Source of the DNA: Xestospongia bergquistia
Lineage: Eukaryota > Porifera > Demospongiae > Haplosclerida > Petrosiidae
DNA length: 64,000 bases
NCBI GenBank assembly: GCA_963965975.1
Contig: OZ014411.1
Coordinates: forward strand, 14,958,501-15,022,500
Direction: 5' to 3'
The notes under the pieces were generated by a model that saw only the letters and a list, made by a program, of their open reading frames with translations, was not told the DNA's origin and ran no database searches. Each line of letters starts with the position of its first letter. The stretch's first letter is position 1. Positions 1 through 64,000 of this stretch are shown in pieces. The translations under genes were made by a program, and so were the position numbers.

Positions 1-912
1 GGCTTTTTAGGCTTCTTCATTCCAAATCAACTCGTTAGCTTTTAACAGTGTGTGTAATGGATGTACAATGTGTGCACAGTTAGGTATAAACCTGTGGTAA
101 AAGTTGACTAGCCCCAGGAACTTTCTCAGCTGTTTCATTGATTGTGGCTTGGGCAACTCTGTAATGGCTTGTACTTTAGTTTCAATGGGACGAATACCGT
201 TGGCATCAACGTAATGACCTAAAATAATGAGTCCATAGTCACTTAAACGTTGAAATACTGTCTTGGAATAGAGAGAGGAGAGATAACGAGATTGGGGGTT
301 GTAAAGATGAGGCCAGTATATTTATTTGTAAGTGAGTAACTGTGTCAAGTAAGCGTTTATTGTGTGCATCTACTAGTAGTTTATGACATTGTAAGAAGTC
401 GATACCTATAATTGGATACTGTACGTCTACTATAATGAAAACCCACTTGAATGATCTGCGTAGTCCTAAATTAAGTGCAATCAGCTTGGTACTGTAGGTG
501 CGAACTGAAGTATTGTTTGCTGCCTGAAGAGTTAAATTACTAGATTTGCATTGCCTGTCAAATCGAGACGGAGGGTATACACTAACTTCTGCCCCGTATC
601 CACTAGAAAACGTGTGTTTGATGTGCGATCATGAATAAAGAATAGACGACTGTTAGTGTTGCCAGGAGCACTGGTTGTCGTCAGTGACTGGCCTGTTCCT
701 TTCCCATCCAAGTGCACCGAGGTTGGCACTTTTTGGCATCATCCCCAAAACGGTGATGATACCAACAGAGATTGGAGGGCGGTTGTGTTTTACGTGGAAC
801 AGGGCTGGGTGAATGACAAGGGGACTTAGAGGGACGATGGTTAAATGAAGGTTATGGAAAATGCATGGATTTGAATAATGACTTGAGATCTGATATCTCT
901 GAACATAATTGA

Positions 913-1515
913 TCAACATCTGAGTTGGGTGTTGATTTGAGTTACTGCTGGTGCAGCTACATCCGTTACCGTTACTTTATCAGCTAGATCTGCCTGTTCT
1001 TCTAACAACTGAGATCCTCCAGCAGAAGCTAGAACCATTCTCACATTTGGGGGTAATCCTTGTAAAAATAAGTCCCATAGGAAAGCAGTGTCTGCCATTA
1101 CTGCTTTGTCTCCAAGGAGTTGTTTCATTATTCTAAGCAGCTGAGACGGCTTCCTATCACCTAGCTCTTCAATATTGAAGAGCTGCTGTAAGGGGCGTTG
1201 CTCTGACACCATAGTTCTTGCTATCAGTTGGGTCTTAAGGCTGTTGTTATAGGGGTTGGTTGCTGGGGGCTTAAGAATTATGGCTCTTACTTCTATAGCG
1301 ACCTCTGGCATCAGAGAAGCAATTACATGATCAAATTTGGTCTTCTGTGAGGTGATATTGCGGATACTGAACTGTGCATCCACTTGAGCAAACCATACCT
1401 CAGGGTCTGCAGGCCAAAAAGGAGGGATTTTGATGTTCGCAGCAGTAACCGCTGGGATTAAGGATGATGGCTGCTCCTGTTGCTATGGTGGTTCTTGCTG
1501 CTGTTCATCTGCCAT
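913..1515 (-). pseudogene. Ty3/gypsy Gag, broken (copy A)
   Basis: Starts at the ATG at 1,515 and reads in the Gag family that contains DAQFSIRNITSQKT and LFLQGLPPNVRMVLAS. The opening Gln-rich stretch is interrupted by TAG near 1,489, where copy B has CAG. There is also a 3-base insertion relative to copy B near 1,250, and substitutions of otherwise conserved residues. Gag forms the capsid of the retrotransposon particle. This copy is a relic. Confidence 0.75.
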
Positions 1516-1543
1516 GGCATACGATCACATCTGGGGTCACCAA

Positions 1544-1748
1544 TATAATATTTTGACTGAATACTATCACAAAATAATAATAATTGGAATATCTCCCGGT
1601 CAGCTTAAATAGACACAATGATTGATTATCTGCGATGTGTTTGATGTTACAAAATCATGTAGCATGGGGGCTATGTAAATATATGCAAGAGTGTGTATGC
1701 TGATGTCAAAGAAATTAAAAAGGGAATTTCAGAATCTTAACTACCACA
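1544..1748 (-). repeat. 5' LTR of the gypsy relic (copy A)
   Basis: About 205 bp, matching the two LTRs at 35,617-35,815 and 38,047-38,243. The primer-binding region lies on its gag side (plus-strand bases just left of 1,544), with the TTGGTGACCCC core on the minus strand. Confidence 0.75.
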
Positions 1749-2798
1749 GTTGTGAGGGTGATTGGGTTATGACTGCTCCTTACACTATCAGGATACCATT
1801 GATCTCCTCTTTTAAGTAGAATTGAGGTGTGCATGGTTCATTTAAACTTGGCCAACATTCTTGAGCAAACTTTGATGAGCAAGTGATGACTATAGAACTG
1901 AGTACACACTGGGCTTCCTCCAGTAGCCTGCCCCCTCTGCACTGCACATCAACTACATCCAAGACCACATGTTGAGTTCATACTGTATATGTGTGTCGTG
2001 TGTAATAAAAGTTCTTGCATCTACTGAGGCATTTGCATCTATAAGCATATAGATGCAACCAACCCACAGGTATAGAATTTAATAGACACCGTGGCTGAAG
2101 AGGAAGACATCCATACAAGAAATAGACATAAATAATAATTAGAAAAGGGAACTCTTTGTTTAATAAAAATTTAGCTGACCCATTTCACTAAATCTATTTT
2201 TTGTCTATTTTCACAAGGGACATTTTGTAATATTTGTCAGGCAAGTGACCACAGACAGACTCAAAACATTGATATAACAATAGTTGTTGTATTGTTATGT
2301 AACTTATAAGAACAAAGGCATTTGTTCACTGCTATGTACAAATCTGTTAGCCATGGATTGATACAATTCATGGAGGTAAAGTACTTCTCACCTTAACAGT
2401 CCCAGCAATTGAAGAATTTCATCTTCCACAAGACACAATGACACTAATGAAATCATTGTACATAAATAATTAATAAATTATAAACATTCTGTGTATTGGA
2501 AACTTTTTCTGCACAATTCTATAGTTGACATTATTTTTAAGCAATTTGTTTTTGCTAAAAATGCTAATTTCTAATTTGTTTATACACAACTAACTTAAAA
2601 TCTGTGTAAAATTACAACCAAGCATTAATCTTTGCAGATTTTGTGACTTTTCTGCTACTGAATAATAATTGCCAAAGCAATGAGTACTTTCTTGCTTTGT
2701 ATAACTCCAAATATTTTATAGGGTTTGTATATGTTTTAGTAAAAGTTTAGTGTATTAGTAGTTTAATTTTAGAGGTTGATACTTTCCTTTTATAATAG
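1749..2798. other. Upstream flank of the 16-exon gene, no confident exon
   Basis: AT-rich DNA shared with copy B (38,244-39,298). It holds a perfect 10-bp inverted repeat with a 4-base loop at 2,033-2,056 (arm TGCATCTATA), present in both copies. A possible minimal start exon, ATGGAG followed by GTAAAG, lies at 2,370-2,375 and would join in phase 0 to the first ankyrin exon. There is nothing else to support it. The real 5' exons of the gene may have been lost upstream. Confidence 0.4.
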
Positions 2799-5700
2799 GT
2801 TGGATGGGCAGCTCTTCATTATGCAAGTTATGAAGGGCATATAGACATTGTTGAAGTATTACTCAACCATGGAGCTAATATCAATATTGTTACTGAGGTA
2901 ATTAAAATCATGAGAATAAGTGTGTTTTACTCTAACATTTAAGTTGTGTGAACAGACAGTACCTATCAGAGCAGACATAGCATAGATTTTATAATTGTAC
3001 TACAATAACAATGAAAAGAAAATGTGCAAAACCCTTGAAACAATAGCAGATGAATTACACTGAGTGGTATCACTTTGTAATTGGCATGCTACCAATGTAT
3101 GAGAATTTAACAAGTAGTGAATCATTATTAGAAACCTAATTCTAAATAGTAACATCCATTGTAGTAATAAAAAGTGGTGTAGTCATTATAATTTTCACTC
3201 TTGTATTTCTGCTCTAACATTTGTGGTGATTTGTTATGTCTAAGTTCATTTACAATATAGTAGACAGTAAGTATCATATAATGTAATATAACTTATATGT
3301 TTAGTGACTACATTTTTCTTTATTTTTGTCTCTTTTATATTTTTGCTCCCATATTTATGGCAATATGATTACTTGGCATCCCTATGTCTCATTAACAATA
3401 TCATAGGAGGTAAGTTTGATATAATATAATACAACCTATAATTTTATTAAATACAAAATTGTTATTTTATTTGTTTTTATATTTTCCCACATTTATGATA
3501 ATATGATTACTTGTCATATCTATGTGTCATTTAAATATAATAGTGGGTAAGTGTGATATAATGTAATATAACTTTTAAGTTTATTAAATACAATATTGTA
3601 TTTTTATTTGCTATATATTTATTTCCACATTTATCATGATATGATTACTTGTCACCTCTATGTGTCATTTACAATATGATAGCGGGTAAATGTGATATAT
3701 TGTAATACAAATTATAAGTTTATTAAATTCAATATTGTTTTATATTTTTTTCTCCCGCATTTATGGTAATATGATTACTTGTCATCCCTATGTGCCTTTT
3801 GCAATATAATAGTCGGTAAGTGTGATATAATGTAATACAACATATAAGTTTATTAAGTGCAATGTTGTTATTTTAGTTATTCTTATATTTTTTCTCCCAC
3901 ATTTATGATAATGTAAATACTTGTCATCTCTATGTGTCATTTAAATTATAATAGCTGGTAAGTGTGATAAATGTAATACAACTTATAACTTTATTGAATA
4001 CAATATTTTATGTTATTCATTCTTATATTTTTCTCCCACATTTATGATAACATGATTACTTGCTATCCCTATGTGTCATTTACGATATAATAGTTGGTAA
4101 GTGTGATATAATGTAATACAACTTATAACTTTATTGAATGCAATATTTTTATTTTATTTATTTTATATTTTTGCTCCCACATATATGATAATCTAAATAC
4201 TTCTCATCTCTATGTCAATTAAAGTATAATAGGAGGAATTTGTTATATATTGTAATACAACCTCTAATTTTATTTAATACGATATTGTTATTTTTTATTC
4301 TTATTTTTTTCCTCCCTCATTTATGACAATATTATTGCTTATCACCTAAAATGTTTCACATACAATATAATAGCCAGTAAGTGTGATATATTGTGGTGTA
4401 GTTTCTAATTCTATGCACAGCAATGTTCATTTACTCTATTGTTTGTTTCCACATTAACAGTCTTATAATTGCTTGGCATCTCAATGTATTCTTTATAATT
4501 TAGTATAATATAATTTAATATATTAGTCAATGCTACATTATCATTGTAAAATATAAGCTACTTTCATACAAAAAATTATCAAGTTTTTGTAATTTTTGTT
4601 GTCATAAGTAGGCACATTAAAGCTCTTTAATGCTTCTCACACATTTATTGGTTTTGGCTTTGTCGTGGTTTATCTCATTTAGCATATTTTAGAATGGGCT
4701 TACATTCTAGACAGAATTATTGTTTGTTTAAAGTAATTTTAGTATAATATTACAGTGTGTTTACCATTAGTAATGTAGTCTTTTGTTATTGCTCTTCATT
4801 ATAACAATTATAATGATAGCATTACTATAAACATATTATATTGCCAGGAGCCAATAACATCAAATAAGTAAGTAGTATTTAACTATGTTGGTATAGCATA
4901 AAGTAAATAGTTTCTTGACAATGACTATATAAGGAAATGTTAAATGGTCAGATATGTTCATTGTTTAGTTAATTACTTTCATGATGTTGATGTATTTAAG
5001 CTTTCAAAAAGTTGTCTTAAAGTGACTGCTATAGTTTGTCTAATAGTGTAACAGTTTTTGTAAGTTTGAGTTACACTCCCTTTAACAGTTCTTTTTTAAA
5101 ATAAGAATTATTGATTTTTTCACACTTTGTTTGACTAGATATTATCAAGGTATTGTTATGTGGTAATATTGTGATTGTTTACCTTGTATAATGATTGTTA
5201 ATTTAATTAATGTAAGTGTTGAAATTTAATTTGTTAAATTATTTACACACATTGTGGATAATTGAGAGTACATGACTCCTTGAAAAGAGATTATGTTGCT
5301 ATACTAGTATTGTGGTGTTGTTAACATAGCATAGAGACTTATAGAATTTTTTTGAGAACTTGCAGATTTGACAGTGTAATTTACCTTTTTGTTAAGTTAT
5401 TTGTTGAATTTTTTGATGAGAGAGATAAATAATTGTTTTTTTTTTCAAAATCTTTTCTGAAATGGCATGAGTAAATTGTCTTTGGCATGAGTAAATTGAC
5501 ATCTAGTTCTTCCTCTATGCTACTAAGAAGCAAGCAATAATAATATGGTCACTGACTGTTGTGAAGTGTCAAATTATTTTGAAAATGTCATGTTGATAAT
5601 TGTGCAAAAATATGTCAATTGTGATGTGATGGGTACGTATATTTTCGCACTTAAGAGTGTTACTTGTATTGATAACATTACTGTAAGAGTTGTTGCGAGT

Positions 5701-8700
5701 AGTTTGTTTAGCATAAAAGTAGTTGATTAGACTCATACTTTGTAATGTTGTCTATGTTTATAATGTTACTAGTGTACTCATGTAATGAATACATGTATGT
5801 AACACTACTAGTATAGATAATGTACAAATGTTATAATATATATTTTAGTTCACATTAATGTGGTAATTATAATTTATTTAGGTGGGATCTACTCCAGTCA
5901 TATTAGCAACAAAGAGGGGACATAAAGATATTGTTTTGATTTTAGCACAGAAAGGAGCCAATCTAGACATTGTTAACAAAGTAAGTGTTCATGTACATAT
6001 GTTATAAACAAATCTTGTATGACTGAGGATAAAATGTGGTTGTCTTAACAAAATATGGAAAATGAATGATTATCACAATGAAACTATTTTTTTAATAAAA
6101 TTAGAATAAAGATTAAAATTTTAATAAATTTTCTAATAATCTATTCCAATGCACACAAATATAACGGTGAATTGTCAAGATGTAAAACAACATCTTTGAA
6201 TTTCTCTTTAAAATTATGATTATATATATATATATATATTGAATAATTGTTGGTAGCATGGTTTGGCATAATGTATTGTTAATATATGAATAGTAAACAA
6301 GAATGACTACAGTAAACCATGCCTATATATTGTTTATATCACTGAAGCCATACACTAAACATATTATGGGGTGCAATTTAATATGTGAAATTGAAACTGC
6401 TTACTAACATGATGTCACTTTTTGCATTTTCAATTTTAGTACTGAATTTAATTTTTTTTTCTTTTGCCATATAATGTTATTGTTACGTGAACACAAAATC
6501 ATTATTCTACCAGCCTGCAGGACACCATTTTTATTTATTATTCATTGCATAATTAAAATTATTATAATGAATAATAACAAGTAAAACGTCTTTAGACCTC
6601 ACTAAGATATAAAAACTGTGCTGCCATTACTTTTGTGACAACAATATTCGACATCCACATTATGCAAGAATTTTGTTATTATAGAGTTATGTAATCATCA
6701 GTAGCATCAAATTAACGTCATGATGCCTTTATACTGTTTAACATATAGCTATCAGACCCAGAATGGTAAAACACTAATATGTAACACAGTCATTGTACAT
6801 ATGTATGCATAGTCATGTATGTAGTACATGACTATTTGTGACAAGGTCAGTCTATGAGTTATTGTATTGTTAATCTACTTTAACACAGGATGGCAATACT
6901 GCATTGCATATTGCTTGCAAAGAAGGTCGTATAAACATTATACAATCCTTGCTATGTTATGGAGCAGATATGACTATTAAGAATAAAGAGGGTAACACTC
7001 CATTAGATGAATGTCAAGACACAAGCAAGGATGAAATTGTTAGTCTTGTCTCTGAGTACAATCCAAAACGAGGTGAGACATTAAACAAAGACTATGTAGC
7101 ACTCCTGATTTTTTTATTTAGTTTTGGAAGATGTGTCTAAATGGAATATTGAGCACCTCAATGAAGAGCAAATTTTTGAAAAACCAGAGTATGGAATCAA
7201 GTTTATTATCCCACCATCATCAGTGGAAGTAGGGCAAGAAGTCAAAACTGAAGTCAACGTAGTTGCACCAGAAGAGTCAGAGATCATCTTGCCTCCTGAT
7301 GTTGAGCTTGTTAGCTGTTTTTATAAAATTGAAATAAGAGGAAAATTCTCTAGACCTATTGAGGTTTATATTCAACACAATGTTGAGCTAAGGTCACAAA
7401 AGGAAAGCCAACAGCTAGCATTTATCAGGGCTAAAGGACCACCACCCTACAAGTTTGAGTTGTTACAAACTGAATCAGACCAAGTGTTCAGACCTTATGA
7501 CAATTCTGGTGTTGTAAGAACTTCCAATTTTTCTTTTGTTGCTATTGTCATCAAAAAAATAAAGAGTGCTCTAATTCGACAGCCATCTCAAAGTTATGTA
7601 ATGACAGTCTTTTTTAAGGAGATGATAAAGTTTTGTTGGGAAATACAAGCAGTGGTCACAAAAAATCTTGGACCTTTTCTTGAGGTATGTAGACATAACA
7701 AAAAGAGAACTACAATACCATATTACCACTGCATATGTGTTCTTTTGTCTATGTTAGAGAGTGAACACAGAGAAACGTTTTGAAAACTGGAAAAGGATAG
7801 ATCCAGTTACTTTCTTTGATCCTGATATTAATGAAGTTACAATTACAAATGAGTATTATGACATTAAGCCAATGATGAATCCATTTCAAGTAAAGCTCAG
7901 TTGATTTTATGATCTTTTAAATATAGTGTCATTTAAGGTTTGTAGGAAAGTAGTTGATAAATGTCAACCAGACATGGCCCTACCTTACTTAAAATTTAAA
8001 GTCTCTCTCAAAGATAAGAAAGAACTCACTGACATAGAGCTCACTTTTAAAGGAACAAGTCAACAAATGAGTTTGGTAATTGCTAGTTACGAGTTGCAAC
8101 AAATACAGGAGAAAACAAGTGAGAGACCATAAAGATAGGATCTAGTCATGTTTCTGTTAGCATAAAACATTGCTGGACCTTTTATAAAATACTGAATATT
8201 CTAATATGTATGCTCCTTTCCTGATAGTTAACTCTGCCAGCACTATTACTCCTAGTACTGCCAGTATGACTAGTAGTCCTCCTTCTACCCATATGCAGTC
8301 ATCATATTATCCATTAGGAATATCTGATCAATTATTATGTGAGTTATGCAATATGCAAGCTGATGGATAATTTGTCATTAACTTAATTAAATCATCTTTC
8401 ACATTTTCCCATTATTAGGTAAAGAGCCCAAGAAAAAACACCTGATGACACTACTTCACAAAATTAAATACATGTGGAATACTATTGGTGAACAACTTGA
8501 AGTGCGTTATGGTGATATAAAGTCTGCTGAATATAATGTGGCATATAGTGATACCACAAAACTCTCAGAAGTCCTTCAGGTGTGGATAGATAAGAGAACG
8601 TGTGAAGTATCTTGGAGAATGATCATCACTGTTGTCAAGGAACCACCTGTAGAAAACAAAGTAGTAGCTGAGACAATAAATCAATTCTTAACAAGACCTG

Positions 8701-9244
8701 ATATTAGGAATGAATATCTCCCTTCTCATCAACCTGGTAAAGTTAATAAAATTATTTTTAACACCTGTTCCTATATTACTCTATAGGTCAAGTGTTTACC
8801 ACTTTTAATTCTCTACCTCCAGTTAAACCAAAACCTACTGAGATAAGAGGTATAACTATATAGCTAGATATTAAATAACTCGTTTGTATGTTTGTTATAT
8901 TGCAGATCATCCTACTACTAAACCTCCAATTGCACCAAAACCTGCTAAAAGAAAGGTATGCACAACTAAATAGACTATAAGATACATTATCGGTCAACCT
9001 TTATCTGGTACCCAACCTCCAAATATACCACAATTTATTGAGAAGATAAATATGCAACAATTAGACAACTTTCTTTATATGCCATGAACATATTTGAAGG
9101 GATTTAATTTTTTTCTAGTAAAAGTAGATGAAATGGAACAAGAAGCTCCCTTACAATCATTGAATCCTATTGGAGTAAGTTAATTATAGTTATTATGATT
9201 TATTACTATATTGTGCTCATATATTTTCTGATATGCACATGCAC

Positions 9245-9299
<55 letters not shown>

Positions 9300-10718
9300 A
9301 TATATATAAAAGAATGTGTTTATTAATATAATGAATGCATCTCTCCATTAGTTTGCTGCTCATTGTCTTCATAACCAAGCTAGACAATGGGAAGAAAAAG
9401 ATAATGATTTGATTGTAGCTGTTAAACATATGGCCAGACTGATGTTCCATATGTCAAAGTTTGCCCAGTAAATGTTATTGAGTGAAATGTATACTTCAAT
9501 ATGTAGTTTATAAAATGTTCATATAACTGTACATCACAAATACAAATATACCTGCTGTAGTTTAAATAGTCAGTAATGAAATTAATACTATATATAACCT
9601 AAGTATTGTATACTAATGTATTACTTTCTGTTTAATGATAATTACAAATACCTTTCCTTTATAGAGATGAAAAAAGTGATGTTAATTCTATAAAAGATTT
9701 TATTGAAACAGCTAATCTTATTGTCAAAGACAGTAAGGAGGTTGTTAAAATAGCTAAACAAGTTACTGAGCTCTGTACAGACACACAACTAAAAAATGTG
9801 AGTTACAGAGTTTGATAACAAAAATATTAATACATAGAGTACCTTTAATGTGTGCATGTGAGTAATAAAATTATAATTAGTTAAGACTTCTTATATGAAT
9901 TGATTGTAACTGTAACATTTATTCACACTAGAGTCTGGTCATTTACAAACTTCTCTTTAATTCCATTTAACACATTCCTTTATAGACTCTGTCGAAAATT
10001 CTTGATGGTATTCTAAATTATGCCACACAACTCAAAATAAATGTTGGTGTGCATGCAAGACGAGGAGAAGATGGTAAGTTATAAACTGTGGGTGTATTAG
10101 TAGTCAATCATTGCTATAACTCACAAACAGAGGTACACTTATATAATCAAGACAATATTTTTCCTTTAATTAATAATAAGCTTAGCAGAGCAACAAAAAT
10201 AATTAACAATAACACAATATTTTTGTAAGGTTTGAAATAATTACAGTTGATCTAAAAATGTAAGTATATAGTCATCATGTTATACAACTCGTTTTACAAA
10301 TGTGAGAGTAAACTATATGATGAGTTATATGATAGATTGTTTCTAAGACTTAGAGTAATTAAGTACTATATTCCACACAGTGAGTACTCCTATGGTTAAA
10401 AGCTGTTGTTTGCATTATAATAATGTGGCTATATTATTTTGCATAATGTTAACCTTTCTTTAGCAAGTCTATATTACACATGTACATATATTTATGTTAA
10501 TATAGTATTACACTACAATGTACCTTATCCACCTTGTTTAATTCCTTGATTGTATAGACCTAGAAGGAGATAAAGAAGCTACTAGTTTGTTGACAGTTAA
10601 TGCTGAGAATCTCATGACTGCTGTTGGTGAAGTACTTGATACCACAGAGAGTGCTTTAGTAAAAGTACCTTCAGATGCTCGTGCACACTTGACTGGTGTA
10701 AGCTGGATTAAAAAATAA
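2799..10718 (+). CDS. Ankyrin-ZU5-UPA-Death-vinculin tail protein, copy A (5' end not found)
   Basis: Exons by splice sites and phase: 2799-2897, 5882-5980, 6889-7072, 7122-7684, 7758-7889, 7938-8118, 8228-8338, 8419-8736, 8787-8849, [8906-8955 probably skipped], 9119-9174, 9352-9467, 9665-9797, 9986-10073, 10558-10718. Omitting 8906-8955 gives 768 codons with the frame open throughout. The first two exons are 99 bp, exactly one ankyrin repeat each (WAALHYASYEGHIDIVEVLL). A ZU5 domain follows (about residues 148-270, YGIKFIIPPSS), then a UPA-like region (290-420), a Thr/Ser-rich link, a Death domain (about 470-560, with WNTIGEQL and VLQVWIDK) and a Pro-rich link. The last ~165 residues resemble vinculin tail: KHMARLMFHMSKF, CTDTQLKNTL, TQLKINVGVHA, NAENLMTAV. 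ZU5-UPA-Death is the UNC5/ankyrin/PIDD arrangement; Vt binds F-actin and PIP2. The role is inferred: coupling death-fold or adhesion signalling to the cytoskeleton. No start codon is assigned. Confidence 0.8.
3240..4430. repeat. Intronic minisatellite, ~135-bp unit, about 9 copies (copy A)
   Basis: Units begin near 3,265, 3,412, 3,546, 3,685, 3,813, 3,957, 4,096, 4,235 and 4,375. Each has a GGTAAGTGTGATATAATG-like core, a T-rich tract, CTCCCACATTTATG and a TATGTGTCATT segment. The array fills the intron between the first and second ankyrin exons. The first and last units are the most diverged, which is normal for old tandem arrays. The same array is present in copy B at 39,735-40,925. Confidence 0.85.
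4431..5881. other. Rest of ankyrin intron 1, nothing recognised
   Basis: AT-rich sequence between the minisatellite and the second ankyrin exon. No conserved reading frame. The 61-codon open frame at 5,545-5,730 is interrupted by substitutions in copy B and is judged chance. Confidence 0.5.
7073..7121 (+). other. 49-bp micro-intron in the 16-exon gene
   Basis: GTGAG donor and TTTAG acceptor between the third ankyrin exon and the ZU5 exon. Copy A has 49 bp, so retention would shift the frame. In copy B the intron is 48 bp with no stop, so retention would insert 16 residues. Confidence 0.7.
9248..9300. repeat. (TA)n microsatellite
   Basis: About 25 TA units in the intron before the first vinculin-tail exon. 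Copy B has a (CA)n tract at the matching place (45,846-45,900). Confidence 0.9.
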
Positions 10719-11632
10719 CACTGAACTAGTGAACTCAATTGATTGCTGCGCTTTTTACATGTACCATTTAGTTACCTCAACTAGTAGTGTAGTTTTTTAG
10801 ATGTATTGGTATTTGTAGTTGCTGATTTTGTTTTCCTCAAAATGATCTCATTTCAATTGAGTATTCATTTTACTGATATGGCTACAAAATTAAACTGTTA
10901 ACCTCGCCCATTCCAACTCGACCACAAGTTGTGCATATTCCCTCCACCAATTACTCCGTGAGATAAGTATCCATTACAGCTCTCAACAATTTAGTTTTCA
11001 GTTTTTTGAAGTTAATGATAGTGCAACCAACGCCAAAATAGAACATTTCCAATACAACAAGAAGTTAAAAACAATGTAACACTAAGTATTACTGAATGGT
11101 CCCAGTAGATGGTATATAAGATAACATACACATGAACTATTACTAAATAAAAACTTAAAACAAGTACTAGAGTTCCTTATAACAGTCACAGGAGATAGTA
11201 ACACAAGATAGAACTGTAATTTAACAAAAAACCTGATAATGTACAATTAACAATAAATAATAGATAGAATCACAGGAGTTATTATCATATCAAACATTAA
11301 TAAAACACTTGACAGTTTCAGAAAATGTAATACAGGTACATACAATATGTATAATATAATAGGAAGTTGAAAACATTATATAACACAAAGTATTACAGAA
11401 GAGTCTAACAGGAATTTGCATGTAACGTAACATACACAGGAGCTATTGCTGGACAAAAGTCAGAATACAGTAGTACAACTATAGTAGTAGAAACTTCCAT
11501 GGATAAATCAATGTAACAAGAACCTAATGTAACAGATAAGTAACAAGACTTTAAACAAAGATACTAGTAAATTGTTGACACTAGTAGATTTGTTGTGGAT
11601 ATGTGATTTACAAAAGTATGTAATTTTAGTGT
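10719..11632. other. Intergenic; two diverged ~290-bp repeats
   Basis: From 11,057 to about 11,630 two related segments follow each other. Each opens with an AGGAAGTTGAAAAC / AAGAAGTTAAAAAC motif and contains GTATTAC and ACATACACAGGAGCTATT-like strings. Copy B has the same pair at 54,238-54,815. The first ~330 bp include the unmatched bridge between duplication blocks 1 and 2. No gene seen. Confidence 0.55.
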
Positions 11633-14305
11633 ATGAGATCACATAAAGACATTGTTAAAAAACAGAATTTATACAAAATAATAAAAATATAAAGAGATTA
11701 TGACTTATCAACAGATTACAAAGAGAAATTCTCTACCAGATTATATCATTACACAAGAGATATCTTTATGGTATTGGGTATTAAAAGGTTTATGTATGTA
11801 TCACAGGACTAAGTTATATTGTAATACAAGACATTTATGTGTTTGGGTATTAAGAGATATGTACATGTTACAGGACTGGCTTGGATTGTATTATGAGGTT
11901 GAGTATTAAGACTTTTTATATACTAGTTGACATTATGTTGTATGTATAATCAGACATTTGTGCATGTATATATCACAAGAAAAGGTTGGATTGCATTACA
12001 AGACGTTGGGTATTAACAGGTATGTACCTGTCACAGGACTGGGTTGGGTTAGATTGTATTACAAGAGATTGGGTTTTTAAAGGTATTTACAAACTTACAA
12101 CTCGGCTAGAGATATCAAATGCTGGAGTCTAGTAGAACAATCCAGTATGATGTAGACCCTTCTATATTAGACAATCATTATGAGGATATAACTTCACTTC
12201 TACATGTATGTGATCAAATGATGTTGATATATTGTAACAACTGAGCAGAGTATGGTTTTAAAATTAACATTAACAACAATTATTATTATTATATAAAAAT
12301 TAACAACTCACAAAAAAGTCAATACAAACATAAAATATATGTTTAAAGTACTTCTTTAAACAATTTCTGTCTTGTTCCAAGATCGATGTGCTAATAATAA
12401 TACTGAAAACACATAAGGAATCTGTAATAACACTGAATTGCTATCACCATGGCAATAAACAGTTTCCAAGGTATAGGTGGAGTTGAAGAGAATCCATAAC
12501 ACACTCCTGTACGATCAGCATCTCTTAAATGATGAGAAAGAAAGCTTACTAATATTATAAGGGGAAGATATATTGAGCATATTTGTTATGGAAATGAGGA
12601 ATTAAGAAGATAATGCAGTAAATGAGAAGAGTTATAAAATGAAGTGGTGCTATATTGTCAGCAAAAAATCAAAATCCTCACTGTAGGTTCTGTAGTGATG
12701 TTATTTTGTTAGTTTCTTTGTAAAATTTGCCATAATATAACAACGAAGTCTTTTTCATGAAAATACCCACTTAGTTGAAAGTACATTGCAAACTATTCTA
12801 ATGAGCTAGCCTACCCTCCTTTTTATGAGCTGATTTGGGAGGGAGGGTCTAGAAGTGAACTCGGTAGTCCAGCAAATTAGCCCCTCCTCCTTTTTGATAA
12901 GCTGACAAGCGGGGAAGGGTTTAGAAGAGAACTACATAGGCTATATAGCATGTGGTTATGTAGTTAGTTCTTTTCCTCTGTATATAACACATAGTGTTGT
13001 ATTGTGTGCAAGTGGTCTTTTGAACAATTAAATTGCATCATATAATGATAAAGATATGATAGCAATTAAGATCCATTTTAAAATTGATAACTTATACTGT
13101 AAACATGCAATAATTATTAATTATGTGTGGTTTAAAAGAATTTAACATGTTGCCTACAAGATTGTTTCTTTTTGTGGGACCTATAAAATTAAATAATGAT
13201 GAAAATTAAATATTAGTAGTAGTTTTGTTCTAGTTGCTTAAATGGGAGTGCCTTTTATTCTTGTCCCTCAAAAATATATAATGTTATTTAAAACATTATT
13301 TGGTTCACTGATGTTTGTTATTCGTATGGGCCACCCGTGTGCAACTTTTTTTAAATGTAACAAAATGCTGGCAAATTTGATTTGTCTAAGAGACAGGACA
13401 TGTCCTATAGGACTTATACAGTCCTGCATGGTGACTCACCTGAGACACCGTAATTAAACGATTTATTCAATAGTAACTATATACTCATAATTTGAAGTTG
13501 AGTGGAATTGTCAAAATGAGATATTCCATTGATGACTTCAACTGTTTGGTGACAACTCCTAAAATATTGTAAAAAACAATAATAAATTAAATGGAATACA
13601 TTTAAAATTGACAATTTTGACATGCTACACATGTACATGATACAGCTACAGAAATTTTTTTCACATCATCATGAGATCTATTCTATTAATGAGGATAAAT
13701 ATCAATAGTTGTTCAGTTTTTAGGTCAAAAGAACAAGTTCAGTTTGGTAAAGCTGGTATTGAATGAAGAGAGGACACTGGCATCTTGGTCAGTGTAACTT
13801 TATCATATCAATGCTTTATGTGTGTAAATGAGCATATTACACATGTGAGAATCCCCTAACTTAGTGTAAAATATTCTTAAAGTAATAATGTAACGTCTGT
13901 TATGCCTGAACTTTGTCATTTAGTTCTATCGCTATCTTTAATCCATCTGTCAATATCCCAGTCACATTATCTAACATACATCAAATTAATATACTAATTA
14001 ATATAGTCTATGGTACTATGTAAGGAATGGCCCAAACTCATTGGTAGGTAAATTACTTGAATTTTCTTTATGAAGTTAGTTATATAGGTGCTTGTTAATA
14101 AGTAGACTGATTGTGATCAAAAATGTTGCAAAAGTATGTAAAAATTTAATTAATTCATTAATTTAGATGGACTAGCAGGTATTATTAAATAATACCTCTT
14201 GTTCTGCTAGTCTATGTAAATTAATGAATTATTTAATTTTTACATACTTTTGCAACAATTTTGATACTATTTTTAAATCTAACGCAACATTTGAGAGCAG
14301 CAATA
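11633..14305. other. 2.7-kb segment present only in copy A
   Basis: Copy B jumps directly from the equivalent of 11,632 to 14,306. The segment contains a degenerate ~80-bp tandem repeat at 11,760-12,110 (recurring GGACTGGGTTGGATTG and GGTATTAA), a ~65-bp direct duplication at about 12,800-12,935 with AGCCCCTCCTCCTTTTT-like tracts, and a foldback element at 14,115-14,265. No protein recognised. It may be an insertion in A or a deletion in B. Confidence 0.6.
14115..14265. repeat. Foldback (MITE-like) inverted repeat
   Basis: Two arms of about 65 bp, starting GATCAAAAATGTTGCAAAAG on the left and mirrored on the right, separated by a short centre with a nested inverted repeat (GGTATTATTAAATAATACC). 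Arms are more than 90% complementary. Target duplication not clear. Confidence 0.75.
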
Positions 14306-17300
14306 CTAATGTCGATTAACAAGTAGTACCTATTAATGACATTTGAATCTTGTCTTGGTAGCATTTTAACAAAAGTTAACAAGTTTATCATTATTTACCA
14401 TTCTATAAAACTGTATAATTTATTTATAATCAGCTTTCAAAATATTCACTTAAGAAATTATTCAAAAAAATGAAATAAATAATACCACATATATTATTAA
14501 ATAAATTTCCTTAATTATTAATGTAACAGTATAATTGCAACTATCAACTAGACTTAACTACACTTACATAGTTAAAATCAAAATAACTAGTGACCTGTCA
14601 CCTCTGATGGATAATGCATATTACATCTAATATGAGTGTCAGGTCCTTCTATACTGGCTTCAACATTCAAAGAGTTCAAACATTACACTCCTGGTGAAGA
14701 AAAGATAGCAATAACAGTGATATTTTGCTCAGAGAGAGGAAAAAAGACTAGGTTTCTCCTACAGGGACCAGACCAATGAAATGATGATTCCAAAGACCTA
14801 ATACTAAAAGGAAATAATATCTACAATTTAAAAAACAGAAATATTATATTTGAATGAATGTGACATTAAAATGTTTTTCAAGGGATTCACCTAAACATCA
14901 TTATTTTAACACTTATTATATCTGTTCAGTAACTGTAACATTGTATGAGCCACTTTGCCATGTACTTTAAACTTATAAATCAAAGCATGATGTTTTAACT
15001 ATTACAATTATACTATATCTTTTAAATCAGTAGTGACAATTAGATCCAAGTTCAAAGTACCAATGGTAATACATAGTATTATAATTTAAACAGTGGTACA
15101 TCTATAACATACTGGACAAAGTCAATCGTTACCATGGCAATCAAGTTTTCTAAAACTTTCTACTCACCAAACAGCCATTTTAGAAGTAGATAACAATTTA
15201 CCAATATTGTCACTTCTTCACTGATACTATTAAAACCAAGACCACACCTACTGGTATAACACACTATTGATTAGCAGCAGAAAAGTAATGTGACACAGTA
15301 GCATAATATAAGAAGGTGTCTTTAACAAAATTGTAAGTAGATGATGTTAAACAAGGAGTAGAGGTGTGTCTGATGAGGGATGTGACTAAAGGTAAGAAAT
15401 CAATAGATTTATTCATATAGACAATTAAAATGTCTCCTATCTTTCCCTTAAAACTTCCGCTGTCAAATTTTACATACAAAATTAATAAGCTTATAATTAC
15501 AATACAAGTGTATCCAATAAATATTTGCAAATCATTAACTCAGTATATATCCACGGTATATATATTTATACATTCAATGCATATGTTCTATTATGAAGCA
15601 GACAATGTACCTCACAGAATATCACTAAACCAATATTATTTCTGAGCAACCAATTCCAATTTTTTCTCATGAAGGTACACTATACCATTCTCCATATGAG
15701 AAAATTTTAAATCTAAGCAAACAGCCAAACTAGCAAACAAATCAGTCTACTAAAACACTAACACAAGTGCTCTATACATTATTGTTGTAATAAACATAGT
15801 TAGAAATTACCTTTTTCCTGAGTTACAGTAACTAACTGTAACTAACACTAGATATCTGTACAATTTAAATATTCACTGAAGATCCCAAGGTACCACTCAA
15901 TCTTAACTGATAGTAAAACTTTAGCATGATCCAGACTGAGTGAGAGAAGAGTTTATGATGTTAGAGTAATGATATATTGATAGATTCTTTTAAAATCTTG
16001 GGATAATGCAGTGTTTAACAAAGACATTACATAGAAGAAATTGTCGTACAGTAAGTGTATCATTGGGTCTTAGTACTCTTTGACTGTGTTTCTGCGTGTA
16101 TGAGAGGAGATAGAAAGAGTTACAAATAGACAGCAAAAAGAACATAAAAAGTTATTTCAATATAACCTGAACTAAGTGACTCATTCATACAATTATGAGT
16201 GACCATTCTGGCTCATACAATATTGCAAAGAGTTTCAATAGCTTTAGAGTCTTATACATGCATGAACTTAGAGCTGATTTTTTCAGATTAGTTTGGTAAA
16301 ATAGAAGGAGTAGATAAAGGAAGAGACAGACAGACAGGACATAATAAAGGAAGACAGAGAGTAGAAGGCCTATTCCTATGTATCATCAGATATAGTTAAG
16401 ACAACAGAATCCATTGGTGACGATGTCTAGTAATGATGTATTAGTTAAAACATGTAATTAATGTGTACTATGCACATGTTTACATGTATGATGCTATAAA
16501 TGAAATATCTAATGAAAGACATTCTGAATTATATATTGAAGACATTTGTTCTAGCCCTAAACAAATACTGTAGTGAGTTATTAAACATGTATACTGAGGA
16601 CGCTTGTTGTAGTCCCAACAAATATTTGAAAAGAAGACACCCTTATAACAACAATAATTTCCAAAGTTCAAGAGTGTCTGTTACAACTTGCTATGCCTGT
16701 TTTAGTAAAGTACAGTGTTACAATGAGGTAGATACTTTTGAGTTAGTGGTAACCTCTGAACTACAGTTGGTAATGTTTTTATTAAACATATTATTTCTCT
16801 TGCTAATAAATTAAAGGTTGATAAAAACATTGAAGAATCATCTAGTAACTTACCTGTCCATGAACTAATTCTGTGATATTGAATTGTTGAAAAACATGCT
16901 GTAAACGAGAGGAACGTTATGTCACTTAAAGTCCAAAGCAGCATTGAATGTTCTTCATTTCAGATACTTATAGAGGCTTTTGTCTTTTTGCTACAGATAT
17001 ATGTCAGCATAAGAACTTAAATGCAGACTTAAAAAGTTATAACAAGTTTCATAGATGAATTGATGCATGACATTGCAATTTCATGAATACTTCATCTGAT
17101 ACAAATATGTTTCATTTAGGTGAATTTAATCAGCAATACTGAACTGTTTGGCAAGATCCTTATTGCACCACAAACAACCTAATCTTACACTTCTGGTTTT
17201 GTGATTAATTTATAATTAAGTAGTGAGTGAGATTAGAATAATTTTAAACTACATGCAGTGAAAAACATTTTAATTAAGTGTACTTCTTAATCATAATTAT

Positions 17301-17519
17301 CATTTAGAAGCATAATCATTATAATCTCTAATAAATATACACATTGATTTCATCACTCTGTAATAAACTTGTTTACAGTAAGTATGACCTCTTGTTCTCG
17401 CCAAAAATGAATATATAAATATTTTGAAAGAATTTTATTTTTGGTCAAAAAAGGTACAAGATCACTATCAGTCAACAAAACTACAGCTAAAATGACTAAC
17501 TATAACTAAAATGAAAATA
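14306..17519. other. Block 2 of the duplication, no confident gene (copy A)
   Basis: Matches 54,815-58,030 of copy B. Minus-strand open stretches kept in both copies are: 15,264-15,470, ending ATVSHYFSAANQ; 15,644-15,718, ending in a stop after a region reading MENGIVYLHE, with a pyrimidine-rich acceptor; and 16,854-16,944, an ATG with 30 codons and a consensus GTAAGT donor. They could be exons of one lineage-specific minus-strand gene, but phases do not join cleanly. High nucleotide identity between the copies means conservation of frame is weak evidence. Confidence 0.4.
16854..16944 (-). CDS. Possible first exon of an unknown minus-strand gene (copy A)
   Basis: ATG at 16,944 followed by a hydrophobic N-terminus (MLLWTLSDITFLSFTACF) like a weak signal peptide, then ACAG/GTAAGT donor at 16,853. 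Copy B keeps start, frame and donor (57,381-57,471). Downstream exons could not be joined, so the product is unknown. Confidence 0.3.
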
Positions 17520-17524
17520 TAGAC
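17520..17524. repeat. Target-site duplication (left), TAGAC
   Basis: The five bases TAGAC flank the young LTR element on both sides (17,520-17,524 and 21,935-21,939). They occur once at the empty site in copy B near 58,049. Confidence 0.95.
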
Positions 17525-17750
17525 TGTGATATCCTCTCAACTCTTTTCAACTCTTTAACACTTAGGTTTTGTTTGTAATTATGTTAGTTAGTGTCTCTAC
17601 TGTAAATTGGTGCTAATTGTGTTAATAGTTTTGTCACTTAGTTCTTTTGTTTATTGTTATTGATTTTGTATAAATAGGATTTAGTTTTTACTTGTACTAG
17701 AGTTTCCATTCTATCCATTAAAATTATTTCAATTTAACTTAAACACCACA
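17525..17750 (+). repeat. 5' LTR
   Basis: 226 bp, TG...CA ends. A TATAAATA box at 17,669-17,676 is a likely core promoter for the genomic transcript. Confidence 0.95.
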
Positions 17751-17752
17751 AT

Positions 17753-17764
17753 TGGCGACGAGAG
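17753..17764 (+). other. tRNA-Ser primer-binding site
   Basis: TGGCGACGAGAG, two bases after the LTR. Its first 10 bases are the reverse complement of the CTCGTCG-CCA 3' end typical of some metazoan serine tRNAs, as in mag-family elements. Confidence 0.75.
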
Positions 17765-17785
17765 TGGTGGATTTTCGCTATTATC

Positions 17786-20056
17786 ATGGCAACTTCACAG
17801 TTCGGAACTCTCAAAGAATTTAACTCAAATGAGGGATCAATCACCTCATATCTGGAACGTGTTGACCTTTACTTTACTGCAAACTCTGTTCCAGGGGACA
17901 AGCAAGTTCCCATTTTTCTGACCTGTATTGGTACGTCTACGTATACTCTTCTCAGTGATCTCCTTGCTCCATCTCCGCCCAGCACCAAGTCTCTGGCCGA
18001 GATCTCAGATGTTCTACGGAAGCATTTTGAACCAAAGAGAGCCATCATAGCTGAACGGTATCACTTTCACAAACGTAATCAAGCTGTGGGGGAATCTATT
18101 GCTGATTATGACGCTGCTCTACGTAAGCTAGCGACTAACTGTAAATTCGGGGACTACCTAGAGGATGCTCTTCGTGACCGATTCGTATGTGGGCTGAGTA
18201 ACGAAGCGATACAGCGACGGTTACTTTCCGAGCCTGACCTAACTCTCACCAAAGCGATGGAACTAGCGCAAGGTATGGAAGCCGCTGAACGTAACTCCAA
18301 ATCCCTTAAAGGTACCGAGTTCGCCGTTAGAAAACTTCGTGGTAAACCTCCGCCTCGACCTAAGACGCAACAACCGTGTTACCGATGTGGGAAGTCAAAT
18401 CACTCACCTATGGATTGTAAATTCAAGGACGTTGAATGTCATTCATGTGGAAAGAAAGGCCATATTGCCCCAGTTTGCCGAACTAAACATCAGAAACGGA
18501 CCAACGCAGCCACTGGACGAATTAAGAAACCTTTCACAGCCAATGTTGTGAATGAGGACAGCATCGACGCTACCGACTCCGATAGTGATGAACACTATTT
18601 ATTTAAGCTGCGTGAATCATCCTCCCATCCAATGGAAGTAACCGTGACCGTCGAAGACAAACCACTTGTTATGGAGGTAGACAGCGGCGCCGCCGTATCT
18701 ATCATCTCAGAAGCAACTCGAACGAAATTATTTCCACATCTGAAATTACATAAGTCCAAGGTTGTCCTGAAGACATACACGGACGAACCTATACAAGTTA
18801 AGGGACAACTTAATGTCCACGTTAGCTACAAAGGACAGACTTCACCTCTAAAATTGGTGGTGGTTAATGGGGCTGGTCCAAACCTCTTTGGAAGGAACTG
18901 GCTGAAGTACATCCGACTGGACTGGCACAGAATTGCCACGGTACAGCCTGGGTCCCAAGGAGTGCAAGCCCTGTTGCAACAGCACTCAAACCTCTTTAAA
19001 GATGAGCTAGGAACTGTCAATTCATACAAGGCAACTATTCACATCAAACCCGAAGCCACACCGAAATTTTTCAAACCTCGTCCTGTCCCATTTGCAATTA
19101 AAGGTGCTGTAGGAAAGGAATTGGATCGATTGGAACAACAAGGAATAATCAGGAAGGTCGACCACAGTGACTGGGCTGCAACTATTGTTGTAGTGCCTAA
19201 GAAAGATGGAAGGTTCCGCCTGTGTGGTGACTACAAGGTCACAATAAACCAAGCTCTCACAGTAGACCAGTACCCACTTCCCAAGCCTGAAGATTTGTTT
19301 GCTACATTAGCAAATGGAAAACATTTTACCAAGTTAGATCTTTCACAAGCCTACTTACAACTAGCACTGGCGGAAGATTCTATGAAGTATGTCACAATAA
19401 ACACACACCAAGGTCTATACCAATTCACTAGATTGCCATTTGGAATTACATCAGCACCAGCTATTTTTCAGAGGCTCATGGATAAGATCCTACACGGACT
19501 GCCAGGAGTCATTTGTTATATTGATGACATATTAGTCACAGGAAAAGATGACGAAGAACATCTTCGACATTTAGCAGCTGTGCTAAACAGATTAGAAGAG
19601 CACAATTTCAGACTTAAGAAGGACAAATGTCACTTCCTTATACCCTCTGTCGAGTACCTTGGACATCAAATCGATCAAGAAGGAATTCATGCAGTACCTA
19701 GCAAAGTGGAAGCCATCACCAACGCTCCACCACCTACTAACGTCCAAGAGCTTCGGTCATTTCTTGGCTTACTCAATTACTACGGAAAATTTATTCGAAA
19801 TCTCTCAAGTATTTTACACCCACTCAACGGTCTGCTTCGTGCAAATCAAAAGTGGAAATGGACTGACGAATGCACAAAAGCATTTAAAGAAGCCAAAAGA
19901 CAATTAGTTTCTGCCAATGTATTGACCCATTATAATCCCACTCTACCCATCATTCTTGCAGCTGACGCCTCTGCCTATGGAATAGGAGCTGTAATTTCTC
20001 GTCCTGCCAGATGGATCAGAAAAACCAATTTCCTTTGCCTCACGCACACTAACTAG
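17786..20056 (+). CDS. Gag-Pol, first part: Gag, protease, reverse transcriptase, start of RNase H
   Basis: Begins with ATG 36 bp after the LTR. Gag occupies about residues 1-245 and ends in two CCHC zinc knuckles (CYRCGKSNHSPMDC and CHSCGKKGHIAPVC). An aspartic protease active site follows (MEVDSGAAVS, near residue 298). Reverse transcriptase has GRFRLCGDYKVT, LDLSQAYLQL, the catalytic YIDD box and the FLGLLNYYGKFI thumb. RNase H begins at AADASAYGIGA, then the frame shifts near 20,003 and a stop comes at 20,056. Gag and Pol are in a single frame. The shift lies inside RNase H, not at a gag/pol boundary, so a mutation or assembly error is more likely than programmed frameshifting. Confidence 0.93.
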   Translation: MATSQFGTLKEFNSNEGSITSYLERVDLYFTANSVPGDKQVPIFLTCIGTSTYTLLSDLLAPSPPSTKSLAEISDVLRKHFEPKRAIIAERYHFHKRNQAVGESIADYDAALRKLATNCKFGDYLEDALRDRFVCGLSNEAIQRRLLSEPDLTLTKAMELAQGMEAAERNSKSLKGTEFAVRKLRGKPPPRPKTQQPCYRCGKSNHSPMDCKFKDVECHSCGKKGHIAPVCRTKHQKRTNAATGRIKKPFTANVVNEDSIDATDSDSDEHYLFKLRESSSHPMEVTVTVEDKPLVMEVDSGAAVSIISEATRTKLFPHLKLHKSKVVLKTYTDEPIQVKGQLNVHVSYKGQTSPLKLVVVNGAGPNLFGRNWLKYIRLDWHRIATVQPGSQGVQALLQQHSNLFKDELGTVNSYKATIHIKPEATPKFFKPRPVPFAIKGAVGKELDRLEQQGIIRKVDHSDWAATIVVVPKKDGRFRLCGDYKVTINQALTVDQYPLPKPEDLFATLANGKHFTKLDLSQAYLQLALAEDSMKYVTINTHQGLYQFTRLPFGITSAPAIFQRLMDKILHGLPGVICYIDDILVTGKDDEEHLRHLAAVLNRLEEHNFRLKKDKCHFLIPSVEYLGHQIDQEGIHAVPSKVEAITNAPPPTNVQELRSFLGLLNYYGKFIRNLSSILHPLNGLLRANQKWKWTDECTKAFKEAKRQLVSANVLTHYNPTLPIILAADASAYGIGAVISRPARWIRKTNFLCLTHTN

Positions 20057-21713
20057 TGCAGAGAAAAACTATTCACAGCTTGAAAAAGAAGCTCTCTCTT
20101 TGATTTTTGGAGTTCGTAAATTCCACCAATATCTTTACGGAAGAAAATTTACCCTCATAACCGACCACAAACCCCTCACTGCAATTTTTGGCTCAAAGAA
20201 AGGAATTCCTTCTTTAGCTGCTGCTCGTTTACAGCGATGGGGACTTCTATTGTCAGGTTATGATTACAATATTTGTTTTAAACCTACCGAAAACCACAGC
20301 AATGCTGATGGACTGTCAAGACTTCCACTACATGACCAAGAAGCAGTTGGTGAAACGAAAACAGTTACCATCTTCAATCTCTCTCAAATTCAAGCCTTAC
20401 CAGTCACCTCTAATCAAGTTCAGGTTGCCACTAGGTGTGATCCCATTCTTAGCAAGATTGTTGATTATGTGAGGAGGGGATGGCCAAAGCAAGTACCAGA
20501 TAACATTCGACCATATCAATCAAAACAAGAAGAAATTACTATTGAAAGTGGATGCCTACTATGGGGTATTCGTGTCATTATTCCAAAAAGACTACAAAAT
20601 CAAATTCTACAGACACTTCACCAGAACCACCCAGGAGTCACTAGAATGAAAGCTATAGCTAGAAGCTACATGTGGTGGTTGGGAATTGACAAGGATATTG
20701 AGAATTTAGCAAAGTCATGTCTTCCTTGCCTTGAAAACAAATCTCAACCAGCTGCTGCACCTTTACACCCGTGGATCTGGCCTACCACACCATGGAAAAG
20801 AATTCACATCGATTTTGCAGGTCCTTTCCTGGACAAAATGTTCCTGGTAGTGGTGGATGCACACTCAAAATGGCCAGAAGTAATTCAAATGCCTTCAACA
20901 ACCTCTTTCAAAACTATTGAAGCACTCGGGAATCTCTTTGCAAAGTACGGTCTCCCAGAACAATTAGTATCAGACAATGGACCACAGTTCACCTCTGAAG
21001 AATTTGCCGAGTTTATGAAAGTTAATGGAATTAAGCATATTCGTAGTGCTCCATATCACCCCTCTACAAACGGGTTGGCGGAAAGGTTTGTTCAAACTTT
21101 CAAGAGAGCCATGAAGACTAGTGCTCAAGATGAACCAAATCTCAGTACTCGATTATCACAGTTCTTACTTGGATATCGATCAACACCGCATGCTACCACT
21201 AATGTTTCTCCTGGAGAATTATTTCTACAACGGAAGCTTCGTACGCGTTTTGATCTATTGAAACCTAACATTGAATCTGTCGTAAACACAAAACAGAGCA
21301 ACCAGAAAACTCATCATGATAAGCATGTCAAGCAGCGACACTTTTCAAAAGGGCAACTTGTGATGGTCAAGGACTTTATTCTCAAGAAATGGATACCTGG
21401 AAAAATAGTGAACACTACTGGACCACTGTCTTATTCAATTCAGATTGAAAATGGAAGGATAATTCGCCGTCATGTTGATCACATCAAATCTCGTTCGGTG
21501 ATTACTGTCAAATCTCCTTCACAACCTTATACCAATGATACTATGGAGTTTGATTTGTTTCCAACACCAAGTACTGATCATTTTGAACCTACCCCTACAC
21601 CAGTCGTTCAACAAGAACCTGTTCAAGAACGTCGCTACCCATTAAGGTCAAGTCGACATCCTCCTTCACGATATCAACCAGGACTGTCGCACTTAACAGG
21701 GGAGGAAATGTGA
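20004..21713 (+). CDS. Pol, second part: RNase H, integrase
   Basis: This is the +1 frame relative to the first part and is open from about 20,004. It carries the rest of RNase H (LEKEALSLIFGVRKFHQYL, ITDHKPL, DGLSRLP) and a complete integrase. The integrase has an HHCC zinc-binding N-terminus (HQNHPGVTRM ... CLPCLENK), the DDE core with HIDFAGPF, VSDNGPQFTS and NGLAERFVQTFKRAM, and a C-terminal KGQLVMVKDF region. It ends five bases inside the 3' LTR, which is usual for these elements. RNase H removes the RNA template and integrase inserts the cDNA. Confidence 0.92.
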   Translation: MPDGSEKPISFASRTLTSAEKNYSQLEKEALSLIFGVRKFHQYLYGRKFTLITDHKPLTAIFGSKKGIPSLAAARLQRWGLLLSGYDYNICFKPTENHSNADGLSRLPLHDQEAVGETKTVTIFNLSQIQALPVTSNQVQVATRCDPILSKIVDYVRRGWPKQVPDNIRPYQSKQEEITIESGCLLWGIRVIIPKRLQNQILQTLHQNHPGVTRMKAIARSYMWWLGIDKDIENLAKSCLPCLENKSQPAAAPLHPWIWPTTPWKRIHIDFAGPFLDKMFLVVVDAHSKWPEVIQMPSTTSFKTIEALGNLFAKYGLPEQLVSDNGPQFTSEEFAEFMKVNGIKHIRSAPYHPSTNGLAERFVQTFKRAMKTSAQDEPNLSTRLSQFLLGYRSTPHATTNVSPGELFLQRKLRTRFDLLKPNIESVVNTKQSNQKTHHDKHVKQRHFSKGQLVMVKDFILKKWIPGKIVNTTGPLSYSIQIENGRIIRRHVDHIKSRSVITVKSPSQPYTNDTMEFDLFPTPSTDHFEPTPTPVVQQEPVQERRYPLRSSRHPPSRYQPGLSHLTGEEM

Positions 21714-21934
21714 TATCCTCTCAACTCTTTTCAACTCTTTAACACTTAGGTTTTGTTTGTAATTATGTTAGTTAGTGTCTCTACTGTAAATTGGTGCTAA
21801 TTGTGTTAATAGTTTTGTCACTTAGTTCTTTTGTTTATTGTTATTGATTTTGTATAAATAGGATTTAGTTTTTACTTGTACTAGAGTTTCCATTCTATCC
21901 ATTAAAATTATTTCAATTTAACTTAAACACCACA
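21709..21934 (+). repeat. 3' LTR
   Basis: Same 226 bp as the 5' LTR with no difference that I can find. The polypurine tract is at about 21,698-21,708 and the TAGAC duplication follows at 21,935-21,939. Confidence 0.95.
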
Positions 21935-21994
21935 TAGACTACACTACAGTCTACAAGATACAATGTTATACACAGCTGCATTGTCATTTGGCCA

Positions 21995-24092
21995 TCATTG
22001 CAACTTTTTTAACTGGTCAATGTAGTATTTTATGTTATGACCACCATCACTTTGAAGAAAATACACTTCCAATGGTTTATACAGACCAACCCATGAACCT
22101 AGTGTTGTACCCACACCACTGGAAATAAAATCACCATAAATAGTGATTACATATGATGAAATTAAATCAAATTTGTCAGAAAATTCCTTGTCACAGGTTG
22201 GTGGGCATCCGTAAACGTACATAGTCGGGTGTAATAGTTTCAGAGAAAGACGATAGGTTAGTATAGACGCCAAAGCACCTCCAAGGCTATGTCCTGTTAT
22301 AAAGAGCTTCTTGTTGCCAACATGGTCTTTAACATACTCTTCGATAGATTTATGAACGCTATTGGATGCATCAACAAAACCTCCATGGCATTGTACTCGA
22401 CCGTTGTTGAGTGGTTTTTTACAAAAACGTATATCAGTTAAAAAGTTTTTGCGGGAATTTGTACCTCTGAATACGACAACAAGAGTAGTACTATTAGAGG
22501 CTATAAAACCATTTGTGTCAGTGTGACTATCATATATCCGTTTCTTAGCCTCCAATCCGTATTGCTTTACATCTTGCTCGACTATGCCGTATTCTTTATA
22601 GGCTAATTTAGACAGATATGCAAATGTAAGTGCTTCTTGTAAATTAAGTCCTGAAATTAATTTCGGTTTTGGTTTAGCAGGAGTGGTAGATACTACTGCT
22701 TGAATGACATTTGAAGCGAATCCTATTTGTTGATAAGCGTCATTATTCCAGTCAAAAACAGGTCCCACATAGCTCACTATGATTGGACTTTCCTTTTCTT
22801 CCATAATGTAATCGAGATATGTTTCACCGACATAACCAGGACCAACCCTTTGCCATCTCAGATAACCTTTTGGACCAAAAGAGATATCAGACCTAAAAAA
22901 TAAAAATAATATATCAATTAAGTGTCTAAATATTTTCATTACTTGATTATAACTTTAATTTAATATGAACCTACTCTTTTGGATAATACAATCCTAGCCA
23001 TGACCATTTTCCAGAGAGAGCTGACTTAGTATTAACAACTGGGTACACATATGTGTAACTATAATCAAGTGTAATTGTAAGAGTAATTTTGCTTGGCTCA
23101 ATAGCACTTAGGGCCTGTGTCAATGTTGGTTTGTTCCCAAGATCAGGATACAGAAGTTTTGGCTCAAGTCGATCATCTAAATGTAGACCTGGTTTCTTGA
23201 TATGATCAGGAAGAGTATCTTGTTTCAATATGGGAAGAAGCAGCTGTTGTTCTTGCCAGTCAAATTGGGACCACAGCCTCTTCAGGTCTTCTTGAGAATA
23301 CTGAACAGATTCGTCGACATTAACGCTAGAGGTTTCTACTCCCGTTTCTAGAGTCAAAAGAAAGGCCTGCAGCTTAGGCTCAAGTGAAGGCGTATACTCG
23401 GCCCTTTCAGCAGTTTTTGCTGAAGATTCCTCATTTTCAAATGCCTCAACTGCAGGGGAATGAACTACACCATGGAGTTTGTTGGTGACCGCATCCACAC
23501 GTTTATAATCACCTTTAAAAATACGTAATTCAAACTTTTCAAAGCGATTACGTGACTCCATTCCAGCTGTGGTGCTAAGTTTTCCAATTTTATATGAACC
23601 CTCAGTTTTTTTTCCAATCCATTGGTAGGCCAAGTAATTTTTGTCACTTTCACCCTCTTTGTATATTCCCACCCAGTAATCATTTGTATCAGGAGTCTTG
23701 TCAAGATGCCAATGTATGGTGGGGTAATAATAGAGGTAACTGTAATAGGAATAGAGCTCAATGTTGTCATAGACTTTTGTGCCATAGGTTCTTGCAGTTT
23801 CAAAGTCATCTTTCACCTCATCAGCTTCACATTCCCGCTTATTCGAATTCGTTGTATTATTCAGGCTTTTAAAGAATTCAAGCCTATCCTGGTCGTTTAG
23901 TTGTTTCCAACCAGAGATAAGTGTTTGAATCTTGTCTGCAACAGACAGCTTGTCAAAACTTACATCTGGTGATGGCACAGATAGAAAATCATCATTTTCA
24001 CTTAAGGAAGGATGGGGTACAAACTTGGCGCTGGCAATTCTTGCACAGAAGATTGCCACAACAATCAATGATAGTTGCCAGAAATGTACCAT
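21995..24092 (-). CDS. Secreted class-3 lipase with two SKICH-like domains (copy A)
   Basis: Two exons, complement of 22975-24092 and 21995-22892, with an 82-bp GT/AG intron; 671 residues. The N-terminus is a signal peptide (MVHFWQLSLIVVAIFCARIASA), so the enzyme should enter the secretory pathway. A SKICH-like beta-sandwich follows (about residues 118-210, DYWVGIYKEGE ... YLAYQWIG), and a second one crosses the exon junction (about 325-430, WSWLGLYYP). The C-terminal third is a Lipase_3 alpha/beta hydrolase with the oxyanion-side FRGT, the nucleophile elbow GHSLGG (Ser575, codon at 22,286-22,288), an Asp in YGDFIS and a C-terminal His in GGHNIKYY, so the triad is complete. It would hydrolyse acylglycerol-type esters; the substrate is unknown. 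The gypsy insertion lies 61 bp beyond its stop codon. Confidence 0.9.
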
Positions 24093-24128
24093 ATTGATTG
24101 ACAGGATAAGTGGTACAATAATTGCAGC

Positions 24129-24137
24129 CTATTTATA
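24129..24137 (-). promoter_or_regulatory. TATA box of lipase gene A
   Basis: TATAAATAG on the minus strand, 37-45 bp upstream of the ATG. This implies a very short 5' UTR. The same box and spacing are kept before the B copy (60,292-60,300), with a CAGCTG E-box-like site just upstream in both. Confidence 0.6.
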
Positions 24138-24278
24138 GTGCTCAGCTGGGGTGGAGCTATTTACAAAATGTTATTGTGATATGCATCAACCCACGCCGTG
24201 TAATAATAAATGATTGTTCGACTCCAATAATAGTGGTAAAATTCCGTTTAGTTATGACACCGGAACAGCTGATTCACC

Positions 24279-24279
24279 C

Positions 24280-24307
<28 letters not shown>
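24279..24307. repeat. (TA)n microsatellite upstream of lipase A
   Basis: About 14 TA units. Copy B has a longer, interrupted tract at 60,315-60,355. Confidence 0.9.
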
Positions 24308-24310
<3 letters not shown>

Positions 24311-24492
24311 TGTAGAATTCATTGATTTAACAGGTACAATTGTACATAAGTAGAAAAGTATTTGATGCAATAAAGTAAACATCATGCACTGTTTTTTATT
24401 CTTATTGAGGGAACTACAATCATGTGACATTACACCAGAGCTGCCACTATGAAATTCATGCACACACTTTAAATTGTAAGGATGATGTAACC

Positions 24493-24673
24493 AGGAGCGC
24501 ATGAGCGTCTCGACGCGACGCGAAGGAACGTCCAACCCTCTTAATTACCTATTGTCGATGTCCATATATGGACATATTAGTGTATTTCCTTTATATGGAA
24601 TAATCCCAAAAAGCGTTTCGACTAATAATTATAATTCAACTTGGACGCTCCTTCGGGACGCTTATGCGCTCCT
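24493..24673. mobile_element. 181-bp MITE with GC-rich inverted ends and 9-bp target duplication
   Basis: The ends mirror each other: AGGAGCGCATGAGCGTC on the left and the inverse of AGGAGCGCATAAGCGTC on the right, followed by GAAGGARCGTCCAA on both arms. The left arm has an extra ~9 bp. GATGTAACC stands directly outside both ends (24,484-24,492 and 24,674-24,682). A 9-bp duplication is the signature of Mutator-like (MULE) transposition. There is no coding capacity. The insertion coincides with the end of homology to copy B. Confidence 0.88.
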
Positions 24674-24682
24674 GATGTAACC

Positions 24683-25263
24683 AATGTTAAATGAATTGAT
24701 TAATTGGTTTTATTTTACCATATATATTTAATCTGGTTTGCAATAAACAGTAAATACCATTGCTTGCAATAAACATAAATGTAAATCTTGTGTTAATCAT
24801 GTAAACATTTTAAAGTTTTATATATATATATCCTATATCAGAATTTATTAATAAAAGAATGCTTCATATTAAAACCTTTAATTTAATAATAAGGACCTTT
24901 ATTCACTGGAATTTGGCTAGTTCCCACTAATAGCAACCTATAATAATGTGATATTAGTTAAATAATACAAAGTGTTATATGTAGCATCACCGGAGTCATA
25001 TCAAATATTTGTTGTTGTGTTCAACAACCATCAAATTTAACAAGTCATAGAGGCAACATTAAAGATAAAACCTAAAATAATAAAATATTTTAGTTTTGTC
25101 ATGATCTGTCTGTTGGTTCATCTGTCCACTCACTCATATTTCTCTTTCCATATGCAAACTGGTACATCAATCTAACAATATAAATAACATTAACATAATA
25201 TTAAGACATTACCAACTATACCATTTTAGCATTAATATGTTATATCTACAACTAATTTTAAGC
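24683..25263. other. AT-rich intergenic stretch
   Basis: No repeats of note. A minus-strand open stretch at about 25,095-25,165 reads RLMYQFAYGKRNMSEWTDE after a TTAG acceptor, then a stop. It could be a terminal exon of an unknown gene. Confidence 0.35.
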
Positions 25264-26398
25264 TTACATGAATGGGTTACTACAGAATCTAGAATTCATG
25301 TTAATTGTCAAACTATATAATTTGTTGCGGTGAAAGGTACAACAAGCCAACAAATTGCACAGTGAGTAATTCAAAAGATACCTTTACTCGATAGTATAAA
25401 TATGTCTCTGTTCAGGTTACATACTCTTTGCTTAAAGAGTTTCACGCATAGCATAGTTGTGTAATGTTATATAACTTTTGTTTGTAGTAATTACAGCTAA
25501 TTTGTAGTTTACATGGATGGATTACTACAGAATCCAGAATTCATGTGAATTGTCAAACTATATAATTTGTTGCGGTGAAAGGTACAACAAGCCAACAAAT
25601 TGCACAGTGAGTAATTCAAAAGATACCATTACTCGATAGTATAAATATGTCACTGTTCAGGTTACATACTCTTTGCTTAGAGAGGTTTCACGCATAGTAT
25701 AGTTGTGTAATGTTATATAACTTTTGTTTGTAATAATTACAGCTAATTTGTAGTTTACATGGATGGATTACTACAGAATCTAGAATTCATGTGAATTGTC
25801 TAACTATATAATTTGTTGCAGTGAAAGGTACAACAAGCCAACAAATTGCACAGTGAGTAATTCAAAAGATACCATTACTTGATAGTATAAATATGTCACT
25901 GTTCAGGTTACATACTCTTTGCTTAGAGAGGTTTCACACATAGTATAGTTGTGTAATGTTATATAACTTTTGTTTGTAATAATTACAGCTAATTTGTAGT
26001 TTACATGGATGGATTACTACAGAATCTAGAATTCATGTGAATTGTCTAACTATATAATTTATTGCGGTGAAAGGTACAACAAGCCAACAAATTGCACAGT
26101 GAGTAATTCAAAAGATACCATTACTCGATAGTATAAATATGTCACTGTTCAGGTTACATACTCTTTGCTTAAAGAGTTTCACGCATAGTATAGTTGTGTA
26201 ATGTTATATAACTTTTGTTTGTAATAATTACAGCTAATTTGTAGTTTACATGAATGGATTACTACAGAATCTAGAATTCATGTGAATTGTCAAACTATAT
26301 AATTTGTTGCGGTGAAAGGTACAACAAGCCAACAAATTGCACAGTGAGTAATTCAAAAGATACCTTTACTCGATAGTATAAATATGTCTCTGTTCAGG
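25264..26398. repeat. 245-bp satellite-like tandem array, 4.6 copies
   Basis: Units start at 25,264, 25,509, 25,755, 26,001 and 26,246 (period 245-246), each with TTACATGGATGGATTACTAC; the last is cut after about 153 bp. Units are roughly 97% alike. The first and last share variants such as TACCTTTACTCGATAG and TATGTCTCTGTTCAGG, whereas the inner ones share TACCATTACT and TATGTCACTG. No open frame crosses the units. Confidence 0.93.
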
Positions 26399-26934
26399 AA
26401 CCATTACAGAATCAAACTCTTCCTATATTTTGAGATCTGTTAATACACTAATCAAACAGTTAATGGTTTGGCTAAAACATGCATGGATGAAGAAATGAAC
26501 AGAGATGTAATCGTAGAGACAGATGGACACACCAAAATAATACTAAGTAATGTGATGACCCAAAAGACAATCTTGCTTGTTCTTTAGAGTCAACAAAAAA
26601 AACTCTACTTTTTTCTCTATGTCTTGCTATCGCATGAGCTATTTACAAATTGAGAAGCAGAACATATAACTATCTCTGTATACCAGTAGCATATATGCTT
26701 TAAGGATTAATTGGTTGAAGAGCTAAGTTCTTCAGCCAGTTGTCTCTTGTTGATCACCTCAAGTGAGAAGGCATACCTGAGAAAAGAATGTTATAAATAG
26801 GTATTTTAGAAAAAAATATAAGCAGCTTTATAACAGCTAAAATATTTTACAACAACCTAAATAAGTGGGAGGTATAATGATGATAATGTCATTCTCAGAG
26901 AGGTAGTCAGGGAATGTGACTAGGTTGAAAAAAT
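26399..26934. other. Intergenic, one possible minus-strand terminal exon
   Basis: At about 26,705-26,775 the minus strand reads YAFSLEVINKRQLAEELSS then a stop, after a CTCAG acceptor. It resembles an open stretch at 30,185-30,265, YCLQVINPEARVALKPYEE. The product is unknown. Confidence 0.3.
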
Positions 26935-28408
26935 GGGTTTAGTATCACTTCGTCTAATCCCATTTTGTCTAAAACACATGATTCAGTGCCAAATGGTCTA
27001 ATGTTGTGGATATGTTTGAGCAATTACCAGTTCTCAGTTAACACTTTTTTACCAATTAGCTGATTAAATATCAAGCAATTACTGTCATATTTTATGTCTT
27101 TGAATAATATATTGTATACAGAGCAGTAGTAGATATAAATTCAAGGGTTGTAGAATTTAGAATACAGTCAAACATTATGGAATTTTTGACAACTCAAAGA
27201 GGTGCTTGCTCTCTCATTTACCAAGGCTACAAATATACATTGAACTGAAGATGCCTTTATCAAGAGTGCAGAAAAAGACTACCTCCAATGCCTCTTACAA
27301 GGGAAGAAGTTAAGTTTGAAGGTGAATGGACACAAACTTTTAGTGGTGAGCGATTCCTACTAACTGAGAATGGAGAAAGAGACAAGATCATCATATTCTC
27401 CACAACAGAAAACCTCAACTCACTTGCAAGTGCTGATGACGTGTTTGTGGGCGAAACATTCCACACTTGCCCACAGCTATTCTACCAAATTTTCACTATA
27501 CATGCAACAAGGTATGGTCGTCATTTTCCTCTGGTCTACTGTTTGCTTCCCAGTAAGTCATGAGAAACATAAGGGAGAGTTTTTACACTACTTAAGACTA
27601 AGTCAGAGTAGTTAGGCATAGAATTAAAGCCTAAAACAATACTCTTAGACTTTGAGCTAAGTATTATTCAAGCAGCACAATTCGCTTTCCCAATGTCAGC
27701 ACTTAGGGGTTGCTACTTCCATTTTTGTCAATGCCTTATCAGAAAAGTGCAATGCCTTGGTCTACAAACAAATTATAGAGAAAATCCTGAGCTGAAAAGT
27801 TTTATTCGTAAGACTGCAGCTTTAGCATTTGTTCCACGGCAGTACGTACGTTTAGCATGGCAAGCTCTGAAGGCTGAAGCTCTTTAGAATATAGTAAGGC
27901 TTGACGACTTTATTAGCTACTTCAAGAGTACCTGGCTTGTGAGAAGCTATCCACCATCTTTGTGGAATGTCTTTGAGATGAAATCTGCTAGAACAAATAA
28001 CCACATTGAGGGATGGCACAGCAAGTGAAAAAAGGTTGTAGGCAAGGCTCATCCCAATGTTTATGAAATTGTTGAAATTTTTAAGAGAGAACAGGGTGTG
28101 ACAGAAATAACCATTAGCCAGTTGGCATCAGGAACCATTCCTCCTAGAAGAGGGAAGAAGTCTACAGACAAAGACAAAAGAATACAAGAACTGAAACAAC
28201 GATTTTCAGAAAGTACAATTACTTTTGAAGAGTATGCTCAAGGAATGTCTGGACATACAATCGTTTAATCAAAAACAAAATAACTTAGTATTATTATTAA
28301 CAATTTTTAACAATAACTTACTATTATTAATAATTTACAACTTTAGACCAGTTGGCACTGAATTATGTATTTTAGACAATGGGATTAGACGAACTGGGAA
28401 TATCCCCC
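26935..28408 (+). mobile_element. MULE DNA transposon with terminal inverted repeats, decayed
   Basis: The left end (26,935-27,006) and the inverse of the right end (28,340-28,408) share TTCGTCTAATCCCATT, GTCTAAAA and ATTCAGTGCCAA, giving inverted repeats of about 65 bp with few mismatches. Inside is a FLYWCH plus MULE transposase with several stops and frameshifts. A matching 9-bp target duplication is not visible, so the exact outer ends are uncertain. Confidence 0.82.
27150..28270 (+). pseudogene. FLYWCH-MULE transposase, broken
   Basis: The frames in order show a FLYWCH-like start (SLIYQGYKYTLN, followed by a stop), the MULE core (VKFEGEWTQTFSGERFLL, FHTCPQLFYQIFTIHA, FPLVYCLLP), then CYFHFCQCLIRKVQCLGL and an NNHIEGWHS motif typical of the C-terminal part. 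At least four stops or shifts (near 27,255, 27,560, 27,885 and 28,028) disable it. The family cuts and pastes DNA through a DDE-type catalytic core and gives 8-11 bp target duplications. Confidence 0.85.
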
Positions 28409-28459
28409 TATAGCCTCGATATAGGGCTACCATAGCAACAGTTGTCATAGTAACAAGGT

Positions 28460-28640
28460 GGTTAATTTGTAATAACTTACTTAGCATTTCTTGCAGTTAG
28501 TTTAATCTTGGCTTTTTCTTTTTTCATTTAAATGAATGAACAATATGTTCTGATTTTCCACCCTTAACAGCAGCTGTTGCCTTCTTTCTGTCATACATTG
28601 TGGACCATTCTGTACAAGTGAGGTATCTAAATGAAAGAGA
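28460..28640 (-). pseudogene. Repeated minus-strand exons of an unknown gene (first set)
   Basis: Two open segments. One at about 28,557-28,630 reads YLTCTEWSTMYDRKKATAA after a TTTCATTTAG acceptor. One at about 28,470-28,525 reads MKKEKAKIKLTARNAK with a GTAAGT donor. Both recur at 30,547-30,605 and 30,050-30,110. Their common order and intact splice sites suggest real exons from a locally duplicated gene that I do not recognise. Confidence 0.35.
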
Positions 28641-28734
28641 GAGAAATGGAATTTAAAATAGGAACATAATCTACCTACTTTCAGACCTGGTCATCTTTGT
28701 ATTAAACGTCTTTTAACACTGCTTCTTACCTATG

Positions 28735-28985
28735 TTGACACTGGGACAATTGAAAAGGGGTTAAAAAGTAAAGACCCGCCTACTTTAATGAAGATGTCAC
28801 AAAGGTATTTGATGATTACTGGATTTACGTCAATGATCCAGCTCACTACAATGCCAGAGGACCAACATTAGGCAAATGGTTGATCTTCAAACACATCTCC
28901 TGTATTGATCAGGTCTGGGAGACAATAAGTTGCATAAACATGCTAGGGCAGACCTGGAATGTTCCGTCAACATCAAGATCACAAA
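28735..28985 (+). pseudogene. DUF1917/BLES03-like fragment, first copy
   Basis: Frames around 28,790-28,985 read VFDDYWIYVNDPAHYNARGP, LGKWLIFKH and DQVWETI, the pattern of the small DUF1917 family (human C11orf68). Upstream bases are frame-shifted. After about 28,985 the frame is lost and a minus-strand MULE fragment begins near 29,040. The function of the family is not known. Confidence 0.45.
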
Positions 28986-29039
28986 GCAAATGGAGCATGG
29001 CATCTGTTGAAAAGATCAAAATGCGATTGCTGGAGCCCT

Positions 29040-29670
29040 CATTTCAGAGCAGAAATCTCTCCCCAGATAGTGTATTCACCCAATCACCAGTCAGATTGAT
29101 CTCAGCTCTTGTTTTAGGGAGTAGAGGGAGCCTCTTTCGTCTACTTCTGTACATGGATGATTTAAATGAGGAGTAGGTAGGTAAAGTTGGGGCAACATCT
29201 GAGCAGTCTGGCTGTGTGCTGAGTTCCACAGTGCCTCATTGTACAGAGTTGGAACAGGGGTCACCTCTTCTCTAGCCCTCTTTCTAAGTTTGCTCTTTAT
29301 CTCCTCCACTCAAGTGGTTGCAGGGTTGACTGCATGGGTGTGTCCATTTGTTTGCTGTAGTATGTCTGTACCAAGTGTAGCGATTCTAGCAGCACGTGAT
29401 CTCTTGTGGCATCTCCAGTAGCTGTCTAGTTTTCTGTTTAGAGTGAATCTGCACCCATCCCATAGTAGTGATTGTCCTCCTTTCTGATTTGTAATAAGCT
29501 CCATGGTTGATATTTAAAGTGGATTCTGGCAACCCTACCTACCAGAGAGTACCTGTCAAAAACTTTGATGGTAAGTGATCAAAGCATTAGACATTTTGGG
29601 ACAATTCCACATTTCCTTAGACATTATGGGGTTAGACATTATGGGATTAGACATTATGGGACTAATCCGA
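29040..29670 (-). mobile_element. Second FLYWCH-MULE fragment
   Basis: On the minus strand, ATG at 29,504 opens a good FLYWCH zinc finger (LLWDGCRFTLNRKLDSYWRC ... NGHTHAVNP) ending in a stop near 29,312. A shifted frame then leads to INLTGDWVNTLSGERFLL, the start of the MULE domain. The outer edge (about 29,585-29,668) carries four to five copies of a TTAGACATTATGGGA-like unit, probably a repeat-containing terminal inverted repeat. The catalytic core is missing. Confidence 0.75.
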
Positions 29671-30690
29671 AATAAATACTATACCATAGACCGTAAACCT
29701 TAAACATTGGAACCTAAATGTATTAATATCACATTAAAGTATGGCATTCGATTACTGGGACTTAAACACACCATGTAACTATTACTACTATATAGGACTT
29801 ATACTATAGCCAGTAATAATTATTATATATACACAATTCACTCATTAATGGCTATAGTTGGTTACATGTAATGATATACATGTACATGTACATACAGTAT
29901 ATTAGTCTTCTATTTACCAGCTTCATTCTGTTACTATAACAGATATCGTAGATGTAAAGGACTGTGCTACAGCTCCTACTGATTAATGAGCCTAGAGATA
30001 GGGTTACCATAGCAATGGTTGTCATAGTAACAAGGTGGTTAATTAATAATAACTTACTTAGCATTTCTTGCAGTTAGTTTAATCTTGGCTTTTTCTTTTT
30101 TCATTTAGATAAAAGGATAATGGAATGATGGATAGACAGATGGTTACATAATGGACATACACACATAAACACAATATCTTACAGGAGCTTTATTTTCTTC
30201 ATAAGGTTTTAAAGCAACTCTAGCCTCAGGATTAATGACTTGTAAACAATATGTTGATCTGTTCTAACTCTTTCTAGTTCTATAAAGTTAAAAATAAAAA
30301 CATTATATTTATTATAAACACAGATATAATAATACTAGACAATGTGACTGACTCTAAAATGGGGTCTCCTTTGCACAAAATATTCAACAAACATTTAAAT
30401 ATAAACAGTATAAGCAGTTGCTACAAAAAATAGGAAGTCTACAAAATTTTGTATGAAGGGATTTTACTTCCCACAAAATTTAGTAAAATTACTGTTTAAG
30501 ATGACAATGTAGCAATTATTTATATGTTCTGATTTTCTGCCCTTACCAACAGCTGTTGCATTCTTTCCGTCATATTTTGTGGACCATTCTGTACAAGTGA
30601 GGTATCTAAATGAAAGAGAGAAAAAAAAGAATTTAAAATAGGAACATAATCTAATTACTTTCAGACCTGTTCATCTTTGTATTAAACTTA
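29671..30690. other. AT-rich stretch with a second set of repeated minus-strand exons
   Basis: From about 29,985 the sequence repeats 28,400-28,700: CCATAGCAA/TGTCATAGTAACAAGGTGG, the KIKLTARNAK exon, then the YLTCTEWSTKYDGKNATAV exon at 30,547-30,605 with intact acceptor and GTAAGG donor. An additional open stretch reads YCLQVINPEARVALKPYEE at about 30,185-30,265 on the minus strand. Confidence 0.4.
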
Positions 30691-30694
30691 CAAA

Positions 30695-31020
30695 TTGTCT
30701 TTTAACACTGCTTCTTACCATATTGACACTGGGACAATTGAAAAGGTGTTAAAAGTAAGACCCGCCTACTTCAATGATGATGTCACAGAGGTATTTGATG
30801 ATTACTGGATTTACATCAATGGTCCAGCTCACTGCAATGCCAGGGGACCAACATTAGGCAAATTGTTGATCTTCAAACACATCTCCTGTAGGTCTGGGAG
30901 ACAATAAGTCAGACTGTGGTATCCGGTGAACTGGGGAGCTACTTCCGCTAAAGTGTTGACAATGAACGTCAACCCAAATTCTTCATACCCAAACATTAAA
31001 GTGATATGTGTGTATACTAC
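30695..31020 (+). pseudogene. DUF1917/BLES03-like fragment, second copy
   Basis: Open from 30,695 to about 30,890 (VFDDYWIYINGPAHCNARGP, LGKLLIFKH). After a break, ERQPKFFIP and MCVYYS follow, resembling the family's downstream VYT motif. The copy lacks a 6-8 base stretch found in the first copy at the DQVW position, which breaks the frame. Probably a relic of a gene duplicated together with the neighbouring minus-strand exons. Confidence 0.45.
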
Positions 31021-31201
31021 AGCATAAGATAGGGATGAAGTTGGAATGAAGTTATTTCAAAATTTAAAGAGTAATTACATTATTCTCTGAAGACCAAAGC
31101 TTTGTGTATTCATAATATTCCGTATAATTAAGGGGTGTCGTCTTTTACTGATTGGTCAGTTTTGAAACTGCTGGCTCCAAATTTGACTATAAAAAAAGAG
31201 A

Positions 31202-33531
31202 ATTAAAACTTTCTTCTTTCTTGTCTTCTATCTTAATATAACTTTACCCTTGTGGCCATTTAGCGATGACTCTGATAATGATGACGATACAACTAATGAG
31301 AAAACACCACAAAACAATGGAGTTCTTGTCACTTTTGAAATAGCATCAGCTGAACAGAAGTTCTTACAGGAAGCCAAGCAGTTACTGGACTTGTCTCTTT
31401 TAGACAAATGTCAACATAAGGTCAGTAATAACGTGTTATAGGTAGATGGTGCAGTGGTATAGTTAGTTAGTTAGCAGTATTGGGTACAAGAACTAATATG
31501 ATGGGAGACTGGTCAGTTACTATTAGAATATATTTTTTACAGGTTATTCAAGCTCTACATAAGTCTTGTAATGAAATGAGTAAAGAAGAATTGGCAAAGA
31601 TGAGTGTTCAGTTATTGAACTGCCCTGCCAGTCTATGGCTGAAGGGTGTGAAGTGTTCCCTTGTACTAGTGATATGGTACGTGAGCAATGAAGACAATAG
31701 AACATCTCTCTCTCTCTCTTTAGACTGTAGCAGAGTGTACAGGACCCATGGATGCTCACATGTGGAATGCTTGTCATATCGTTAGCAATAGAGCTAGATC
31801 AGTGTGTTATGCTAATCAGCAACAACAATTTCAACATCAAACAGAAGTCGCTGTTAACCAACTCTCAGTGAGAGCTCAACATTATAACAAATCAAAGCAA
31901 TGGAAGTTCTAGCATCAAATCATGAGCAGGTACAGTAACCTTTAAAATAATGGACTTCTCATAAATGACACTTTATATTAAGGACGTTCTATATTAGGAC
32001 ACTTGTTCTAGTCCCATATTAATACTTTAGTATATTATATAACCTCTATATTGAGGACACTTGTTCTAGTCCCTTACTAATACTTTAGTGTATTATACAC
32101 CCTCAATATTAACGACACTTGTTTTAGTCCCATACTAATACTTTATTGTTTTATATGCAACCTCTATATTGGTTTTAGTGTCCTTTTTTGTTATCCCATG
32201 AGTACATGTGTTCCTCTTTGTCCTCCAAGGGAGACAACCATATGTGTCACTCTGTGTGTCCTCTGAGAGAGAAAACCACACATGTCCTTTGTGGTTTTAG
32301 AGATGAATCCATTGTATGGCTATCCCTCATTCAAATATATCACTTGTTCTCTAAGAGGAATGCATTTGTTCACTTTGTTCTTTAGAAAGGACACATCTTA
32401 TATTTAAATACTCTCTATTTATTTTATTAATTCTATTTCCTATACAGATAATAGTACTAACGATCTATTAATACTTCTAACTGAAATAAGTGGGCAATAT
32501 GAAGATACAATATCAAATCTTAAGACTATCAATGATACTGCAGCACATGTTCTCTCTTTATTGGACACTATGAACAATGCTGTTAGTGTGCAACTTGGCT
32601 GGGTTATGGAGAAAGTAGGTGGAGCTCAGGATGGTCTTCGTATACTGACAACTACAGCTAGTCATTTTCTTTTCTTGTTGATATCGTGTCTAATATTGTT
32701 GTTTCTTAAAGCACCTTGGTTGTCTAGACTAGCTCTACTAGTGTTAGTGTTGGGGAATTTGTTAACTGAACTAAAGTTTCATTATGGTTTTAATCTGGTC
32801 CAGTTAGCTGGAATACTATTAACTATTAATATTACTAGGTAAGTACTGGTATAATATAATATTAAGGTTATTTAAAAATAGAGTAAGTTCCTGAATATAT
32901 AAGTGTTTGGCCTAATCAAGTTATAAAAGGCTTTAGTGTTGTCTGTGGCTGTCATAGTTGGACACTTAAATTATATTGTCCTAATTTTAGGGATATCCTC
33001 ATTTCAGAGGTTTATTAATACTACAAAGGACACTGTATGTACCTCATGTTGTTAATAGTGATGTTCCATAATATAGGCCCCTATAATCATTTTATTAATG
33101 ATATTGACAAAACGTTTCATTAATATAATTCATTTATTAATTATTAGGTGACTAGGGCAAGCAGTGGTATGGTCATTTCAAACCAACCAATACAATTAGG
33201 CCTTTATCCCTCTCTACCAAACCTCAGACTATCTCTCCTGTCCCAACATTGACCACACATAACAGTCAGTAGATATCTGACGATAAGGTAGATGATCTTT
33301 ACAAAAATATTACATCTAATGGAGGCTACATTCCAAAGTTCCCATCCCCTTTAACATCCATCCCCACGTCTACTTTTACCCCTCATAAAAGACCACACGC
33401 CCAATAGTACCTCTTCTAGTTTACTAGGTAACCAAAAGTGTGCTGCAATGACTCGTAATGGTCTGCCTTGTCGCCTCAATGCTAATGTAAATTTGCTTTA
33501 TTGTCATTACCATGGAAGAAATAATTTTTAA
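31202..33531 (+). pseudogene. Brambleberry/KAR5-like nuclear fusion protein, with apparent frameshifts
   Basis: Likely exons: 31202-31420, 31543-31676, 31724-31867, 32448-32838, about 33149-33531. Exon 1 reads a hydrophobic leader then FEIASAEQKFLQEAKQLLD and DLSLLDKCQHK. Exons 2-3 give CNEMSKEELAKMSVQLLNC, FPCTSDM and WNACHIVSNRARSVCYA, the Cys-rich KAR5/GEX1/Brambleberry domain. Exon 4 has a coiled region and two membrane helices (FLFLLISCLILLFL; LALLVLVLGNL). The final exon has a CAAMTRNGLPC...YCHYH Cys/His cluster also found at the end of Brambleberry proteins. The family is a nuclear-envelope/ER protein for nuclear membrane fusion at fertilisation or in cleavage embryos. Three problems appear: no ATG before the leader (ATT at 31,202), a frame change near 31,632 and another near 31,890. 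It is either a pseudogene or carries sequence errors. It is not duplicated in this window. Confidence 0.75.
31960..32175 (+). repeat. ~60-bp tandem repeat in a Brambleberry-like intron
   Basis: Four diverged units of CTATATTGAGGACACTTGTT, CTAGTCCCATACTAATAC and TTTAGTGTATTATA. The same sequence occurs inverted at 60,560-60,660 and 61,785-61,850, and in a weaker form at 16,540-16,630. Confidence 0.8.
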
Positions 33532-33689
33532 AAATCAACTCCACATTGTATAATTAGAAACATTGTGTTATCAGTATTGGAGGTTAAAAACTAATTTCTC
33601 TGAAATACTGATATAATATGTATATGTACATTATTGAGAATTAGAACTTAGTTTTTGTAAAAATTGTTTTGTAACTATAATATTTATAG

Positions 33690-34908
33690 TTTACTTGCTG
33701 GCAATGTTTCTTTCTATCCACATAACATGTCAGCCACAACATGTAGTCTGTCTTGTCCCCATATTGGACGACTACCATTGACTTGAAATGTTAGGACACC
33801 ACATGCTCCTTCTTCCTTAGTTCTTGAAAGAGAAGAGAGAAGAATTAATTGACTCACATTTTGTCTACATGTTCTTTGCATATGTGTGTCTCTTGTCTAT
33901 CTTCTTTAATATCCATCTCCTCTGTCACTATGGTTACTGTTGACATGGTTACTTACTTCTTTGTGTTAGCTGTTAGCTGATCCTTTATAGATTATTTGTT
34001 TGCCTTCTTTATCAATTCAGTACCAGGAAATCCATGAGATATCAGAATTTCTCTTAACACCTAAAAAGATAAGCAACAAGGTTTGTAAGTAAAGTCTACT
34101 TTTTATAGTAAGTATTTAAAATTTTATAAATATTTCTTTACCTCAGGATTACCAATATTCTTATTCTCTTCCCATGCTGCTCGATCTTAAAAAAGTAATG
34201 TTGTTATCTTATACTTAAAGGCCTAAGGAACTTACATAATATCTTTATCAGTTTAGGATCACAACCTGAAGCTAGTGTCACTCGTAATGTGGTAGCACTG
34301 TTCGTATTGGAAAGCTCTCAGGTTATTGAATAGGCCTCTTAGTCCCAAGACAAATATTGATGTTTTGCTTCAGCAAATGCCACCACAGGTACCTAATGAT
34401 ACAACAATGTAGTTGTATGTAGTAGGAAAGAATATATGTACCTGTGGAGTACCAATGTTTTTAAACAAGGCTCCCAGGAGGATAGGTAGAGAGAGAGAGA
34501 GAAAGAGAGAAAGAGATGATCATCTCTCCTAGTGAACTTACATGAGGAAGTGGTATAGCTAGCCTCTGGTAGAGCATCTTTCCTACCCAAATTCTCTGCA
34601 CTAAAAACAGTCGATCAATTCCCCCAAAATAACTGATTATTAACATAAAAGCTATAAAAAATAAAAAATTTAAAAGGAAAAAAATTAAGTTACCCTGGAA
34701 CTCCAAATGCTCCTCTATTTCCAGCCTCTTCAGTATTATTTTTAAGTAGTTCTGAACAACCAGAGTTAGTAGCCATTTTAAAAACATCAAGACCTTTTAT
34801 CACTGTATCAACGACAGCCTGTATCTCATCATGTTCCTCCATATCTCTACCTTCATGAAAAACTAGGACCACCACACCCTTATTGATAACCAATATTTCA
34901 CTGATCAT
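33690..34908 (-). pseudogene. Armadillo-like repeat gene, fragmentary
   Basis: Minus-strand exons with plausible splice sites: 34,690-34,908 (VVDTVIKGLDVFKMATNSG, NRGAFGVPG), 34,542-34,600 (NLGRKDALPEASYTTSS), about 34,440-34,480 (SLFKNIGTPQ), 34,240-34,400 (shifted frames with LRGLFNNLRA and TTLRVTLASGCDP), 34,140-34,195 (AAWEENKNIGNPE), 34,010-34,060 (LREILISHGFPGTELIKKA) and 33,730-33,830 (VLTFQVNGSRPIWGQD, then a stop). The helical pattern is armadillo-like, as in LRRK2/ARMC proteins, but no specific family could be fixed. Frameshifts near 34,330 suggest decay. Confidence 0.35.
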
Positions 34909-35616
34909 CTGTCACTTAATGCAACTTCTTCTCACAGCATTTCACTGCCTCATCAAGATCTCTGGACTCATTCTTCCTTGATGGTCTGCTGCACTTAATG
35001 ATGCCGAAGTGAGAGTAGCTATGACTGCAAAACAACTGCAAACCTCTTCTTATTCTGCTAGCCTATCCCAAGATCTAAGTACTGATCTGGCCATGCTACC
35101 CCTTCCAACCTCTTTGGTGTCCTTCCCTTAAGCAACATTCTTTCTGGTCACTTCATACCAGTTTCATTTATATAGTTTCCACTGTCTAGATCCTCATCAA
35201 TATAATATTCCCATTAGTACTTGGGACTATTGACATCCTGTACAGCTATCCAGAACTCTCTTTTCCACTTCCTGCCCTCTCTATATACCTCACCCATCTC
35301 CTTGTGAATAGTTCTGTCGCCAGCAGCTGACCCATTCTTTTTCAAGTAGGCTGAATTTATTCAGGCTTGTTTGTTGAGATAAGGGATTTGTTATCTGACA
35401 AGATCACTCTCATTCTGCAACTAGTGTCTGTGCAAAGTGTTACCCAGGTTCCTAAACTTCCATAAGCTGCTAGAACCTGCCTATGCTTACTTTCAGACAT
35501 TACATCATTGGCATGTTTTTGTTTGGTGTATGCAGCAATTGGAACTGCACACCATACAACCAGAGACATGTTAGCATATGCTATTTATTAATTCATAAGG
35601 CACTCTGTCATGGTCA
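34909..35616. other. Stretch left of the gypsy relic; one unexplained open frame
   Basis: The minus strand is open at 35,357-35,569 (VVWCAVPIAAYTKQKHANDV). Further frames with WKRELWIAVQDVNSPKY and YYIDEDLDSGNY follow with interruptions (about 35,160-35,330). They look like a decayed coding sequence, possibly from a transposon, that I do not recognise. GC content is higher than the flanks. Confidence 0.35.
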
Positions 35617-35815
35617 TATAGTATTTTGACTGAATACTATCACAAAATAATAATAATTTGAATATCTCCTGGTCAGACACAATGATTGATTAACTGCGTA
35701 GGTGTTTCATGTTACAAAATCATGTAGCATGGGGGGTATGTAAATATATGCAAGAGTGTGTATGCTGATGTCAAAGAAAGTAAAAAGGGAATTTCAGAAT
35801 CTTAACTACTACGGT
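35617..35815 (-). repeat. 3' LTR of the gypsy relic, copy B
   Basis: About 197 bp, matching 38,047-38,243 with scattered substitutions and a short gap near 35,672. Confidence 0.8.
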
Positions 35816-35860
35816 ACTCCCCCCCCCAGAGAGTTATGTAATGAACGGATATAATTGAAA

Positions 35861-36755
35861 TTATACTGATGGATGGACATGACATCCGTAACAAGTAGTA
35901 GTTGATGAAGAATTAGGAGACGTAGTAACTGGAGTAGATGGTGTAGTATCAGTATGATCAATGCTTGAATTCTTTCGATCAATGTTAGCATTAGTGTCTT
36001 GTAGAGTATCTGTGTTAGTACTGTTAGTAGCAGTCAGTTCTGCCTCCATGTATGCAGGTTTTAGCCTGTCAATAGAAACTGTGTCTTGCTTCCCACGGAT
36101 CTCGATAGTAAAATAGTTATCATCACGATCGATAACTTTAAATGGTCTGTCGTATGGTGGTTGGAGTGAAGTTTTGACACCATCAAGTCGGACGAAAACA
36201 AATTTGGTAGAGTTAAGATGTTGATGAATAAAAGAGGTATGGGATGATTGAGTTTGTGTAGGGTAAGACATATTTTGGTCATTGTAGACTTAAGTTTTGA
36301 AATGTAAGTTGTATCTGGTATAGTATCAGGTGATGGTAAGAAAAACTGTCCAGGTAAACACAACGTAGAACAGTACACTAGTTCAGCAGCACTGCAACCT
36401 AGATCTTCTTTTACTGCTGCTCTTATACCTAGTAGTACTAGTGGGAGTGCATTAATCCATGGAGTGTGTTGCCCATGAGCTCGAAGAGCTGCTTTGAGAG
36501 TACGGTGGAAACGTTCTATGATACCATTGGACATAGGGTGATATGCAGTGGTTCTGATTCTATGTGTACCTAAGATTTTCATTAACTGCTGCCATAGATG
36601 TGACTCAAACTGAGTACCTTGATCAGTTGTGATTGTGGAGGAAATCCCAAAACAAGCAGTCCAACCACTGACAAAAGCGTTGGCAACTGTCTCCACTGTG
36701 ATGTTGGCAATAGGGAGTTCTTCACACCAACGAGTAAAACAGTCGATGCATGTTA
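35861..36755 (-). pseudogene. Integrase and C-terminal tail of the gypsy relic
   Basis: The DDE core is visible: the first Asp in CIDCFTRWCEELP, the second in ITTDQGTQFES and the Glu in SNGIIERFHRTLK. The segment down to about 36,270 is then continued in another frame by FVFVRLDGVKTSLQPPYDRPF and VSIDRLKPAY, the C-terminal part. The zinc-binding N-terminus is lost in the deletion, and the frame is shifted near 36,265. Not functional. Confidence 0.85.
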
Positions 36756-36793
36756 ATAATGACTGCTCCTTACACTATCAGGAGGAGAGATAA

Positions 36794-37408
36794 CTAGATT
36801 GGGGGTTGTAAAGATGAGGCCAGTATATTTATTTGTAAGTGAGTAACTGTGTCAAGTAAGCATTTATTGTGTGCATCTACTAGTAGTTTATGACATTGTA
36901 AGAAGTTGATACCTATAATTGGATACTGTACGTCTGCTATAATGAAAACCCACTTGAATGATCTGCGTAGTCCTAAATTAAGTGCGATCAGCTTGGTACC
37001 GTAGGTGCGAACTGAAGTATTGTTTGCTGCCTGAAGAGTTAAATTACTAGATTTGCATTGCCTGCCAAATCGAGACGGAGGGTATACACTAACTTCTGCT
37101 CCCGTATCCACTAGAAAACGTGTGTTCGATGTGCGACCATGAATAAAGAATAGACGACTGTTAGTGTTGCCAGTGACTGGCCTGCTCCTTTCCCGTCCAA
37201 GCGCACCGAGGTTGGCACTTTTTGGCATCATCCCCAAAACAGTGATGATACCAACAGAGATTGGAGGGCGGTTGTGTTTTACATGGAGCAGGGCCGGGTG
37301 AATGACAAGGGGACTTAGAGGGACGATGGTTAAATGAAGGTTTTGGAAAATGCATGGATTAGAATAATGACTTGAGATCTGATATCTCTGAACATAATTG
37401 ATCAACAT
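36794..37408 (-). pseudogene. Zinc knuckle and protease of the gypsy relic
   Basis: The zinc knuckle CWYHHCFGDDAKKCQPRC sits in one frame (about 37,215-37,270). The aspartic protease with FLVDTGAEVSVYPPS is in another (37,180 and below). The frame change near 37,180 shows decay. The open frame ends in the deletion junction. Confidence 0.8.
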
Positions 37409-38018
37409 CTGAGCTGAGTTGGGTGTTGATTTGAGTTACTGCTTGTGCAGCTATATCCGTTACTTTATCAGCTAGATCTGCCAGTTCTTCTAAAGACTGA
37501 GAGCCTCCAGCAGAAGCTAGAACCATTCTCACATTTGGGGGTAATCCTTGTAAAAATAAGTCCCGTAGGAAAGCAGTGTCTGCCATTGCTGCTTTGTCTC
37601 CAAGGAGTTGTTTCATTCTTCTAAGCAGCTGAGACGGCTTCCTATCAACTAGCTTTTCAGTATTGAAGAGCTGCTGTAAGCGGCGTTGCTCTGACGCCAT
37701 AGTTCTTGCTATCAGTTGGGTCTTAAGGCTGTTATAGGGGTTGGTTGCTGGGTGCTTAAGAATTATGTCTCTTACTTCTATAGCGACCTCTGGCATCAGA
37801 GAAGCAATTACATGATCAAATATGGTCTTCTGCGAGGTGATATTGCGGGTACTGAACTGTGCATCCACTGGGGCAAACCATACCTCAGGGTCTGCAGGCC
37901 AAAAAGGAGGGATTTTGATGTTCACAGCAGTAACCGCTGGGATTAAGGATGATGGCTGCTCCTGTTGCTGTGGTGGGTCTTGTTGCTGTGGTGGTTCTTG
38001 CTGCTGTTCATCTGCCAT
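37359..38018 (-). CDS. Gag of the gypsy relic, copy B (open)
   Basis: 219 codons from ATG at 38,018: a Gln/Pro-rich start, then PPFWPADPEVWFAPVDAQF, LIARTMASEQRRLQQLF and LRDLFLQGLPPNVRMVL. This is the capsid-type Gag of gypsy elements with a TTGGTGACCCC primer site. It ends with a stop before the zinc knuckle, so the normal Gag-Pol fusion is broken. Confidence 0.8.
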   Translation of the reverse strand: MADEQQQEPPQQQDPPQQQEQPSSLIPAVTAVNIKIPPFWPADPEVWFAPVDAQFSTRNITSQKTIFDHVIASLMPEVAIEVRDIILKHPATNPYNSLKTQLIARTMASEQRRLQQLFNTEKLVDRKPSQLLRRMKQLLGDKAAMADTAFLRDLFLQGLPPNVRMVLASAGGSQSLEELADLADKVTDIAAQAVTQINTQLSSDVDQLCSEISDLKSLF

Positions 38019-38046
38019 GGCATACGATCACATCCGGGGTCACCAA

Positions 38047-38243
38047 TATAGTATTTTGACTGAATACTATCACAAAATAATAGTAACTCCTGGTCAGCTT
38101 AAATAGACACAATGATTGATTATCTGCGTAGGTGTTTGATGTTACAAAATCATGTAGCATAGGGGCTATGTAAATATATGCAAGAGTGTGTATGCTGATG
38201 TCAAAGAAAGTAAAAAGGGAATTTCAGAATCTTAACTACCACA
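38047..38243 (-). repeat. 5' LTR of the gypsy relic, copy B
   Basis: 197 bp; outer end reads TGTGGTAG on the minus strand. Homologous DNA in copy A is at 1,544-1,748. Confidence 0.8.
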
Positions 38244-39298
38244 GTTGTGAGGGTGATTGGGTTATGACTGCTCCTTACACTATCAGGATAACATTGATCT
38301 CCTCTTTTAAGTAGAATTGAGGTGTGCATGGTCATTTAAACTTGGCCAACATTCTTGAGCAAACTTTGATTAGCAAGTGATGACTATAGAACTGAGTACG
38401 CACTGGGCTTCCTCCAGTAGCCTCCCCCCTCTGCACTGCACATCAACTACATCCAAGACCACATGTTGAGTTCATACTGTATATGTGTGTCGTGTGTAAT
38501 AAAAGTTCTTGCATCTACTGATGATGCTGGTTGCATCTATAAGCATATAGATGCAACCAACCCACAGGTATAGAATTTAATAGACACCGTGGCTGAAGAG
38601 GAAGACATCCATACAAGAAATAGACATAAATAATAATTAGAAAAGGGAAGTCTTTGTTTAATAAAAATTTAGCTGACCCATTTTGCTAAATCTATTTTTT
38701 GTCTATTTTCACAAGGGACATTTTGTAATATTTGTCAGGCAAGTGACCACAGACAGACTCAAAACATTGATATAACAATAGTTGTTGTATTGTTATGTAA
38801 CTTATAAGAACAAAGGCATTTGTTCACTGCTAGGTACAAATCTGTTAGCCATGGATTGATACAACTCATGGAGGTAAAGTACTTCTCAACTTAACAGTCC
38901 CAGCAATCGAAGAATTTCATCTTCCACAAGACACAATGACACTAATGAAATCATTGTACATAAATAATTAATAAATTATAAACATTCTGTGTATTGGAAA
39001 CTTTTTCTGCACAATTCTATAGTTGACATTATTTTTAAGCAATTTGTTTTTGCTAAAAATGCTAATTTCTAATTTGTTTATACACATCTAACTTAAAATC
39101 TGTGTAAAATTACAACCAAGCATTAATTTTTTGCAGATTTTGTGACTTTTCTGCTACTGAATAATAATTGCCAAAGCAATCAGTACTTTCTTGCTTTGTA
39201 TAACTCCAAATATTATTATAGGGTTTGTATATGTTTTAGTAATAGTTTAGTGTATTAGTAATTTAATTTTAGAGGTTGATATATTCTTTTTATAATAG
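38244..39298. other. Upstream flank of copy B of the 16-exon gene
   Basis: Matches 1,749-2,798. It has the same 10-bp inverted repeat (near 38,533-38,556) and the same ATGGAG/GTAAAG candidate start (near 38,868). No 5' exon of the gene was found between here and the Brambleberry-like gene. Confidence 0.4.
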
Positions 39299-42200
39299 GT
39301 TGGATGGGCAGCTCTTCATTATGCAAGTTATGAAGGGCATATAGACATTGTTGAAGTATTACTCAACCATGGAGCTAATATCAATATTGTTACTGAGGTA
39401 ATTAAAATCATGAGAATAAGTGTGTTTTACTCCAATATTTAAGTTGTGTGAACAGACAGTAACTATCAGAGTAGACATAACATAGACCTTATAATTGTAC
39501 TACAATAACAATGAAAAGAAAATGTGCAAAACCCTTGAAACAATAGCAGATGAATTACACTGAGTGGTATCACTTTATAATTGGCATGCTACCACTGTAT
39601 CAGAATTTATCAAGTAGTGAATCATTATTAGAAACCTAATTCTAAATAGTAACATCCATTGTAGTAATAAAAGTGGTGTAGTCATTATAATTTTCACTCT
39701 TGTATTTCTGCTCTAACATTTGTGGTGATTTGTTATGTCTAAGTTCATTTACAATATAGTAGACAGTAAGTATCATATAATGTAATGTAACTTATATGTT
39801 TAGTGACTACATTTTTCTTTATTTTTGTCTCTTTTATATTTTTGCTCCCATATTTATGGCAATATGATTACTTGGCATCCCTATGCCTCATTAACAATAT
39901 CATAGGAGGTAAGTTTGATATAATATAATGCAACTTATAATTTTATTAAATACAAAATTGTTATTTTATTTGTTTTTATATTTTCCCACATTTATGATAA
40001 TATGATTACTTGTCATATCTATGTGTCATTTAAATATAATAGTGGGTAAGTGTGATATAATGTAGTATAACTTTTAGGTTTATTAAATACAATATTGTAT
40101 TTTTATTTGCTTTATATTTTTTTCCACATTTATCATGATATGATTACTTGTCACCTCTATGTGTCATTTACAATATAATAGCGGGTAAGTGTGATATATT
40201 GTAATACAAATTATAAGTTTATTAAATTCAATATTGTTTTTATATTTTTTTCTCCCACATTTATGGTAATATGATTACTTGTCATCCCTATGTACCTTTT
40301 GCAATATAATAGTCGGTAAGTGTGATATAATGTAATACAACATATAAGTTTATTAAGTGCAATGTTGTTATTTTAGTTATTCTTATATTTTTTCTCCCAC
40401 ATTTATGATAATGTAAATACTTGTCATCTCTATGTGTCATTTAAATTATAATAGCTGGTAAGTGTGATAAATGTAATACAACTTATAACTTTATTGAATA
40501 CAATATTTTATGTTATTCATTCTTATATTTTTCTCCCACATTTATGATAACATGATTACTTGCTATCCCTATGTGTCATTTACGATATAATAGTTGGTAA
40601 GTGTGATATAATGTAATACAACTTATAACTTTATTGAATACAATATTTTTATTTTATTTATTTTATATTTTGCTCCCACATATATGATAATCTAACTACT
40701 TCTCATCTCTATGTCAATTAAAGTATAATAGGAGGAATTTGTTATATATTGTAATACAACCTCTAATTTTATTTAATACGATATTGTTATTTTTTATTCT
40801 TATTTTTTTCCTCCCTCATTTATGACAATATTATTGCTTATCACCTAAAATGTTTCACATACAATATAATAGCCAGTAAGTGTGATATATTGTGGTGTAG
40901 TTTCTAATTCTATGCACAGCAATGTTCATTTACTCTATTGTTTGTTTCCACATTAACAGTCTTACAATTGCTTGGCATCTCAATGCATTCTTTATAATTT
41001 AGTATAATATAATTTAATATATTAGTCAATGCAACATTATCATTATAAAATATAAGCTACTTTCATACATAAAATTATCAAGTTTTTGTAATTTTCGTTG
41101 TCATAAGTAGGCACATTAAAGCTATTTAATGCTTCTCACACATTTATTGGTTTTGGCTATGTCATGATTTATCTCATTTAGCATTTTTTAGAATGGGCAT
41201 ATCATACTAGACAGAATTATTGTTTGTTTAAAGTAATTTTAGTATAATATTACAGTGTGTTTACCATTAGTAATGTAGTCTTTTTTGTTGCTCTGCATTA
41301 TAACAATTATAATGATAGCATTACTATAAACATATTATATTGCCAGGAGCCAATAACATCAAATAAGTAAGTAGTATTTAACTATGTTGGTATAGCATAA
41401 AGTAAATAGTTTCTTGAGAATGACTATATAAGGAAATGTTAAATGGTCAGATATGTTCATTGTTTAGTTAATTACTTTCATGATGTTGATGTATTTAAGC
41501 TTTCAAAAAGTTGTCTTAAAGTGACTGCTATAGTTTGTCTAATAGTGTAACAGTTTTTGTAAGTTTGAGTTACACTCCCTTTAACAGTTCTTTTTTAAAA
41601 TAAGAATTATTGATTTTTTCACACTTTGTTTGACTAGATATTATCAATGTATTGTTATGTGGTAATATTGTGATTGTTTACCTTGTATAATGATTGTTAA
41701 TTTAATTAATATAAGTGTTGAAATTTAATTTGTTAAATTATTTACACACATTGTGGATAATTGAGAGTACATGACTCCTTGAAAAGAGATTATGTTGCTA
41801 TACTAGTATTGTGGTGTTGTTAACATAGCATAGAGACTTATAGAATTTTTTTGAGAACTTGAAGATTTGACAGTGTAATTTACCTTTTTGTTAAGTTATT
41901 TGTTGAATTTTTTGATGAGAGAGATAAATAATTGTTTTTTTCAAAATCTTTTCTGAAATGGCATGAGTAAATTGTCTTTGGCATGAGTAAATTGACCTCT
42001 AGTTTTTCCTCTATGCTACTAAGTAGCAAGCAATAATAATATGGTCACAGACTGGTGTGAAGTGTCAAATTATTTTTAAAATGTCATGTTGATAATTGTG
42101 CAAAAATATGTCAATTGTGATGTAATGGGTATGTATATTTTCGCACTTAAGAGTGTTACTTGTATTGATAACATTACTGTAAGAGTTGTTGCGAGTAGTT

Positions 42201-45200
42201 TGTTTAGCATAAAAGTAGTTGATTAGACTCATACTTTGTAATGTTGTCTATGTTTATAATGTTACTAGTGTACTCATGTAATGAATACATGTATGTAACA
42301 CTACTAGTGTAGATGATGTACAAATGTTATAATATATATTTTAGTTCACATTAATGTGGTAATTATAATTTATTTAGGTGGGATCTACTCCAGTCATATT
42401 AGCAGCAAAGAGGGGACATAAGGATATTGTTTTGATTTTAGCACAGAAAGGAGCCAATCTAGACATTGTTAACAAAGTAAGTGTTCATGTACATATGTTA
42501 TAAACAAATCTTGTATGACTGAGGATAAAATGTGGTTGTCTTAACAAAATATGGAAAATGAATGATTATCACAATGAAACTATTTTTTAGTAAAATTAGA
42601 ATAAAGATTAAAATTTTAATAAATTTTCTAATAATCTATTCCAATGCACACAAATATAACGGTGAATTGTCAAGATGTAAAACAACATCTTTGAATTTCT
42701 CTTTAAAATTATGATTATATATATATATATATATTGAATAATTGTTGGTAACATGGTTTGGCATAATGTATTGTTAATATATGAATAGTAAACAAGAATG
42801 ACTACAGTAAACCATGCCTATATATTGTTTATATCACTGAAGCCATACACTAAACATACTATGGGGTGCAATTTAATATGTGAAATTGAAACTGCTTACT
42901 AACATGATGTCACTTTTTGCATTTTCAATTTTAGTACTGAATTTATTTTTTTTTCTTTTGCCATATAATGTTATTGTTACGTGAACACAAAATCATTATT
43001 CTACAAGCCTGCAGGACACCATTTTTATTTATTATTCATTGCATAATTAAAATTATTATAATGAATAATAACAAGTAAAACGTCTTTAGACCTCACTAAG
43101 ATATAAAAACTGTGCTGCCATTACTTTTGTGACAACAATATTCAACATCCACATTATGCAAGAATTTTGTTATTATAGAGTTATGTAATCATCAGTAGCA
43201 TCAAATTAACGTCATGATGCCTTTATACTGTTTAACATATAGCTATCAGACCCAGAATGGTAAAACACTAATATGTAACACAGTCATTGTACATATGTAT
43301 GCATAGTCATGTATGAAGTACATGACTATTTGTGACAAGGTCAGTCTATGAGTTATTGTATTGTTAATCTACTTTAACACAGGATGGCAATACTGCATTG
43401 CATATTGCTTGCAAAGAAGGTCGTATAAACATTATACAATCCTTGCTATGTTATGGAGCAGATATGACTATTAAGAATAAAGAGGGTAACACTCCATTAG
43501 ATGAATGTCAAGACACAAGCAAGGATGAAATTGTTAGTCTTGTCTCTGAGTACAATCCAAAACGAGGTGAGACATTAAACAAAGACTATGTAGCACTCCT
43601 GATTTTTTATTTAGTTTTGGAAGATGTGTCTAAATGGAATATTGAGCACCTCAATGAAGAGCAAATTTTTGAAAAACTAGAGTATGGAGTCAAATTTATT
43701 ATCCCACCATCATCAGTGGAAGTAGGGCAAGAAGTCAAAACGAATGTCAACGTAGTTGCACCAGAAGAGTCAGAGATCATCTTGCCTCCTGATGTTGAGC
43801 TTGTTAGCTGTTTCTATAAAATTGAAATAAGAGGAAAGTTCTCTAGACCTATTGAGGTTTATATTCAACACAATGTTGAGCTAAGGTCACAAAAGGAAAG
43901 CCAACAGCTAGCATTTATCAGGGCTAAAGGACCACCACCCTACAAGTTTGAGTTGTTACAAACTGAATCAGACCAAGTGTTCAGTCCTTACGACAATTCT
44001 GGTGTTGTAAGAACTTCCAATTTCTCTTTTCTTGCTATTGTCATCAAAAAAATAAAGAGTGTTCTATTTCGACAGCCATCTCACAGTTATGTAATGACAG
44101 TCTTCCTCAAGGAGATGATGACATTTTGCTGGGAAATACAAGCAGTGGTCACAAAAAATCTTGGACTTTTTCTTGAGGTATGTAGTCATAAGAAAAAGAG
44201 AACTATAATACCATATTACCACTGTATGCATGTGTTTTGGTCTATATTAGAGAATAAACACCGAGAAACGTTTTGAAAATTGGAAAAGGATAGATCCAGT
44301 TACTATTTTTGATCCTGACATCAATGAAGTTACAATTACTAATGAGTGTTATGACATTAAACCAATGATGAATCCATTTCAAGTGAAGTCCTAGTTGATG
44401 TTGTGAAGTTAAATTTTGTATTGTTAAAGGTTTCTAGGAAACTCATTGATCGATGTCAACCAGACACTGCTGTACTTCCTTACTTAAAATTTAAAGTCTC
44501 TCTCAAAGATGAGAAGAAACTCACTGACCTAGAGCTGACTTTTAATGGAATAAGTGAACAAATGAGTTTGGTAATTGCTTGTTATGAATTGCAACAAATA
44601 CAGGAGACAACAAGTAAGTGACATTAAAGATAGAATATACTCATGTTATATCAGCATAAAATATTGCCTAAGCTTTTCCAAAATATTGAAGTAATATAAT
44701 GAATGTGTGTTCCTTTTGTTATTATAGGTCACTCTACCAGCACTCTTTCCACCCCTACTCCTACTACTGTCAGCATACCTACTTCCACTCCTACTAATGC
44801 AAGTACTTCCACTAGTAGTCCTTCTTCTATCTATACACAGTCCTCATATCCATTAGGAATATCTGATGAATTATTATGTGAGTTATGCAATATGAAAGTT
44901 AATGGATAAGTTGTCATTAACTTAATTGAATTAACTTTCACATTTTCTCATTATTAGGTAAAGAGCCCAAGAAAAAACACCTGATGACACTACTTCACAA
45001 AATTAAAGACAAGTGGAATACCATTGGTGAACAACTTGAAGTGCGTTATGGTGATATAAAGTCTGCTGAATATAATGTGAAATATGATGATACCACAAAA
45101 CTCTCAGAAGTCCTTCAGGTGTGGATAGATAAGAGAACATGTGAAGTGTCTTGGAGAATGATCATCACTGTTGTCAAGGAGCCACCTGTAGAAAACAAAG

Positions 45201-45842
45201 CAGTAGCTGAGAAAGTGTATCAATTCTTAACAAGACCTGATATCAGGAATGATTATCTCTCTTCTCATCAACCTGGTAAAGTTAACAAAATTGTTTTTAA
45301 CACCTGTTTCCGTGTCACTCTATAGGTCAAGTGATTACCACTTTTAATTCTCCACCTCCAGTTCAATCAAAACCTTCTGAGATAAGAGGTATAACTATAT
45401 AGCTAAATATTAAATGACTCGTTTGTATATTGCAGATCATCCTACTACTAAACCTCTAATTGCACCAAAACCAGCCAAAAAGAAAGGTACCCACAACTAA
45501 ATAGACTCGTAGATATACTCATATAGGTCAATCTTTATCTGGTGCCCAACCTCCAAATATACCACAACTTGGTGAGAAAGTAGATATGCAACAGCTAGAC
45601 AAATTTCTTTCTATACCATGAACATATTTAAAGAGATTTAGAGATTTAAATATTTAATCTCTTTCCAGTGAAAGTAGTAGATGAAATGGAACAAGAAGCT
45701 CCCTTACAGTCAACTAATCCTATTGGAGTAAGTTAATCAGTTATTATGATTTATTACTATGACATTATGTGACATAATTACATAAAACTCTTACATATTG
45801 TAGTATAACATGTTTCACAAAGTAGTAATTATAAACACAAAT

Positions 45843-45880
<38 letters not shown>

Positions 45881-47296
45881 GCACGCACAAAGACACACAC
45901 AAATATACATATATATACATGTAAATGTGTCTATTAATATTATGATCGGATCCCTCTATTAGTTTGCTGCTCATTGTCTTCATAAACAAGCTAAACAATG
46001 GGAAGAGAAAGACAATGTTATGATACTAGCTACTAAACGCATGGCCAGACTGATGATGCAAATGTCAAAGTTTTCCCAGTAAGTGTTATAGAGTGAAATG
46101 TATACTTCAGTATGTAGTTTATAAAAAGTTCATGGAACTAAACATTACAAATACAAGATAATTGTCTATATTTAGCATTGAAATTAGTACTATACCCTGA
46201 GTAAATGTATTAATGTATTACTTTCAGTTTGATAATAATTATGATAACCTCTCCTCTATAGAGATGAAGAAGGTGATGTAAATTCTATTGAAGATTTTAT
46301 CAAAACAGCTAATCTTATTGTCAAAGATAGTAAGGAGGTTGTTAAAATAGCTACATAAGTTGCTGAGCTCTGTATAGACACACAACTGAAAAATGTGAGA
46401 TACGGACTTTGATAACAAAAATATTAATACATAGAGAACCTTTAATGTGTGCATGTGAGTAATAAAATTATAATTAGTTAAGACTTCTTATACGAATTGA
46501 TTAAAGCTACGACATTTATTCACACCTGACTTTATTTGTTTGCAAACTTCTCTTTAATTCCACAAATTCCTTTATAGACTCTGTTGCAAGCTCTTGATGG
46601 TATTCCAACTTATGCCACACAACTCAAAATAAATGTTGGTGTGCATGCAAGAAGAGATGGTAAGCCATGAACTGTATGAGGAGTATTAGTACTCAACCAT
46701 TGACAAAACTCAGAAAACAGAAATATACTTATTTCACCAAGACAATATTTTTCCCTTTCATTAATAATAAGATTAAGAGAGTAACAGTAGCAACTAATAG
46801 TGACATGGTAGTTTTGTAATGTTTTAAATAATTAGAATTTGTCTAAAAATATAAGTGTATAAATTCACATAGTCATCATGTTGTACAACTCATTCTACAA
46901 ATGTCAAAACAAACTACAAGATTTGACATATTGTGTCTTACAGAGTAACTAAAGTACTATGTTCCACACGGTGGCTACTCTCATGATTAAAGCTGTTGTC
47001 AATTTTATAATAGTTTGGCTACATTATTATTGTATAATATTAATGTTTCTTTATATTACATATGTACATATATGTATGTTACATATAATATTACAATGTA
47101 TCTTAACCACCATGTCTAATTCCTTGATTTTATAGACCTAGAAGGAGATATAGAAGCTACTAGTTTGTTGACAGTTAATGCTGAGAATCTTATGACTGCT
47201 GTTGGTGTAGTACTTAACACCACAGAGAGTGCTTTAGTAAAAGTACCTCCAGAAGCTCGTGTATGCTTGACGGGTCTGAGCTGGATTAAAAAATAA
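39299..47296 (+). CDS. Ankyrin-ZU5-UPA-Death-vinculin tail protein, copy B (stop in tail)
   Basis: Exons: 39299-39397, 42378-42476, 43383-43566, 43615-44177, 44251-44382, 44430-44613, 44728-44877, 44958-45275, 45326-45388, 45436-45486, 45527-45571, 45669-45727, 45963-46078, 46262-46394, 46578-46659, 47136-47296. All 16 junctions keep phase and the sum is 2,439 nt (813 codons). Domains run in the order of copy A, with a longer Ser/Thr/Pro link (STPTPTTVSIPTSTPTNAST) before the Death domain (WNTIGEQLEVRYGDIKSAEY). The tail has KRMARLMMQMSKFSQ, IPTYATQLKINVGVHA and NAENLMTAVGV. TAA at 46,356-46,358 (codon 720) falls in the second tail helix where copy A has CAA. Translation would end there, removing about 93 residues. 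It is either an early pseudogene or a truncated paralogue. The start is not found. Confidence 0.78.
39735..40925. repeat. Intronic minisatellite, ~135-bp unit (copy B)
   Basis: Same nine units as 3,240-4,430, with unit order and unit-specific variants preserved. The array has therefore not been turned over since the large duplication. Confidence 0.85.
43567..43614 (+). other. 48-bp micro-intron, in frame if retained
   Basis: GTGAG...TTTAG, length divisible by three and free of stops, unlike the 49-bp version in copy A. Confidence 0.65.
45846..45900. repeat. (CA)n microsatellite
   Basis: CA repeats with GCAC variants in the intron before the first tail exon, at the position of the (TA)n tract of copy A. 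Confidence 0.9.
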
Positions 47297-49020
47297 CACT
47301 GAACTATAGCAAAGTCAATTGCTTTATATGTACCTTTTAGTTAGTAGTGTAGTTTTTTAGCCATATTGGTATTTTGTAGTTGCTGATTTTGTTTTCCTTA
47401 AAATGATGTTATTTCAATTGAGTATTCACTAAAGTCTATTTAGTTTGACTTTTTAGGATGACTATAACTTAATTGTACTAATTGCTATTTAGTTCAAGTT
47501 GATGTCATTGGATTCCTTTCATTCTTTCAGTTCTTATATTGTGGAGTGATTTACATTTTAGCTAAGTTTCTTATTAGTAAGTAAGGAAACCCAGCAAAAT
47601 GGAGAATCTGACTTCTTATCATAGTACACATGACACAACAGATTATAATGACACATAAGTAAAAACAAATTTATTATAAATACATATAATTGTTGCTGGG
47701 CCAATGCAAAATGTCATGATTGTAACATCTTCTATAAATAGATATATAGATGGAAAGATTGTGAATACCTTACTGATAAATGATAATCTGTTTTACAACT
47801 TGAGTCCGACATAGATATTAGAGTACTAGAATGTCTAATAAAGTGACTTACTATTTACATGAGTTCACTTTGTGTACATTGTAGATACAGCCCTGTCTGG
47901 TGATCAATCAATATGATATTTACTCTAGCTTGTGAAATTATTATGCAAATATATATATCAGGTATAATCTCTTGTAGGAATAGTAGCTTTTAAAAAAGCC
48001 TATTAAAAGTTTTGGAAATCATTTTAAAAAATGAAGAAAGGATGCTAAGAAACCTTGTGTAATAAAATGACAGAAATAAGAGAATTGACAATTGCTGCAA
48101 TGTTATTGTTCAGCTGAAGATGCTTGTTGTATAGGTGGTAATTGAATGTGTCAATAATAATACTGTATGAGTTATTACTGCTAAAGCCGGCAAACACTGA
48201 AGCTGAGTTCATGGTGGTGACTAAATTAAAGAGTCACCACTTATCTTGTTAGAGTGACTACTATACCACATGAAATAACATCTCTGTAGACTCAAATAAA
48301 GAATACTTGATGGACAACTTGCAAATCAAATTATTAAACCAGACACAGTTTTTTCTTATAATCAACAAAAGCACAAACTCTTTTGTAATAGTTGCTTTCG
48401 AAAAAGCAATTTAATCAAACAGAGCAGGAATAATACATGAATTATTTTTGTTGCAATCACAATTAACGCTAAGAGTGTCTTTTGTAATATTTGAATGGTG
48501 TTTAACAATGAGTTATGATTATGAAATCATGATTGCCAGAGAAGAAGTAGTGCACATAAATCGGAGACAAAGATTAAGGTGACATTTTAAAGGAGAGAAG
48601 AAACAATGAAGCAAGACAAAGTAGACTGAATGGTATCAGAACAATAAAGAAAGTAATTGTAAATGGAGACTAATGATAAAAAAAGACTGGCTACAAATAC
48701 TGTTTATAAAAGACTGTGAAAATTAAGAGAAGACTGAAACTGAACAGATAATGCAACATCAATACCTTAATGAAGCATGCAACAACAAAAATGGACTGAA
48801 AATAATAGTAGTTATAGTTGTACATGTGTATATGTATACACACACACATGTATATATATATGCACATGTATAGGTCAATTAATATTTTGTTTTATAACAA
48901 TTGCCATATAATTCCTCTTGTTACAGTTAACAAACATTGGCTGTTATATATTATTTGTGCGGAAAAGGGGATATAAGTTATCACTCAACATAACAAAAAT
49001 GTCAGTGTCAAACAACATGC
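47297..49020. other. AT-rich intergenic DNA, no gene seen
   Basis: Homology to copy A ends near 47,430. The rest has only short, AT-biased open frames. Confidence 0.5.
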
Positions 49021-49031
49021 TGTCTAGCCTA

Positions 49032-49219
49032 TATAAAGACTAGAGCTGTGCCACTCAGCTGTCATCAGGTTACTCAATCTAGCTATTACATTGTACAATA
49101 TTAATATTTTATACTATTGTGACTTATGTTTGAATTGATATTCAATTTTATTACCTATTATGTCAGACTCTAGTAATGTTATGCTTGAGAATTGCTGGAA
49201 TTACAAAGAACCTCACATT
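49032..49219 (+). promoter_or_regulatory. Possible TATA promoter and first coding exon
   Basis: A clean TATAAAG box at 49,032-49,038 is followed by a less AT-rich leader, then ATG at 49,160 and 20 codons (MSDSSNVMLENCWNYKEPHI) ending at an ATT/GTAAGT donor (49,220). This is the arrangement expected of a gene start, but no downstream exon could be linked to it. Confidence 0.3.
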
Positions 49220-50322
49220 GTAAGTAAATTCAATTTCACATGTACAATTTACACTAACTGTCTGTATCCTTAATATCACTGTATTATTGTTAAGATATAA
49301 GAGTATACCACTTACTTACATAGTTCATGTAGTTCAACAAATGAACTCTCTTGATCAGAAAAGATATGCAGAACTGTTCTGTTATAAATTAGATGGTGAC
49401 AAACCTACATCAAAAATCTAGTGTCTAATTTATGAGATGTTAAACAGAATCTTAATTTTGGAAAATTAATGTTAATCAGTATATTAGTTATGTCTGATGT
49501 CTACTATATATGCAGTTTAAATGGCTCTATAATGGTTAAATCAACTGTTAAATGCATTTTGTAACATGTAGGATGAATATATTAAACCAAGAAATGTAAT
49601 TTTACCTCTGGCCAAAGAATATGCAAAAAATTAAACAGTGTTAATTATCTAAATACAAACAGGAGCATGTATGGAAGAAGGACTTCATATTTTTCTCGTT
49701 AGGACTCCATGACAAAGATCAACTGTGTCTGCCTTATCTCCAATGTAGTGAATTAATGTTATTGAGTACTCAGTAACATTAATTTACTTTCAAGTCACAA
49801 TCACTCTCAATTATAGGTTGGGTGGCATATTGTTGAAAGTGTTTGAAATAACCATTCTTAAAATTAAATTACGTTATTTTATTGAAGAGCATTTTGCCTA
49901 TGAAATGGAACTTGGTTACATTACCATTTGTCTTAATATTTAGAGCTTAAAATGATTCCATAGAAAATTTAGAAAGAATTAGTCCTCTACTTTAAATTTG
50001 CTTTATATATGCAAACCATATATATATATATATTGATATACATGACAAATAATAAATTACAATTGTAATTTATTATTTGTGATGTGTTGATATGCATGTG
50101 TGTGCACACTTTATGGATAATTAAGCTTGAATATAATATCTGATTTTATTTATAGGCTTAAGCTCTTTAGCTCACTGGATTTCAGAGTCTATGTTTATTA
50201 GCTACTCATTATGTATTTATGTATATATATACTATCTAGAAGTTAGTGCTGTACATGATGTATGCATACTAAACTATTCATCAATTAAACTAAATTATAG
50301 TTCAGTATATACATACATACAA

Positions 50323-50387
<65 letters not shown>

Positions 50388-52038
50388 TAGACCAAATCAA
50401 ATAAGCTTGGATTGATACTGCTGTTTGCATCAAAAATGATTTTTACATGATATTAATTTAAGAATTTGTTTGTTAGTATAAATAGAAAATCACATACAAT
50501 TACTATTATAATATATTTTTATTTCTTAAATGAAAAAACACATTATGTAATTGTTTTGAAAGATAGCTGACAAACTAGATATACAAAGACTGTAGAATGA
50601 CTGTATGTGAAAGACTAAATATAAAACTATAAAATATTGCCGGAAGTATATATATATAGACAGAGAAGACATGTACTATAAGCAAAGCTTCAATAATTCG
50701 AGCATTGTCAGCTATGCTCATTGTCACAATACTTGCAGTACATTAGGTTTAACATTAAATATTGAAAGTTATTTGGTTAAAAAGATGCAGTTAATTTATT
50801 TCTTTGTATCAAAAGTTGCTTAGAACAGTATAAAAAATTATGAAAATGGACAAATTAATATTATGTAATCAAGTATAATTACCATGCCAAAAAACATAAA
50901 TCATAATTTTCATACTTGTCCAATTGATTTATAATATTTTCTTTAATTTTTGTGAAGTTATTAAATTTAGTGCCTGCCACCAATTCTAGATCCATTTCAT
51001 TTGCTTCATCTCAAAATGCTCTCAGCTGTAACTGATTTCACTGCAGCTGTTTTCTGTTGACTTATCTTAACATCATGTTTAGATGGCAATTATTTCTGTT
51101 TAAAATAAATGTAAATGTATTGTTTATATTACAACACAAAGAAGCAGGTGCTTATTTCTTTGAATATTGGTGGATTACCATCATATTTGCAAAGGTTGAA
51201 AAGTGTGCACCATACCCTCTGATATAGCTAGTGAAGAGACCACAAAGAGACTGGTTGACAGTATAACTTAGCAATGTTGTCAAATGGAGCTTTCTCAAGA
51301 GATTTGTACACTTTATGCTCACCTCATCCAAAGCTGTTGCTCTGCTTGAATATTTACAGATTGTACACAGTTCTTTTGAGTTCTTCTTAATACAATTTAC
51401 AATATTCCTGTAGCATCTGAAGAACATTGTGTCTTCTTCAGAACACATCCACAACCAAAACTACTAGATATAATTTTTCGTGTTTGAAGATAAAATGACA
51501 CTAATCTTTAGGTTCTCCCTGCAATGATCAATTTTATCATTATAATATTTGTACTGTAAATGCAAGTGATTTGACAAATTTGATGAACAATCTGAACAGG
51601 GAACCTATTTTTTCATAATAAGTATCTGATTGAATATGATCATGCTGTCGTGGATTGCATGGAACAAATATTACTATAAAAAATGAAATTTTTTCATATA
51701 ATAATGTTTGTAAATATAATTATATATAAATTAATAGATTATATTGTCTCAAAAAAACCTAGTCACTCTTCAAATTGAACATGATTGAGAATTTTCTATG
51801 TTGCCTCATGATAATATATTGTGATTTATTGAAATACTAACAATACAGTGCCCTAATCAATAGGTAATTACCAGCAGCGAGAGTCACTTTTGCATAAATT
51901 ATCACTATATCAATCTGTTTTTCTTTACATGGTCATAAAAGGGTGGTATTACCACTATTAGATATCCTTTAGATAAGTACATTCTTTCATTTAGTATCTG
52001 TATTAGATATCTTACTGAGTTTGATCTTTGTAATTAAG
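49220..52038. other. AT-rich stretch with microsatellites and a perfect palindrome
   Basis: Contains a perfect 36-bp palindrome at 50,045-50,080 and an (ACAT)n/(AT)n tract at 50,310-50,384. A 100-codon minus-strand open frame at 51,152-51,454 starts MWMCSEEDTMFFRCYRNIVN and is of normal base composition, but its product is not recognised and no splice context supports it. Confidence 0.45.
50045..50080. repeat. Perfect 36-bp palindrome
   Basis: Arm ACAAATAATAAATTACAA followed directly by its exact reverse complement, with no loop. Confidence 0.95.
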
Positions 52039-52720
52039 ATGGCAGATAAACCTTCAACTCTACACTAGCACTTCCTCTGTCACATCTCTCAAGACATTAG
52101 AGGAACAGCTATATACCTTAGCATCTATACCAACCCTAAGTTTATACAATGTCTCCATTTTTAATCAACAATATCTGGAGTATCTACCATTGGATCCTCA
52201 CAAGAAGATAGCTACGTCATCTCTTGTCCCAATTGTTGTCCTTACACTCAGTTACTTAAACAAACAGTAACATCTATAATCTAATGATCAAAGTGTCAGG
52301 AAATCAACAAATGATCTGTGAAATATGTACTACAACAAATGCAATAGGTTACTGTTAAGAAAGTGTTCAGTTCTCTATCCAAAATATAGACATTCATAAA
52401 AAATTTAGTTCAATTGCTCATCACAAGATAACAAATTTGAATTTGTCTCATTTGACTCTTCAGCAGACAAGCTGTCAACATCACAAGAAGCCTTTGAAGA
52501 TCTTTTGTGAAAAATGCAAACAGCTCTGCTAGAACATGATCATCATTTAGTCTCTGACTGTTATCTAAACATTCCCAGAAACTGAAAACAAGCTTGAAAC
52601 CTGTTAACAAGAATATCACTTATGTAACTGATGGTTAACTGCTCTGAGCTTATACACAGAGAGAATGAATACAAAGAACATTGAGAAGCGATTAAAGAGG
52701 AAATACGTGTCATGATGAAA
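52039..52720 (+). pseudogene. TRIM-like RING/B-box protein, decayed
   Basis: ATG at 52,039 (MADKPSTL). Frames then give SVTSLKTLEEQLYTL, a degraded RING ending in SYVISCPNCCPYTQLL, and MICEICTTTNAIGYC. The B-box 1 remainder reads IDIHKKFSSIAHHKITNLNL, and B-box 2 reads CQHHKKPLKIFCEKCKQLC, with the EHDHHLVSDCY remainder in a shifted frame. TAA after GYC (near 52,357) and TAG after QLC (near 52,532) plus shifts in the RING disable it. A possible coiled-coil remnant (EAIKEEIRVMMKEM) follows near 52,690. TRIM proteins are E3 ubiquitin ligases or signalling scaffolds; this copy is dead. Confidence 0.75.
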
Positions 52721-54237
52721 GAAATGAAATGCACTAAAGTGCTTAACCTCGCTGCAGTCTTATCCAGAGACTTTCTTTATATAATTTTGCTATATTTGTT
52801 TGTTTCAGTTAACATTCTTTGTGACATTACATTATGAAGATGAAACTGTTATACTTGTTGTTAGTTAATAATTGTGGAGATAGAATAGATAGATAATGAG
52901 TCTATTTAGAAGACTTTTTAAAATAATTGTTAATCAAACAAATTAAATATCAATTAATTAGAGTTAATGATATAGTTTCTTGTAAAAATATATAATATGA
53001 TTGAAACTAAAGAGTTTTTTCTTGTAAATCTAAAGGAATAAATGATGCATAATGCTATTATAGTTTCAATTACAGATGTATTACAGTTTCAAAAGAAATT
53101 GAATTCCAAACTTATTCAAGAAATCGAATTCTAATTGAACTCTATAATAATTAACTTCAATATCTTAGAAATTAAAGATAAGATTGACTTTTGACAAATT
53201 TTAGTAAAAAATGTTTTTTTGACAAATTTTAGTGAAAAAAATTTTTCGTTTCTCAATTAAAAATGTCAGTTCTTAGATTTCAGAATAATCATGAAAAAAT
53301 GAATTTCCTAGATGCAAATTATCAAGGGATAAGTTTGCATCGTAAAACATACACAAGATGTCTAACATTTCTTTTACACTGACACAGAGGGTTAAAAATA
53401 CATGACACTACTACAGGTAGAGAGGGTTAACAATATAGGATTACAGAACAATACAACAGACACAGAGGTTAACAATATATTATTAAAGTAATGACAAGAA
53501 AACATACAACTTGTTGTTAAATGTCTAAATCACATTACGATGTCTGTATGTACAACCCACAAACTGATGTTCAACCAATCTTAAGACAAAAGCTAAGCCA
53601 ATCAACCTCGAGATCCAAAGCAGAACAATGACCAGTGATCATTGTTGAAAAATTCTGCAGATGCTTAAGACACAAGCAGTTATTACTGCCCAGTGTTATA
53701 GAAAATCTATTAATGAAGACAAAAAATATCTAATAGTATTGTATATATAGTACATGATATTACCATTATCATCCCCAGTAGTTAAAAAACACTCAACTAG
53801 AACATCAACTACGGAATAAATGAACAATGAGAATTAAAGATATATAAAAGATCAACCTTACATTGAGTAGTTATTAGAGAACCTCACTACATCATCTCTA
53901 GTCCAGTTATCAATGTCTCACAATAAAATTAAAGGAAATAATTTGGTACAAGATTTTCAAATTAATGACTGATCAAACATATTTAAAAAGAAACTATCTA
54001 GTAGAAACCCATCATTTACATAATGTTATTTGGTAGAATATGTAATATGTAGGAAATTCACAATGAACAAATCATGACAAATTATACTATGTATAGATAT
54101 TACAGTACATGAACTCTGTGGATCATACACAACAAGAATATAAATATACATGATAATTGGTTGTAATAGAACAACCTCTGGCCTATAAAAATACATCAAA
54201 ATCAATGAAGTGAGTACATACAATGACATATAATATA
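52721..54237. other. AT-rich intergenic DNA, no gene seen
   Basis: Only short AT-biased frames. Homology to copy A resumes at about 54,238. Confidence 0.5.
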
Positions 54238-57200
54238 ACAAGAAGTTAAAAACAATGTAACGCTGAGTATTACTGAATGGTCCCAGTAGATGGTATATAA
54301 GATAACATACACAGGAACTATTACTGAACAAAAACTTAAAACAAGTACTAGAGTTCCTTATAACAGTCACAGGAGATAGTAACACAAGATAGAACTGTAA
54401 TTTAACAAAAAATCTGATAATGTACAATTAACAATAAATAATAGACAGAATCACAGGAGTTATTATCATATCAAACATTAATAAAAACACTTGACAGTTT
54501 CAGGAAATGTAATACAGGTACATACAATATGTATAATATAATAGGGAGTTGAAAACATTATATAACACAAAGTATTACGGAAGAGTCTAACAGGAATTTG
54601 CATGTAATGTAACATACACAGGAGCTATTGCTGGACAAAAGTCAGAATACAGTAGTACAACTATAGTAGTAAAAACTTCCATGGATAAATCAATGTAAAA
54701 AGAACCTAATGTGACAGATAAATAACAAGACTTTAAACAAAGATACTAGTAAATTGTTGACACTAGTAGATTTGTTATGGATAGGTGATTTACAAAAGTA
54801 TGTAATTTTAGTGTAACTAATGTCAATTAACAAGTAGTACCTATTAATGACATTTGAATCTTGTCTTGGTAGCATTTTAACAAAAGTTAACAAGTTTACC
54901 ATTATTTACCATTCTATAAAACTGTATAATTTATTTATAATCAGCTTTCAAAATATTCACTTAAGAAATTAATCAAAAAAATGAAACAAATAATACCACA
55001 TATATTATTAAATAAATTTCCTTAATTATTAATGTAACAGTATAATTGCAACTATCAACTAGACTTAACTACACTTACATAGTTAAAATCAAAATAACTA
55101 GTGACCTGTCACCTCTGATGGATAATGCATATTACATCTAATATGAGTGTCAGGTCCTTCTATACTGGCTTCAACATTCAAAGAGTTCAAACATTACACT
55201 CCTGGTGAAGAAAAGATAGCAATAACAGTGATATTTTGCTCAGAGAGAGGAAAAAAGACTAGGTTTCTCCTACAGGGACCAGACCAATGAAATGATGATT
55301 CCAATGACCTAATACTAAAAGGAAATAATTATCTACAATTTAAAAAACAGAAATATTATATTTGAATGCATGTGATATTAAACTGTTTTTTCAAGGGATT
55401 CACCTAAACATCATTATTTTAACATTTATTATATCTGTTCAGTAACTGTAACATTGTATGAGCCACTTTGCCATGTACTTTAAACTTATAAATCAAAGCA
55501 TGATGTTTTAACTATTACAATTATACTATATCTTTTAAATCAGTACTGACAATTAAATCTAAGTTCAAAGTACCAATGGTAATACATTGTATTATAATTT
55601 AAACAACAGTGGTACATCTATAAACATACTGGACAAAGTCAATCGTTACCATGGCAATCAAGTTTTCTAATACTTTGTACTCACCAAACAGCCATTTTAG
55701 AAGTAGATAACTTCTTCACTGATACTATTAAATAAGACCACACCTACTGGTATAACACACTATTGATTAGCAGCAGAAAAGTAATGTGACACAGTAGCAT
55801 AATATAAGAAGGTGTCTTTAACAAAATTGTAAGTAGATGATGTTAAACAAGGAGTAGAGGTGTGTCTGATGAGGGATGTGACTAAAGGTAAGAAATCAAT
55901 AGATTTATTCATATAGACAATTAAAATGTCTCCTATCTTTTCCCTTAAAACGTCTGCTGTCAAATTTTACATACAAAATTAATAAGCTTATAATTACAAT
56001 ACAAGTGTATCCAATAAATATTTGCAAATCATTAACTCAGTATATATCCACAGTATATATATTTATACATTCAATGCATATGTTCTATTATGAAGCAGAC
56101 AATGTACCTCACAGAATATCACTAAACCAATATTATTTCTGTAGTTTCTCCTGAGCAACCAATTCCAATGTTTTCACATGAAGGTACACTATACCATTCT
56201 CCATATGAGAAAATTTTAAATCTAAGCAAACAGCCAAACAAGCAAACAAATCAGTCTACTAAAACACTAACACAAGTGCTCTATACATTATTGTTGTAAT
56301 AAACATAGTTAGAAATTACCTTTTTCCTGAGTTACAGTAACTAACTGTAACTAACACTAGATATCTGTACAATTTAAATATTCATTGAAAATCCCAAGGT
56401 ACCACTCAATCTTAACTGATAGTAAAACTTTAGCATGATCCAGACTGAGTGAGAGAAGAGTTTATGATGTTAGAGTAATGATATATTGATAGATTCTTTT
56501 AAAATCTTGGGATAATGCAGTGTTTAACAAAGACATTACATAGAAGAAATTGTCGTACAGTAAGTGTATCATTGGGTCTTAGTACTCTTTGACTGTGTTT
56601 GTGCGTGTATGAGAGAGATAGAAAGAGAGAGAGATAGAAAGAGTTACAAATAGACAGCAAAAAGAACATAAAAAGTTATTTCAATATAACCTGAACTAAG
56701 TGACTCATTCATACAATTATGAGTGACCATTCTGGCTCATACAATATTGCAAAGAGTTTCAATAGCTTTAGAGTCTTATACATGCATGAACTTACAGCTG
56801 ATTTTTTCAGATTAGTTTGGTAAAATAGAAGGAGTAGATAAAGGAAGAGACAGACAGACAGGACATAATAAAGGAAGACAAAGAGAGTAGAAGGCCTATT
56901 CCTATGTATCATCAGATATAGTTAAGACAACAGAATCCATTGGTGACGATGTCTAGTAATGATGTATTAGTTAAAACATGTAATTAATGTGTACTATGCA
57001 CATGTTTACATGTATGATGCTATAAATGAAATATCTAATGAAAGACATTCTGAATTATATATTGAAGACACTTGTTTGAGCCCTAAACAAATACTGTAGT
57101 GAATTATTAAACATGTATACTGAGGACGCTTGTTGTAGTCCCAATAAATATTTGAAAAGAAAGACACCCTTATAACAACAATAATTTCCAAAGTTCAAGA

Positions 57201-58030
57201 GTGTCTGTTACAACTTGCTATGCCTGTTTTAGTAAAGTACAGTGTTACAATGAGGTAGATACTTTTGAGTTAGTGGTAACCTCTGAACTACAGTTGGTAA
57301 TGTTTTTATTAAACATATTATTTCTCTTGCTAATAAATTAAAGGGTGATAAAAACATTGAAGAATCATCTAGTAACTTACCTGTCCATGAACTAATTCTG
57401 TGATATTGAGTTGTTGAAAAACATCCTGTAATAGAGAGGAACGTTATGTCATTTAAAGTCCAAAGCAGCATTGGATGCTCTTCATTTCAGATACTTATAG
57501 AGGCTTTTCTCTTTTTGCTTCAGATATATGTCAGCATAAGAACTTAAATGCAGACTTAAAAAGTTATAGCAAGTTTCATAGATGAATTGATGCATGACAT
57601 TGCAATTTCATGAATACTTCATCTGATACAAATATGTTTCATTTAGGTGAATTTAATCAGCAATACTGAACTGTTTGGCAAGATCCTTATTGCACCACAA
57701 ACAACCTAATCTTACACTTCTGGTTTTGTGATTAATTTATAATTAAGTAGTGAGTGAGATTAGAATAATTTTAAACTGCATGCAGTGAAAAACATTTTAA
57801 TTAAGTGTACTTCTTAATCATAATTATCATTTAGAAGCATAATCATTATAATCTCTAATAAATATACACATTGATTTCATCACTCTGTAATAAACTTGTT
57901 TACAGTAAGTATGACCTCTTGTTCTCGCCAAAAATGAATATATAAATATTTTGAAAGAATTTTATTTTTGGTCAAAAAAGGTACAAGATCACTATCAGTC
58001 AACAAAACTACAGCTAAAATGACTAACTAT
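54238..58030. other. Block 2 of the duplication, copy B, no confident gene
   Basis: Matches 11,057-11,632 and 14,306-17,519. The 133-codon minus-strand frame at 54,026-54,427 overlaps the repeat pair, is built of hydrophobic AT-rich codons and is broken in copy A, so I treat it as chance. The minus-strand frame at 55,760-55,963 keeps the ATVSHYFSAANQ end but has a 1-bp indel relative to copy A near 55,940. The possible start exon at 57,381-57,471 is kept. Confidence 0.4.
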
Positions 58031-58092
58031 AACTAAAATGAAAATATAGACTACACTACAGTCTACAAGATACAATGTTATACACAGTTGTA

Positions 58093-60253
58093 TTAATTGT
58101 CAGTGGCCATCACTGCATCATTTTTTTTTAACTCCTCAATGTAGTATTTTATGGGATGACCACGACCACTTGGAAGAAAATACACTTCCAATGGTTTATA
58201 CAGACCAACCCATGGACCTAGTGTTGTACCCAAACCACTGGAAATCCTATCACCCTCAATAGTGATTACATTTGATGAAATTAAATCAAATTTGTTAGAA
58301 AATTCCTTGTCACAAGTTGGTAGGCATCCATAAACGTACATAGTCGGGTGTAATTGTTTATATTTCAGAGAGAGACGATAGGTTAGTATAGACGCCAAAG
58401 CACCTCCAAGACTATGTCCTGTTATAAAGAGCTTCTTGTTGCCAACATGGTCTTTAACATACTTTTCGATAGATTTATGAACACTATTGGATGCATCAAC
58501 AAAACCTCTATGGCATTGTACTCGACCGTTGTTGAGTGGTTTTTTTTAAAAACGTACATCAGTCAAAATGTTTTTGAAGGAATAAATACTTGTACCTCTG
58601 AATACGACAACAAGAGTAGTACTATTAGAGGCTATAAAACCATTTGTGTCAGTGTGACTATCATATATCTGTTTCTTAGCCTCCAATCCGTATTGCTTTA
58701 CACCTTGCTCGACTATGCCGTATTCTTCATAGGCTAACTCAGACAGATATGAAATGTAAGTGCTTCTTGTGCGTTATATCCTTGAATGAAGAGTAAGTTT
58801 GGTTTTGGTTTAGCAGGAGTGGTAGATACTACTGCTTGAATGACATTTGAAGCGAATCCTATTTGTTGATAAGCGTCATTATTCCAGTCAAAAACAGGTC
58901 CCACATAGCTCACTATGATTGGACTTTCCTTTTCTTCCATAATGTAATCGAGATATGTTTCCCCGACATAACCAGGACCAACCCATTGCCATCTCAGATA
59001 ACCTTTTGGACCAAAAGAGATATCAGACCTAAAAAAAATAAAAATAATATATCAATTAATTTTGTTAAGTGTCTAAATATTTTCATTACTTGCATTCAAT
59101 ACAACTTTAATTTAATATGAGCCTACATTTTTGGATAATATAATCCCAGCCATGACCATTTTCCAGAGAGAGCTGACTTTGTATTAACAACTGGGTACAC
59201 ATATGTGTAACTATAATCAAGTGTTATTGTAAGAGTGATTAGGCTTGGCTCACTAGCACTTAGGGCCTGCGTCAATGTTGGTTTTTTCCCAAGATCAGGA
59301 TACAGAAGTTTTGGCTCAAGTTCATCATCTAATTGTAGACCTGGTTGCTTGATATGATCAGGAAGACTATCTTGTTCCAATATAGGAAGAAGCAGCTGTT
59401 GCTCTTGCCAGTCAAACTGGGACCACAGTCTGTTCAGGTCTTCCTGAGAATACTGAACAGATTCGAATGGCTTCTCATTAACGTTAGAGATTTCTACTGC
59501 CGTTTCCAGAGACAAAAGAAAGCCCTGCAGTTTAGGCTCAAATGAAGGCGTATACTCAGCCCTTTCAGAAGTTTTTGCTGAAGATTCCTCATTTTCAAAT
59601 GCCTCAACTCCAGGGGAATGAACTACACCATGGAGTTTGTTGGTGTCTGCATCCACACGTTTATAATCACCTTTGAAAATACGTAATTCAAACTTTTCAA
59701 AGCGATTACGCGACTCCATTCCAGCTGTGGATTTTAGTTTTCCAACTTTATATGAACCCTGAGCGGATTTTCGAATCCATTTGAAGGCCAAGTAATTTTT
59801 GTCATTGGAACCCTCTCTGTATATTCCCACCCAGTAATCATTAGTATCAGGAGTCTTGTCAAGATGCCAATGCATAGTTGGGTAATAATAGAGGTAACTG
59901 TAATATGAATAGAGCTCAATGTTGTCATAGACGTTTGTGCTATAGGTTCTTGCAGTTTCAAAGTTATCTGTCACGTCATCAGCTTCAGATTCCTGCTTAT
60001 TCATTGCTTCATTCAGGCTTTGAAAGAATTCAAGCCTGTCCTGGTCATTTAGTTGTCTCCAACCAGAGATAAGTGTTTGTATCTTGTCTGCAACAGACAG
60101 CTTGTCAAAATTAACATCTGTTGATGGCACAGATAGAAAATCATCATCTTCAGATAATGTTTCAAGGGAAGGATGGGGTACAGACTTGGCACTGGCACTT
60201 TTTGTGCAGAAGATTCCCACAACAGTCAATGATAGTTGCCAGAAAAGTGCCAT
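58093..60253 (-). pseudogene. Secreted class-3 lipase paralogue, copy B, disabled
   Basis: Exon 1 (59,127-60,253) is fully open: signal peptide MALFWQLSLTVVGIFC, the first SKICH-like domain and most of the linker, about 90% like copy A. The intron is 59,029-59,126. Exon 2 has a 1-bp deletion near 58,752 (frameshift after LSSELAYEEYG) and a TAA near 58,549 where copy A has the Cys of RFCKKPL. The catalytic elbow GHSLGGALASIL, DRISS and the RGHPIKYYIEE His region remain after these breaks. Only a secreted N-terminal SKICH-like protein could be made. Confidence 0.85.
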
Positions 60254-60291
60254 GTTGATTGACAGGATATAAGTGGTACAATAATTACAGC

Positions 60292-60300
60292 CTATTTATA
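60292..60300 (-). promoter_or_regulatory. TATA box of lipase copy B
   Basis: TATAAATAG, 39-47 bp upstream of the ATG, the same arrangement as copy A. Confidence 0.55.
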
Positions 60301-60314
60301 GTGCTCAGCTGGTC

Positions 60315-60357
60315 TATTTATATATATATATATATTATATATATATATATATATATC
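60315..60357. repeat. Interrupted (TA)n microsatellite
   Basis: Palindromic TA tract upstream of the lipase promoter, one interruption near its middle. Confidence 0.85.
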
Positions 60358-60559
60358 ACTGTAAAAATGCATTGATTTAACAGGTACAATTGTAAATAAG
60401 TAGAAAAGTATTTGATGCAATAAAGTAAACATCATGTACTGTTTTTATTCTTAATGAACGAACTACAATCATGAGACATTGCACCAGAGCTGTCACTATG
60501 AAATTAATGTACAGACTTTAATGTATTTTGTAGGGATGCAAGTAATGAAGGAGCGTCCA

Positions 60560-60660
60560 ACTCTAAATACACTAAAGTATTAGTATGGGACTAGAACAAG
60601 TGTCCTCAATATAGAGGTTGTATATATAATACACTAAAGTTTCCTCAATATAGAGGGTGG
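60560..60660 (-). repeat. Dispersed ~60-bp repeat, two units, inverted relative to 31,960-32,175
   Basis: Starts with GAAGGAGCGTCCAACTC at 60,548, which resembles the inner part of the MITE end at 24,520-24,534. CTAGAACAAGTGTCCTCAAT units follow. Another single unit lies at 61,785-61,850. Confidence 0.7.
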
Positions 60661-60708
60661 CCTTAATTCATATTGTCTTTATAAAAGATTCTATTATATC
60701 ATATTTAG

Positions 60709-62475
60709 GCTCCATTAGTACTGATAATGGTTCATCTTTAGTCAAGATAGGTAATACTTGTGCTATATGTGGTGTTCAAGCAGTTAAGTCAATCAATATT
60801 TTGTTAGATTAATTAATTATAATTCATAACAGAAGCTCTGTAATCCACCTCAAATGTCACCTAATGAAGGATATGCAGGTAAGTTAAGTATTAAGTATAT
60901 ATATTACATTTCTTTATAGTTTTAAATGTTGATTATTCTCCTGTTGCTACTGGAGGTATATAAAGTAATAAAAGAAATGTCTTCCACATTTGTCTCTCAA
61001 ACAGTACAGTATATGATATTGAGGCAGAAAGAATAGATCCTTAATATAATTGTACAATATAGTGGTAAGAAAGTAATAGATTGCTAAATTGTTTTAGTTG
61101 TGTATGTAATGCTCTGTAATGTGTGTAATTTTCAATAAGGAACCACTTCTAGTCAAACAATACATTGTGGCCTTATTTGTGAAAAGGGACCATTGTAAAA
61201 GCATATACTTGTTATGAATAGTTGTCCATATACAGTAAATGTATGTATACAAAACTGTTTATTGAGATGTTTTAGCAGTAGTCCCTTTTCACAAATCAGC
61301 TCTCACACACATATATATAAATATTATTTTATTATATTGATATATGTAATGTATTATAACAGCTAATATAATGTATTAATACATGTTTTACCATTTAATA
61401 ACAATTAAAATTGATATTAGTGACATTAATTATATACTTCATTTTAGTTCTAAATTTATTGATCTACATCAACTCTGTATACTAGAAGGACAAGTACATT
61501 ATATATAATATTTTTATTATTATACGAGAACTCTATATTATAGCTATGTTGGATACAATATATTGATGTCATTCTACTGAGTAAAGATGGACCTCCTTTA
61601 GATGTTAGTCTACTAGCTACTGTAGCAGGTTTAAAAAATGGTTAGTTAACTTAGCTATTATATATGTTTATTATCTTGACATTGCTTGGTTTAATTTGAT
61701 TGATCTAATAATAGGGGCATACTCTATTCATTTAGTACAGTACATAATATAACCATTTTATACCTGACATTTTGGAAGAGGTTGCATAATACACTAAAGT
61801 ATTAGTATAGGACTAGAACAAGTGTCCTCAATATAGAGGGTGTCCTTCATAGGAGGTTCCACATTATTACATGATATGTTTAATTTTTAGTGAAGCTACC
61901 AACTGTTACTATTGACTCAGAAAGTCCAGTAGTTTCCATGGTAACACAAAGTCCACTACATCGTGGTTCACTACCTGTATCAATTTCGTTTGCCATTCAT
62001 CATAAGTGGGTGTGGTTACATTAGTAGCTATGGTATGATAATGTCCTACAGATGGTCTAGTCTCCTTGATCCTACAAGAGGTGAGATGTCATTATGTTCT
62101 GGTTTAATGAGTATTGTTGTCACTGATAATATGTTAGCTGGAGTATATAAACTAGGTAACCCACACCCACTGACACACCCTTTTACATTGCACTGGCTTT
62201 CAAAGGTTTTATTCTTTAACTTGTGAATTTAGTTTATAATAATGTATTATTATAACAACATCATAACTATCTAGTGTAGTCTATTATAATCTTGTTTAAT
62301 TACTAGTATTAATAACTATTTCATTTATTTTGTTAATATTATTATTATTAATTATCTCTATTATATTAGGGGCATAGCATTAAATTATGAAGAAATAGAG
62401 AAATGTATTAAGATATCAAAGAAACATGACAAAGCTCTCAGTAAACTAATTACAACAACAATTAATATAAATTAA
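60709..62475 (+). CDS. EXOSC8: EXOSC8 (RRP43)-like exosome subunit, 5' end missing
   Basis: Exons: 60709-60782, 60833-60878, 60920-60955, 61448-61493, 61544-61640, 61891-62005, 62052-62155, 62370-62475. They read SLVKIGNTCAICGVQA, LNVDYSPVATG, SKFIDLHQLCILEG, YIDVILLSKDGPPLDVSLLA, VKLPTVTI, SSLLDPTRGEMSLCSGLMSI and NYEEIEKCIKISKKHDKAL, in the order of the RNase PH-like fold of RRP43. The subunit is part of the six-membered ring of the RNA exosome, used in 3'-end RNA processing and decay. The ~55-residue N-terminus is not found; copy B of the duplication ends 180 bp upstream. The segment between LNVDYSPVATG and SKFIDLHQ (about 25 residues in relatives) is missing, and the last junction is off by one base. 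It may be a truncated or degrading copy. Confidence 0.75.
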
Positions 62476-62832
62476 CTATCATTTTATTATACCAGTATGT
62501 AATGATCAATGTGACATGTACTTTAAATAGTATCTAACACCAGACAGTAATATTAGTATTAATATTTGTTGTAACTATAATACAATGTGGATTATAGTCT
62601 GATATGACCAGCTCTTTTTATTGAGAGGAACATTTCTCTCTATGTAAAGGGTTGTTGTCATATTAGACTAAGGCAGAACTATATCATTTATTATATTTAT
62701 TATATTTATATCAATATGTATTATAATGAAGTCAAACAGAGGATGACCTCTGTTATTGAGGTATTTCATTTACCAACTGGTAGGTGGAAACAACAACCAA
62801 CCAATCATAGGGGGAGGAAGCTCAAAAAAGTT
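62476..62832. other. Intergenic, nothing recognised
   Basis: AT-rich, no open frame of note. It ends at a poly-G run. Confidence 0.5.
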
Positions 62833-62855
62833 GGGGGGGGGGGGGGGGGGGGGGG
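62833..62855. repeat. Poly-G run of 23
   Basis: Uninterrupted G homopolymer next to the hAT element, in an otherwise AT-rich region. The exact length is likely to be uncertain in any assembly. Confidence 0.9.
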
Positions 62856-62903
62856 CTGAACATATTTGTACACTTGCATAATTAAACATTTTTAAAATGA
62901 GAA

Positions 62904-64000
62904 TTAATATACACCAAAATATTTTCTTTGTTCATCATTTCTTTCAACAAATTCCTTGGCAAGTTCTTGCAGGTTACACATGTCAGTTAGTTCTTTATGA
63001 ACGTGCAGTAAGAAACAGTTATTGAGCCTTTTTTCGGTCATAGTTGATCGCAGGTAGGTGCATGCACATCTCAGTGTTGAAATAGATCTCTCAGATGTTG
63101 CTGAAGTTATGGGTATAGTTAAAAATAAGCTATACATTTCAGAAAAAAAATGATTTATAGGTTTCTTTAGAGTTTAGTGCTTCGCACACTGTTCGGACTG
63201 TTGTAATACATTTATCAGTGGGTAATTCTTGACTAATCACATCTTGGAGAAGTAACAGCTGCCTTTGTAGGACATAAAAGTCAAAATTACCGTTAAAGCA
63301 CGAAGTTTTAATAGAAGACTACTGCCATAATCATCTCCATCAGCTGCATTGAGTATCAAACCTTCCAATGCAAGCACAGGTGGGAGTAGATCCTTTTAAT
63401 CAAATCGGTTTTCTAATTCTCTAATCAGTAAGTCAAAAATTTGGATGTACTGATGACGAAAATAGTCTACTGTTGAATTGTATTGATGTTGTTGGCTTCC
63501 TCCATCAAACCTAGCTGGAGCTTTTCTATATCGTGGAAGCTGTGGTAGGCCTATTTTCAAGTTCTTGGCAGTTTCAACAGTTTGAGAAAATAACTGGTCA
63601 AAATGTTTTTGAGTTCGATGTTGTTGACAAAAGGACTTTGCTAGATTTACTGCAGATAGTGCTTCCTGAAGAGATGTGTTCTTTCCTTGCAAGGTTTTCG
63701 ATAATGTTTCTGAAGCACCAAAAACTAAATGCCCAAGTCTGAAGCCAAACAGTGTTTGAAACTTTTCTAACGATGCTAGCAATACACCTGCCTTTAGGCC
63801 GTATTCATCTTTGGTATTGTGATTAATTTCCTCAAGGGTTTCCATTAAGAGAGAGTAATCTTTTAATATAGCTTCTATTGCTCCTGTTCTTGCAGTCCAT
63901 CTGGTGGGACAAAGAGGTTTTATGCTTACTCTAGTGGATTCTGGCTGTGCAAGCTTTTCAGAGAACAGATGTGACCATTTCGGCGAAAATTTTATAAGTT
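62904..64000 (-). pseudogene. ZMYM/hAT-family transposase, partial and broken
   Basis: From the window edge leftwards the minus strand reads LCPTRWTARTGAIEAIL and continues open through METLEEINHNTKDEYGLKAG to LIRELENRFD and a stop at 63,396. After a broken stretch, 63,137-62,904 holds the hAT C-terminal dimerisation domain: ITSATSERSISTLRCACTYL, RSTMTEKRLNNCFLLHVH. This is the 52-kDa-repressor/ZMYM1-like branch of hAT transposases with a DUF4371-type region. The middle part (63,138-63,395) has shifts. The N-terminus lies beyond the window. Confidence 0.82.

What the first reader, a model, noticed from the sequence alone, without database searches (positions are those of the whole stretch)
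2799..10718. Ankyrin-ZU5-UPA-Death module fused to a vinculin tail
Fourteen exons join in phase into one open frame. Its first part is the ankyrin/UNC5/PIDD signalling layout and its last ~165 residues match vinculin tail in order and spacing: an aromatic-basic start with ARQWEEKDN, KHMARLMFHMSKF, EVVKIAKQV...CTDTQLKN, TQLKIN, ATSLLTVNAENLMTAV and a basic C-terminus. The Pro-rich linker ahead of the tail parallels vinculin's own linker. Vinculin tail binds F-actin and PIP2, so the protein could tie death-fold signalling to the actin cortex. I know of no described protein with this set of domains. The fused arrangement appears in both copies.
Basis: partly seen in the sequence, partly recalled or inferred. 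Interest (0 to 1): 0.9.

Follow-up and report, generated by a model that had tools for sequence, protein, structure and literature searches.

The report
Death-domain proteins with vinculin tails
In an unnamed animal genome (perhaps a sponge's), a family of about thirty ankyrin-repeat/death-domain genes carries the actin-binding tail of the cell-adhesion protein vinculin, which suggests signalling proteins built to sit on the actin skeleton.

Summary
The fusion is real and recurs beyond the window. In copy A, ANK, ZU5-like and Death-like exons are followed in phase by a true vinculin tail (Pfam Vinculin 122 bits, E 3e-35; vinculin structures to 5.7e-29). I listed 37 first tail exons in the genome: 3 belong to tandem vinculin-like genes; 32 of the other 34 lie 0.6-4.3 kb downstream of this Death exon, same strand. 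Of 20 spliced models from 19 loci, none needed a frameshift or stop; 8 reach the last tail exon, one has no tail. Tail exon borders, and the exon before them, match the genome's own vinculin genes: capture of intron-bearing DNA. Median tail dN/dS is 0.37.

Corrections: copy A stays open only if a 50-nt exon is skipped or uses a GC donor; copy B has a stop inside the tail; ZU5 and Death are marginal in copy A alone; UPA was not detected; the gene's 5' end lies outside the window. No fused transcript was found. Best reading: a lineage-specific family of death-fold scaffolds tethered to F-actin. Function is inferred.

The parts
2799..2897 (+). Copy A exon 1 of those in the window: ankyrin repeat, phase 0
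   Evidence: not the gene start
5882..5980 (+). Copy A exon 2: ankyrin repeat
6889..7072 (+). Copy A exon 3: ankyrin repeats
7122..7684 (+). Copy A exon 4: ZU5-like
   Evidence: 21.0 bits, at the cut-off
7758..7889 (+). Copy A exon 5: segment after ZU5 (UPA position; UPA not detected)
7938..8118 (+). Copy A exon 6: segment after ZU5 (UPA position; UPA not detected)
8228..8338 (+). Copy A exon 7: Ser/Thr/Pro-rich linker
8419..8736 (+). Copy A exon 8: Death-like domain
8787..8849 (+). Copy A exon 9: Pro-rich linker, also in tail-less paralogues
8906..8955 (+). Copy A exon 10: 50-nt linker exon that breaks the frame with its GT donor
9119..9174 (+). Copy A exon 11: vinculin-like linker end (DEMEQEAPLQ..NPIG)
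9352..9467 (+). Copy A exon 12: vinculin tail exon 1 (116 nt)
9665..9797 (+). Copy A exon 13: vinculin tail exon 2 (133 nt)
9986..10073 (+). Copy A exon 14: vinculin tail exon 3 (88 nt)
10558..10718 (+). Copy A exon 15: vinculin tail exon 4 with TAA
39299..43566 (+). Copy B exons 1-3 (39299-39397, 42378-42476, 43383-43566): ankyrin repeats
43615..44613 (+). Copy B exons 4-6 (43615-44177, 44251-44382, 44430-44613): ZU5-like and following segment
44728..45275 (+). Copy B exons 7-8 (44728-44877, 44958-45275): linker and Death-like domain
45326..45727 (+). Copy B exons 9-11 (45326-45388, 45436-45486, 45669-45727): linkers, all in phase
45963..47296 (+). Copy B exons 12-15 (45963-46078, 46262-46394, 46578-46659, 47136-47296): vinculin tail with an in-frame TAA at 46356

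Best explanation
Copy A is one member of a family of about 30 genes with ankyrin repeats, ZU5, a further segment, a Death domain, a proline-rich linker and a vinculin tail. An ancestor captured, as DNA with its introns, the last linker exon and the four tail exons of a resident vinculin gene, and the tail later multiplied with the family and was probably exchanged between members. Proposed mechanism: the ankyrin repeats bind a target, the ZU5 part holds or releases the Death domain, the Death domain recruits death-fold partners, and the vinculin tail tethers the protein to F-actin; since no vinculin head was found in it, the tail should not be masked. Shown: the order of domains, its recurrence, open frames, shared exon borders with vinculin, constraint on the tail, and conservation of the I997 position. 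Inferred: a single spliced transcript, actin binding, Death-domain signalling, and any role in immunity, cell death or cortex sensing. Copy B is probably decaying.
For: Vinculin tail by profile and structure-sequence match. 32 of 34 non-vinculin first tail exons are 0.6-4.3 kb downstream of a listed Death exon, same strand. 19 of 19 fetched loci, all chosen for a tail hit, have ANK-ZU5-next segment-Death-tail in order on one strand. 20 of 20 spliced Death-to-tail models need no frameshift or stop, 8 of them to the last tail exon. The first tail exon is 116 nt in 19 of 20 models and the second is 133 nt in 14 of 20, as in two of three resident vinculin genes (116, 133; the third 116, 115). The exon with DEMEQEAPLQ precedes the tail in vinculin and in fused genes, and was not found in five tail-less paralogues. 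Median dN/dS of full tails 0.371 (56 usable of 66 pairs). Vinculin-head profile positions were matched only at C1:25.60-25.62 Mb and C13.
Against: No fused transcript was found. Copy A needs an exon skip or a GC donor; copy B has a stop in the tail; L023 has a stop in its front half. 12 of 20 models are cut or fitted spuriously before the end of the tail, or lack it; L021 and L022 contain implausibly short exons, and L028 shows no DEMEQEAPLQ exon. The aligner prefers splice sites that keep the frame. Death is weak, UPA undetected, and the ZU5 profile found no solved structure. Of ten F-actin hydrogen-bond residues named in PMC10721916, Q983, N1026 and E1042 are mostly kept, R976, N980, R987, Q1018, R1039 and E1040 are not, and R1008 was not tabulated; five of those six differ in the resident vinculins too.
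Confidence: 0.6

Rival explanations
1. Two neighbouring genes: a death-domain gene ending around exon 9 or 10, and a separate headless vinculin-tail gene that was duplicated along with it.
For: Death exons without a tail are common: 36 of 66 tabulated places have no first tail exon within 6 kb. Tail-only sets exist: the second set in L012 and 2 of 34 first tail exons without a listed Death exon. No fused transcript was found.
Against: Phases join through the linker in the models; the first tail exon begins at an AG acceptor in phase 0 with no start codon of its own; 32 of 34 have a Death exon upstream.
Confidence: 0.12
2. The fusion is made but the tail does not anchor to actin; it serves another purpose, such as dimerisation or lipid binding.
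For: Several reported actin contacts are changed, and E1021, a reported directional catch-bond residue, is changed in 11 of 12 fused tails while kept in the two resident vinculins readable there (PMC10721916, passages).
Against: I997 (14 of 15), V1001 (12 of 12), N1026 (12 of 12) and E1042 (11 of 12) are kept.
Confidence: 0.2
3. The tail is a hitchhiking relic that is transcribed or not but does nothing.
For: Copy B has a stop in the tail and copy A a frame problem ahead of it; one gene in L025 has lost its tail.
Against: Open frames and tail dN/dS of 0.37.
Confidence: 0.08

Closest known systems
Vinculin (tail domain)
   Same: The C-terminal ~169 residues, the last linker exon and the exon borders
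   Different: No vinculin head; the front is ANK-ZU5-Death instead
Ankyrins, UNC5 and PIDD (ZU5-UPA-Death proteins; layout recalled)
   Same: ZU5 followed by a further segment and a Death-like domain, with ankyrin repeats in front as in ankyrins
   Different: UPA not detected; a vinculin tail follows the Death domain; many copies
FADD-type Death domain
   Same: The profile of 22 Death exons finds FADD chains at E 0.0011
   Different: Weak match; no death-effector domain hit in the assembled part
Sponge death-fold and NLR expansions (PMC8195603, PMC12909245; passages)
   Same: Large lineage-specific gene families with varied domain joins
   Different: No NACHT or TRADD-N hit in the assembled part; 'vinculin' does not occur in the main text of PMC8195603

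Membership tests
Vinculin tail (domain) | Significant Vinculin profile match over the tail | tested here: met
   PF01044 122.2 bits, cut-off 38.1; solved vinculin chains to 5.7e-29
Vinculin tail (domain) | F-actin-binding residue I997 | tested here: met
   Ile in copy A and in 14 of 15 fused tails
Vinculin tail (domain) | Five-helix bundle fold | not testable with these tools
Vinculin (whole protein) | Vinculin head domains | tested here: not met
   Only profile 619-847 matched in copy A
ZU5-UPA-Death proteins | ZU5 | tested here: met
   21 of 21 members at E<=0.1, best 8.1e-7; copy A exon 21.0 bits at the cut-off of 21; no solved structure found by the profile
ZU5-UPA-Death proteins | UPA | tested here: not met
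   No hit in Pfam or with a 7-row profile against solved structures
ZU5-UPA-Death proteins | Death domain | tested here: inconclusive
   Copy A 14.6 bits, below 22.6; 18 of 22 members at E<=1, best 2.6e-7; FADD by profile 0.0011; model too poor, pLDDT 51.5
NOD-like receptors | NACHT domain | tested here: not met
   No NACHT hit in the assembled parts; the N-terminus is not assembled

The most novel reading that the evidence does not exclude
A large, clustered and recombining family of cytoskeleton-tethered death-fold sensors: ankyrin fronts that differ between members joined to a comparatively uniform actin-anchoring vinculin tail, acting as guards of the cortical actin skeleton or as a recognition repertoire whose Death domain fires when the tether or the target changes.
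Probability: 0.25. Interest if true: 0.9.

Novelty: new variant of a known kind. Interest (0 to 1): 0.7.

Why it matters
Vinculin's actin-binding tail moved onto a multicopy death-fold family would link death-fold signalling to the actin cortex directly and testably. It is also a clear case of a new protein architecture made by capture of intron-bearing DNA, followed by multiplication and probable exchange of the tail between paralogues.

Tried and rejected
AlphaFold models of the Death exon (22 rows, pLDDT 51.5) and the ZU5 exon (21 rows, pLDDT 43.9) were too poor, so no fold search was run. Protein searches for a fused transcript gave none: one search found one vinculin, P0001 (2815-base contig; taken as cDNA by inference because the gene is intron-rich here); one search found 16 proteins; the 11 that I read are Death-exon reading frames, P0002 and P0003 running on into exon 9 through the intron; one search scored only the 7994 candidates sharing most words. 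ZU5 autoproteolysis was considered from recall and not tested. Synonymous divergence is lower in the tail than in the Death exon (median dS 0.17 and 0.38 for tail exons 1 and 2, 0.84 for Death; 20 members, 190 pairs; tail exon 1 below Death in 176 of 190). That could mean exchange, later capture or synonymous constraint; since vinculin against fused genes is also lowish in tail exon 1 (0.16-0.67), I do not rest the case on it. The value for tail exons 3-4 includes spurious fits in loci cut short and is not used. 'Sponge' is a guess from recalled sponge death-fold expansions and because 6bfi (sponge VIN1 by recall; the tool prints only VIN1) is the best solved match of the tail; against it, P0001 scores vertebrate vinculins above 6bfi. 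An earlier count said 18 loci and calls P0001 a sponge mRNA; the recount is 19 loci, and the second point is unproven.

Full report
What is there. Copy A has 15 candidate exons between 2799 and 10718, with AG acceptors and, before the last, GT donors. Pfam finds ankyrin repeats, a marginal ZU5 and a strong Vinculin match at the C-terminus. The last 169 residues match solved vinculin chains over nearly their whole length. With that exon and its GT donor the frame breaks at once; without it, or with a GC donor four bases on, it stays open. Copy B has the exon in phase but a TAA at 46356 in its tail. A and B are 96.0% identical over 275-8219, 87.8% over 8248-9209 and 81.7% over 9295-10867 of A, so they differ most where the Death and tail parts lie.

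A family, not a one-off. A Pfam Vinculin search of the whole genome gave 54 matches, many of them the first tail exon. One search combined Death-exon and tail matches: of 37 first tail exons, 3 are the tandem vinculin-like genes at C1:25.60-25.62 Mb, 32 lie within 6 kb downstream of a listed Death exon on the same strand (0.6-4.3 kb between starts), and 2 (C3:8155374, C1:21298530) have none listed. I tabulated 66 of the 150 scored Death places, picked from the best; 30 of the 66 have a tail and 36 do not. Two of the 30 have two tail sets downstream. The tool states that such counts are lower bounds.

Gene models. Nineteen loci were fetched because of a tail hit, plus the stretch upstream of the window. 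All 19 carry ANK, ZU5, the next segment, Death and tail in order on one strand. A spliced protein-to-DNA aligner gave 20 Death-to-tail models (L025 holds two genes). None needs a frameshift or stop. Eight reach the last tail exon (L011, L012, L014, L015, L017, L018, L020, L021); 3 are cut inside it by the end of the fetched stretch (L010, L013, L024); 8 are cut earlier or end in spurious pieces for that reason (L016, L019, L022, L023, second gene of L025, L026, L027, L028); the first gene of L025 has a vinculin-like linker exon but no tail. L021 and L022 contain implausibly short exons, and L028 shows no DEMEQEAPLQ exon. The front halves gave 21 models with one stop, in L023. The aligner favours splice sites that keep frame; the constant tail exon lengths are the part least open to that doubt: 116 nt in 19 of 20 models, then 133 nt in 14, 130 in three and 137 in one.

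Origin. The resident vinculin-like genes have a 78-nt linker exon, then tail exons of 116, 133 and 90-91 nt; one (V1) has a 115-nt second exon and a frameshift. Two of the three linker exons carry DEMEQEAPLQ, the third a variant; the border to the tail, after N(P/A)IG, is the same as in the fused genes. Six places without a first tail exon nearby were fetched. Five have a whole Death exon; they have an exon-9-like linker but neither the DEMEQEAPLQ exon nor a tail was found in the ~3 kb after it (a 38% match at E 2.7 in L031 is chance level); the sixth, L035, has a broken Death exon beside the end of L026's gene. The captured piece therefore seems to begin with vinculin's last linker exon. In the tail tree the vinculins form one clade (100/99). 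The tree is unrooted, and L021, L010 and L017 fall on the vinculin side of a 99/99 branch, so one capture is neither shown nor excluded. Front and tail trees disagree: L010 and L017 group with L012 and L013 in front (98/96) but not in the tail. I read that as exchange of tails between paralogues.

Selection and residues. Median dN/dS is 0.371 for full tails (12 members, 56 usable of 66 pairs), 0.215 for Death in the same set (63 pairs) and 0.535 for the linker (163 pairs, 20 members). Fused tails keep D974 and Q994 (15 of 15), I997 (14 of 15), V1001 and N1026 (12 of 12) and E1042 (11 of 12); they change K975 in 12 of 15 and E1021 in 11 of 12. R976, N980, R987, Q1018, R1039 and E1040 are not kept; five of these six differ from the vertebrate residue in all readable resident vinculins too, R976 in two of three. 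PMC10721916 (passages) names I997 as needed for F-actin binding and E1021 as a directional catch-bond residue. I infer actin binding with altered force behaviour. The absence of a head suggests no head-tail lock.

Function. An ankyrin front, ZU5, Death and an actin anchor, in genes that cluster on C6 8.38-8.63 Mb and on C1, resemble immune-type expansions; PMC8195603 and PMC12909245 (passages) describe death-fold and NLR expansions in sponges. A role in immunity or cell death is inference.

In print. Searches were read as listings; passages were read of PMC6820919, PMC10721916, PMC8195603 and PMC12909245. None of what I saw describes a Death-vinculin tail protein. The six papers holding 'vinculin', 'death domain' and 'ZU5' together were not opened; their titles and abstract starts point elsewhere. 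Subscription papers are mostly not held.

Noticed in passing
17738-21713 (+): Two long overlapping open frames (772 and 572 aa) that read by eye like a Gypsy-type retroelement; not searched.
   Followed up: no
1-1482 (-) and 36400-38020: Retroelement-like fragments by eye lie just upstream of both copies and inside the duplicated block.
   Followed up: partly
21995-22954 (-): 319-aa open frame with a GHSLGGA motif as in lipases (motif recalled).
   Followed up: no
3255-4456 and 39754-40955: About nine ~140-nt tandem repeat units inside the first intron of both copies.
   Followed up: no
25227-26508: Five copies of a ~245-nt spaced direct repeat.
   Followed up: no
L012:8174-9501: A second vinculin linker-and-tail set downstream of a complete fused gene, with no Death exon matched before it.
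   Followed up: partly
L025:1175-2200: Death gene with a vinculin-like linker exon but no tail before the next gene's ankyrin exons: probable tail loss.
   Followed up: partly
L029 (C1:25597871-25599857): One of three tandem vinculin-like genes has a shortened second tail exon and a frameshift near its end.
   Followed up: partly
L032:1932-2066: A weak second Death-like match (E 0.21) downstream of a tail-less Death exon; other C-terminal modules may exist in the family.
   Followed up: no
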